Source: Gordius sp. MW1 (Eukaryota > Nematomorpha > Gordioida > Gordea > Gordiidae). From it: a stretch of 64,000 nt of DNA. How positions within the stretch are numbered: the first letter of the stretch is position 1; each line of letters starts with the position of its first letter. Made by a program: the position numbers and the translations under genes. The notes beneath the pieces are model-generated. The model was not told the origin of the DNA and did no database searches. It saw only the letters and a program-made list of their open reading frames with translations. This document shows positions 1 through 64,000 of the stretch, in pieces. The stretch is from positions 15,518,537 to 15,582,536 of the forward strand of contig OZ038532.1 in the NCBI GenBank assembly GCA_964036665.1. Direction: 5' to 3'.

Positions 1-77
1 TATTATCCTCGATTGACTTCCGAAAAGAGGTTTTAAGCTGCGAGATCTATCATTTTGACAAAAGACGACGTTTTATT

Positions 78-104
78 GTTGCGATTAGTTTGTTGTATCG
101 CAAC
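78..104 (+). other. Perfect 8-bp inverted repeat (hairpin) in each unit; first copy shown
   Basis: GTTGCGAT at 78-85 and ATCGCAAC at 97-104 are exact reverse complements, separated by an 11-nt loop at 86-96. The element is kept in most units of both arms. Units with the 10-bp deletion (5220, 13125, 19974, 23247, 54838) keep TGCGAT but lose the bases just before it. Units with GCAGCG instead of GCAACG (4125, 5831, 13736, 20575) carry a mismatch. A stem of this size could extrude as a cruciform or act as a protein-binding dyad; that is inference. It is the best-conserved dyad in the unit, and the strand switch at 22377 falls within it. Confidence 0.8.
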
Positions 105-138
105 GTGTGTGCTTAATTTTTCAAAAATGCACTATGCG

Positions 139-146
139 ATCATGAT
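139..146. other. 8-bp palindrome ATCATGAT in each unit; first copy shown
   Basis: ATCATGAT is its own reverse complement and contains the BspHI site TCATGA. It is retained in nearly all units of both arms and in all three classes, although the flanks differ between classes (TTTTAAAG or TTTCAAAG follow). Exceptions include GACCATGATT at 826 and 2892 and GATCATTATT at 19013. It may be a small dyad target for a satellite-binding protein, but nothing in the window tests that. Confidence 0.6.
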
Positions 147-245
147 TTTAAAGTAATAGTTTTCTGATTCTGATAAATTTTTACTTGGGATCATAGAAAC
201 CACGTCTGAAAACGACAACTTTCATCGGATGCATACGGTTGAAAG

Positions 246-288
246 AAAAATATGTGAAAAATTTTGAGGTAAAAATATTTATTTTTTT
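246..288. other. Cluster of spaced A/T tracts (possible bent DNA); first copy shown
   Basis: Four A/T runs lie at 246-250, 257-265, 271-280 and 282-288, with centres about 12-13 bp apart, close to a helical turn. Phased A-tracts are known to cause intrinsic curvature, and many satellites show it. The cluster is kept in all classes; only the length of the final T run (6-8) and single bases vary. Curvature was not calculated. Confidence 0.45.
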
Positions 289-316
289 CGATTCTATGTG
301 AAAGAGCATGAAAAAA

Positions 317-326
317 TATATAAAAG
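317..326 (+). promoter_or_regulatory. TATA-box-like motif in each unit; first copy shown
   Basis: TATATAAAAG fits the eukaryotic TATA consensus TATAWAAR on the unit's forward strand and is followed at once by GTAAGCCAATTTGAG, which contains a CCAAT pentamer. It recurs about every 345 bp in both arms, so on the - strand right of 22378. It is altered in some units: TGTATAAAAG at about 7180 and 15090 and their right-arm relatives (24711, 28148, 58671, 60390, 63481), TATATGTTTT on the + strand at about 32965, 37430, 41220 and 45690, and it is deleted at 17146 and near 23017. In a 71% A+T repeat such a motif can arise by chance; satellite transcription from it is inference only. Confidence 0.35.
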
Positions 327-345
327 TAAGCCAATTTGAGAATCC

Positions 346-690
346 TATTATCCTCGATTGACTTCCGAAAAGAGGTTTTAAGCTGCGAGAACTATCATTT
401 TGACAAAAGACAACGTTTTATTGTTGCGATTAGTTTGTTGTATCGCAACGTGAGTGCTTAATTTTTCAAAAATGCACTATGCGATCATGATTTTAAAGTA
501 ATAGTTTTCTGATTCTGATAAATTTTTACTTTTTATCATCAAAACCACGTCTGAAAACGACAACTTTCATCGGAAGAATACGGTTCAAAGAAAAATATGT
601 AAAAAATTTTGAGGTAAAAATATTTATTTTTTTCAATTCTATGTGATAGAGCATGAAAAAATATATAAAAGTAAGCCAATTTGAGAATCC
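346..690 (+). repeat. Representative satellite unit (345 bp, mostly class T1)
   Basis: Used here as a reference unit: 345 bp, 100 G+C (29%), 12 CpG. Classes are told apart at linked positions. T1 has GTGAGTGCTTAA, TCAAAAATGCAC, TTTTAAAG, TTTCTGATTC, CTTTTTATCATCG, GGATGCATACGGTTGAAAG and TTCGATTC. T2 has GTGATGCTTAA, TGAAAATGGCTC, TTTCAAAG, TTTCAGATTC, CTTGGGATCATAG, GGATGAATACGGTTCAAAG, often GTGGGAAATTTT, and TTCAATTC. T3 has GTGTTTAATT and AATAACATTTCTCTGATTC, as at 6520 and 6865. This copy is T1 with local variants (CATCAAAACC, CGGAAGAATACGG, GATAGAGC) shared with the units at 1377 and 2412. The T1 string ATGCAT is an NsiI site that T2 lacks. Confidence 0.9.
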
Positions 691-1376
691 TATTATCCTC
701 GATTGACTTCCGAAAAGAGGTTTTAAGCTGCGAGAACTATTATTTTGACAAAAGACAACGTTTTATTGTTGCGATTAGTTTGTTGTATCGCAACGTGATG
801 CTTAATTTTTGAAAATGGCTCTATGCGACCATGATTTCAAAGTAATAGTTTTCAAATTCTGATAAATTTTTACTTGGGATTATAGAAACCACGTCTGAAA
901 ACGACAACTCTCATCGGATGAATACGGTTCAAAGAAAAATATGTGAAAATTTTGACGTAAAAATATTTATTTTTTCGATTCTATGTGAAAGAGCATGAAA
1001 AAATATATAAAAGTAAGCCAATTTGAGAATCCTATTATCCTCGATTGACTTCCGAAAAGAGGTTTTAAGCTGTGAGAACTATCATTTTGACAAAAGACAA
1101 CGTTTTATTGTTGCGATTAGTTTGTTGTATCGCAACGTGATGCTTAATTTTTGAAAATTGCTCTATGCGATCATGATTTCAAAGTAGTAGTTTTCAGATT
1201 CTGATAAATTTTTACTTGGGATCATAGAAACCACGTCTGAAAACGACAACTCTCATCGGATGAATACGGTTCAAAGAAAAATATGTGGGAAATTTTGAGG
1301 TAAAAATATTTATTTTTTTCAATTCTATGTGAAAGAGCATGAAAAAATATATAAAAGTAAGCCAATTTGAGAATCC
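346..1376 (+). repeat. Three-unit block, copy 1 (repeats at 2412)
   Basis: Units at 346, 691 and 1033. The 346 unit has CATCAAAACC, CGGAAGAATACGG and GATAGAGC; the 691 unit has GCGACCATG and TTTCAAATTC with a 342-bp length. The same three units, in the same order and with the same private variants, recur 2066 bp (six units) downstream. The units between them at 1377 and 1722-2066 share some of these variants, so the 6-unit period is only partly preserved. Confidence 0.85.
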
Positions 1377-2411
1377 TATTATCCTCGATTGACTTCCGAA
1401 AAGGGGTTTTAAGCTGCGAGAACTATCATTTTGACAAAAGACAACGTTTTATTGTTGCGATTAGTTTGTTGTATCGCAACGTGAGTGCTTAATTTTTCAA
1501 AAATGCACTATGCGATCATGATTTTAAAGTAATAGTTTTCTGATTCTGATAAATTTTTACTTTTTATCATCAAAACCACGTCTGAAAACGACAACTTTCA
1601 TCGGAAGAATACGGTTCAAAGAAAAATATGTAAAAAATTTTGAGGTAAAAATATTTATTTTTTTCAATTCTATGTGATAGAGCATGAAAAAATATATAAA
1701 AGTAAGCCAATTTGAGAATCCTATTATCCTCGATTGACTTCCGAAAAGAGGTTTTAAGCTGCGAGAACTATCATTTTGACAAAAGACAACGTTTTATTGT
1801 TGCGATTAGTTTGTTGTATCGCAACGTGAGTGCTTAATTTTTCAAAAATGCACTATGCGATCATGATTTCAAAGTAGTAGTTTTCAGATTCTGATAAATT
1901 TTTACTTGGGATCATAGAAACCACGTCTGAAAACGACAACTCTCATCGGATGAATACGGTTCAAAGAAAAATATGTGGGAAATTTTGTGGTAAAAATATT
2001 TATTTTTTTCAATTCTATGTGAAAGAGCATGAAAAAATATATAAAAGTAAGCCAATTTGAGAATCCTATTATCCTCGATTGACTTCCGAAAAGGGGTTTT
2101 AAGCTGCGAGAACTATCATTTTGACAAAAGACAACGTTTTATTGTTGCGATTAGTTTGTTGTATCGCAACGTGAGTGCTTAATTTTTCAAAAATGCACTA
2201 TGCGATCATGATTTCAAAGTAGTAGTTTTCAGATTCTGATAAATTTTTACTTGGGATCATAGAAACCACGTCTGAAAACGACAACTTTCATCGGAAGAAT
2301 ACGGTTCAAAGAAAAATATGTAAAAAATTTTGAGGTAAAAATATTTATTTTTTTCAATCCTATGTGAAAGAGCATGAAAAAATATATAAAAGTAAGCCAA
2401 TTTGAGAATCC

Positions 2412-3437
2412 TATTATCCTCGATTGACTTCCGAAAAGAGGTTTTAAGCTGCGAGAACTATCATTTTGACAAAAGACAACGTTTTATTGTTGCGATTAGT
2501 TTGTTGTATCGCAACGTGAGTGCTTAATTTTTCAAAAATGCACTATGCGATCATGATTTTAAAGTAATAGTTTTCTGATTCTGATAAATTTTTACTTTTT
2601 ATCATCAAAACCACGTCTGAAAACGACAACTTTCATCGGAAGAATACGGTTCAAAGAAAAATATGTAAAAAATTTTGAGGTAAAAATATTTATTTTTTTC
2701 AATTCTATGTGATAGAGCATGAAAAAATATATAAAAGTAAGCCAATTTGAGAATCCTATTATCCTCGATTGACTTCCGAAAAGAGGTTTTAAGCTGCGAG
2801 AACTATTATTTTGACAAAAGACAACGTTTTATTGTTGCGATTAGTTTGTTGTATCGCAACGTGATGCTTAATTTTTGAAAATGGCTCTATGCGACCATGA
2901 TTTCAAAGTAATAGTTTTCAAATTCTGATAAATTTTTACTTGGGATTATAGAAACCACGTCTGAAAACGACAACTCTCATCGGATGAATACGGTTCAAAG
3001 AAAAATATGTGAAAATTTTGACGTAAAAATATTTATTTTTTCGATTCTATGTGAAAGAGCATGAAAAAATATATAAAAGTAAGCCAATTTGAGAATCCTA
3101 TTATCCTCGATTGACTTCCGAAAAGAGGTTTTAAGCTGTGAGAACTATCATCAAAAGACAACGTTTTATTGTTGCGATTAGTTTGTTGTATCGCAACGTG
3201 ATGCTTAATTTTTGAAAATGGCTCTATGCGATCATGATTTCAAAGTAGTAGTTTTCAGATTCTGATAAATTTTTACTTGGGATCATAGAAACCACGTCTG
3301 AAAACGACAACTCTCATCGGATGAATACGGTTCAAAGAAAAATATGTGGGAAATTTTGAGGTAAAAATATTTATTTTTTTCAATTCTATGTGAAAGAGCA
3401 TGAAAAAATATATAAAAGTAAGCCAATTTGAGAATCC
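2412..3437 (+). repeat. Three-unit block, copy 2
   Basis: Matches 346-1376 at an offset of 2066 bp, including GCGACCATG at about 2891 and the 342-bp second unit. The third unit (3099-3437) is 339 bp because 5 bp (TTTGA) are missing after ACTATCAT near 3150, a deletion absent from copy 1, so it arose after the duplication. Confidence 0.85.
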
Positions 3438-3779
3438 TATTATCCTCGATTGACTTCCGAAAAGGGGTTTTAAGCTGCGAGAACTATCATTTTGACAAAA
3501 GACAACGTTTTATTGTTGCGATTAGTTTGTTGTATCGCAACGTGATGCTTAATTTTTGAAAATGGCTCTATGCGATCATGATTTCAAAGTAATAGTTTCA
3601 GATTCTGATAAATTTTTACTTGGGATCATAGAAACCACGTATGAAAACGACAACTTTCATCGGATGCATACGGTTGAAAGAAAAATATGTGAAAAATTTT
3701 GAGGTAAAAATATTTATTTTTTCGATTCTATGTGAAAGAGCATGAAAAAATATATAAAAGTAAGCCAATTTGAGAATTC

Positions 3780-4468
3780 TATTATCCTCGATTGACTTCC
3801 GAAAAGAGGTTTTAAGCTGCGAGAACTATCATTTTGACAAAAGACAACGTTTTATTGTTGCGATTAGTTTGTTGTATCGCAACGTGAGTGCTTAATTTTT
3901 CAAAAATGCACTATGCGATCATGATTTTAAAGTAATAGTTTTCTGATTCTGATAAATTTTTACTTTTTATCATCGAAACCACGTCTGAAAACTACAACTT
4001 TCATCGGATGCATACGGTTGAAAGAAAAATATGTGAAAAATTTTGAGGCAAAAATATTTATTTTTTTCGATTCTATGTGAAAGAGCATGAAAAAATATAT
4101 AAAAGTAAGCCAATTTGAGAATCCTATTATCCTCGATTGACTTCCGAAAAGAGGTTTTAAGCTGCGAGAACTATCATTTTGACAAAAGACAACGTTTTAT
4201 TGTTGCGATTAGTTTGTTGTATCGCAGCGTGATGCTTAATTTTTGAAAATGGCTCTATGCGATCATGATTTCAAAGTAATAGTTTGCAGATTCTGATAAA
4301 TTTTTCCTTGGGATCATAGAAACGACGTCTGAAAACGACAACTTTCATCGGATGAATACGTTTCAAAGAAAAATATGTGAAAAATTTTAAGGTAAAAATA
4401 TTTATTTTTTTCAATTCTATGTGAAAGAGCATGAAAAAATATATAAAAGTAAGCCAATTTGAGAATCC
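3780..4468 (+). repeat. Two-unit block with GAATTC boundary and GCAGCG variant
   Basis: The unit at 3780 is joined by GAATTC (an EcoRI site, where most boundaries read GAATCC) and carries CTGAAAACTACAAC. The next unit (4125) has GCAGCGTG, TTTGCAGATTC, TTTTTCCTTGGG and AACGACGTCTG. The same pair recurs at 5486-6174 and 13391-14079, and in altered form at 20240-20919. On the - strand it recurs at 22378-23000, at the inversion junction. It is a useful tracer of descent. Confidence 0.85.
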
Positions 4469-5154
4469 TATTATCCTCGATTGACTTCCGAAAAGAGGTT
4501 TTAAGCTGTGAGAACTATCATTTTGACAAAAGACAACGTTTTATTGTTGCGATTAGTTTGTTGTATCGCAACGTGATGCTTAATTTTTGAAAATGGCTCT
4601 ATGCGATCATGATTTCAAAGTAATAGTTTTCAGATTCTGATAAATTTTTACTTGGGATCATAGAAACCACGTCTAAAAACGACAACTCTCATCGGATGAA
4701 TACGGTTCAAAGAAAAATATGTGGGAAATTTTGAGGTAAAAATATTTATTTTTTTCAATTCTATGTGAAAGAGCATGAAAAAATATATAAAAGTAAGCCA
4801 ATTTGAGAATCCTATTATCCTCGATTGACTTCCGAAAAGGGGTTTTAAGCTGCGAGAACTATCATTTTGACAAAAGACAACGTTTTATTGTTGCGATTAG
4901 TTTGTTGTATCGCAACGTGATGCTTAATTTTTGAAAATGGCTCTATGCGATCATGATTTCAAAGTAATAGTTTTCAGATTCTGATAAATTTTTACTTGGG
5001 ATCATAGAAACCACGTCTGAAAACGACAACTCTCATCGGATGAATACGGTTCAAAGAAATATGTGGGAAATTTTGAGGTAAAAATATTTATTTTTTTCAA
5101 TTCTATGTGAAAGAGCATGAAAAAATATATAAAAGTAAGCCAATTTGAGAATCC

Positions 5155-8100
5155 TATTATCATCGATTGACTTCCGAAAAGAGGTTTTAAGCTGCGAGAA
5201 CTATTTTGACAAAAGACAACTGCGATTAGTTTGTTGTATCGCAACGTGAGTGATTAATTTTTCAAAAATGCACTATGCGATCATGATTTTAAAGTAATAG
5301 TTTTCTGATTCTGATAAATTTTTACTTTTTATCATCGAAACCACGTCTGAAAACGACAACTTTCATCGGATGCATACGGTTGAAAGAAAAATATGTGAAA
5401 AATTTTGAGGTAAAAATATTTATTTTTTCGATTCTATGTGAAAGAGCATGAAAAAATATATAAAAGTAAGCCAATTTGAGAATTCTATTATCCTCGATTG
5501 ACTTCCGAAAAGAGGTTTTAAGCTGCGAGAACTATCATTTTGACAAAAGACAACGTTTTATTGTTGCGATTAGTTTGTTGTATCGCAACGTGAGTGCTTA
5601 ATTTTTCAAAAATGCACTATGCGATCATGATTTTAAAGTAATAGTTTTCTGATTCTGATAAATTTTTACTTTTTATCATCGAAACCACGTCTGAAAACTA
5701 CAACTTTCATCGGATGCATACGGTTGAAAGAAAAATATGTGAAAAATTTTGAGGCAAAAATATTTATTTTTTTCTATTCTATGTGAAAGAGCATGAAAAA
5801 ATATATAAAAGTAAGCCAATTTGAGAATCCTATTATCCTCGATTGACTTCCGAAAAGAGGTTTTAAGCTGCGAGAACTATCATTTTGACAAAAGACAACG
5901 TTTTATTGTTGCGATTAGTTTGTTGTATCGCAGCGTGATGCTTAATTTTTGAAAATGGCTCTATGCGATCATGATTTCAAAGTAATAGTTTGCAGATTCT
6001 GATAAATTTTTCCTTGGGATCATAGAAACGACGTCTGAAAACGACAACTTTCATCGGATGAATACGTTTCAAAGAAAAATATGTGAAAAATTTTAAGGTA
6101 AAAATATTTATTTTTTTCAATTCTATGCGAAAGAGCATGAAAAAATATATAAAAGTAAGCCAATTTGAGAATCCTATTATCCTCGATTGACTTCCGAAAA
6201 GAGGTTTTAAGCTGCGAGAACTATCATTTTGACAAAAGACAACGTTTTATTGTTGCGATTAGTTTGTTGTATCGCAACGTGAGTGCTTAATTTTTCAAAA
6301 ATGCACTATGCGATCATGATTTTAAAGTAATAGTTTTCTGATTCTGATAAATTTTTACTTTTTATCATCGAAACCACGTCTGAAAACGACAACTTTCATC
6401 GGATGAATACGTTTCAAAGAAAAATATGTGAAAAATTTTAAGGTAAAAATATTTATTTTTTTCAATTCTATGTGAAAGAGCATGAAAAAATATATAAAAG
6501 TAAGCCAATTTGAGAATCTTATTATCCTCGATTGACTTCCGAAAAGGGGTTTTAAGCTGCGAGAACTATCATTTTGACAAAAGACAACGTTTTATTGTTG
6601 CGACTAGTTTGTTGTATCGCAACGTGAGTGTTTAATTTTTCAAAAATGCACTATGCGATCATGATTTCAAAATAACATTTCTCTGATTCTGATAAATTTT
6701 TACTTGGGATCATAGAAACCACGTCTGAAAACGACAATTTTCATCGGATGCATACGGTTGAAAGAAAAATATGTGAAAAATTTTGAGGTAAAAATATTTA
6801 TTTTTTTCGATTCTATGTGAAAGAGCATGAAAAAATATATAAAAGTAAGCCAATTTGAGAATCCTATTATCCTCGATTGACTTCCGAAAAGGGGTTTTAA
6901 GCTGCGAGAACTATCATTTTGACAAAAGACAACGTTTTATTGTTGCGATTAGTTTGTTGTATCGCAACGTGAGTGTTTAATTTTTCAAAAATGCACTATG
7001 CGATCATGATTTCAAAATAACATTTCTCTGATTCTGATAAATTTTTACTTGGGATCATAGAAACCACGTCTGAAAACGACAACTTTCATCGGATGAATAC
7101 GGTTCAAAGAAAAATATGTGAAAATTTTTGAGGTAAAAATATTTATTTTTTTCAATTCTATGTGTAAGAGCATGAAAAAATGTATAAAAGTAAGCCAATT
7201 TGAGAATCCTATTATCCTCGATTGACTTCCGAAAAGAGGTTTTAAGCTGCGAGAACTATCATTTTGACAAAAGACAACGTTTTATTGTTGCGATTAGTTT
7301 GTTGTATCGCAACGTGAGTGCTTAATTTTTCAAAAATGCACTATGCGATCATGATTTTAAAGTAAGTTTTCTGATTCTGATAAATTTTTACTTTTTATCA
7401 TCGAAACCACGTCTTAAAACGACAACTTTCATCGGATGCATACGGTTGAAAGAAAAATATGTGAAAAATTTTGAGGTAAAAATATTTATTTTTTCGATTC
7501 TATGTAAAAGAGCATGAAAAAATATATAAAAGTAAGCCAATTTGAGAATTCTATTATCCTCGATTGACTTCCGAAAAGAGGTTTTAAGCTGCGAGAACTA
7601 TCATTTTGACAAAAGACAACGTTTTATTGTTGCGATTAGTTTGTTGTATCGCAACGTGAGTGCTTAATTTTTCAAAAATGCACTATGCGATCATGATTTT
7701 AAAGTAATAGTTTTCTGATTCTGATAAATTTTTACTTTTTATCATCGAAACCACGTCTGAAAACGACAACTTTCATCGGATGCATACGGTTGAAAGAAAA
7801 ATATGTGAAAAATTTTGAGGTAAAAATAGTTATTTTTTTCGATTCTATGTGAAAGAGCATGAAAAAATATATAAAAGTAAGCCAATTTGAGAATCCTATT
7901 ATCATCGATTGACTTCCGAAAAGAGGTTTTAAGCTGCGAGAACTATCATTTTGACAAAAGACAACGTTTTATTGTTGCGATTAGTTTGATGTATCGCAAC
8001 GTGATGCTTAATTTTTGAAAATGGCTCTATGCGATCATGATTTTAAAGTAATAGTTTTCTGATTCTGATAAATTTTTACTTGGGATCATAGAAACCACGT

Positions 8101-11100
8101 CTGAAAACGACAACTTTCATCGGATGCATACGGTTGAAAGAAAAATATGTGAAAAATTTTGAGGTAAAAACATTTATTTTTTTCGATTCTATGTGAAAGA
8201 GCATGAAAAAATATATAAAAGTAAGCCAATTTGAGAATCCTATTATCCTCGATTGACTTCCGAAAAGAGGTTTTAAGCTGCGAGAACTATCATTTTGACA
8301 AAAGACAACGTTTTATTGTTGCGATTAGTTTGTTGTATCGCAACGTGATGCTTAATTTTTGAAAATGGCTCTATGCGATCATGATTTCAAAGTAATAGTT
8401 TCAGATTCTGATAAATTTTTACTTGGGATCATAGAAACCACGTATGAAAACGACAACTTTCATCGGATGCATACGGTTGAAAGAAAAATATGTGAAAAAT
8501 TTTGAGGTAAAAATATTTATTTTTTTCGATTCTAAGTGAAAGAGCATGAAAAAATATATAAAAGTAAGCCAATTTGAGAATCCTATTATCCTCGATTGAC
8601 TTCCGAAAAGAGGTTTTAAGCTGCGAGAACTATCATTTTGACAAAAGACAACGTTTTATTGTTGCGATTAGTTTGTTGTATCGCAACGTGATGCTTAATT
8701 TTTGAAAATGGCTCTATGCGATCATGATTTCAAAGTAATAGTTTCAGATTCTGATAAATTTTTACTTGGGATCATAGAAACCACGTATGAAAACGACAAC
8801 TTTCATCGGATGCATACGGTTGAAAGAAAAATATGTGAAAAATTTTGAGGTAAAAATAGTTATTTTTTTCGATTCTATGTGAAAGAGCATGAAAAAATAT
8901 ATAAAAGTAAGCCAATTTGAGAATCCTATTATCATCGATTGACTTCCGAAAAGAGGTTTTAAGCTGCGAGAACTATCATTTTGACAAAAGACAACGTTTT
9001 ATTGTTGCGATTAGTTTGTTGTATCGCAACGTGAGTGCTTAATTTTTCAAAAATGCACTATGCGATCATGATTTTAAAGTAATAGTTTTCTGATTCTGAT
9101 AAATTTTTACTTTTTATCATCGAAACCACGTCTGAAAACGACAACTTTCATCGGATGCATATGGTTGAAAGAAAAATATGTGAAAAATTTTGAGGTAAAA
9201 ATAGTTATTTTTTTCGATTCTATGTGAAAGAGCATGAAAAAATATATAAAAGTAAGCCAATTTGAGAATCCTATTATCCTCGATTGACTTCCGAAAAGAG
9301 GTTTTAAGCTGCGAGAACTATCATTTTGACAAAAGACAACGTTTTATTGTTGCGATTAGTTTGTTGTATCGCAACGTGATGCTTAATTTTTGAAAATGGC
9401 TCTATGCGATCATGATTTCAAAGTAATAGTTTCAGATTCTGATAAATTTTTACTTGGGATCATAGAAACCACGTATGAAAACGACAACTTTCATCGGATG
9501 CATACGGTTGAAAGAAAAATATGTGAAAAATTTTGAGGTAAAAATATTTATTTTTTTCGATTCTAAGTGAAAGAGCATGAAAAAATATATAAAAGTAAGC
9601 CAATTTGAGAATCCTATTATCCTCGATTGACTTCCGAAAAGAGGTTTTAAGCTGCGAGAACTATCATTTTGACAAAAGACAACGTTTTATTGTTGCGATT
9701 AGTTTGTTGTATCGCAACGTGAGTGCTTAATTTTTCAAAAATGCACTATGCGATCATGATTTTAAAGTAATAGTTTTCTGATTCTGATAAATTTTTTACT
9801 TGGGATCATAAAAACCACGTCTGAAAACGACAACTTTCATCGGATGAATACGGTTCAAAGAAAAATATGTGAAAAATTTTAAGGTAAAAATATTTATTTT
9901 TTTCAATTCTATGTGAAAGAGCATGAAAAAATATATAAAAGTAAGCCAATTTGAGAATCCTATTATCCTCGATTGACTTCCGAAAAGAGGTTTTAACCTG
10001 CGAGAACTATCATTTTTACAAAAGACAACGTTTTATTGTTGCGATTAGTTTGTTGTATCGCAACGTGAGTGCTTAATTTTTCAAAAATGCACTATGCGAT
10101 CATGATTTCAAAGTAATAGTTTGCAGATTCTGATAAATTTTTACCTGGGATCATAGAAACCACGTCTGAAAACGACAACTTTCATCGGATGAATACGGTT
10201 GAAAGAAAAATATGTGAAAAATTTTGAGGTAAAAATATTTATTTTTTTCGATTCTATGTTAAAGAGCATGAAAAAATATATAAAAGTAAGCCAATTTGAG
10301 AATCCTATTATCCTCGATTGACTTCCGAAAAGAGGTTTTAAGCTGCGAGAACTATCATTTTGACAAAAGACAACGTTTTATTGTTGCGATTAGTTTGTTG
10401 TATCGCAACGTGAGTGCTTAATTTTTCAAAAATGCACTATGCGATCATGATTTTAAAGTAATAGTTTTCTGATTCTGATAAATTTTTACTTTTTATCATC
10501 GAAACCACGTCTGAAAACGACAACTTTCATCGGATGAATACGGTAGAAAAATATGTGAAAAATTTTAAGGTAAAAATATTTATTTTTTTCAATTCTATGT
10601 GAAAGAGCATGAAAAAATATATAAAAGTAAGCCAATTTGAGAATCTTATTATCCTCGACTGACTTCCGAAAAGAGGTTTTAAGCTGCGAGAACTATCATT
10701 TTGACAAAAGACAACGTTTTATTGTTGCGATTAGTTTGTTGTATCGCAACGTGAGTGCTTAATTTTTCAAAAATGCACTATGCGATCATGATTTCAAAGT
10801 AATAGTTTGCAGATTCTGATAAATTTTTACTTGGGATCATAGAAACCACGTCTGAAAACGACAACTTTCATCGGATGAATACGGTTCAAAGAAAAATATG
10901 TGAAAAATTTTGAGGTAAAAATATTTATTTTTTTCAATTCTATGTGAAAGAGCATAAAAAAATATATAAAAGTAAGCCAATTTGAGAATCCTATTATCCT
11001 CGATTGACTTCCGAAAAGAGGTTTTAAGCTGCGAGAACTATCATTTTTACAAAAGACAACGTTTTATTGTTGCGATTAGTTTGTTGTATCGCAACGTGAG

Positions 11101-13056
11101 TGCTTAATTTTTCAAAAATGCACTATGCGATCATGATTTCAAAGTAATAGTTTTCAGATTCTGATAAATTTTTACTTGGGATCATAGAAACCACGTCTGA
11201 AAACGACAACTCTCATCGGATGAATACGGTTCAAAGAAAAATATGTGGGAAATTTTGAGGTAAAAATATTTATTTTTTTCAATTCTATGTGAAAGAGCAT
11301 GAAAAAATATATAAAATTAAGCCAATTTGAGAATCCTATTATCATCGATTGACTTCCGAAAAGAGGTTTTAAGCTGCGAGAACTATCATTTTGACAAAAG
11401 ACAACGTTTTATTGTTGCGATTAGTTTGTTGTATCGCAACGTGAATGCTTAATTTTTCAAAAATGCACTATGCGATCATGATTTTAAAGTAGTTTTCTGA
11501 TTCTGATAAATTTTTTACTTGGGATCATAAAAACCACGTCTGAAAACGACAACTTTCATCGGATGAATGAATACGGTTCAAAGAAAAATATGTGAAAAAT
11601 TTTAAGGTAAAAATATTTATTTTTTTCAAATCTATGTGAAAGAGCATGAAAAAATATATAAAAGTAAGCCAATTTGAGAATCCTATTATCCTCGATTGAC
11701 TTCCGAAAAGAGGTTTTAAGCTGCGAGAACTATCATTTTTACAAAAGACAACGTTTTATTGTTGCGATTAGTTTGTTGTATCGCAACGTGAGTGCTTAAT
11801 TTTTCAAAAATGCACTATGCGATCATGATTTCAAAGTAATAGTTTTCAGATTCTGATAAATTTTTACTTGGGATCATAGAAACCACGTCTGTAAACGACA
11901 ACTCTCATCGGATGAATACGGTTCAAAGAAAAATATGTGGGAAATTTTGAGGTAAAAATATTTATTTTTTTCAATTCTATGTGAAAGAGCATGAAAAAAT
12001 ATATAAAAGTAAGCCAATTTGAGAATCCTATTATCATCGATTGACTTCCGAAAAGAGGTTTTAAGCTGCGAGAACTATCATTTTGACAAAAGACAACGTT
12101 TTATTGTTGCGATTAGTTTGTTGTATCGCAACGTGATGCTTAATTTTTGAAAATGGCTCTATGCGATCATGATTTCAAAGTAATAGTTTTCAGATTCTGA
12201 TAAATTTTTACTTGGGATCATAGAAACCACGTCTGAAAACGACAACTCTCATCGGATGAATACGGTTCAAAGAAAAATATGTGGGAAGTTTTGAGGTAAA
12301 AATATTTATTTTTTTCAATTCTATGTGAAAGAGCATGAAAAAATATATAAAAGTAAGCCAATTTGAGAATCCTATTATCCTCGATTGACTTCCGAAAAGG
12401 GGTTTTAAGCTGCGAGAACTATCATTTTGACAAAAGACAACGTTTTATTGTTGCGATTAGTTTGTTGTATCGCAACGTGAGTGCTTAATTTTTCAAAAAT
12501 GCACTATGCGATCATGATTTTAAAGTAATAGTTTTCTGATTCTGATAAATTTTTACTTTTTATCATCGAAACCACGTCTTAAAACGACAACTTTCATCGG
12601 ATGCATACGGTTGAAAGAAAAATATGTGAAAAATTTTGAGGTAAAAATATTTATTTTTTTCGATTCTATGTGAAAGAGCATGAAAAAATATATAAAAGTA
12701 AGCCAATTTGAGAATCCTATTATCCTCGATTGATTTCCGAAAAGAGGTTTTAAGCTGCGACTATCATTTTGACAAAAGACAACGTTTTATTGTTGCGATT
12801 AGTTTGTTGTATCGCAACGTGATGCTTAATTTTTGAAAATGGCTCTATGCGATCATGATTTCAAAGTAATAGTTTTCAGATTCTGATAAATTTTTACTTG
12901 GGATCATAGAAACCACGTCTGAAAACGACAACTCTCATCGGATGAATACGGTTCAAAGAAATATGTGGGAAATTTTGAGGTAAAAATATTTATTTTTTTC
13001 AATTCTATGTGAAAGAGCATGAAAAAATATATAAAATTAAGCCAATTTGAGAATCC
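5155..13056 (+). repeat. Higher-order repeat, copy U1 (23 units, 7902 bp)
   Basis: Starts at the unit with TATTATCATCG and the 10-bp deletion. Ordered markers: the GAATTC unit (5486), GCAGCG unit (5831), T3 units (6520, 6865), the TGTATAAAAG unit (in 6865-7209), the AAGTAAGTTTTC unit (7210), TTTGATGTATC (7897), TTCTAAGTG units (8241, 9272), ATTTTTTACTTGGG (9615, 11337), and the CAAAGAAATATGTGGG unit (12718). The same order recurs from 13057. Relative to the next copy, U1 has three extra units in the 7.5-9.3 kb stretch, where units alternate between AAAAATAGTT and CACGTATG variants. Confidence 0.85.
5200..5240 (+). other. 10-bp-deletion marker, site 1 (5220/5221)
   Basis: ACAAC is joined directly to TGCGATT, missing GTTTTATTGT. 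The unit also has GTGAGTGATTAA and a 3-bp loss (ACTATTTTGAC). The same deletion occurs at 13125/13126, 19974/19975, 23247/23248 (reverse) and 54838/54839 (reverse, with C to G), each linked to the GATTAATT variant, so the five are related by descent. By joining reading frames it also creates the longest pseudo-ORFs in the window. Confidence 0.9.
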
Positions 13057-16000
13057 TATTATCATCGATTGACTTCCGAAAAGAGGTTTTAAGCTGCGAG
13101 AACTATCATTTTGACAAAAGACAACTGCGATTAGTTTGTTGTATCGCAACGTGAGTGATTAATTTTTCAAAAATGCACTATGCGATCATGATTTTAAAGT
13201 AATAGTTTTCTGATTCTGATAAATTTTTACTTTTTATCATCGAAACCACGTCTGAAAACGACAACTTTCATCGGATGCATACGGTTGAAAGAAAAATATG
13301 TGAAAAATTTTGAGGTAAAAATATTTATTTTTTCGATTCTATGTGAAAGAGCATGAAAAAATATATAAAAGTAAGCCAATTTGAGAATTCTATTATCCTC
13401 GATTGACTTCCGAAAAGAGGTTTTAAGCTGCGAGAACTATCATTTTGACAAAAGACAACGTTTTATTGTTGCGATTAGTTTGTCGTATCGCAACGTGAGT
13501 GCTTAATTTTTCAAAAATGCACTATGCGATCATGATTTTAAAGTAATAGTTTTCTGATTCTGATAAATTTTTACTTTTTATCATCGAAACCACGTCTGAA
13601 AACTACAACTTTCATCGGATGCATACGGTTGAAAGAAAAATATGTGAAAAATTTTGAGGCAAAAATATTTATTTTTTTCGATTCTATGTGAAAGAGCATG
13701 AAAAAATATATAAAAGTAAGCCAATTTGAGAATCCTATTATCCTCGATTGACTTCCGAAAAGAGGTTTTAAGCTGCGAGAACTATCATTTTGACAAAAGA
13801 CAACGTTTTATTGTTGCGATTAGTTTGTTGTATCGCAGCGTGATGCTTAATTTTTGAAAATGGCTCTATGCGATCATGATTTCAAAGTAATAGTTTGCAG
13901 ATTCTGATAAATTTTTCCTTGGGATCATAGAAACGACGTCTGAAAACGACAACTTTCATCGGATGAATACGTTTCAAAGAAAAATATGTGAAAAATTTTA
14001 AGGTAAAAATATTTATTTTTTTCAATTCTATGTGAAAGAGCATGAAAAAATATATAAAAGTAAGCCAATTTGAGAATCCTATTATCCTCGATTGACTTCC
14101 GAAAAGAGGTTTTAAGCTGCGAGAACTATCATTTTGACAAAAGACAACGTTTTATTGTTGCGATTAGTTTGTTGTATCGCAACGTGAGTGCTTAATTTTT
14201 CAAAAATGCACTATGCGATCATGATTTTAAAGTAATAGTTTTCTGATTCTGATAAATTTTTACTTTTTATCATCGAAACCACGTCTGAAAACGACAACTT
14301 TCATCGGATGAATACGGTTCAAAGAAAAATATGTGAAAAATATTAAGGTAAAAATATTTATTTTTTTCAATTCTATGTGAAAGAGCATGAAAAAATATAT
14401 AAAAGTAAGCCAATTTGAGAATCCTATTATCCTCGATTGACTTCCGAAAAGGGGTTTTAAGCTGCGAGAACTATCATTTTGACAAAAGACAACGTTTTAT
14501 TGTTGCGATTAGTTTGTTGTATCGCAACGTGAGTGTTTAATTTTTCAAAAATGCACTATGCGATCATGATTTCAAAATAACATTTCTCTGATTCTGATAA
14601 ATTTTTACTTGGGATCATAGAAACCACGTCTGAAAACGACAACTTTCATCGGATGCATACGGTTGAAAGAAAAATATGTGAAAAATTTTGAGGTAAAAAT
14701 ATTTATTTTTTTCGATTCTATGTGAAAGAGCATGAAAAAATATATAAAAGTAAGCCAATTTGAGAATCCTATTATCCTCGATTGACTTCCGAAAAGGGGT
14801 TTTAAGCTGCGAGAACTATCATTTTGACAAAAGACAACGTTTTATTGTTGCGATTAGTTTGTTGTATCGCAACGTGAGTGTTTAATTTTTCAAAAATGCA
14901 CTATGCGATCATGATTTCAAAATAACATTTCTCTGATTCTGATAAATTTTTACTTGGGATCATAGAAACCACGTCTGAAAACGACAACTTTCATCGGATG
15001 AATACGGTTCAAAGAAAAATATGTGAAAATTTTTGAGGTAAAAATATTTATTTTTTTCAATTCTATGTGTAAGAGCATGAAAAAATGTATAAAAGTAAGC
15101 CAATTTGAGAATCCTATTATCCTCGATTGACTTCCGAAAAGAGGTTTTAAGCTGCGAGAACTATCATTTTGACAAAAGACAACGTTTTATTGTTGCGATT
15201 AGTTTGTTGTATCGCAACGTGAGTGCTTAATTTTTCAAAAATGCACTATGCGATCATGATTTTAAAGTAAGTTTTCTGATTCTGATAAATTTTTACTTTT
15301 TATCATCGAAACCACGTCTTAAAACGACAACTTTCATCGGATGCATACGGTTGAAAGAAAAATATGTGAAAAATTTTGAGGTAAAAATATTTATTTTTTC
15401 GATTCTATGTAAAAGAGCATGAAAAAATATATAAAAGTAAGCCAATTTGAGAATCCTATTATCATCGATTGACTTCCGAAAAGAGGTTTTAAGCTGCGAG
15501 AACTATCATTTTGACAAAAGACAACGTTTTATTGTTGCGATTAGTTTGATGTATCGCAACGTGATGCTTAATTTTTGAAAATGGCTCTATGCGATCATGA
15601 TTTTAAAGTAATAGTTTTCTGATTCTGATAAATTTTTACTTGGGATCATAGAAACCACGTCTGAAAACGACAACTTTCATCGGATGCATACGGTTGAAAG
15701 AAAAATATGTGAAAAATTTTGAGGTAAAAACATTTATTTTTTTCGATTCTATGTGAAAGAGCATGAAAAAATATATAAAAGTAAGCCAATTTGAGAATCC
15801 TATTATCCTCGATTGACTTCCGAAAAGAGGTTTTAAGCTGCGAGAACTATCATTTTGACAAAAGACAACGTTTTATTGTTGCGATTAGTTTGTTGTATCG
15901 CAACGTGAGTGCTTAATTTTTCAAAAATGCACTATGCGATCATGATTTTAAAGTAATAGTTTTCTGATTCTGATAAATTTTTACTTTTTATCATCGAAAC

Positions 16001-19000
16001 CACGTCTGAAAACGACAACTTTCATCGGATGCATACGGTTGAAAGAAAAATATGTGAAAAATTTTGAGGTAAAAATAGTTATTTTTTTCGATTCTATGTG
16101 AAAGAGCATGAAAAAATATATAAAAGTAAGCCAATTTGAGAATCCTATTATCCTCGATTGACTTCCGAAAAGAGGTTTTAAGCTGCGAGAACTATCATTT
16201 TGACAAAAGACAACGTTTTATTGTTGCGATTAGTTTGTTGTATCGCAACGTGATGCTTAATTTTTGAAAATGGCTCTATGCGATCATGATTTCAAAGTAA
16301 TAGTTTCAGATTCTGATAAATTTTTACTTGGGATCATAGAAACCACGTATGAAAACGACAACTTTCATCGGATGCATACGGTTGAAAGAAAAATATGTGA
16401 AAAATTTTGAGGTAAAAATATTTATTTTTTTCGATTCTAAGTGAAAGAGCATGAAAAAATATATAAAAGTAAGCCAATTTGAGAATCCTATTATCCTCGA
16501 TTGACTTCCGAAAAGAGGTTTTAAGCTGCGAGAACTATCATTTTGACAAAAGACAACGTTTTATTGTTGCGATTAGTTTGTTGTATCGCAACGTGAGTGC
16601 TTAATTTTTCAAAAATGCACTATGCGATCATGATTTTAAAGTAATAGTTTTCTGATTCTGATAAATTTTTTACTTGGGATCATAAAAACCACGTCTGAAA
16701 ACGACAACTTTCATCGGATGAATACGGTTCAAAGAAAAATATGTGAAAAATTTTAAGGTAAAAATATTTATTTTTTTCAATTCTATGTGAAAGAGCATGA
16801 AAAAATATATAAAAGTAAGCCAATTTGAGAATCCTATTATCCTCGATTGACTTCCGAAAAGAGGTTTTAAGCTGCGAGAACTATCATTTTTACAAAAGAC
16901 AACGTTTTATTGTTGCGATTAGTTTGTTGTATCGCAACGTGAGTGCTTAATTTTTCAAAAATGCACTATGCGATCATGATTTCAAAGTAATAGTTTGCAG
17001 ATTCTGATAAATTTTTACTTGGGATCATAGAAACCACGTCTGAAAACGACAACTTTCATCGGATGAATACGGTTGAAAGAAAAATATGTGAAAAATTTTG
17101 AGGTAAAAATATTTATTTTTTTCGATTCTATGTGAAAGAGCATAAAAAATCCTATTATCCTCGATTGACTTCCGAAAAGAGGTTTTAAGCTGCGAGAACT
17201 ATCATTTTGACAAAAGACAACGTTTTATTGTTGCGATTAGTTTGTTGTATCGCAACGTGAGTGCTTAATTTTTCAAAAATGCACTATGCGATCATGATTT
17301 TAAAGTAATAGTTTTCTGATTCTGATAAATTTTTACTTTTTATCATCGAAACCACGTCTGAAAACGACAACTTTCATCGGATGAATACGGTTCAAAGAAA
17401 AATATGTGAAAAATTTTAAGGTAAAAATATTTATTTTTTTCAATTCTATGTGAAAGAGCATGAAAATATATATAAAAGTAAGCCAATTTGAGAATCTTAT
17501 TATCCTCGACTGACTTCCGAAAAGAGGTTTTAAGCTGCGAGAACTATCATTTTGACAAAAGACAACGTTTTATTGTTGCGATTAGTTTGTTGTATCGCAA
17601 CGTGAGTGCTTAATTTTTCAAAAATGCACTATGCGATCATGATTTCAAAGTAATAGTTTGCAGAATCTGATAAATTTTTACTTGGGATCATAGAAACCAC
17701 GTCTGAAAACGACAACTTTCATCGGATGAATACGGTTCAAAGAAAAATATGTGAAAAATTTTGAGGTAAAAATATTTATTTTTTTCAATTCTATGTGAAA
17801 GAGCATAAAAAAATATATAAAAGTAAGCCAATTTGAGAATCCTATTATCCTCGATTGACTTCCGAAAAGAGGTTTTAAGCTGCGAGAACTATCATTTTTA
17901 CAAAAGACAACGTTTTATTGTTGCGATTAGTTTGTTGTATCGCAACGTGAGTGCTTAATTTTTCAAAAATGCACTATGCGATCATGATTTCAAAGTAATA
18001 GTTTTCAGATTCTGATACATTTTTACTTGGGATCATAGAAACCACGTCTGAAAACGACAACTCTCATCGGATGAATACGGTTCAAAGAAAAATATGTGGG
18101 AAATTTTGAGGTAAAAATATTTATTTTTTTCAATTCTATGTGAAAGAGCATGAAAAAATATATAAAAGTAAGCCAATTTGAGAATCCTATTATCATCGAT
18201 TGACTTCCGAAAAGAGGTTTTAAGCTGCGAGAACTATCATTTTGACAAAAGACAACGTTTTATTGTTGCGATTAGTTTGTTGTATCGCAACGTGAATGCT
18301 TAATTTTTCAAAAATGCACTATGCGATCATGATTTTAAAGTAGTTTTCTGATTCTGATAAATTTTTTACTTGGGATCATAAAAACCACGTCTGAACGACA
18401 ACTTTCATCGGATGAATGAATACGGTTCAAAGAAAAATATGTGAAAAATTTTAAGGTAAAAATATTTATTTTTTTCAAATCTATGTGAAAGAGCATGAAA
18501 AAATATATAAAAGTAAGCCAATTTGAGAATCCTATTATCCTCGATTGACTTCCGAAAAGAGGTTTTAAGCTGCGAGAACTATCATTTTTACAAAAGACAA
18601 CGTTTTATTGTTGCGATTAGTTTGTTGTATCGCAACGTGAGTGCTTAATTTTTCAAAAATGCACTATGCGATCATGATTTCAAAGTAATAGTTTTCAGAT
18701 TCTGATAAATTTTTACTTGGGATCATAGAAACCACGTCTGAAAACGACAACTCTCATCGGATGAATACGGTTCAAAGAAAAATATGTGGGAAATTTTGAG
18801 GTAAAAATATTTATTTTTTTCAATTCTATGTGAAAGAGCATGAAAAAATATATAAAAGTAAGCCAATTTGAGAATCCTATTATCATCGATTGACTTCCGA
18901 AAAGAGGTTTTAAGCTGCGAGAACTATCATTTTGACAAAAGACAACGTTTTATTGTTGCGATTAGTTTGTTGTATCGCAACGTGATGCTTAATTTTTGAA

Positions 19001-19905
19001 AATGGCTCTATGCGATCATTATTTCAAAGTAATAGTTTTCAGATTCTGATAAATTTTTACTTGGGATCATAGAAACCACGTCTGAAAACGACAACTCTCA
19101 TCGGATGAATACGGTTAAAAGAAAAATATGTGGGAAATTTTGAGGTAAAAATATTTATTTTTTTCAATTCTATGTGAAAGAGCATGAAAAAATATATAAA
19201 AGTAAGCCAATTTGAGAATCCTATTATCCTCGATTGACTTCCGAAAAGGGGTTTTAAGCTGCGAGAACTATCATTTTGACAAAAGACAACGTTTTATTGT
19301 TGCGATTAGTTTGTTGTATCGCAACGTGAGTGCTTAATTTTTCAAAAATGCACTATGCGATCATGATTTTAAAGTAATAGTTTTCTGATTCTGATAAATT
19401 TTTACTTTTTATCATCGAAACCACGTCTTAAAACGACAACTTTCATCGGATGCATACGGTTGAAAGAAAAATATGTGAAAAATTTTGAGGTAAAAATATT
19501 TATTTTTTTCGATTCTATGTGAAAGAGCATGAAAAAATATATAAAAGTAAGCCAATTTGAGAATCCTATTATCCTCGATTGATTTCCGAAAAGAGGTTTT
19601 AAGCTGCGACTATCATTTTGACAAAAGACAACGTTTTATTGTTGCGATTAGTTTGTTGTATCGCAACGTGATGCTTAATTTTTGAAAATGGCTCTATGCG
19701 ATCATGATTTCAAAGTAATAGTTTTCAGATTCTGATAAATTTTTACTTGGGATCATAGAAACCACGTCTGAAAACGACAACTCTCATCGGATGAATACGG
19801 TTCAAAGAAATATGTGGGAAATTTTGAGGTAAAAATATTTATTTTTTTCAATTCTATGTGAAAGAGCATGAAAAAATATATAAAAGTAAGCCAATTTGAG
19901 AATCC
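13057..19905 (+). repeat. Higher-order repeat, copy U2 (20 units, 6849 bp)
   Basis: Matches U1 in marker order with few substitutions. The offset to U1 is 7902-7905 bp up to the unit at 15115, then shifts to 6874 from 16146 and to 6847-6851 after the 27-bp deletion at 17146. The shift shows that three units present in U1 are absent here (or were added in U1), most simply by unequal exchange between near-identical neighbours. The exact exchange point within 15.4-16.2 kb cannot be fixed by eye because several units there are almost the same. Confidence 0.85.
17140..17156 (+). other. 27-bp deletion in one unit (318 bp long)
   Basis: GAGCATAAAAAATCCTATT at this point lacks 27 bp relative to its counterpart at 10296 (unit 9961), removing the TATA-like and CCAAT motifs. 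The join lies in an A run, so the end points cannot be fixed exactly. The deletion is unique to U2 and therefore younger than the U1-U2 duplication. Confidence 0.85.
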
Positions 19906-20919
19906 TATTATCATCGATTGACTTCCGAAAAGAGGTTTTAAGCTGCGAGAACTATCATTTTGACAAAAGACAACTGCGATTAGTTTGTTGTATCGCAACG
20001 TGAGTGATTAATTTTTCAAAAATGCACTATGCGATCATGATTTTAAAGCAATAGTTTTCTGGTTCTGATAAATTTTTACTTTTTATCATCGAAACCACGT
20101 CTGAAAACGACAACTTTCATCGGATGCATACGGTTGAAAGAAAAATATGTGAAAAATTTTGAGGTAAAAATATTTATTTTTTCGATTCTATGTGAAAGAG
20201 CATGAAAAAATATATAAAAGTAAGCCAATTTGAGAATTCTATTATCCTCGATTGACTTCCGAAAAGAGGTTTTAAGCTGCGAGAACTATCATTTTGACAA
20301 AAGACAACGTTTTATTGTTGCGATTAGTTTGTTGTATCGCAACGTGAGTGCTTAATTTTTCAAAAATGCACTATGCGATCATGATTTTAAAGTAATAGTT
20401 TTCTGATTCTGATAAATTTTTACTTTTTATCATCGAAACCACGTCTGAAAACGACAACTTTCATCGGATAAAGAAAAATATGTGAAAAATTTTGAGGTAA
20501 AAATATTTATTTTTTTTCGATTCTATGTGAAAGAGCATGAAAAAATATATAAAAGTAAGCCAATTTGAGAATCCTATTATCCTCGATTGACTTCCGAAAA
20601 GAGGTTTTAAGCTGCGAGAACTATCATTTTGACAAAAGACAACGTTTTATTGTTGCGATTAGTTTGTTGTATCGCAGCGTGATGCTTAATTTTTGAAAAT
20701 GGCTCTATGCGATCATGATTTCAAAGTAATAGTTTGCAGATTCTGATAAATTTTTACTTGGGATCATAGAAACCACGTCTGAAAACGACAACTCTCATCG
20801 GATGAATACGGTTCAAAGAAAAATATGTGAAAAATTTTGAGGTAAAAATATTTATTTTTTTCAATTCTATATGAAAGAGCATGAAAAAAATATATAAAAG
20901 TAAGCCAATTTGAGAATCC
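19906..20919 (+). repeat. Higher-order repeat, truncated copy U3 (first three units)
   Basis: Repeats the first three units of U1 and U2: 10-bp-deletion unit (19906), GAATTC unit (20240) and GCAGCG unit (20575). The GAATTC unit has lost 11 bp at about 20470 (CGGAT joined to AAAGAAAA). After 20920 the order no longer follows U1/U2: the units at 20920 and 21264 resemble those at 19222 and 19567 instead (CGTCTTAA, then TTGATTTCCG and CAAAGAAATATGTGGG). Confidence 0.75.
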
Positions 20920-22377
20920 TATTATCCTCGATTGACTTCCGAAAAGAGGTTTTAAGCTGCGAGAACTATCATTTTGACAAAAGACAACGTTTTATTGTTG
21001 CGATCAGTTTGTTGTATCGCAACGTGAGTGCTTAATTTTTCAAAAATGCACTATGCGATCATGATTTAAAAGTAATAGTTTTCTGATTCTGATAAATTTT
21101 TACTTTTTATCATCGAAACCACGTCTTAATACGAGAACTTTCATCGGATGCATACGGTTGAAAGAAAAATATGTGAAAAATTTTGAGGTAAAAATATTTA
21201 TTTTTTCGATTCTATGTGAAAGAGCATGAAAAAATATATAAAAGTAAGAGAATTTGAGAATCCTATTATCCTCGATTGATTTCCGAAAAGAGGTTTTAAG
21301 CTGCGAGAACTATCATTTTGACAAAAGACAACGTTTTATTGTTGCGATTAGTTTGTTGTATCGCAACGTGATGCTTAATTTTTGAAAATGGCTCTATGTG
21401 ATCATGATTTCAAAGTAATAGTTTTCAGATTCTGATAAATTTTTACTTGGGATCATAGAAACCACGTCTGAAAACGACAACTCTCATCGGATGAATACGG
21501 TTCAAAGAAATATGTGGGAAATTTTGAGGTAAAAATATTTATTTTTTTCAATTCTATGTGAAAGAGCATGAAAAAATATATAAAAGTAAGCCAATTTGAG
21601 AATCCTTTTATCCTCGATTGACTTCCGAAAAGGGGTTTTAAGCTGCGAGAACTATCATTTTGACAAAAGACAACGTTTTATTGTTGCGATTAGTTTGTTG
21701 TATCGCAACGTGATGCTTAATTTTTGAAAATGGCTCTATGCGATCATGATTTCAAAGTAATAGTTTTCAGATTCTGATAAATTTTTACTTTGGATCATAG
21801 AAACCACGTCTGAAAACGACAACTCTCATCGGATCTATACGGTTCAAAGAAAAATATGTAGGAAATTTTGAGGTAAAAATATTTATTTTTTTCAATTCTA
21901 TGTGAAAGAGCATGAAAAAATATATAAAAGTAAGCCAATTTGAGAATCCTATTATCCTCGATTGACTTCCGAAAAAGGGTTTTAAGCTGCGAGAACTATC
22001 ATTTTGACAAAAGACAACGTTTTATTGTTGCGATTAGTTTGTTGTATCGCAACGTGAGTGCTTAATTTTTCAAAAATGCACTATGCGATCATGATTTTAA
22101 AGTAATAGTTTTCTGATTCTGATAAATTTTTACTTTTTATGATCGAAACCACGTCTTAAAACGACAACTTTCATCGGATGCATACGGTTGAAAGAAAAAT
22201 ATGTGAAAAATTTTGAGGTAAAAATATTTATTTTTTTCGATTCTATGTGAAAGAGCATGAAAAAATATATAAAAGTAAGCCAATTTGAGAATCCTATTAT
22301 CCTCGATTGACTTCCGAAAAGAGGTTTTAAGCTGCGAGAACTATCATTTTGACTAAAGACAACGTTTTATTGTTGCG
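20920..22377 (+). repeat. Left-arm units next to the strand switch, rich in private changes
   Basis: Units at 20920, 21264, 21606, 21950 and the partial at 22295. They carry many changes not seen in other copies: GCGATCAGTTTG, TTTAAAAGTAAT, CTTAATACGAGAAC, GTAAGAGAATTT, CTATGTGATC, AATCCTTTTATCC, CGGATCTATAC, ATGTAGGAAA, GAAAAAGGGT, TATGATCG and GACTAAAGAC. The series ends at 22377, 83 bp into the last unit. Such divergence is usual where homogenising exchange is weak, for example at an array edge. Confidence 0.75.
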
Positions 22378-22386
22378 TAAATATTT
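22370..22386. other. Strand-switch (inversion) junction of the satellite
   Basis: Forward sequence runs to TGTTGCG at 22371-22377. From TAAATATTTTTACC at 22378 the sequence is the reverse complement of the unit. The expected forward continuation would be ATTAGTTTG; the expected reverse neighbour to the left of TAAATATT would be a run of A. I see no inserted bases and no obvious microhomology of 2 bp or more. The left partial keeps 83 bp of its unit and the right partial keeps 280 bp. The two arms are not a mirror palindrome around this point, so it is not a simple fold-back of one template. Confidence 0.95.
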
Positions 22387-23316
22387 TTACCTTAAAATTT
22401 TTCACATATTTTTCTTTGAACCGTATTCATCCGATGAAAGTTGTCGTTTTCAGACGTCGTTTCTATGATCCCAAGTAAAAATTTATCAGAATCTGCAAAC
22501 TATTACTTTGAAATCATGATCGCATAGAGCCATTTTCAAAAATTAAGCATCACGCTGCGATACAACAAACTAATCGCAACAATAAAACGTTGTCTTTTGT
22601 CAAAATGATAGTTCTCGCAGCTTAAAACCTCTTTTCGGAAGTCAATCGAGGATAATAGGATTCTCAAATTGGCTTACTTTTATATATTTTTTCATGTTCT
22701 TTCACATAGAATCGAAAAAAATAAATATTTTTACCTCAAAATTTTTCACATATTTTTCTTTCAACCGTATGCATCCGATGAATGTTGTTGTTTTCAGACG
22801 TGGTTTCGATGATAAAAAGTAAAAATTTATCAGAATCAGAAAACTATTACTTCAAAATCGTGATCGCATAGTGCATTTTTGAAAAATTAAGCACTCACGT
22901 TGTCATACAACAAACTCATCGCAACAATAAAACGTTGTCTTTTGTCAAAATGATAGTTTTCGCAGCTTAAAACCTCTTTTCGGGTCAATCGAGGATAATA
23001 GAATTCTCAAATTGGCTTCATGCTCTTTCACATAGAATCGAAAAAATAAATATTTTTACCTCAAAATTTTGACATATTTTTCTTTCAACCGTATGCATCC
23101 GATGAAAGTTGTCGTTTTCAGACGTGGTTTCGATGATAAAAAGTAAAATTTTATCAGAATCAGAAAACTATTACTTTAAAATCATGGTCGCATAGTGCAT
23201 TTTTGAAAAATTAATCACTCACGTTGCGATACAACAAACTAATCGCAGTTGTCTTTTGTCAAAATGATAGTTCTCGCAGCTTAAAACCTCTTTTCGGAAG
23301 TCAATCGAGGATAATA
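22378..23316 (-). repeat. Inverted counterpart of the first three units of the left-arm higher-order repeat
   Basis: Read on the - strand from 23316 to 22378 the order is: the 10-bp-deletion unit with GTGATTAATT, the GAATTC-joined T1 unit, and the GCAGCG unit with CAGACGACGTCTG-type flank and AAGGTAAAA. This is the order at 5155-6174, 13057-14079 and 19906-20919. The copy is heavily mutated: TTCATGTTCT, GATGAATGTTGTTG, CAAAATCGTG, TTGTCATACAAC, ACTCATCGC, a 2-3 base loss in TTTTCGGGTCAAT, a loss of about 17 bp in GGCTTCATGCTC, TTTTGACAT and CATGGTCGC. The relation proves that both arms derive from one array. Confidence 0.85.
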
Positions 23317-26300
23317 GGATTCTCAAATTGGCTTACTTTTATATATTTTTTCATGCTCTTTCACATAGAATCGAAAAAAATAAATATTTTTACCTCAAAA
23401 TTTTTCACATATTTTTCTTTCAACCGTATGCATCCGATGAAAGTTGTCGTTTTCAGACGTGGTTTCTATGATCCCAAGTAAAAATTTATCAGAATCTGAA
23501 ACTATTACTTTGAAATCATGATCGCATAGAGCCATTTTCAAAAATTAAGCATCACGTTGCGATACAACAAACTAATCGCAACAATAAAACGTTGTCTTTT
23601 GTCAAAATGATAGTTCTCGCAGCTTAAAACCTCTTTTCGGAAGTCAATCGAGGATAATAGGATTCTCAAATTGGCTTACTTTTATATATTTTTTCATGCT
23701 CTTTCACATAGAATCAAAAAAAATAACTATTTTTACCTCAAAATTTTTCACATATTTTTCTTTCAACTGTATGCATCCGATGAAAGTTGTCGTTTTCAGA
23801 CGTGGTTTTGATGATATAAAGTAAAAATTTATCAGAATCAGAAAACTATTACTTTAAAATCATGATCGCATAGTGAATTTTTGAAAAATTAAGCACTCAC
23901 GTTGCGATACAACAAACTAATCGCAACAATAAAACGTTGTCTTTTGTCAAAATGATAGTTCTCGCAGCTTAAAACCCCTTTTCGGAAGTCAATCGAGGAT
24001 AATAGGATTCTCAAATTGGCTTACTTTTATATATTTTTTCATGCTCTTTCACATAGAATTGAAAAAAATAAATATTTTTACCTCAAAATTTCCCACATAT
24101 TTTTCTTTGAACCGTATTCATCCGATGAGAGTTGTCGTTTTCAGACGTGGTTTCTATGATCCCAAGTAAAAATTTATCAGAATCTGAAAACTATTACTTT
24201 GAAATCATGATCGCATAGAGCCATTTTCAAAAATTAAGCATCACGTTGCGATACAACAAACTAATCGCAACAATAAAACGTTGTCTTTTGTCAAAATGAT
24301 AGTTCTCGCAGCTTAAAACCTCTTTTCGGAAGTCAATCGAGGATAATAGGATTCTCAAATTGGCTTACTTTTATATATTTTTTAATGCTCTTTCCCATAG
24401 AATCGAAAAAAATAAATATTTTTACCTCAAAATTTTTCACATATTTTTCTTTCAACCGTATGCATCCGATGAAAGTTGTCGTTTTAAGACGTGGTTTCGA
24501 TGATAAAAAGTAAAAATTTATCAGAATCAGAAAACTATTACTTTAAAATCATGATCGCATAGTGCATTTTTGAAAAATTAAGCACTCACGTTGCGATACA
24601 ACAAACTAATCGCAACAATAAAACGTTGTCTTTTGTCAAAATGATAGTTCTCGCAGCTTAAAACCTCTTTTCGGAAGTCAATCGAGGATAATAGGATTCT
24701 CAAATTGGCTTACTTTTATACATTTTTTCATGCTCTTACACATAGAATTGAAAAAAATAAATATTTTTACCTCAAAAATTTTCACATATTTTTCTTTGAA
24801 CCGTATTCATCCGATGAAAGTTGTCGTTTTCAGACGTGGTTTCTATGATCCCAAGTAAAAATTTATCAGAATCAGAGAAATGTTACTTTAAAATCATGAT
24901 CGCATAGTGCATTTTTGAAAAATTAAACACTCACGTTGCGATACAACAAACTAATCGCAACAATAAAACGTTGTCTTTTGTCAAAATGATAGTTCTCGCA
25001 GCTTAAAACCCCTTTTCGGAAGTCAATCGAGGATAAAAGGATTCTCAAATTGGCTTACTTTTATATATTTTTTCATGCTCTTTCACATAGAATTGAAAAA
25101 AATAAATATTTTTACCTCAAAATTTCCCACATATTTTTCTTTGAACCGTATTCATCCGATGAGAGTTGTCGTTTTCAGACGTGGTTTCTATGATCCCAAG
25201 TAAAAATTTATCAGACCCTGAAAACTATTACTTTGAAATCATGATCGCATAGAGCCATTTTCAAAAATTAAGCATCACGTTGCGATACAACAAACTAATC
25301 GCAACAATAAAACGTTGTCTTTTGTCAAAATGATAGTTCTCGCAGCTTAAAACCTCTTTTCGGAAGTCAATTGAGGATAATAGGATTCTCAAATTGGCTA
25401 ACTTTTATATATTTTTTCATGCTCTTTCACATAGAATCGAAAAAAATAAATATTTTTACCTAAATTTTTCACATATTTTTCTTTCAACCGTATGCATCCG
25501 ATGAAAGTTGTCGTTTTCAGACGTGGTTTCTATGATCCCAAGTAAAAATTTATCAGAATCAGAAAACTATTACTTTAAAATCATGATCGCATAGTGCATT
25601 TTTGAAAAATTAAGCACTCACGTTGCGATACAACAAACTAATCGCAACAATAAAACGTTGTCTTTTGTCAAAATGATAGTTCTCGCACCTTAAAACCTCT
25701 TTTCGGAAGTCAATCGAGGATAATAGGATTCTCAAATTGGCTTACTTTTATATATTTTTTCATGCTCTTTCACATAGAATCGAAAAAAATAAATATTTTT
25801 ACCTCAAAATTTTTCACATATTTTCTTTCAACCGTATGCATACGATGAAAGTTGTCGTTTTAAGACGTGGTTTCGATGATAAAAAGTAAAAATTTATCAG
25901 AATCAGAAAACTATTACTTTAAAATCATGATCGCATAGTGCATTTTTGAAAAATTAAGCACTCACGTTGCGATACAACAAACTAATCGCAACAATAAAAC
26001 GTTGTCTTTTGTCAAAATGATAGTTCTCGCATCTTAAAACCTCTTTTCGGAAGTCAATCGAGGATAATAGGATTCTCAAATTGGCTTACTTTTATATATT
26101 TTTTCATGCTCTTTCACATAGAATCGAAAAAAATAAATATTTTTACCTCAAAATTTTTCACATATTTATCTTTCAACCGTATGCATCCGATGAAAGTTGT
26201 CGTTTTAAGACGTGGTTTCGATGATAAAAAGTAAAAATTTATCAGAATCAGAGAAATGTTACTTTGAAATCATGATCGCATAGTGCATTTTTGAAAAATT

Positions 26301-26753
26301 AAGCACTCACGTTGCGATACAACAAACTAATCGCAACAATAAAACGTTGTCTTTTGTCAAAATGATAGTTATCGCAGCTTAAAACCCCTTTTCGGAAGTC
26401 AATCGAGGATAATAGGATTCTCAAATTGGCTTATTTTTATATATTATGCTCTTTCACATAGAATTAAAAAAAATAAATATTTTTACCTCAAAATTTCCCA
26501 CATATTTTTCTTTGAACCGTATAGATCCGATGAGAGTTGTCGTTTTCAGACGTGGTTTCTATGATCCCAAGTAAAAATTTATCAGAATCTGAAAACTATT
26601 ACTTTGAAATCATGATCGCATAGAGCCATTTTCAAAAATTAAGCATCACGTTGCGATACAACAAACTAATCGCAACAATAAAACGTTGTCTTTTGTCAAA
26701 ATGATAGTTCTCGCAGCTTAAAACCTCTTTTCGGAAGTCAATCGAGGATAATA
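23317..26753 (-). repeat. 10-unit higher-order repeat, copy A (3437 bp)
   Basis: Ten units of 339-345 bp. Marker order on the + strand: GAATCAAAAAAAATAAC (23711), AATGCTCTTTCCC (24384), TATACATTTTTTC (24714), GGATAAAAGG (25031), CAGACCCTG (25213), TCGCACCTT (25685), CGTATGCATACG (25829), CATATTTATC (26161), and a short TATATTATGCTC unit (26415-26753). Unit classes alternate among T1, T2, T3-like and mosaics. Tandem copy B follows immediately at an exact offset of 3437 bp. Confidence 0.92.
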
Positions 26754-29700
26754 GGATTCTCAAATTGGCTTACTTTTATATATTTTTTCATGCTCTTTCA
26801 CATAGAATCGAAAAAAATAAATATTTTTACCTCAAAATTTTTCACATATTTTTCTTTCAACCGTATGCATCCGATGAAAGTTGTCGTTTTCAGACGTGGT
26901 TTCTATGATCCCAAGTAAAAATTTATCAGAATCTGAAACTATTACTTTGAAATCATGATCGCATAGAGCCATTTTCAAAAATTAAGCATCACGTTGCGAT
27001 ACAACAAACTAATCGCAACAATAAAACGTTGTCTTTTGTCAAAATGATAGTTCTCGCAGCTTAAAACCTCTTTTCGGAAGTCAATCGAGGATAATAGGAT
27101 TCTCAAATTGGCTTACTTTTATATATTTTTTCATGCTCTTTCACATAGAATCAAAAAAAATAACTATTTTTACCTCAAAATTTTTCACATATTTTTCTTT
27201 CAACTGTATGCATCCGATGAAAGTTGTCGTTTTCAGACGTGGTTTTGATGATATAAAGTAAAAATTTATCAGAATCAGAAAACTATTACTTTAAAATCAT
27301 GATCGCATAGTGAATTTTTGAAAAATTAAGCACTCACGTTGCGATACAACAAACTAATCGCAACAATAAAACGTTGTCTTTTGTCAAAATGATAGTTCTC
27401 GCAGCTTAAAACCCCTTTTCGGAAGTCAATCGAGGATAATAGGATTCTCAAATTGGCTTACTTTTATATATTTTTTCATGCTCTTTCACATAGAATTGAA
27501 AAAAATAAATATTTTTACCTCAAAATTTCCCACATATTTTTCTTTGAACCGTATTCATCCGATGAGAGTTGTCGTTTTCAGACGTGGTTTCTATGATCCC
27601 AAGTAAAAATTTATCAGAATCTGAAAACTATTACTTTGAAATCATGATCGCATAGAGCCATTTTCAAAAATTAAGCATCACGTTGCGATACAACAAACTA
27701 ATCGCAACAATAAAACGTTGTCTTTTGTCAAAATGATAGTTCTCGCAGCTTAAAACCTCTTTTCGGAAGTCAATCGAGGATAATAGGATTCTCAAATTGG
27801 CTTACTTTTATATATTTTTTAATGCTCTTTCCCATAGAATCGAAAAAAATAAATATTTTTACCTCAAAATTTTTCACATATTTTTCTTTCAACCGTATGC
27901 ATCCGATGAAAGTTGTCGTTTTAAGACGTGGTTTCGATGATAAAAAGTAAAAATTTATCAGAATCAGAAAACTATTACTTTAAAATCATGATCGCATAGT
28001 GCATTTTTGAAAAATTAAGCACTCACGTTGCGATACAACAAACTAATCGCAACAATAAAACGTTGTCTTTTGTCAAAATGATAGTTCTCGCAGCTTAAAA
28101 CCTCTTTTCGGAAGTCAATCGAGGATAATAGGATTCTCAAATTGGCTTACTTTTATACATTTTTTCATGCTCTTACACATAGAATTGAAAAAAATAAATA
28201 TTTTTACCTCAAAAATTTTCACATATTTTTCTTTGAACCGTATTCATCCGATGAAAGTTGTCGTTTTCAGACGTGGTTTCTATGATCCCAAGTAAAAATT
28301 TATCAGAATCAGAGAAATGTTACTTTAAAATCATGATCGCATAGTGCATTTTTGAAAAATTAAACACTCACGTTGCGATACAACAAACTAATCGCAACAA
28401 TAAAACGTTGTCTTTTGTCAAAATGATAGTTCTCGCAGCTTAAAACCCCTTTTCGGAAGTCAATCGAGGATAAAAGGATTCTCAAATTGGCTTACTTTTA
28501 TATATTTTTTCATGCTCTTTCACATAGAATTGAAAAAAATAAATATTTTTACCTCAAAATTTCCCACATATTTTTCTTTGAACCGTATTCATCCGATGAG
28601 AGTTGTCGTTTTCAGACGTGGTTTCTATGATCCCAAGTAAAAATTTATCAGACCCTGAAAACTATTACTTTGAAATCATGATCGCATAGAGCCATTTTCA
28701 AAAATTAAGCATCACGTTGCGATACAACAAACTAATCGCAACAATAAAACGTTGTCTTTTGTCAAAATGATAGTTCTCGCAGCTTAAAACCTCTTTTCGG
28801 AAGTCAATTGAGGATAATAGGATTCTCAAATTGGCTAACTTTTATATATTTTTTCATGCTCTTTCACATAGAATCGAAAAAAATAAATATTTTTACCTAA
28901 ATTTTTCACATATTTTTCTTTCAACCGTATGCATCCGATGAAAGTTGTCGTTTTCAGACGTGGTTTCTATGATCCCAAGTAAAAATTTATCAGAATCAGA
29001 AAACTATTACTTTAAAATCATGATCGCATAGTGCATTTTTGAAAAATTAAGCACTCACGTTGCGATACAACAAACTAATCGCAACAATAAAACGTTGTCT
29101 TTTGTCAAAATGATAGTTCTCGCACCTTAAAACCTCTTTTCGGAAGTCAATCGAGGATAATAGGATTCTCAAATTGGCTTACTTTTATATATTTTTTCAT
29201 GCTCTTTCACATAGAATCGAAAAAAATAAATATTTTTACCTCAAAATTTTTCACATATTTTCTTTCAACCGTATGCATACGATGAAAGTTGTCGTTTTAA
29301 GACGTGGTTTCGATGATAAAAAGTAAAAATTTATCAGAATCAGAAAACTATTACTTTAAAATCATGATCGCATAGTGCATTTTTGAAAAATTAAGCACTC
29401 ACGTTGCGATACAACAAACTAATCGCAACAATAAAACGTTGTCTTTTGTCAAAATGATAGTTCTCGCAGCTTAAAACCTCTTTTCGGAAGTCAATCGAGG
29501 ATAATAGGATTCTCAAATTGGCTTACTTTTATATATTTTTTCATGCTCTTTCACATAGAATCGAAAAAAATAAATATTTTTACCTCAAAATTTTTCACAT
29601 ATTTATCTTTCAACCGTATGCATCCGATGAAAGTTGTCGTTTTAAGACGTGGTTTCGATGATAAAAAGTAAAAATTTATCAGAATCAGAGAAATGTTACT

Positions 29701-30190
29701 TTGAAATCATGATCGCATAGTGCATTTTTGAAAAATTAAGCACTCACGTTGCGATACAACAAACTAATCGCAACAATAAAACGTTGTCTTTTGTCAAAAT
29801 GATAGTTATCGCAGCTTAAAACCCCTTTTCGGAAGTCAATCGAGGATAATAGGATTCTCAAATTGGCTTATTTTTATATATTATGCTCTTTCACATAGAA
29901 TTAAAAAAAATAAATATTTTTACCTCAAAATTTCCCACATATTTTTCTTTGAACCGTATAGATCCGATGAGAGTTGTCGTTTTCAGACGTGGTTTCTATG
30001 ATCCCAAGTAAAAATTTATCAGAATCTGAAAACTATTACTTTGAAATCATGATCGCATAGAGCCATTTTCAAAAATTAAGCATCACGTTGCGATACAACA
30101 AACTAATCGCAACAATAAAACGTTGTCTTTTGTCAAAATGATAGTTCTCGCAGCTTAAAACCTCTTTTCGGAAGTCAATCGAGGATAATA
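26754..30190 (-). repeat. 10-unit higher-order repeat, copy B (3437 bp)
   Basis: Repeats copy A marker for marker at an offset of exactly 3437 bp (27148, 27821, 28151, 29598 and the TATATTATGCTC unit at 29852-30190). The only differences I noticed by eye are at 26031 (TCGCATCTT) against 29468 (TCGCAGCTT), and one base in an A/T run near 25818 against 29255. Homology with copy A extends about 30 bp past 30190 and stops where A has TTTTTTCATG and B has TTTTTTTATG. On the other side, near 23247, it stops at the 10-bp-deletion site. Such identity implies a very recent duplication. Confidence 0.92.
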
Positions 30191-33100
30191 GGATTCTCAA
30201 ATTGGCTTACTTTTATATATTTTTTTATGCTCTTTCACATAGAATCGAAAAAAATAAATATTTTTACCTCAAAATTTTTCACATATTTTTCTTTGAACCG
30301 TATTCATCCGATGAGAGTTGTCGTTTTCAGACGTGGTTTCTATGATCCCAAGTAAAAATTTATCAGAATCTGAAAACTATTACTTTGAAATCATGATCGC
30401 ATAGAGCCATTTTCAAAAATTAAGCATCACGTTGCGATACAACAAACTAATCGCAACAATAAAACGTTGTCTTTTGTCAAAATGATAGTTCTCGCAGCTT
30501 AAAACCTCTTTTCTGAAGTCAATCGAGGATAATAGGATTCTCAAATTGGCTTACTTTTATATATTTTTTTATGCTCTTTCACATAGAATCGAAAAAAATA
30601 AATATTTTTACCTCAAAATTTACATATTTTTCTTTCAACCGTATGCATCCGATGAAAGTTGTCGTTTTCAGACGTGGTTTCTATGATCCCAAGTAAAAAT
30701 TTATCAGAATCAGAAAACTATTACTTTAAAATCATGATCGCATAGTGCATTTTTGAAAAATTAAGCACTCACGTTGCGATACAACAAACTAATCGCAACA
30801 ATAAAACGTTGTCTTTTGTCAAAATGATAGTTCTCGCAGCTTAAAACCTCTTTTCGGAAGTCAATCGAGGATAATAGGATTCTCAAATTGGCTTACTTTT
30901 ATATATTTTTTCATGCTCTTTCACATGGAATCGAAAAAAATAAATATTTTTACATCAAAATTTTTCACATATTTTTCTTTCAACCGTATGCATCCGATGA
31001 AAGTTGTCGTTTTAAGACGTGGTTTCGATGATAAAAAGTAAAAATTTATCAGAATCAGAAAACTATTACTTTAAAATCATGATCGCATAGTGCATTTTTG
31101 AAAAATTAAGCACTCACGTTGCGATACAACAAACTAATCGCAACAATAAAACGTTGTCTTTTGTCAAAATGATAGTTCTCGCAGCTTAAAACCCCTTTTC
31201 GGAAGTCAATCGAGGATAATAGGATTCTCAAATTGGCTTACTTTTATATATTTTTTCATGCTCTTTCACATAGAATTGAAAAAAATAAATATTTTTACCT
31301 CAAAATTTCCCACTTTTTTTCTTTGAACCGTATAGATCCGATGAGAGTTGTCGTTTTCAGACGTGGTTTCTGTGATCCCAAGTAAAAATTTATCAGAATC
31401 TGTAAACTATTACTTTGAAATCATGATCGCATAGAGCCATTTTCAAAAATTAAGCATCACGTTGCGATACAACAAACTAATCGCTACAATAAAACGTTGT
31501 CTTTTGTCAAAATGATAGTTGTCGCAGCTTAAAACCTCTTTTCGGAAGTCAATCGAGGATAATAGGATTCTGAAATTGGCTTACTTTTATATATTTTTTC
31601 ATGCTCTTTCACATAGAATCGAAAAAAATAAATATTTTTACCTCAAAAATTTTCACATATTTTTCTTTGAACCGTATTCATCCGATGAGAGTTGACGTTT
31701 TCAGACGTGGTTTCTATGATCCCAAGTAAAAATTTATCAGAATCAGAAAACTATTACTTTAAAATCATGATCGCATAGTGCATTTTTGAAAAATTAAGCA
31801 CTCACGTTGCGATACAACAAACTAATTGCAACAATAAAACGTTGTCTTTTGTCAAAATGATAGTTCTCGCAGCTTAAAACCTCTTTTCGGAAGTCAATCG
31901 AGGATAATAGGATTCTCAAATTGGCTTACTTTTATATATTTTTTCATGCTCTTTCACATAGAATCGAAAAAAATAAATATTTTTACCTCAAAATTTTTTA
32001 CATATTTTTCTTTCAACCGTATGCATCCGATAAAAGTTGTCGTTTTAAGACGTGGTTTCGATGATAAAAAGTAAAAATTTATCAGAATCAGAAAACTATT
32101 ACTTTAAAATCATGATCGCATAGTGCATTTTTGAAAAATTAAGCACTCACGTTGCGATACAACAAACTAATCGCAACAATAAAACGTTGTCTTTTGTCAA
32201 AATGATAGTTCTCGCAGCTAACCTCTTTTCGGAAGTCAATCGAGGATAATAGGATTCTCAAATTGGCTTACTTTTATATATTTTTTCATGCTCTTTCACA
32301 TAGAATCGAAAAAAATAAATATTTTTACCTCAAAATTTTTCACATATTTTTCTTTCAACCGTATGCATCCGATGAAAGTTGTCGTTTTAAGACGTGGTTT
32401 CGATGATAAAAAGTAAAAATTTATCAGAATCAGAAAACTATTACTTTAAAATCATGATCGCATAGTGCATTTTTGAAAAATTAAGCACTCACGTTGCGAT
32501 ACAACAAACTAATTGCAATAAAACGTTGTCTTTTGTCAAAATGATAGTTCTCGCAGCTTAAAACCTCTTTTCGGAAGTCAATCGAGGATAATAGGATTCT
32601 CAAATTGGCTTACTTTTATATATTTTTTCATGCTCTTTCACATAGAATCGAAAAAAATAAATATTTTTACCTCAAAATTTTTCACATATTTTCTTTCAAC
32701 CGTATGCATCCGATGAAAGTTGTCGTTTTAAGACGTGGTTTCGATGATAAAAAGTAAAAATTTATCAGAATCAGAAAACTATTACTTTAAAATCATGATC
32801 GCATAGTGCATTTTTGAAAAATTAAGCACTCACGTTGCGATACAACAAACTAATCGCAACAATAAAACGTTGTCTTTTGTCAAAATGATAGTTCTCGCAG
32901 CTTAAAACCCCTTTTCGGAAGTCAATCGAGGATAATAGGATTCTCAAATTGGCTTACTTTTATATGTTTTTTCATGCTCTTTCACATAGAATTGAAAAAA
33001 AATAAATAATTTTACCTCAAAATTTCCCACATATTTTTCTTTGAACCGTATAGATACGATGATAGTTGTCGTTTTCAGACGTGGTTTCTATGATCCCAAG

Positions 33101-34652
33101 TAAAAATTTATCAGAATCTGAAAACTATTACTTTGAAATCATAATCGCATGGAGCCATTTTCAAAAATTAAGCATCACGTTGCGATACAACAAACTAATC
33201 GCAACAATAAAACGTTGTCTTTTGTCAAAATGATAGTTGTCGCAGCTTAAAACCTCTTTTCGGAAGTCAATCGAGGATAATAGGATTCTCAAATTGGCTT
33301 ACTTTTATATATTTTTTCATGCTCTTTCACATAGAATCGAAAAAAATAAATATTTTTACCTCAAAATTTTTCACATATTTTTCTTTGAACCGTATTCATC
33401 CGGTAAGAGTTGTCGTTTTCAGACGTGGTTTCTATGATCCCAAGTAAAAATTTATCAGAATCTGAAAACTATTACTTTGAAATCATGATCGCATAGAGCC
33501 ATTTTCAAAAATTAAGCATCACGTTGCGATACAACAAACTAATCGCAACAATAAAACGTTGTCTTTTGTCAAAATGATAGTTCTCGCAGCTTAAAACCTC
33601 TTTTCGGAAGTCAATCGAGGATAATAGGATTCTCAAATTGGCTTACTTTTATATATTTTTTTATGCTCTTTCACATAGAATCGAAAAAAATAAACATTTT
33701 TACCTCAAAATTTACATATTTTTCTTTCAACCGTATGCATCCGATGAAAGTTGTCGTTTTCAGACGTGGTTTCTATGATCCCAAGTAAAAATTTATCAGA
33801 ATCAGAAAACTATTACTTTAAAATCATGATCGCATAGTGCATTTTTGAAAAATTAAGCACTCACGTTGCGATACAACAAACTAATCGCAACAATAAAACG
33901 TTGTCTTTTGTCAAAATGATAGTTCTCGCAGCTTAAAACCTCTTTTCGGAAATCAATCGAGGATAATAGGATTCTCAAATTGGCTTACTTTTATATATTT
34001 TTTCATGCTCTTTCACATGGAATCGAAAAAAATAAATATTTTTACCTCAAAATTTTTCACATATTTATCTTTCAACCGTATGCATCCGATGAAAGTTGTC
34101 GTTTTAAGACGTGGTTTCGATGATAAAAAGTAAAAATTTATCAGAATCAGAGAAATGTTACTTTGAAATCATGATCGCATAGTGCATTTTTGAAAAATTA
34201 AGCACTCACGTTGCGATACAACAAACTAATCGCAACAATAAAACGTTGTCTTTTGTCAAAATGATAGTTATCGCAGCTTAAAACCCCTTTTCGGAAGTCA
34301 ATCGAGGATAATAGGATTCTCAAATTGGCTTACTTTTATATATTATGCTCTTTCACATAGAATTAAAAAAAATAAATATTTTTACCTCAAAATTTCCCAC
34401 ATATTTTTCTTTGAACCGTATAGATCCGATGAGAGTTGTCGTTTTCAGACGTGGTTTCTATGATCCCAAGTAAAAATTTATCAGAATCTGAAAACTATTA
34501 CTTTGAAATCATGATCGCATAGAGCCATTTTCAAAAATTAAGCATCACGTTGCGATACAACAAACTAATCGCAACAATAAAACGTTGTCTTTTGTCAAAA
34601 TGATAGTTCTCGCAGCTTAAAACCTCTTTTCGGAAGTCAATCGAGGATAATA
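30191..34652 (-). repeat. 13-unit higher-order repeat, copy 1 (4462 bp)
   Basis: Markers: TTTTTTTATGC units, TTCTGAAGTC (30511), TTTACATATT (about 30620), CCCACTTTTTTTC (about 31310), AATCGCTACAAT (31479), GTTGACGTTTTC (about 31690), GATAAAAGTTG (32029), TATATGTTTT (32962), GTCGCAGCTT (33239) and ATCCGGTAAG (33398). They recur at +4462 to +4469 in copy 2. The offset grows by 7 because copy 1 alone lost 3-4 bp at about 32217 (GCAGCTAACC) and 3 bp at about 32515 (ATTGCAATAAAACG). The relation starts upstream, between about 29.35 and 29.6 kb, and breaks near 33.70 kb. Confidence 0.85.
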
Positions 34653-37600
34653 GGATTCTCAAATTGGCTTACTTTTATATATTTTTTTATGCTCTTTCAC
34701 ATAGAATCGAAAAAAATAAATATTTTTACCTCAAAATTTTTCACATATTTTTCTTTGAACCGTATTCATCCGATGAGAGTTGTCGTTTTCAGACGTGGTT
34801 TCTATGATCCCAAGTAAAAATTTATCAGAATCTGAAAACTATTACTTTGAAATCATGATCGCATAGAGCCATTTTCAAAAATTAAGCATCACGTTGCGAT
34901 ACAACAAACTAATCGCAACAATAAAACGTTGTCTTTTGTCAAACTGATAGTTCTCGCAGCTTAAAACCTCTTTTCTGAAGTCAATCGAGGATAATAGGAT
35001 TCTCAAATTGGCTTACTTTTATATATTTTTTTATGCTCTTTCACATAGAATCGAAAAAAATAAATATTTTTACCTCAAAATTTACATATTTTTCTTTCAA
35101 CCGTATGCATCCGATGAAAGTTGTCGTTTTCAGACGTGGTTTCTATGATCCCAAGTAAAAATTTATCAGAATCAGAAAACTATTACTTTAAAATCATGAT
35201 CGCATAGTGCATTTTTGAAAAATTAAGCACTCACGTTGCGATACAACAAACTAATCGCAACAATAAAACGTTGTCTTTTGTCAAAATGATAGTTCTCGCA
35301 GCTTAAAACCTCTTTTCGGAAGTCAATCGAGGATAATAGGATTCTCAAATTGGCTTACTTTTATATATTTTTTCATGCTCTTTCACATGGAATCGAAAAA
35401 AATAAATATTTTTACCTCAAAATTTTTCACATATTTTTCTTTCAACCGTATGCATCCGATGAAAGTTGTCGTTTTAAGACGTGGTTTCCATGATAAAAAG
35501 TAAAAATTTATCAGAATCAGAAAACTATTACTTTAAAATCATGATCGCATAGTGCATTTTTGAAAAATTAAGCACTCACGTTGCGATACAACAAACTAAT
35601 CGCAACAATAAAACGTTGTCTTTTGTCAAAATGATAGTTCTCGCAGCTTAAAACCCCTTTTCGGAAGTCAATCGAGGATAATAGGATTCTCAAATTGGCT
35701 TACTTTTATATATTTTTTCATGCTCTTTCACATAGAATTGAAAAAAATAAATATTTTTACCTCAAAATTTCCCACTTTTTTTCTTTGAACCGTATAGATC
35801 CGATGAGAGTTGTCGTTTTCAGACGTGGTTTCTGTGATCCCAAGTAAAAATTTATCAGAATCTGTAAACTATTACTTTGAAATCATGATCGCATAGAGCC
35901 ATTTTCAAAAATTAAGCATCACGTTGCGATACAACAAACTAATCGCTACAATAAAACGTTGTCTTTTGTCAAAATGATAGTTGTCGCAGCTTAAAACCTC
36001 TTTTCGGAAGTCAATCGAGGATAATAGGATTCTGAAATTGGCTTACTTTTATATATTTTTTCATGCTCTTTCACATAGAATCGAAAAAAATAAATATTTT
36101 TACCTCAAAAATTTTCACATATTTTTCTTTGAACCGTATTCATCCGATGAGAGTTGACGTTTTCAGACGTGGTTTCTATGATCCCAAGTAAAAATTTATC
36201 AGAATCAGAAAACTATTACTTTAAAATCATGATCGCATAGTGCATTTTTGAAAAATTAAGCACTCACGTTGCGATACAACAAACTAATTGCAACAATAAA
36301 ACGTTGTCTTTTGTCAAAATGATAGTTCTCGCAGCTTAAAACCTCTTTTCGGAAGTCAATCGAGGATAATAGGATTCTCAAATTGGCTTACTTTTATATA
36401 TTTTTTCATGCTCTTTCACATAGAATCGAAAAAAATAAATATTTTTACCTCAAAATTTTTTACATATTTTTCTTTCAACCGTATGCATCCGATAAAAGTT
36501 GTCGTTTTAAGACGTGGTTTCGATGATAAAAAGTAAAAATTTATCAGAATCAGAAAACTATTACTTTAAAATCATGATCGCATAGTGCATTTTTGAAAAA
36601 TTAAGCACTCACGTTGCGATACAACAAACTAATCGCAACAATAAAACGTTGTCTTTTGTCAAAATGATAGTTCTCGCAGCTTAAAACCTCTTTTCGGAAG
36701 TCAATCGAGGATAATAGGATTCTCAAATTGGCTTACTTTTATATATTTTTTCATGCTCTTTCACATAGAATCGAAAAAAATAAATATTTTTACCTCAAAA
36801 TTTTTCACATATTTTTCTTTCAACCGTATGCATCCGATGAAAGTTGTCGTTTTCAGACGTGGTTTCTATGATCCCAAGTAAAAATTTATCAGAATCAGAA
36901 AACTATTACTTTAAAATCATGATCGCATAGTGCATTTTTGAAAAATTAAGCACTCACGTTGCGATACAACAAACTAATTGCAACAATAAAACGTTGTCTT
37001 TTGTCAAAATGATAGTTCTCGCAGCTTAAAACCTCTTTTCGGAAGTCAATCGAGGATAATAGGATTCTCAAATTGGCTTACTTTTATATATTTTTTCATG
37101 CTCTTTCACATAGAATCGAAAAAAATAAATATTTTTACCTCAAAATTTTTCACATATTTTTCTTTCAACCGTATGCATCCGATGAAAGTTGTCGTTTTAA
37201 GACGTGGTTTCGATGATAAAAAGTAAAAATTTATCAGAATCAGAAAACTATTACTTTAAAATCATGATCGCATAGTGCATTTTTGAAAAATTAAGCACTC
37301 ACGTTGCGATACAACAAACTAATCGCAACAATAAAACGTTGTCTTTTGTCAAAATGATAGTTCTCGCAGCTTAAAACTTCTTTTCGGAAGTCAATCGAGG
37401 ATAATAGGATTCTCAAATTGGCTTACTTTTATATGTTTTTTCATGCTCTTTCACATAGAATTGAAAAAAAATAAATAATTTTACCTCAAAATTTCCCACA
37501 TATTTTTCTTTGAACCGTATAGATACGATGATAGTTGTCGTTTTCAGACGTGGTTTCTATGATCCCAAGTAAAAATTTATCAGAATCTGAAAACTATTAC

Positions 37601-38170
37601 TTTGAAATCATAATCGCATGGAGCCATTTTCAAAAATTAAGCATCACGTTGCGATACAACAAACTAATCGCAACAATAAAACGTTGTCTTTTGTCAAAAT
37701 GATAGTTGTCGCAGCTTAAAACCTCTTTTCGGAAGTCAATCGAGGATAATAGGATTCTCAAATTGGCTTACTTTTATATATTTTTTCATGCTCTTTCACA
37801 TAGAATCGAAAAAAATAAATATTTTTACCTCAAAATTTTTCACATATTTTTCTTTGAACCGTATTCATCCGGTAAGAGTTGTCGTTTTCAGACGTGGTTT
37901 CTATGATCCCAAGTAAAAATTTATCAGAATCTGAAAACTATTACTTTGAAATCATGATCGCATAGAGCCATTTTCAAAAATTAAGCATCACGTTGCGATA
38001 CAACAAACTAATCGCAACAATAAAACGTTGTCTTTTGTCAAAATGATAGTTCTCGCAGCTTAAAACCTCTTTTCGGAAGTCAATCGAGGATAATAGGATT
38101 CTCAAATTGGCTTACTTTTATATATTTTTTTATGCTCTTTCACATAGAATCGAAAAAAATAAACATTTTT
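34653..38170 (-). repeat. 13-unit higher-order repeat, copy 2 (incomplete)
   Basis: Follows copy 1 up to about 38170, where copy 1 has CCTCAAAATTTACAT (T1 with loss of several bases) and copy 2 has CCTAAAATTTTTTCAC. From there to 39.8 kb the units differ from copy 1: AATTCTCTTAC (38450), ACGTTTTTCGATG (38582), GATACATTAAAC with AAAATGTTG (38690), CAAAATATTTC, AACGTTATC, TTGTCTTAC, GTGGTGTC and GAATGGAAAA (39526). Confidence 0.8.
36854..36875 (-). other. Short gene-conversion-like patch (T2 sequence in a T1 unit)
   Basis: Five substitutions within 22 bp separate this copy (TTTCAGACG...TTTCTATGATCCCAAG) from its counterparts at about 32388, 40640 and 45112, which all read TTTAAGACG...TTTCGATGATAAAAAG. 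The flanking kilobases are almost identical in all four. The patch has the T2 state, while the markers on either side (GTATGCATCC to the left, CAGAATCAG to the right) remain T1. A conversion tract of 22 to about 60 bp is the simplest explanation; this is inference. Confidence 0.7.
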
Positions 38171-40160
38171 ACCTAAAATTTTTTCACATATTTTTCTTTC
38201 AACCGTATGCATCCGATGAAAGTTGTCGTTTTAAGACGTGGTTTCGATGATAAAAAGTAAAAATTTATCAGAATCAGAAAACTATTACTTTAAAATCATG
38301 ATCGCATAGTGCATTTTTGAAAAATTAAGCACTCACGTTGCGATACAACAAACTAATCGCAACAATAAAACGTTGTCTTTTGTCAAAATGATAGTTCTCG
38401 CAGCTTAAAACCTCTTTTCTAAAGTCAATCGAGGATAATAGGATTCTCAAATTCTCTTACTTTTATATATTTTTTCATGCTCTTTCACATAGAATCGAAA
38501 AAAATAAATATTTTTACCTCAAAATTTTTCACATATTTTTCTTTCAACCGTATGCATCCGATGAAAGTTGTCGTTTTAAGACGTTTTTCGATGATAAAAA
38601 GTAAAAATTTATCAGAATCAGAAAACTATTACTTTAAAATCATGATCGCATAGTGCATTTTTGAAAAATTAAGCACTCACGTTGCGATACATTAAACTAA
38701 TTGCAACAATAAAATGTTGTCTTTTGTCAAAATGATAGTTCTCGCAGCTTAAAACCTCTTTTCGGAAGTCAATCGAGGATAATAGGATTCTCAAATTGGC
38801 TTACTTTTATATATTTTTTCATGCTCTTTCACATGGAATCGAAAAAAATAAATATTTTTACCTCAAAATATTTCACATATTTTTCTTTCAACCGTATGCA
38901 TCCGATGAAAGTTGTCGTTTTAAGACGTGGTTTCGATGATAAAAAGTAAAAATTTATCAGAATCAGAAAACTATTACTTTAAAATCATGATCGCATAGTG
39001 CATTTTTGAAAAATTAAGCACTCACGTTGCGATACAACAAACTAATCGCAACAATAAAACGTTATCTTTTGTCAAAATGATAGTTCTCGCAGCTTAAAAC
39101 CCCTTTTCGGAAGTCAATCGAGGATAATAGGATTCTCAAATTGTCTTACTTTTATATATTTTTTCATGCTCTTTCACATAGAATTGAAAAAAATAAATAT
39201 TTTTACCTCAAAATTTCCCACATATTTTTCTTTGAACCGTATAGATCCGATGAGAGTTGTCGTTTTCAGACGTGGTGTCTATGATCCCAAGTAAAAATTT
39301 ATCAGAATCTGAAAACTATTACTTTGAAATCATGATCGCATAGAGCCATTTTCAAAAATTAAGCATCACGTTGCGATACAACAAACTAATCGCAACAATA
39401 AAACGTTGTCTTTTGTCAAAATGATAGTTCTCGCAGCTTAAAACCCCTTTTCGGAAGTCAATCGAGGATAATAGGATTCTCAAATTGGCTTACTTTTATA
39501 TATTTTTTCATGCTCTTTCACATAGAATGGAAAAAAATAAATATTTTTACCTCAAAATTTTTCACATATTTTTCTTTCAACCGTATGCATCCGATGAAAG
39601 TTGTCGTTTTAAGACGTGGTTTCGATGATAAAAAGTAAAAATTTATCAGAATCAGAAAACTATTACTTTAAAATCATGATCGCATAGTGCATTTTTGAAA
39701 AATTAAGCACTCACGTTGCGATACAACAAACTAATCGCAACAATAAAACGTTGTCTTTTGTCAAAATGATAGTTCTCGCAGCTTAAAACCTCTTTTCGGA
39801 AGTCAATCGAGGAATAGAATTCTCAAATTGGTTTACTTTTATATATTTTTTCATGCTCTTTCACATAGAATCGAAAAAATAAATATTTTTACCTCAAAAT
39901 TTTTCACATATTTTTCTTTCAATCGTATGCATCCGATGAAAGTTGTCGTTATAAGACGTGGTTTCGGTGATAAAAAGTAAAAATTTATCAGAATCAGAAA
40001 ACTATTACTTTAAAATCATGATCGCATAGTGCATTTTTGAAAAATTAAGCACTCACGTTGCGATACAACAAACTAATCGCAACAATAAAACGTTGTCTTT
40101 TGTCAAAATGATAGTTCTCGCAGCTTAAAACCTCTTTTCGGAAGTCAATCGAGGATAATA

Positions 40161-43100
40161 GGATTCTCAAATTGGCTTACTTTTATATATTTTTTCATGC
40201 TCTTTCACATAGAATCGAAAAAAATAAATATTTTTACCTCAAAATTTTTTACATATTTTTCTTTCAACCGTATGCATCCGATAAAAGTTGTCGTTTTAAG
40301 ACGTGGTTTCGATGATAAAAAGTAAAAATTTATCAGAATCAGAAAACTATTACTTTAAAATCATGATCGCATAGTGCATTTTTGAAAAATTAAGCACTCA
40401 CGTTGCGATACAACAAACTAATCGCAACAATAAAACGTTGTCTTTTGTCAAAATGATAGTTCTCGCAGCTTAAAACCTCTTTTCGGAAGTCAATCGAGGA
40501 TAATAGGATTCTCAAATTGGCTTACTTTTATATATTTTTTCATGCTCTTTCACATAGAATCGAAAAAAATAAATATTTTTACCTCAAAATTTTTCACATA
40601 TTTTTCTTTCAACCGTATGCATCCGATGAAAGTTGTCGTTTTAAGACGTGGTTTCGATGATAAAAAGTAAAAATTTATCAGAATCAGAAAACTATTACTT
40701 TAAAATCATGATCGCATAGTGCATTTTTGAAAAATTAAGCACTCACGTTGCGATACAACAAACTAATTGCAACAATAAAACGTTGTCTTTTGTCAAAATG
40801 ATAGTTCTCGCAGCTTAAAACCTCTTTTCGGAAGTCAATCGAGGATAATAGGATTCTCAAATTGGCTTACTTTTATATATTTTTTCATGCTCTTTCACAT
40901 AGAATCGAAAAAAATAAATATTTTTACCTCAAAATTTTTCACATATTTTTCTTTCAACCGTATGCATCCGATGAAAGTTGTCGTTTTAAGACGTGGTTTC
41001 GATGATAAAAAGTAAAAATTTATCAGAATCAGAAAACTATTACTTTAAAATCATGATCGCATAGTGCATTTTTGAAAAATTAAGCACTCACGTTGCGATA
41101 CAACAAACTAATCGCAACAATAAAACGTTGTCTTTTGTCAAAATGATAGTTCTCGCAGCTTAAAACCCCTTTTCGGAAGTCAATCGAGGATAATAGGATT
41201 CTCAAATTGGCTTACTTTTATATGTTTTTTCATGCTCTTTCACATAGAATTGAAAAAAAATAAATAATTTTACCTCAAAATTTCCCACATATTTTTCTTT
41301 GAACCGTATAGATACGATGATAGTTGTCGTTTTCAGACGTGGTTTCTATGATCCCAAGTAAAAATTTATCAGAATCTGAAAACTATTACTTTGAAATCAT
41401 AATCGCATGGAGCCATTTTCAAAAATTAAGCATCACGTTGCGATACAACAAACTAATCGCAACAATAAAACGTTGTCTTTTGTCAAAATGATAGTTGTCG
41501 CAGCTTAAAACCTCTTTTCGGAAGTCAATCGAGGATAATAGGATTCTCAAATTGGCTTACTTTTATATATTTTTTCATGCTCTTTCACATAGAATCGAAA
41601 AAAATAAATATTTTTACCTCAAAATTTTTCACATATTTTTCTTTGAACCGTATTCATCCGGTAAGAGTTGTCGTTTTCAGACGTGGTTTCTATGATCCCA
41701 AGTAAAAATTTATCAGAATCTGAAAACTATTACTTTGAAATCATGATCGCATAGAGCCATTTTCAAAAATTAAGCATCACGTTGCGATACAACAAACTAA
41801 TCGCAACAATAAAACGTTGTCTTTTGTCAAAATGATAGTTCTCGCAGCTTAAAACCTCTTTTCGGAAGTCAATCGAGGATAATAGGATTCTCAAATTGGC
41901 TTACTTTTATATATTTTTTTATGCTCTTTCACATAGAATCGAAAAAAATAAACATTTTTACCTCAAAATTTACATATTTTTCTTTCAACCGTATGCATCC
42001 GATGAAAGTTGTCGTTTTCAGACGTGGTTTCTATGATCCCAAGTAAAAATTTATCAGAATCAGAAAACTATTACTTTAAAATCATGATCGCATAGTGCAT
42101 TTTTGAAAAATTAAGCACTCACGTTGCGATACAACAAACTAATCGCAACAATAAAACGTTGTCTTTTGTCAAAATGATAGTTCTCGCAGCTTAAAACCTC
42201 TTTTCGGAAGTCAATCGAGGATAATAGGATTCTCAAATTGGCTTACTTTTATATATTTTTTCATGCTCTTTCACATGGAATCGAAAAAAATAAATATTTT
42301 TACCTCAAAATTTTTCACATATTTATCTTTCAACCGTATGCATCCGATGAAAGTTGTCGTTTTAAGACGTGGTTTCGATGATAAAAAGTAAAAATTTATC
42401 AGAATCAGAGAAATGTTACTTTGAAATCATGATCGCATAGTGCATTTTTGAAAAATTAAGCACTCACGTTGCGATACAACAAACTAATCGCAACAATAAA
42501 ACGTTGTCTTTTGTCAAAATGATAGTTATCGCAGCTTAAAACCCCTTTTCGGAAGTCAATCGAGGATAATAGGATTCTCAAATTGGCTTACTTTTATATA
42601 TTATGCTCTTTCACATAGAATTAAAAAAAATAAATATTTTTACCTCAAAATTTCCCACATATTTTTCTTTGAACCGTATAGATCCGATGAGAGTTGTCGT
42701 TTTCAGACGTGGTTTCTATGATCCCAAGTAAAAATTTATCAGAATCTGAAAACTATTACTTTGAAATCATGATCGCATAGAGCCATTTTCAAAAATTAAG
42801 CATCACGTTGCGATACAACAAACTAATCGCAACAATAAAACGTTGTCTTTTGTCAAAATGATAGTTCTCGCAGCTTAAAACCTCTTTTCGGAAGTCAATC
42901 GAGGATAATAGGATTCTCAAATTGGCTTACTTTTATATATTTTTTTATGCTCTTTCACATAGAATCGAAAAAAATAAATATTTTTACCTCAAAATTTTTC
43001 ACATATTTTTCTTTGAACCGTATTCATCCGATGAGAGTTGTCGTTTTCAGACGTGGTTTCTATGATCCCAAGTAAAAATTTATCAGAATCTGAAAACTAT

Positions 43101-46100
43101 TACTTTGAAATCATGATCGCATAGAGCCATTTTCAAAAATTAAGCATCACGTTGCGATACAACAAACTAATCGCAACAATAAAACGTTGTCTTTTGTCAA
43201 AATGATAGTTCTCGCAGCTTAAAACCTCTTTTCTGAAGTCAATCGAGGATAATAGGATTCTCAAATTGGCTTACTTTTATATATTTTTTTATGCTCTTTC
43301 ACATAGAATCGAAAAAAATAAATATTTTTACCTCAAAATTTACATATTTTTCTTTCAACCGTATGCATCCGATGAAAGTTGTCGTTTTCAGACGTGGTTT
43401 CTATGATCCCAAGTAAAAATTTATCAGAATCAGAAAACTATTACTTTAAAATCATGATCGCATAGTGCATTTTTGAAAAATTAAGCACTCACGTTGCGAT
43501 ACAACAAACTAATCGCAACAATAAAACGTTGTCTTTTGTCAAAATGATAGTTCTCGCAGCTTAAAACCTCTTTTCGGAAGTCAATCGAGGATAATAGGAT
43601 TCTCAAATTGGCTTACTTTTATATATTTTTTCATGCTCTTTCACATGGAATCGAAAAAAATAAATATTTTTACCTCAAAATTTTTCACATATTTTTCTTT
43701 CAACCGTATGCATCCGATGAAAGTTGTCGTTTTAAGACGTGGTTTCGATGATAAAAAGTAAAAATTTATCAGAATCAGAAAACTATTACTTTAAAATCAT
43801 GATCGCATAGTGCATTTTTGAAAAATTAAGCACTCACGTTGCGATACAACAAACTAATCGCAACAATAAAACGTTGTCTTTTGTCAAAATGATAGTTCTC
43901 GCAGCTTAAAACCCCTTTTCGGAAGTCAATCGAGGATAATAGGATTCTCAAATTGGCTTACTTTTATATATTTTTTCATGCTCTTTCACATAGAATTGAA
44001 AAAAATAAATATTTTTACCTCAAAATTTCCCACTTTTTTTCTTTGAACCGTATAGATCCGATGAGAGTTGTCGTTTTCAGACGTGGTTTCTGTGATCCCA
44101 AGTAAAAATTTATCAGAATCTGTAAACTATTACTTTGAAATCATGATCGCATAGAGCCATTTTCAAAAATTAAGCATCACGTTGCGATACAACAAACTAA
44201 TCGCTACAATAAAACGTTGTCTTTTGTCAAAATGATAGTTGTCGCAGCTTAAAACCTCTTTTCGGAAGTCAATCGAGGATAATAGGATTCTGAAATTGGC
44301 TTACTTTTATATATTTTTTCATGCTCTTTCACATAGAATCGAAAAAAATAAATATTTTTACCTCAAAAATTTTCACATATTTTTCTTTGAACCGTATTCA
44401 TCCGATGAGAGTTGACGTTTTCAGACGTGGTTTCTATGATCCCAAGTAAAAATTTATCAGAATCAGAAAACTATTACTTTAAAATCATGATCGCATAGTG
44501 CATTTTTGAAAAATTAAGCACTCACGTTGCGATACAACAAACTAATTGCAACAATAAAACGTTGTCTTTTGTCAAAATGATAGTTCTCGCAGCTTAAAAC
44601 CTCTTTTCGGAAGTCAATCGAGGATAATAGGATTCTCAAATTGGCTTACTTTTATATATTTTTTCATGCTCTTTCACATAGAATCGAAAAAAATAAATAT
44701 TTTTACCTCAAAATTTTTTACATATTTTTCTTTCAACCGTATGCATCCGATAAAAGTTGTCGTTTTAAGACGTGGTTTCGATGATAAAAAGTAAAAATTT
44801 ATCAGAATCAGAAAACTATTACTTTAAAATCATGATCGCATAGTGCATTTTTGAAAAATTAAGCACTCACGTTGCGATACAACAAACTAATCGCAACAAT
44901 AAAACGTTGTCTTTTGTCAAAATGATAGTTCTCGCAGCTTAAAACCTCTTTTCGGAAGTCAATCGAGGATAATAGGATTCTCAAATTGGCTTACTTTTAT
45001 ATATTTTTTCATGCTCTTTCACATAGAATCGAAAAAAATAAATATTTTTACCTCAAAATTTTTCACATATTTTTCTTTCAACCGTATGCATCCGATGAAA
45101 GTTGTCGTTTTAAGACGTGGTTTCGATGATAAAAAGTAAAAATTTATCAGAATCAGAAAACTATTACTTTAAAATCATGATCGCATAGTGCATTTTTGAA
45201 AAATTAAGCACTCACGTTGCGATACAACAAACTAATTGCAACAATAAAACGTTGTCTTTTGTCAAAATGATAGTTCTCGCAGCTTAAAACCTCTTTTCGG
45301 AAGTCAATCGAGGACAATAGGATTCTCAAATTGGCTTACTTTTATATATTTTTTCATGCTCTTTCACATAGAATCGAAAAAAATAAATATTTTTACCTCA
45401 AAATTTTTCACATATTTTTCTTTCAACCGTATGCATCCGATGAAAGTTGTCGTTTTAAGACGTGGTTTCGATGATAAAAAGTAAAAATTTATCAGAATCA
45501 GAAAACTATTACTTTAAAATCATGATCGCATAGTGCATTTTTGAAAAATTAAGCACTCACGTTGCGATACAACAAACTAATCGCAACAATAAAACGTTGT
45601 CTTTTGTCAAAATGATAGTTCTCGCAGCTTAAAACTTCTTTTCGGAAGTCAATCGAGGATAATAGGATTCTCAAATTGGCTTACTTTTATATGTTTTTTC
45701 ATGCTCTTTCACATAGAATTGAAAAAAAATAAATAATTTTACCTCAAAATTTCCCACATATTTTTCTTTGAACCGTATAGATACGATGATAGTTGTCGTT
45801 TTCAGACGTGGTTTCTATGATCCCAAGTAAAAATTTATCAGAATCTGAAAACTATTACTTTGAAATCATAATCGCATGGAGCCATTTTCAAAAATTAAGC
45901 ATCACGTTGCGATACAACAAACTAATCGCAACAATAAAACGTTGTCTTTTGTCAAAATGATAGTTGTCGCAGATTAAAACCTCTTTTCGGAAGTCAATCG
46001 AGGATAATAGGATTCTCAAATTGGCTTACTTTTATATATTTTTTCATGCTCTTTCACATAGAATCGAAAAAAATAAATATTTTTACCTCAAAATTTTTCA

Positions 46101-48076
46101 CATATTTTTCTTTGAACCGTATTCATCCGGTAAGAGTTGTCGTTTTCAGACGTGGTTTCTATGATCCCAAGTAAAAATTTATCAGAATCTGAAAACTATT
46201 ACTTTGAAATCATGATCGCATAGAGCCATTTTCAAAAATTAAGCATCACGTTGCGATACAACAAACTAATCGCAACAATAAAACGTTGTCTTTTGTCAAA
46301 ATGATAGTTCTCGCAGCTTAAAACCTCTTTTCGGAAGTCAATCGAGGATAATAGGATTCTCAAATTGGCTTACTTTTATATATTTTTTTATGCTCTTTCA
46401 CATAGAATCGAAAAAAATAAACATTTTTACCTAAAATTTTTTCACATATTTTTCTTTCAACCGTATGCATCCGATGAAAGTTGTCGTTTTAAGACGTGGT
46501 TTCGATGATAAAAAGTAAAAATTTATCAGAATCAGAAAACTATTACTTTAAAATCATGATCGCATAGTGCATTTTTGAAAAATTAAGCACTCACGTTGCG
46601 ATACAACAAACTAATCGCAACAATAAAACGTTGTCTTTTGTCAAAATGATAGTTCTCGCAGCTTAAAACCTCTTTTCTAAAGTCAATCGAGGATAATAGG
46701 ATTCTCAAATTCTCTTACTTTTATATATTTTTTCATGCTCTTTCACATAGAATCGAAAAAAATAAATATTTTTACCTCAAAATTTTTCACATATTTTTCT
46801 TTCAACCGTATGCATCCGATGAAAGTTGTCGTTTTAAGACGTTTTTCGATGATAAAAAGTAAAAATTTATCAGAATCAGAAAACTATTACTTTAAAATCA
46901 TGATCGCATAGTGCATTTTTGAAAAATTAAGCACTCACGTTGCGATACATTAAACTAATTGCAACAATAAAATGTTGTCTTTTGTCAAAATGATAGTTCT
47001 CGCAGCTTAAAACCTCTTTTCGGAAGTCAATCGAGGATAATAGGATTCTCAAATTGGCTTACTTTTATATATTTTTTCATGCTCTTTCACATGGAATCGA
47101 AAAAAATAAATATTTTTACCTCAAAATATTTCACATATTTTTCTTTCAACCGTATGCATCCGATGAAAGTTGTCGTTTTAAGACGTGGTTTCGATGATAA
47201 AAAGTAAAAATTTATCAGAATCAGAAAACTATTACTTTAAAATCATGATCGCATAGTGCATTTTTGAAAAATTAAGCACTCACGTTGCGATACAACAAAC
47301 TAATCGCAACAATAAAACGTTATCTTTTGTCAAAATGATAGTTCTCGCAGCTTAAAACCCCTTTTCGGAAGTCAATCGAGGATAATAGGATTCTCAAATT
47401 GTCTTACTTTTATATATTTTTTCATGCTCTTTCACATAGAATTGAAAAAAATAAATATTTTTACCTCAAAATTTCCCACATATTTTTCTTTGAACCGTAT
47501 AGATCCGATGAGAGTTGTCGTTTTCAGACGTGGTGTCTATGATCCCAAGTAAAAATTTATCAGAATCTGAAAACTATTACTTTGAAATCATGATCGCATA
47601 GAGCCATTTTCAAAAATTAAGCATCACGTTGCGATACAACAAACTAATCGCAACAATAAAACGTTGTCTTTTGTCAAAATGATAGTTCTCGCAGCTTAAA
47701 ACCCCTTTTCGGAAGTCAATCGAGGATAATAGGATTCTCAAATTGGCTTACTTTTATATATTTTTTCATGCTCTTTCACATAGAATGGAAAAAAATAAAT
47801 ATTTTTACCTCAAAATTTTTCACATATTTTTCTTTCAACCGTATGCATCCGATGAAAGTTGTCGTTTTAAGACGTGGTTTCGATGATAAAAAGTAAAAAT
47901 TTATCAGAATCAGAAAACTATTACTTTAAAATCATGATCGCATAGTGCATTTTTGAAAAATTAAGCACTCACGTTGCGATACAACAAACTAATCGCAACA
48001 ATAAAACGTTGTCTTTTGTCAAAATGATAGTTCTCGCAGCTTAAAACCTCTTTTCGGAAGTCAATCGAGGATAATA
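40161..48076 (-). repeat. 24-unit tandem duplication, copy 2 (period 8258 bp)
   Basis: Near-identical to copy 1. Scattered single differences seen by eye: 33950 AAATCAATC against 42208 AAGTCAATC, 34944 AAACTGATAG against AAAATGATAG, 35489 TTTCCATG against TTTCGATG, 45314 GAGGACAATA against GAGGATAATA, 45973 CAGATTAAAAC against CAGCTTAAAAC, and a five-base cluster at 36854-36875. Homology stops near 48070, where copy 2 continues into units with TTTTTTAATGC and CATATAATTG. Confidence 0.88.
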
Positions 48077-50144
48077 GGATTCTCAAATTGGCTTACTTTT
48101 ATATATTTTTTAATGCTCTTTCACATATAATTGAAAAAAATAAATATTTTAACCTCAAAAATTTTCACATATTTTTCTTTGAACCGTATTCATCCGATGA
48201 AAGTTGTCGTTTTCAGACGTGGTTTCTATGATCCCAATAAAAATTTATCAGAATCAGAGAAATGTTACTTTGAAATCATGATCGCATAGTGCATTTTTGA
48301 AAAATTAAACACTCAGGTTGCGATACAACAAACTAATCGCAACAATAGAACGTTGTCTTTTGTCAAAATGATAGTTCTCGCAGCTTAAAACCCCTTTTCG
48401 GAAGTCAATCGAGGATAATAGGATTCTCAAATTGGCTAACTTTTATATATTTTTTCATGCTCTTTCACATAGAATTGAAAAAAATAAATATTTTTACCTC
48501 AAAATTTTCCACATATTTTTCTTTGAACCGTATTCATCCGATGACAGTTGTCGTTTTCAGACGTGGTTTCTATGATCCCAAGTAAAAATTTATCAGAATC
48601 TGAAAACTATTACTTTAAAATCATGATCGCATAGAGCCATTTTCAAAAATTAAGCATCACGTTGCGATACAACAAACTAATCGCAACAATAAAACGTTGT
48701 CTTTTGTAAAAATGATAGTTCTCGCAGCTTAAAACCTCTTTTCGGAAGTCAATCGAGGATAATAGGATTCTCAAATTGGCTTACTTTTATATATTTTTTC
48801 ATGCTCTTTCACATAGAATTGAAAAAAATAAATATTTTAACCTCAAAAATTTTCACATATTTTTCTTTGAACCGTATTCATCCGATGAAAGTTGTCGTTT
48901 TCAGACGTGGTTTCTATGATCCCAAGTAAAAATTTATCAGAATCAGAGAAATGTTACTTTGAAATCATGATCGCATAGTGCATTTTTGAAAAATTAAACA
49001 CTCACGTTGCGATACAACAAACTAATCGCAACAATAAAACATTGTCTTTTGTCAAAATGATAGTTCTCGCAGCTTAAAACCCCTTTTCGGAAGTCAATCG
49101 AGGATAATAGGATTCTCAAATTGGCTAACTTTTATATATTTTTTCATGCTCTTTCACATAGAATTGAAAAAAATAAATATTTTTACCTCAAAATTTCCCA
49201 CATATTTTTCTTTGAACCGTATTCATCCGATGACAGTTGTCGTTTTCAGACGTGGTTTCTATGATCCCAAGTAAAAATTTATCAGAATCTGAAAACTATT
49301 ACTTTAAAATCATGATCGCATAGAGCCATTTTCAAAAATTAAGCATCACGCTGCGATACAACAAACTAATCGCAACAATAAAACGTTGTCTTTTGTAAAA
49401 ATGATAGTTCTCGCAGCTTAAAACCTCTTTTCGGAAGTCAATCGAGGATAATAGGATTCTCAAATTGGCTTACTTTTATATATTTTTTCATGCTCTTTCA
49501 CATAAAATCGAAAAAAATAATTATTTTTACCTCAAAATTTTTCACATATTTTTCTTTCAACCGTATGCATCCGATGAAAGTTGTCGGTTTAAGACGTGGT
49601 TTCGATGATAAAAAGTAAAAATTTATCAGAATCAGAAAACTATTACTTTAAAATCATGATCGCATAGTGCCTTTTTGTAAAAATTAAGCACTCACGTTGC
49701 GATACAACAAACTAATCGCAACAATAAAACGTTGTCTTTTGTCAAAATGATAGTTCTCGCAGCTTAAAACCTCTTTTCGGAAGTCAATCGAGGATAATAG
49801 GATTTTCAAATAGGCTTACTTTTATACATTTTTTTATGCTCTTACACATAGAATCGAAAAAAATAAATATTTTTACCTCAAAATTTTTCACATATTTTTC
49901 TTTGAACAGTATTCATCCGATGAAAGTTGTCGTTTTAAGACGTGGTTTCTATGATCCCAAGTAAAAATTTATCAGAATCAGAGAAATGTTATTTTGAAAT
50001 CATGATCGCATAGTGCATTTTTGAAAAATTAAACACTCACGTTGCGATACAACGAACTAATGGCAACAATAAAACGTTGTTTTTTGTCAAAATGATAGTT
50101 CTCGCAGCTTAAAAACTCTTTTCGGAAGTCAATCGAGGATAATA
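48077..50144 (-). repeat. 6-unit higher-order repeat (2068 bp)
   Basis: Opens with a unit having TTTTTTAATGC (48111), CATATAATTG, TTTTAACCTC and GATCCCAATAAAAA, followed by units with GGCTAACTTT and GATGACAGTTG. The set recurs at 50145 (+2068) and 52557 (+2412). Private changes here include ACTCAGGTTGCG (48312), CAATAGAACG, CGGTTTAAGACG (49585) and GTGCCTTTTTGTAAAAA (49668). Confidence 0.8.
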
Positions 50145-52556
50145 GGATTCTCAAATTGGCTTACTTTTATATATTTTTTAATGCTCTTTCACATATAATT
50201 GAAAAAAATAAATATTTTAACCTCAAAAATTTTCACATATTTTTCTTTGAACCGTATTCATCCGATGAAAGTTGTCGTTTTCAGACGTGGTTTCTATGAT
50301 CCCAATAAAAATTTATCAGAATCAGAGAAATGTTACTTTGAAATCATGATCGCATAGTGCATTTTTGAAAAATTAAACACTCACGTTGCGATACAACAAA
50401 CTAATCGCAACAATAAAACGTTGTCTTTGGTCAAAATGATAGTTCTCGCAGCTTAAAACCCCTTTTCGGAAGTCAATCGAGGATAATAGGATTCTCAAAT
50501 TGGCTAACTTTTATATATTTTTTCATGCTCTTTCACATAGAATTGAAAAATATAAATATTTTTACCTCAAAATTTTCCACATATTTTTCTTTGAACCGTA
50601 TTCATCCGATGACAGTTGTCGTTTTCAGACGTGGTTTCTATGATCCCAAGTAAAAATTTATCAGAATCTGAAAACTATTACTTTAAAATCATGATCGCAT
50701 AGAGCCATTTTCAAAAATTAAGCATCACGTTGCGATACAACAAACTAATCGCAACAATAAAACGTTGTCTTTTGTAAAAATGATAGTTCTCGCAGCTTAA
50801 AACCTCTTTTCGGAAGTCAATCGAGGATAATAGGATTCTCAAATTGGCTTACTTTTATATATTTTTTCATGCTCTTTCACATAAAATTGAAAAAAATAAA
50901 TATTTTTACCTCAAAAAATTTCACATATTTTTCTTTGAACCGTATTCATCCGATGAAAGTTGTCGTTTTCAGACGTGGTTTCTATGATCCCAAGTAAAAA
51001 TTTATCAGAATCAGAGAAATGTTACTTTGAAATCATGATCGCATAGTGCATTTTTGAAAAATTAAACACTCACGTTGCGATACAACAAACTAATCGCAAC
51101 AATAAAACGTTGTCTTTTGTCAAAATGATAGTTCTCGCAGCTTAAAACCCCTTTTCGGAAGTCAATCGAGGATAATAGGATTCTCAAATTGGCCTACTTT
51201 TATATATTTTTCCATGCTCTTTCACATAGAATTGAAAAAAATAAATATTTTTACCTCAAAATTTCCCACATATTTTTCTTTGAACCGTATTCATCCGATG
51301 AGAGTTGTCGTTTTCAGACGTGGTTTCTATGATCCCAAGTAAATATTTATCAGAATCTGAAAACTATTACTTTGAAATCATGATCGCATAGAGCCATTTT
51401 CAAAAATTAAGCATCACGTTGCGATACAACAAACTAATCGCAACAATAAAACGTTGTCTTTTGTCAAAATGATAGTTCTCGCAGCTTAAAACCTCTTTTC
51501 GGAAGTCAATCGAGGATAATAGGATTCTCAAATTGGCTTACTTTTATATATTTTTTCATGCTCTTTCACATAGAATTGAAAAAAATAAATATTTTAACCT
51601 CAAAAATTTTCACATATTTTTCTTTGAACCGTATTCATCCGATGAAAGTTGTCGTTTTCAGACGTGGTTTCTATGATCCCAAGTAAAAATTTATCAGAAT
51701 CAGAGAAATTTTACTTTGAAATCATGATCGCATAGTGCATTTTTGAAAAATTAAACACTCACGTTGCGATACAACAAACTAATCGCAACAATAAAACATT
51801 GTCTTTTGTCAAAATGATAGTTCTCGCAGCTTAAAACCCCTTTTCGGAAGTCAATCGAGGATAATAGGATTCTCAAATTGGCTAACTTTTATATATTTTT
51901 TCATTCTCTTTCACATAGAATCGAAAAAAAGAAATATTTTTACCTCAAAATTTTTGAAAAATTTTTCTTTCAACCGTATGCATCCGATGAAAGTTGTCGT
52001 TTTCAGACGTGGTTTCGATGATAAAAAGTAAAAATTTATCAGAATCAGAAAAATATTACTTTAAAATCATGATCGCATAGTGCATTTTTGAAAAATTAAG
52101 CACTCACGTTGCGATACAACAAACTAATCGCAACAATAAAACGTTGTCTTTTGTCAAAATGATAGTTCTCGCAGCTTAAAACCTCTTTTCGGAAGTCAAT
52201 CGAATATAATAGGATTCTCAAATTGGCTTACTTTTATATATTTTTTCATGCTCTTTCATATAGAATTGAAAAAAATAAATATTTTTACCTCAAAATTTTT
52301 CACATATTTTTCTTTGAACAGTATTCATCCGATGAAAGTTGTCGTTTTCAGACGTGGTTTCTATGATCCCAAGTAAAAATTTATCAGAATCAGAGAAATG
52401 TTATTTTGAAATCATGATCGCATAGTGCATTTTTGAAAAATTAAACACTCACGTTGCGATACAACAAACTAATGGCAACAATAAAACGTTGTTTTTTGTC
52501 AAAATGATAGTTCTCGCAGCTTAAAAACTCTTTTCGGAAGTCAATCGAGGATAATA
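50145..52556 (-). repeat. 7-unit variant of the preceding higher-order repeat (2412 bp)
   Basis: The first four units match 48077-49453 in order. The fifth is a T3 unit (51522-51866), and the sixth is a T1 unit with GAAAAAAAGAAATATT and TTTTTGAAAAATTTTTC (51867-52211). The seventh (52212-52556) matches 49800-50144 by GAACAGTATTC, AATGGCAAC, GTTGTTTTTTG and AAAAACTC. The stretch 50833-52211 recurs at 54908-56286 at an exact offset of 4075 bp, so this region took part in at least two separate duplications. Confidence 0.78.
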
Positions 52557-53895
52557 GGATTCTCAAATTGGCTTACTTTTATATATTTTTTAATGCTCTT
52601 TCACATATAATTGAAAAAAATAAATATTTTAACCTCAAAAATTTTCACATATTTTTCTTTGAACCGTATTCATCCGATGAAAGTTGTCGTTTTCAGACGT
52701 GGTTTCTATGATCCCAATAAAAATTTATCAGAATCAGAGAAATGTTACTTTGAAATCATGATCGCATAGTGCATTTTTGAAAAATTAAACACTCACGTTG
52801 CGATACAACAAACTAATCGCAACAATAAAACGTTGTCTTTTGTCAAAATGATAGTTCTCGCAGCTTAAAACCCCTTTTCGGAAGTCAATCGAGGATAATA
52901 GGATTCTCAAATTGGCTAACTTTTATATATTTTTTCATGCTCTTTCACAGAGAATTGAAAAAAATAAATATTTTTACCTCAAAATTTTCCACATATTTTT
53001 CTTTGAACCGTATTCATCCGAAGACAGTTGTCGTTTTCAGACGTGGTTTCTATGATCCCAAGTAAAAATTTATCAGAATCTGAAAACTATTACTTTAAAA
53101 TCATGATCGCATAGAGCCATTTTCAAAAATTAAGCATCACGTTGCGATACAACAAACTAATCGCAACAATAAAACGTTGTCTTTTGTAAAAATGATAGTT
53201 CTCGCAGCTTAAAACCTCTTTTCGGAAGTCAATCGAGGATAATAGGATTCTCAAATTGGCTTACTTTTATATATTTTTTCATGCTCTTTCACATAGAATT
53301 GAAAAAAATAAATATTTTAACCTCAAAAATTTTCACATATTTTTCTTTGAACCGTATTCATCCGATGAAAGTTGTCGTTTTCAGACGTGGTTTCTATGAT
53401 CCCAAGTAAAAATTTATCAGAATCAGAGAAATGTTACTTTGAAATCATGATCGCATAGTGCATTTTTGAAAAATTAAACACTCACGTTGCGATACAACAA
53501 ACTAATCGCAACAATAAAACATTGTCTTTTGTCAAAATGATAGTTCTCGCAGCTTAAAACCCCTTTTCGGAAGTCAATCGAGGATAATAGGATTCTCAAA
53601 TTGGCTAACTTTTATATATTTTTTCATGCTCTTTCACATAGAATTGAAAAAAATAAATATTTTTACCTCAAAATTTCCCACATTTTTCTCTTTGAACCGT
53701 ATTCATCCGATGACAGTTGTCGTTTTCAGACGTGGTTTCTATGATCCCAAGTAAAAATTTATCAGAATCTGAAAACTATTACTTTAAAATCATGATCGCA
53801 TAGAGCCATTTTCAAAAATTAAGCATCACGTTGCGATACAACAAACTAATCGCAACAATAAAACGTTGTCTTTTGTAAAAATGATAGTTCTCGCA
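52557..53895 (-). repeat. Third, truncated copy of the 6-unit repeat
   Basis: Units ending at 52900, 53244 and 53589, and the partial to 53895, match 48077-49405 in order, including TTTTTTAATGC at 52591 and ACATTGTC. The copy stops at the 49-bp deletion at 53895, beyond which the units are T1. This copy has small private changes: TTCACAGAGAATTG (52945), CCGAAGACAGTTG (53020) and CACATTTTTCTC (53682). Confidence 0.75.
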
Positions 53896-54229
53896 GTGGC
53901 TTACTTTTATATATTTTTTCATGCTCTTTCACATAGAATCAAAAAAAATAACTATTTTTACCTCAAAATTTTTCTCATATTTTTCTTTCAACTGTATGCA
54001 TCCGATGAAAGTTGTCGTTTTCAGACGTGGTTTCGATGATAAAAAGTAAAAATTTATCAGAATCAGAAAACTATTATTTTAAAATCATGATCGCATAGTG
54101 CATTTTTGAAAAATTAAGCACTCACGTTGCGATACAACAAACTAATCGCAACAATAAAACGTTGTCTTTTGTCAAAATGATAGTTCTCGCAGCTTAAAAC
54201 CTCTTTTCGGAAGTCAATCGAGGATAATA
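53590..54229 (-). repeat. Fused pair of units, copy 1 (640 bp, 49-bp deletion)
   Basis: CTCGCAG is joined directly to TGGCTTAC at about 53896, removing 49 bp from CTTAAAACC to CTCAAAT, which includes the unit boundary GAGGATAATA. Two units become a single 640-bp repeat: the left part is T2, and the right part is T1 with GAATCAAAAAAAATAAC and TTTTTCTCATAT. The same join recurs at 57281. Confidence 0.9.
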
Positions 54230-56974
54230 GAATTCTCAAATTAGCTTACTTTTATATATTTTTTCATGCTCTTTCACATAGAATCGAAAAAATAAATATT
54301 TTTACCTCAAAATTTTTCACATATTTTTCTTTCAACCGTGTGCATCCGATGAAAGTTGTCGTTTTAAGACGTGGTTTTGATGATAAAAAGTAAAAATTTA
54401 TCAGAATCAGAAAACTATTACTTTAATATCATGATCGCATAGTGCATTTTTGAAAAATTAAGCACTCACGTTGCGATACAACAAACTAATCGCAACAATA
54501 AAACGTTGTCTTTTGTCAAAATGATAGTTCTCGCAGCTTAAAACCTCTTTTCGGAAGTCAATCGAGGATAATAGAATTCTCAAATTAGCTTACTTTTATA
54601 TATTTTTTCATGCTCTTTCACATAGAATCGAAAAAATAAATATTTTTACCTCAAAATTTTTCACATATTTTTCTTTCAACCGTATGCATCCGATGAAAGT
54701 TGTCGTTTTCAGACGTGGTTTCGATGATAAAAAGTAAAAATTTATAAGAATCAGAAAACTATTACTTTAAAATCATGATCGCATAGTGCATTTTTGAAAA
54801 ATTAATCACTCACGTTGCGATACAACAAACTAATCGGAGTTGTCTTTTGTCAAAATGATAGTTCTCGCAGCTTAAAACCTCTTTTAGGAAGTCAATCGAG
54901 GATAATAGGATTCTCAAATTGGCTTACTTTTATATATTTTTTCATGCTCTTTCACATAGAATTGAAAAAAATAAATATTTTTACCTCAAAATTTTTCACA
55001 TATTTTTCTTTGAACCGTATTCTTCCGATGAAAGTTGTCGTTTTCAGACGTGGTTTCTATGATCCCAAGTAAAAATTTATCAGAATCAGAGAAATGTTAC
55101 TTTGAAATCATGATCGCATAGTGCATTTTTGAAAAATTAAACACTCACGTTGCGATACAACAAACTAATCGCAACAATAAAACGTTGTCTTTTGTCAAAA
55201 TGATAGTTCTCGCAGCTTAAAACCCCTTTTCGGAAGTCAATCGAGGATAATAGGATTCTCAAATTGGCTTACTTTTATATATTTTTTCATGCTCTTTCAC
55301 ATAGAATTGAAAAAAATAAATATTTTTACCTCAAAATTTCCCACATATTTTTCTTTGAACCGTATTCATCCGATGAGAGTTGTCGTTTTCAGACGTGGTT
55401 TCTATGATCCCAAGTAAATATTTATCAGAATCTGAAAACTATTACTTTGAAATCATGATCGCATAGAGCCATTTTTAAAAATTAAGCATCACGTTGCGAT
55501 ACAACAAACTAATCGCAACAATAAAACGTTGTCTTTTGTCAAAATGATAGTTCTCGCAGCTTAAAACCTCTTTTCGGAAGTCAATCGAGGATAATAGGAT
55601 TCTCAAATTGGCTTACTTTTATATATTTTTTCATGCTCTTTCACATAGAATTGAAAAAAATAAATATTTTAACCTCAAAAATTTTCACATATTTTTCTTT
55701 GAACCGTATTCATCCGATGAAAGTTGTCGTTTTCAGACGTGGTTTCTATGATCCCAAGTAAAAATTTATCAGAATCAGAGAAATGTTACTTTGAAATCAT
55801 GATCGCATAGTGCATTTTTGAAAAATTAAACACTCACGTTGCGATACAACAAACTAATCGCAACAATAAAACATTGTCTTTTGTCAAAATGATAGTTCTC
55901 GCAGCTTAAAACCCCTTTTCGGAAGTCAATCGAGGATAATAGGATTCTCAAATTGGCTAACTTTTATATATTTTTTCATTCTCTTTCACATAGAATCGAA
56001 AAAAAGAAATATTTTTACCTCAAAATTTTTGAAAAATTTTTCTTTCAACCGTATGCAACCGATGAAATTTGTCGTTTTCAGACGTGGTTTCGATGATAAA
56101 AAGTAAAAATTTATCAGAATCAGAAAAACATTACTTTAAAATCATGATCGCATAGTGCATTTTTGAAAAATTAAGCACTCACGTTGCGATACAACAAACT
56201 AATCGCAACAATAAAACGTTGTCTTTTGTCAAAATGATAGTTCTCGCAGCTTAAAACCTCTTTTCGGAAGTCAATCGAATATAATAGGATTCTCAAATTG
56301 GCTTACTTTTATATATTTTTTCATGCTCTTTCATATAGAATTGAAAAAAATAAATATTTTTACCTCAAAATTTTCCACATATTTTTCTTTGAACCGTATT
56401 CATCCGATGACAGTTGTCGTTTTCAGACGTGGTTTCTATGATCCCAATAAAAATTTATCAGAATCAGAGAAATGTTACTTTGAAATCATGATCGCATAGT
56501 GCATTTTTGAAAAATTAAACACTCACGTTGCGATACAACAAACTAATCGCAACAATAAAACGTTGTCTTTTGTCAAAATGATAGTTCTCGCAGCTTAAAA
56601 CCTCTTTTCGGAAGTCAATCGAGGATAATAGGATTCTCAAATTGGCTTACTTTTATATATTTTTTCATGCTCTTTCACATAGAATTGAAAAAAATAAATA
56701 TTTTAACCTCAAAAATTTTCACATATTTTTCTTTGAACCGTTTTCATCCGATGAAAGTTGTGGTTTTCAGACGTGGTTTCTATGATCCCAAGTAAAATTT
56801 ATCAGAATCAGAGAAATGTTATATTGAAATCATGATCGCATAGTGCATTTTTGAAAAATTAAACACTCACGTTGCGATACAACAAACTAATCGCAACAAT
56901 AAAACATTGTCTTTTGTCAAAATGATAGTTCTCGCAGCTTAAAACCCCTTTTCGGAAGTCAATCGAGGATAATA
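53590..56974 (-). repeat. 10-unit higher-order repeat (3386-bp period)
   Basis: Runs from one fused pair to the next: 53895 and 57281, 54229 and 57615, 54573 and 57959, and 54743 and 58129 (TATAAGAATC) are all 3386 bp apart. Just beyond, the offset becomes 3396 because only the first copy has the 10-bp deletion at 54838. Internally it contains 54908-56286, itself a copy of 50833-52211. Two boundaries in this stretch read GAATTC with AAATTAGC, at 54230 and 54574. Confidence 0.82.
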
Positions 56975-58647
56975 GGATTCTCAAATTGGCTAACTTTTAT
57001 ATATTTTTTCATGCTCTTTCACATAGAATTGAAAAAAATAAATTTTTTTTCCCTCAAAATTTCCCACATATTTTTCTTTGAACCGTATTCATCCGATGAC
57101 AGTTGTCGTTTTCAGACGTGGTTTCTATGATCCCAAGTAAAAATTTATCAGAATCTTAAAACTATTACTTTAAAATCATGATCGCATAGAGCCATTTTCA
57201 AAAATTAAGCATCACGTTGCGATACAACAAACTAATCGCAACAATAAAACGTTGTCTTTTGTAAAAATGATAGTTCTCGCAGTGGCTTACTTTTATATAT
57301 TTTTTCATGCTCTTTCACATAGAATCAAAAAAAATAACTATTTTTACCTCAAAATTTTTCTCATATTTTTCTTTCAACTGTATGCATCCGATGAAAGTTG
57401 TCGTTTTCAGACGTGGTTTCGATGATAAAAAGTAAAAATTTATCAGAATCAGAAAACTATTACTTTAAAATCATGATCGCATAGTGCATTTTTGAAAAAT
57501 TAAGCACTCACGTTGCGATACAACAAACTAATCGCAACAATAAAACGTTGTCTTTTGTCAAAATGATAGTTCTCACAGCTTAAAACCTCTTTTCGGAAGT
57601 CAATCGAGGATAATAGAATTCTCAAATTAGCTTACTTTTATATATTTTTTCATGCTCTTTCACATAGAATCGAAAAAATAAATATTTTTACCTCAAAATT
57701 TTTCACATATTTTTCTTTCAACCGTGTGCATCCGATGAAAGTTGTCGTTTTAAGACGTGGTTTTGATGATAAAAAGTAAAAATTTATCAGAATCAGAAAA
57801 CTATTACTTTAAAATTATGATCGCATAGTGCATTTTTGAAAAATTAAGCACTCACGTTGCGATACAACAAACTAATCGCAACAATAAAACGTTGTCTTTT
57901 GTCAAAATGATAGTTCTCACAGTTTAAAACCTCTTTTCGGAAGTCAATCGAGGATAATAGGATTCTCAAATTGGCTTACTTTTATATATTTTTTCATGCT
58001 CTTTCACATAGAATCGAAAAAATAAATATTTTTACCTCAAAATTTTTCACATATTTTTCTTTCAACCGTATGCATCCGATGAAAGTTGTCGTTTTCAGAC
58101 GTGGTTTCGATGATAAAAAGTAAAAATTTATAAGAATCAGAAAACTATTACTTTAATATCATGATCGCATAGTGCATTTTTCAAAAATTAAGCACTCACG
58201 TTGCGATACAACAAACTAATCGCAACAATAAAACGTTGTCTTTTGTCAAAATGATAGTTCTCGCAGCTTAAAACCTCTTTTCGGAAGTCAATCGAGGATA
58301 ATAGAATTCTCAAATTGGCTTACTTTTATATATTTTTTCATGCTCTTTCACATAGAATCGAAAAAATAAATATTTTTACCTCAAAATTTTTCACATATTT
58401 TTCTTTCAACCGTATGCATCCGATGAAAGTTGTCGTTTTCAGACGTGGTTTCGATGATAAAAAGTAAAAATTTATCAGAATCAGAAAACTATTACTTTAA
58501 AATCATGATCGCATAGTGCATTTTTGAAAAATTAAGCACTCACGTTGCGATACAACAAACTAATCGCAACAATAAAACGTTGTCTTTTGTCAAAATGATA
58601 GTTCTCGCAGCTTAAAACCCCTTTTCGGAAGTCAATCGAGGATAATA
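56975..58647 (-). repeat. Second, partial copy of the 3386-bp repeat, with fused pair copy 2
   Basis: The fused pair spans 56975-57615 (641 bp) with the same CTCGCAG-TGGCTTAC join. Units with CCGTGTGCATCC (57723, as at 54339) and TATAAGAATC follow. Differences from copy 1 include AATTTTTTTTCCC at about 57043, TCTCACAGCTT (57572) and CTCACAGTTT (57916). The copy gives way to the 5-unit pattern at 58648. Confidence 0.8.
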
Positions 58648-60366
58648 GGATTCTCAAATTGGCTTACTTTTATACATTTTTTCATGCTCTTACACATAGA
58701 ATTGAAAAAAATAAATATTTTTACCTCAAAAATTTTCACATATTTTTCTTTGAACCGTATTCATCCGATGAAAGTTGTCGTTTTCAGACGTGGTTTCTAT
58801 GATCCCAAGTAAAAATTTATCAGAATCAGAGAAATGTTATTTTGAAATCATGATCGCATAGTGCATTTTTGAAAAATTAAACACTCACGTTGCGATACAA
58901 CAAACTAATCGCAACAATAAAACGTTGTCTTTTGTCAAAATGATAGTTCTCGCAGCTTAAAACCCCTTTTCGGAAGTCAATCGAGGATAATAGGATTCTC
59001 AAATTGGCTTACTTTTATATATTTTTTCATGCTCTTTCACATAGAATTGAAAAAAATAAATATTTTTACCTCAAAATTTCCCACATATTTTTCTTTGAAC
59101 CGTATTCATCCGATGAGAGTTGTCGTTTTCAGACGTGGTTTCTATGATCCCAAGTAAAAATTTATCAGAATCTGAAACTATTACTTTGAAATCATGATCG
59201 CATAGAGCCATTTTCAAAAATTAAGCATCACGTTGCGATACAACAAACTAATCGCAACAATAAAACGTTGTCATTTGTCAAAATGATAGTTCTCGCAGCT
59301 TAAAACCTCTTTTCGGAAGTCAATCGAGGATAATAGGATTCTCAAATTGGCTTACTTTTATATATTTTTTCATGCTCTTTCACATAGAATCGAAAAAAAT
59401 AACTATTTTTACCTCAAAATTTTTCACATATTTTTCTTTCAACCGTATGCATCCGATGAAAGTTGTCGTTTTCAGACGTGATTTCTATGATCCCAAGTAA
59501 AAATTTATCAGAATCTAAAAACTATTACTTTAAAATCATGATCGCATAGTGCATTTTTGAAAAATTAAGCATCACGTTGCGATACAACAAACTAATCGCA
59601 ACAATAAAACGTTGTCTTTTGTCAAAATGATAGTTCTCGCAGCTTAAAACCTCTTTTCGGAAGTCAATCGAGGATAATAGGATTCTCAAATTGGCTTACT
59701 TTTATATATTTTTTCATGCTCTTTCACATAGAATCGAAAAAAATAACTATTTTTACCTCAAAATTTTTCACATATTTTTCTTTCAACCGTATGCATCCGA
59801 TGAAAGTTGTCGTTTTCAGACGTGGTTTCTATGATCCCAAGTAAAAATTTATCAGAATCTGAAACTATTACTTTGAAATCATGATCGCATAGAGCCATTT
59901 TAAAAAATTAAGCATCACGTTGCGATACAACAAACTAATCGCAACAATAAAACGTTGTTATTTGTCAAAATGATAGTTCTCGCAGCTTAAAACCTCTTTT
60001 CGGAAGTCAATCGAGGATAATAGGATTCTCAAATTGGCTCACTTTTATATATTTTTTCATGCTCTTTCACATAGAATCGAAAAAAATAAATGTTTTTACC
60101 TCAAAATTTTTCACATATTTTTCTTTCAACCGTATCCATCCGATGAAAGTTGTCGTTTTCAGACGTGGTTTCTATGATCCCAAGTAAAAATTTATCAGAA
60201 TCAGAAAACTATTACTTTAAAATCATGATCGCATAGAGCCATTTTCAAAAATTAAGCATCACGTTGCGATACATCAAACTAATCGCAACAATAAAACGTT
60301 GTCTTTTGTCAAAATGATAGTTCTCGCAGCTTAAAACCTCTTTTCGGAAGTCAATCGAGGATAATA
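58648..60366 (-). repeat. 5-unit higher-order repeat, copy 1 (1719 bp)
   Basis: Unit order: T3 with TATACATT and CTTACACATAG (58671), T2 with TTTCCCAC, T1/T2 mosaic with AATAACTATT, T1/T2 mosaic with TTTTAAAAAATT and GTTGTTATTTG, and a T1/T2 mosaic with CGTATCCATCC and ACATCAAAC. GTTGTCATTTGTC also marks the set. The series recurs at 60367. Confidence 0.88.
59336..59679 (-). repeat. Mosaic unit with several class switches
   Basis: Reading left to right: T1 markers (AATCGAAAAA, CAACCGTATGCATCC), then T2 (TTTCTATGATCCCAAG at 59482-59498, with a private GTGATTT), T2-like AATCTAAAAAC, T1 (TTTAAAATC, TAGTGCATTTTTG) and finally T2 (AAGCATCACG). At least three switches occur in 344 bp. The same mosaic recurs at 61053-61396 and in part at 62427-62770, so it has been amplified as a unit. 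Confidence 0.75.
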
Positions 60367-62083
60367 GGATTCTCAAATTGGCTTACTTTTATACATTTTT
60401 TCATGCTCTTACACATAGAATTGAAAAAAATAAATATTTTTACCTCAAAAATTTTCACATATTTTTCTTTGAACCGTATTCATCCGATGAAAGTTGTCGT
60501 TTTCAGACGTGGTTTCTATGATCCCAAGTAAAAATTTATCAGAATCAGAGAAATGTTATTTTGAAATCATGATCGCATAGTGCATTTTTGAAAAATTAAA
60601 CACTCACGTTGCGATACAACAAACTAATCGCAACAATAAAACGTTGTCTTTTGTCAAAATGATAGTTCTCGCAGCTTAAAACCCCTTTTCGGAAGTCAAT
60701 CGAGGATAATAGGATTCTCAAATTGGCTTACTTTTATATATTTTTTCATGCTCTTTCACATAGAATTGAAAAAAATAAATATTTTTACCTCAAAATTTCC
60801 CACATATTTTTCTTTGAACCGTATTCATCCGATGAGAGTTGTCGTTTTCAGACGTGGTTTCTATGATCCCAAGTAAAAATTTATCAGAATCTGAAACTAT
60901 TACTTTGAAATCATGATCGCATAGAGCCATTTTCAAAAATTAAGCATCACGTTGCGATACAACAAACTAATCGCAACAATAAAACGTTGTCATTTGTCAA
61001 AATGATAGTTCTCGCAGCTTAAAACCTCTTCGGAAGTCAATCGAGGATAATAGGATTCTCAAATTGGCTTACTTTTATATATTTTTTCATGCTCTTTCAC
61101 ATAGAATCGAAAAAAATAACTATTTTTACCTCAAAATTTTTCACATATTTTTCTTTCAACCGTATGCATCCGATGAAAGTTGTCGTTTTCAGACGTGATT
61201 TCTATGATCCCAAGTAAAAATTTATCAGAATCTGAAAACTATTACTTTAAAATCATGATCGCATAGTGCATTTTTGAAAAATTAAGCATCACGTTGCGAT
61301 ACAACAAACTAATCGCAACAATAAAACGTTGTCTTTTGTCAAAATGATAGTTCTCGCAGCTTAAAACCTCTTTTCGGAAGTCAATCGAGGATAATAGGAT
61401 TCTCAAATTGGCTTACTTTTATATATTTTTTCATGCTCTTTCACATAGAATCGAAAAAAATAACTATTTTTACCTCAAAATTTTTCACATATTTTTCTTT
61501 CAACCGTATGCATCCGATGAAAGTTGTCGTTTTCAGACGTGGTTTCTATGATCTCAAGTAAAAATTTATCAGAATCTGAAACTATTACTTTGAAATCATG
61601 ATCGCATAGAGCCATTTTAAAAAATTAAGCATCACGTTGCGATACAACAAACTAATCGCAACAATAAAACGTTGTTATTTGTCAAAATGATAGTTCTCGC
61701 AGCTTAAAACCTCTTTTCGGAAGTCAATCGAGGATAATAGGATTCTCAAATTGGCTCACTTTTATATATTTTTTTATGCTCTTTCACATAGATCGAAAAA
61801 AATAAATATTTTTACCTCAAAATTTTTCACATATTTTTCTTTCAACCGTATGCATCCGATGAAAGTTGTCGTTTTAAGACGTGGTTTCGATGATAAAAAG
61901 TAAAAATTTATCAGAATCAGAAAACTATTACTTTAAAATCATGATCGCATAGTGCATTTTTGAAAAATTAAGCACTCACGTTGCGATACAACAAACTAAT
62001 CGCAACAATAAAACGTTGTCTTTTGTCAAAATGATAGTTCTCGCAGCTTAAAACCTCTTTTCGGAAGTCAATCGAGGATAATA
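60367..62083 (-). repeat. 5-unit higher-order repeat, copy 2 (1717 bp)
   Basis: Matches 58648-60366 with small changes: 3 bp lost at about 61029 (CCTCTTCGG), GATCTCAAG at 61551, and a 2-bp loss in ACATAGATCGAAA at 61785. The fifth unit differs from copy 1: it is plain T1 (GATGATAAAAAG) rather than the CGTATCCATCC mosaic, so the copy has been patched or recombined there. Confidence 0.85.
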
Positions 62084-63457
62084 GGATTCTCAAATTGGCT
62101 TACTTTTATATATTTTTTCATGCTCTTTCACATATAATCGAAAAAAATAAATATTTTTACCTCAAAATTTTTCACATATTTCTCTTTCAACCGTATGCAT
62201 CCGATGAAAGTTGTCGTTTTCATACGTGGTTTCTATGATCCCAAGTAAAAATTTATCAGAATCTGAAACTATTACTTTGAAATCATGATCGCATAGAGCC
62301 ATTTTCAAAAATTAAGCATCACGTTGCGATACAACAAACTAATCGCAACAATAAAACGTTGTCATTTGTCAAAATGATAGTTCTCGCAGCTTAAAACCTC
62401 TTTTCGGAAGTCAATCGAGGATAATAGGATTCTCAAATTGGCTTACTTTTATATATTTTTTCATGCTCTTTCACATAGAATCGAAAAAAATAACTATTTT
62501 TACCTCAAAATTTTTCACATATTTTTCTTTCAACCGTATGCATCCGATGAAAGTTGTCGTTTTCAGACGTGGTTTCTATGATCCCAAGTAAAAATTTATC
62601 AGAATCTGAAAACTATTACTTTAAAATCATGATCGCATAGTGCATTTTTGAAAAATTAAGCATCACGTTGCGATACAACAAACTAATCGCAACAATAAAA
62701 CGTTGTCTTTTGTCAAAATGATAGTTCTCGCAGCTTAAAACCTCTTTTCGGAAGTCAATCGAGGATAATAGGATTCTCAAATTGGCTTACTTTTATATAT
62801 TTTTTCATGCTCTTTCACATAGAATCGAAAAAAATAACTATTTTTACCTCAAAATTTTTCACATATTTTTCTTTCAACCGTATGCATCCGATGAAAGTTG
62901 TCGTTTTCAGACGTGGTTTCTATGATCCCAAGTAAAAATTTATCAGAATCTGAAACTATTACTTTGAAATCATGATCGCATAGAGCCATTTTAAAAAATT
63001 AAGCATCACGTTGCGATACAACAAACTAATCGCAACAATAAAACGTTGTTATTTGTCAAAATGATAGTTCTCGCAGCTTAAAACCTCTTTTCGGAAGTCA
63101 ATCGAGGATAATAGGATTCTCAAATTGGCTCACTTTTATATATTTTTTCATGCTCTTTCACATAGAATCGAAAAAAATAAATGTTTTTACCTCAAAATTT
63201 TTCACATATTTTTCTTTCAACCGTATCCATCCGATGAAAGTTGTCGTTTTCAGACGTGGTTTCTATGATCCCAAGTAAAAATTTATCAGAATCAGAAAAC
63301 TATTACTTTAAAATCATGATCGCATAGAGCCATTTTCAAAAATTAAGCATCACGTTGCGATACATCAAACTAATCGCAACAATAAAACGTTGTCTTTTGT
63401 CAAAATGATAGTTCTCGCAGCTTAAAACCTCTTTTCGGAAGTCAATCGAGGATAATA
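62084..63457 (-). repeat. 4-unit derivative of the 5-unit repeat (1374 bp)
   Basis: Units ending at 62426, 62770, 63113 and 63457. The last three match units ending at 61396, 61739 and, for the CGTATCCATCC unit, 60366. The first is new: it carries CATATAATCG, ATTTCTCTTTC and TTTTCATACGTGG, followed by the GTTGTCATTTG marker. The T3-T2 pair that opens each 5-unit copy reappears only after this block, at 63458. Confidence 0.75.
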
Positions 63458-64000
63458 GGATTCTCAAATTGGCTTACTTTTATACATTTTTTCATGCTCT
63501 TACACATAGAATTGAAAAAAATAAATATTTTTACCTCAAAAATTTTCACATATTTTTCTTTGAACCGTATTCATCCGATGAAAGTTGTCGTTTTCAGACG
63601 TGGTTTCTATGATCCCAAGTAAAAATTTATCAGAATCAGAGAAATGTTATTTTGAAATCATGATCGCATAGTGCATTTTTGAAAAATTAAACACTCACGT
63701 TGCGATACAACAAACTAATCGCAACAATAAAACGTTGTCTTTTGTCAAAATGATAGTTCTCGCAGCTTAAAACCCCTTTTCGGAAGTCAATCGAGGATAA
63801 TAGGATTCTCAAATTGGCTTACTTTTATATATTTTTTCATGCTCTTTCACATAGAATTGAAAAAAATAAATATTTTTACCTCAAAATTTCCCACATATTT
63901 TTCTTTGAACCGTATTCATCCGATGAGAGTTGTCGTTTTCAGACGTGGTTTCTATGATCCCAAGTAAAAATTTATCAGAATCTGAAACTATTACTTTGAA
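63458..64000 (-). repeat. Start of a further 5-unit repeat, cut by the window edge
   Basis: The TATACATT/CTTACACATAG T3 unit (63458-63802) and 198 bp of the T2 unit with TTTCCCAC match 58648 and 60367 (offset 3091 from the latter). The satellite clearly continues beyond the window. Confidence 0.85.

Follow-up and report, generated by a model that had tools for sequence, protein, structure and literature searches.

An abrupt strand switch in a Gordius satellite array probably marks one end of a simple 167-kb inversion

A 345-bp satellite array in the nematomorph Gordius sp. MW1 switches strand from one base to the next, and this strand switch is probably the left end of one simple inversion. 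A segment of 167,229 bp would have been turned round, in a balanced fashion, inside a pre-existing unidirectional array, a reading that draws on comparisons of assembled sequence and to which we assign a probability of about 0.86. The window, by which we mean the whole 64,000-bp stretch of DNA that was analysed, spans positions 15,518,537-15,582,536 of contig OZ038532.1 (C6 below) in an assembly of 211.8 Mb and 12 contigs (GCA_964036665.1).

Results

According to TRF, the whole window is a single long array of the 345-bp satellite. We called the orientation of its units with a 50-base anchor, which has 185 matches across the window: every match to the left of position 22377 is on the + strand (66/66, the final one ending at 22,353) and every match to the right of it is on the - strand (119/119, the earliest starting at 22,599). 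The strand switch that the initial annotation had placed at 22377 is therefore exact, falling between 22377 and 22378 (C6:15,540,913/914). TRF also puts the terminus of the + array at 22377, and GC skew flips in the 2-kb bin that contains this site, hereafter J1. The + sequence breaks off in the middle of a unit at 22,377 (..TTGTTGCG), at phase 81 of the monomer, and a reversed unit begins at the very next base (TAAATATTTTTACC..), at phase 279. Direct reading of the sequence reveals neither spacer nor insertion at J1, and there are no N bases in the 64-kb window, in agreement with the earlier description of a clean join without spacer or transposon. A 32-mer across J1 is found at 1 place in the 211.8-Mb assembly when up to 3 mismatches are allowed, two common unit types can be recognized by eye on both sides of the junction, and a search of window positions 20-25 kb against Rfam gave 0 matches at the gathering threshold.

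By both TRF and the anchors, positions 1..22377 form the + array on the left flank. From 22378 to 64000 the anchors are all in - orientation, and this stretch is the left part of the inverted block, which continues beyond the window to C6:15,708,142. Within it, at window positions ~53900-57600, two spacings between adjacent anchors measure 640 and 641 bp against the usual ~690, and TRF reports a 295-bp period at 56978-57578; these probably reflect a shared deletion variant of the unit.

To the left of the window there is no switch as far as C6:15,318,537 (200 kb). When C6 is divided into 53 bins of 5 kb from that position to the end of the window, 43 bins contain only + and 8 only - satellite words, 1 bin is mixed (that of J1) and 1 has no satellite words. 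On the other side, among the matches listed, the satellite on C6 is - up to 15.707 Mb and + again from 15.720 Mb, and the 18 kb read there, outside the window, contain a second abrupt switch, J2, from - to + at C6:15,708,142/143. Its junction sequence, too, is found at 1 place genome-wide at up to 3 mismatches. J1 and J2 are thus opposite switches (+ to - and - to +), both abrupt and both without N, and the length of the reversed block between them is the 167,229 bp given above. Direct reading of the block covered its first 41.6 kb and its last 34.1 kb, on either side of a middle 91.5 kb (15,582,537-15,674,000); between J1 and J2 all satellite matches are -, among the matches listed (two lists, in which 40 out of 1679 candidates and 18 out of 3551 were scored).

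If the block has been inverted, its ends should fit its flanks once it is turned back. We call the left flank L and the right flank R; X denotes the end of the block at J2, taken in + sense, and Y denotes its other end, at J1. Phases are counted on a 344-base monomer consensus. L ends at phase 81 and X starts at phase 86; Y ends at phase 279 and R starts at phase 284. It follows that L continues in X and that Y continues in R, with about 4 bases lost at either break (3 at one and 5 at the other if a single ambiguous T is assigned differently), ~8 in total, and with 0-1 bp of microhomology at the junctions. By our own arithmetic, the chance that both junctions fit within 5 bases, if they were independent, is ~(11/344)^2, or ~0.001.

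The clearest trace of the earlier arrangement comes from joining Y to R in silico. Over 5 kb, the restored sequence matches C6:15,442,581-15,447,580 (+) at 98.7%, with further loci nearby at 97.6% and 97.2% and the next locus at 95.8%. In 2-kb segments the diagonal runs unbroken across the join; for the segment that spans it, three loci match, with identities of 99.40, 99.35 and 99.25%, and a top match of higher identity is seen in 2 of 54 segments. Within 400 bp on either side, four loci reach 99.25, 99.13, 98.88 and 98.76%, and each of these intact loci carries 4 extra T at the join relative to the restored sequence; the best of them aligns over 804 columns at 99.25% identity with a gap of 4 T at the join. 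The control drew 150 of the 560 other in-phase R sites, without leaving out those inside the three tandem copies described below, and joined Y to each; none of the 150 reached the true score of 3846 (mean 3474.5, s.d. 87.8, highest 3810). Judged by these alignments, the pre-inversion junction of Y and R is present in intact copies ~100 kb to the left. These copies diverge from it by about 0.6-0.75% at the join, and if they were copied from Y|R, or Y|R from them, the inversion would be younger than the copying.

In C6:15,434,377-15,447,580 a multi-unit block occurs three times in tandem, at spacings of 4.8 and 3.4 kb, and forms local higher-order repeats. The variant GGCTTCATGCTC, located by variant search at window positions 23014..23025 (-) beside a short anchor spacing (314 versus 345), recurs within 264 kb only at C6:15,436,227, 15,441,015 and 15,444,429, and those three sites fall in the three tandem copies that match restored Y|R.

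For the other restored junction, L|X, a genome search with 450 bp on either side gives 99% matches near C6:15.791-15.801 Mb, each with 904 bases against 900, and the alignments to the loci near C6:15.79-15.80 Mb contain 4 mismatches and 4 gap positions; at this length, in a comparison against seven loci around the best relatives of L, which had been picked for likeness to L, 1 of 128 controls reached the true score. At ±1000 bp no long-range paralogue of L|X was distinguished, as the true score was equalled or exceeded by 107 of 150 controls and, against the seven loci, by 42 of 128. At ±1300 bp, 26 of the 128 controls did as well against the seven loci. Of the two ancestral junctions, one, Y|R, is demonstrated; L|X is supported by phase and by similarity over a short local span.

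We also considered local similarity as a test of adjacency and dropped it, as its outcome was mixed and partly against the inversion. Among 13 chunks near J1, L resembles X more closely in 6 and Y more closely in 7, and R has X rather than Y as its closer partner in 8 of 13. When the flanks are made equally large, X is closer to R than to L in 10/13, which counts against inversion, and Y is closer to R than to L in 10/13, which counts for it.

The initial annotation had also stated that the right side begins with the inverted counterparts of a three-unit block on the left, and had argued from this that one array, not two, was involved. The match itself is real: the first 900 bp to the right of J1 align to the block at 19945..20854 (+) at 94.7% identity. 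It is neither special nor the closest counterpart, ranking seventh in a comparison that covered 264 kb with the query itself excluded. The best loci are C6:15,440,762 (99.1%), 15,444,176 (99.1%) and 15,435,974 (98.8%), and loci at 13,096 and 5,203 within the window also outscore it; over the first 3 kb to the right of J1, the three-unit locus comes sixth at 96.0%, the best loci being at 98.2% and 97.8%. The shared variants GCAGCGTGATG and TTTGCAGATTC are found at 11 and 26 places, respectively, along the 222 kb of + array on the left flank. The argument from the three-unit block fails because such variants are scattered in the array and closer counterparts lie ~100 kb away. Its conclusion, an origin within one array, is nevertheless supported, by a reciprocal junction, J2, that lies 167 kb further right, by the complementary phases and by the intact copies of Y|R. 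The variants that had been put forward as unique sites for PCR turn out to be repeated within the 264 kb, where AATCCTTTTATCC has 17 + and 2 - copies and GGCTTCATGCTC has 4, both strands counted.

The array belongs to an abundant satellite. Allowing up to 1 mismatch, a 41-mer of the unit is found at 54,762 places (22,657 forward, 32,105 reverse), which by our own arithmetic amounts to ~19 Mb of satellite if each place represents one 345-bp unit. Its wider layout was drawn from sparse probes on three contigs (C1, C3 and C6) of the 12. On C6 the satellite is present at probes from 13.0 to 16.25 Mb and absent at 12.5 and 16.5 Mb; it is - at 13.0-14.6 Mb, a second, core satellite occupies 14.7-15.05 Mb, and from 15.1 Mb the orientation is + except in the inverted block. 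On C1 the places at 11.24-11.25, 11.65-11.68 and 12.00-12.01 Mb are all + among the matches listed, and probes are + at 12.1-12.4, - at 12.5-12.8 and + at 13.3-14.5 Mb, with core satellite at 13.0 and 13.2 Mb and neither satellite at 12.9 and 13.1 Mb. Probes on C3 are - at 13.0-13.25, + at 13.5-14.25, core satellite at 14.4-14.75, + at 15.0 and - at 15.25-15.5 Mb, and matches at 16.05 and 16.66 Mb are - among those listed. On C1, C3 and C6 alike the array reverses two or more times, so an orientation switch as such is ordinary in this genome.

Several other features of these regions were observed. The core satellite, a tandem repeat of ~350 bp that is related to the 345-bp unit but diverged from it, lies inside 345-bp arrays on C6, C1 and C3. 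The outer arrays that flank it point opposite ways on C6 and C1, and the pattern on C3 differs. The core satellite itself switches orientation on C6 (at 14,700,001 versus later probes) and on C1 (at 13.0 versus 13.2 Mb). Within the array on C6, the stretches at 15,337,603-15,345,955, 15,322,385-15,324,616 and 15,482,368-15,484,098 are poor in common satellite words and are perhaps insertions or diverged units; the piece that begins with the first of them (C6:15,337,603-15,345,955) contains 0 stop-to-stop frames of at least 150 amino acids. Exact six-fold TTAGG or TCAGG telomere repeats were found at 0 places in the 211.8 Mb, which would mean either that other telomere repeats are used or that the chromosome ends are unassembled.

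Discussion

The features of the two junctions suggest how the inversion may have come about. Two double-strand breaks ~167 kb apart in one unidirectional array would have been followed by the turning round of the fragment between them and by its rejoining. The joining was probably non-homologous end joining, given the microhomology of 0-1 bp, the small losses and the lack of any insertion. Recombination between inverted copies was considered and set aside: it is unneeded, and the breaks at different phases, 81 and 279, argue against it, because it requires inverted copies and would result in matching phases. No function is needed to account for the inversion.

Other explanations deserve weighing against a simple inversion. 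Assembly is at its hardest in a tandem repeat like this one, many of whose copies are at least 95% identical, and a contig, or a path of the assembly graph, could have been placed here in the wrong orientation; we consider such an artefact unlikely, as the stretches counted contain no N, both ends switch abruptly within a monomer, and a random misjoin would not yield phase-complementary ends with small losses together with one restored intact sequence. It is less probable still that J1 and J2 belong to a recurrent module comparable to the macro-dyads of Tribolium, with conserved, amplified switch sites and a presumed structural role. There is a real likeness, in that Tribolium, too, has orientation-changing satellite arrays in megabase-scale regions, and the several switches on each of the three probed contigs indicate that inverted arrays are general here. 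However, the Tribolium report (PMC13081366) describes conserved inversion sites in thousands of copies, near-identical in T. madens, and dyads that span a few to several tens of kilobases, whereas J1 and J2 are each found at 1 place genome-wide (up to 3 mismatches), the block between them is 167 kb long, and the inverted arms at J1 are ~200 bp apart by phase (279 minus 81). Neither J1 nor J2 is a switch site conserved at many loci.

That the nearest relatives of Y lie ~100 kb to the left might be taken to favour an inverted insertion or transposition, in which a 167-kb piece arrived from elsewhere. Such an event should have left L and R in phase, but the phase is 81 where L ends and 284 where R begins; furthermore, relatives of Y run straight into relatives of R, which indicates that Y and R were once neighbours, and we find this origin hardly credible. 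We give almost no weight to a fold-back (hairpin) or an inverted duplication of the sequence adjacent to J1. Although the orientation does flip without a spacer, the sequence to the right of J1 does not mirror that to the left, the 900 bp that follow J1 matching at 94.7% nearby and at 98.8-99.1% ~100 kb away, and a second, reciprocal junction, J2, exists.

The interval from J1 to J2 is best classed as a simple inversion in a satellite array, a kind already known. In an orangutan centromere, a 3.2-Mb inversion lies within a satellite array (PMC11062924). A block of the array has reversed orientation in both cases; here the satellite, with its 345-bp unit, is by description a different one, and the block is smaller, at 167 kb. 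In the Gordius array, in addition, monomer phase allows both breakpoints to be paired, and intact copies of one ancestral junction exist. Among the titles listed in a literature search on a 345- or 344-bp satellite none fits this repeat, and among those listed on paired breakpoints of satellite inversions none is on that subject, although such work may exist elsewhere.

More broadly, the layouts that sparse probes show on C6 and C1, C3 being different, could be read as centromeric regions built to a plan, with an inner, diverged core set within the megabase-scale 345-bp array, oppositely pointing outer arrays on its two sides, and inversions making or scrambling that polarity. We regard this as doubtful, if worth stating; if true, the orientation of an array could be heritable and possibly selected.

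Although the event is of a known kind, here both of its breakpoints can be matched almost to the base and the ~8 lost bases counted. The test by phase is simple and can be applied wherever a long-read assembly contains a satellite array. The inversion provides a concrete case in which orientation changes in satellites would stem from breakage and end joining and not from recombination between inverted copies, and, once in place, the inverted block should hinder in-register exchange with its flanks.

Follow-up and report, generated by a model that had tools for sequence, protein, structure and literature searches.

The 64,000-nucleotide stretch of Gordius sp. MW1 DNA analysed here (hereafter the window; C6:15518537-15582536, where C6 marks positions on contig OZ038532.1) is, as resolved by Tandem Repeats Finder, a single tandem satellite array with a repeat unit of ~345 bp. 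Unit orientation was followed with an anchor, i.e. a sequence within the repeat unit matched with up to 4 errors allowed, and by matching one unit across a 314-kb piece read as a whole, which comprises the window with 190 kb of left and 60 kb of right flanking sequence. The N count is 0 in the window, in the 314-kb piece and in two further 10-kb stretches. The left flank, composed of ~345-bp units in what would be the original orientation, occupies window positions 1..22377 on the + strand, as seen with Tandem Repeats Finder, the anchor and the unit matches, and its array extends at least 190 kb beyond the window's left edge, interrupted twice there by non-satellite sequence. Between positions 22377 and 22378 (C6:15540913 and 15540914) the strand changes from + to -. 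This junction, referred to as J1, reads TTTATTGTTGCG followed by TAAATATTTTTACC (also written GTTGCG followed by TAAATATT), and it is located by Tandem Repeats Finder, whose first array stops exactly at 22377, by alignment, and by the anchor, whose 66 matches on the + strand lie between 6 and 22300 and whose 119 matches on the - strand lie between 22624 and 63770, so that the two orientations never interleave; the sign of the GC skew flips at the same place. No spacer, gap or transposon is present at J1, and its two sides have 0 bp of sequence in common. An earlier note on this DNA had described a clean strand switch at 22377 within one array, free of spacer or transposon, and the anchor counts, array end and GC skew bear this out.

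The change of orientation extends well beyond the window. Across the 314 kb, the unit was matched 603 times on the + strand and never on the - strand to the left of J1 (212 kb), and 298 times on the - strand and never on the + strand to its right (101.6 kb), so J1 parts long uniform arms and not short patches. The 211.8-Mb genome contains a single copy of the 32-mer that spans J1; reverse-strand and control matches number 0 each. The last unit of the left flank is broken (22300..22377, + strand; side A of breakpoint P, defined below) and ends in TTATTGTTGCG, where intact units continue with ATTAGTTTG. The earlier note had traced the first units right of J1 to a three-unit block lying 1.5-2.4 kb to the left, a derivation that fails on alignment: the block at 19845-20854 matches the first 1,000 bases beyond J1 at just 95.0% identity, and it is surpassed as a source by window positions 12996-14015 (+ strand, 96.2%), as well as by sequences 96-104 kb to the left that begin at C6:15441662 and 15445076 (both 99.2%) and at C6:15436872 (98.8%). 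The 12-bp deletion common to this block and the right side is not private to the block, as the + strand of the window has it at three places (5212, 13117 and, within the block, 19966). Two sequences had further been put forward as unique variants from which the junction could be amplified; AATCCTTTTATCC has 3 copies in the window and 22 in the 314 kb, and GGCTTCATGCTC is single within the window (23014) and present 5 times in the 314 kb, so that only the latter is unique, and only at the scale of the window.

The reciprocal junction and the probably inverted block

A simple inversion predicts that J1 has a partner at which the array returns from - to + and in which the other halves of the cut units are joined, and a second junction, J2, was searched for on this ground. 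The phase expected of it, with ACAACAAACT joined to TTTCNATTCTATG, was set down before J2 was seen. The pointer to J2 came from a query whose right half matched in the opposite orientation near C6:15708745-15709172. J2 lies outside the window, between C6:15708143 and 15708144 (would-be window positions 189607 and 189608), 167,230 bp to the right of J1, and reads GATACAACAAACT followed by TTCAATTCTATG. Its sides share 1 bp, a single T assignable to either of them, and the 31-mer that spans it has a single occurrence genome-wide. The phase of J2 agrees with the prediction within 5 bp on both sides, and two independent cut phases would fall this close by chance with a probability of ~(11/345)^2 = 0.001. 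The agreement is one of phase only, since the predicted pattern taken letter for letter had more T than J2 and would miss it.

The array therefore reads + along the contig, then - over 167 kb, then + again. J1 and J2 are reciprocal orientation switches that bound one block on the - strand (C6:15540914-15708143, 167,230 bp, of which 22378..64000 lies in the window), as read from unit matches over all of the 167 kb except 50,000 bp (C6:15642537-15672536 and C6:15682537-15702536), where further paired switches are possible. The earlier note had presented the switch as a lone event; it correctly saw one end and missed the reciprocal junction, which turns the observation into a balanced inversion. 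Its view that an orientation switch is informative about the history of the array holds, as does the precision of the breakpoint; both ends can be read to within a base. From these data we conclude that J1 is very probably one end of a 167,230-bp satellite block that was cut twice, flipped and rejoined by end joining.

An error in the assembly, i.e. a stretch of the array placed backwards by the assembler or a curator, is an improbable source of this pattern. Satellite arrays are prone to misassembly and the evidence here is the assembled sequence itself, but a flipped contig normally leaves N at both ends and loses no bases, whereas here N is absent and 3 + 5 bp are missing. A false overlap explains neither join, as J1 shares 0 bp and J2 only 1 bp, and a single chimeric read would create one junction, whereas two reciprocal junctions require two matching chimeras. 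For an analysis of assembled sequence, J2 reduces this concern but does not remove it.

Restoration of the two breakpoints

To describe the state before the inversion, the four sides of the junctions were labelled A (left flank), B (far end of the block), C (near end of the block) and D (right flank), where breakpoint P is the restored join of A to B and breakpoint Q the restored join of C to D. The first base of the block, on side C, falls inside a unit, 146 bp in phase from the left-hand cut. The cut points are complementary: A joined to B and C joined to D each rebuild one satellite unit with nothing inserted. Compared with unbroken units, the restored P is short of 3 bp (ATT) and the restored Q is short of 5 T, for a total of 8 bp; depending on where the ambiguous T at J2 is assigned, the losses are 3 + 5 or 4 + 4 bp.

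Unbroken paralogues in the same array served as a stand-in for uninverted relatives or the other haplotype. With 3 kb on each side, restored Q aligns end to end with C6:15604298-15598292 at 99.4% identity (27 mismatches in 6,000 bases), and with 700 bp on each side, restored P aligns with C6:15588799-15587396 at 99.1% (8 mismatches over ~1.4 kb); judged by these alignments, the two stretches are uninterrupted relatives of Q and P, respectively. As a control, phase-matched halves were taken from random places in the array, joined artificially, and scored by shared 25-mers, with the worse half counted. For Q, artificial joins did as well or better in 2/200, 4/199 and 6/189 cases at half-lengths of 700, 1500 and 3000, respectively, whereas for P the counts were 9/195, 75/194 and 68/191 at 700, 1500 and 3000 bp. 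These counts argue strongly for Q at all three half-lengths and for P only near the break, with weak support for P beyond ~700 bp. At a coarser scale, blocks of 12 units gave similarities of 0.397 (A-B) and 0.387 (C-D) for the restored neighbours and 0.388 (A-C) and 0.393 (B-D) for the present ones, all within the reference ranges of native adjacent (0.325-0.468) and distant blocks (0.331-0.428). Neither the restored nor the present order is favoured by these values, as native neighbours resemble each other scarcely more than blocks far apart do, and local structure in the array is slight at the 12-unit scale.

The restored sites also bear on whether J1 and J2 are two unrelated strand switches, such as fold-back or template-switch duplications made during repair, that face each other by chance. 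Such an origin, which we consider very improbable, would fit the finding that + strand sequences closely related to the first 1-2 kb beyond J1 persist, at 98.8-99.5%, about 100 kb further left, as expected if the right side were a duplicated inverted copy, and P has no long-range restored match. However, the cut phases of J2 both complement those of J1 within 5 bp, and had the block been copied, C and D need not match each other, but when joined they form one 6-kb piece with an unbroken copy at 99.4%. An inverted duplication from ~100 kb to the left is therefore ranked below the inversion, as the matches of successive tiles are scattered over several places, the phases at J2 fit an inversion, and the join of C to D restores a whole.

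Mechanism and relation to known rearrangements

Two double-strand breaks followed by non-homologous end joining leave near-blunt joins with losses of a few bp, whereas homologous exchange needs inverted copies and joins matching phases. The joins observed here are of the former kind, with 0 and 1 bp in common and a total loss of 8 bp, and the complementary cuts that characterize a balanced inversion are accompanied by little change in length (3 bp at P and 5 bp at Q). The balanced inversion may thus be pictured as a single-step event in which two double-strand breaks occurred in the array, a few bases would have been trimmed from the broken ends, and non-homologous end joining would have connected these ends in inverted order, such that the flanks stayed as they were and the middle was turned around. 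An origin through homologous exchange between inverted repeats is unlikely: the cuts do not lie at matching positions but 146 bp apart in phase, and the joins have only 0 and 1 bp in common. No inverted repeats able to cause the event occur among the units read outside the block, and as these are all in one orientation, the locus would be a clear example of breakage and rejoining as opposed to homologous exchange.

Inversions within satellite arrays have been described in other lineages. In primates, they occur in the alpha-satellite arrays of human centromere 1, orangutan chromosome 20 (3.2 Mb) and macaque chromosomes 5 and 10 (PMC11062924, PMC9549924), and, like the Gordius array, these contain a reversed satellite block between flanks of opposite orientation; the Gordius case differs in that its 345-bp repeat is unrelated, its block measures 167 kb, and its ends are defined at base level and could be set against uninterrupted relatives of the sites as they were before the event. 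In pea, CEN6 contains an inversion within array a2 of the satellite FabTR-10 (PMC10027222), so that, as here, part of one satellite array is inverted and the rest is uniform in orientation. The repeat and the host are different, and breakpoint sequences are absent from the accessible part of the pea account (PMC10027222). The satellites of Tribolium, which like those studied here form kilobase-long subarrays in opposite orientation, are reported in the available part of PMC13081366 to have macro-dyad symmetries with conserved inversion sites that recur thousands of times. It is extremely improbable that J1 is likewise a dyad junction maintained for some structural purpose. The arms around it are inverted copies able to pair (e.g. 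94.6% over 1,836 columns), but neither junction recurs, each being present in 1 copy in the genome when searched as exact k-mers, as compared to the thousands of copies reported for Tribolium madens (PMC13081366). Single-copy junctions fit one event, in contrast to the conserved and recurrent sites of Tribolium, and no recurrent conserved site of that type was found with the exact junction k-mers.

The balanced inversion is thus an ordinary rearrangement of a type already on record; within a literature search that was not exhaustive, what is unusual about it is that both of its ends can be read and have unbroken relatives. Because satellite arrays turn over fast, the structural events behind them can seldom be observed while both of their ends survive. 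In the present case, the unbroken copies of P and Q reveal the prior state and the number of bases lost, the inversion leaves two fixed landmarks in a repetitive array, and the two unique junction sequences allow easy typing of the inversion in populations. Q and its unbroken 6-kb relative are 0.45% apart, which is a loose upper bound on age if the duplication predates the inversion, a bound made unreliable by gene conversion. A function for the inversion is improbable. It should impede ordinary unequal exchange of the block with its flanks, and one could speculate, as an unlikely but not far-fetched outcome, that a young and still polymorphic inversion splits the array, with the block and flanks losing free exchange and beginning to evolve as separate sub-arrays.

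The satellite across the genome and along the contig

Counted genome-wide, one exact 50-mer from the unit has 9,796 occurrences on one strand and 16,493 on the other, 26,289 in total (with places known for the first listed matches only), and has 92 exact copies in the window as compared to 185 anchored units. These counts suggest, very roughly, a genome total of ~18 Mb for this satellite, and since the 50-mer is found on both strands, the rest of the genome probably contains additional switches or arrays that face opposite ways. As to a centromeric role, the array is a candidate, and what is known of it is its abundance. The window has no Rfam matches at gathering score.

Several stretches without satellite were observed along the contig. 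In the left arm, C6:15482383-15484102 holds a 1.7-kb insert with copies of one long direct repeat at both ends and GATGC on each side, and it resembles a short LTR element with a target-site duplication. A non-satellite stretch of 8.3 kb lies in the same arm at C6:15337618-15345954; its start has short words in common with the 1.7-kb insert, and no ORF of at least 100 aa, stop to stop, is listed in the piece that holds most of it. Inside the inverted block, C6:15678327-15682536 comprises at least 4.2 kb, and perhaps more, without satellite.

Within the window, the anchor was missed at 53557-54196 and 56942-57582, where the interval is 639-640 bp instead of ~690; both are units with a ~50-bp deletion and adjoin breaks in the tandem-repeat calls. 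In the right arm, at window positions 23378-46637, blocks recur at 99-100% identity with offsets of ~3.4, 8.3 and 12.7 kb, which are signs of recent multi-unit amplification.
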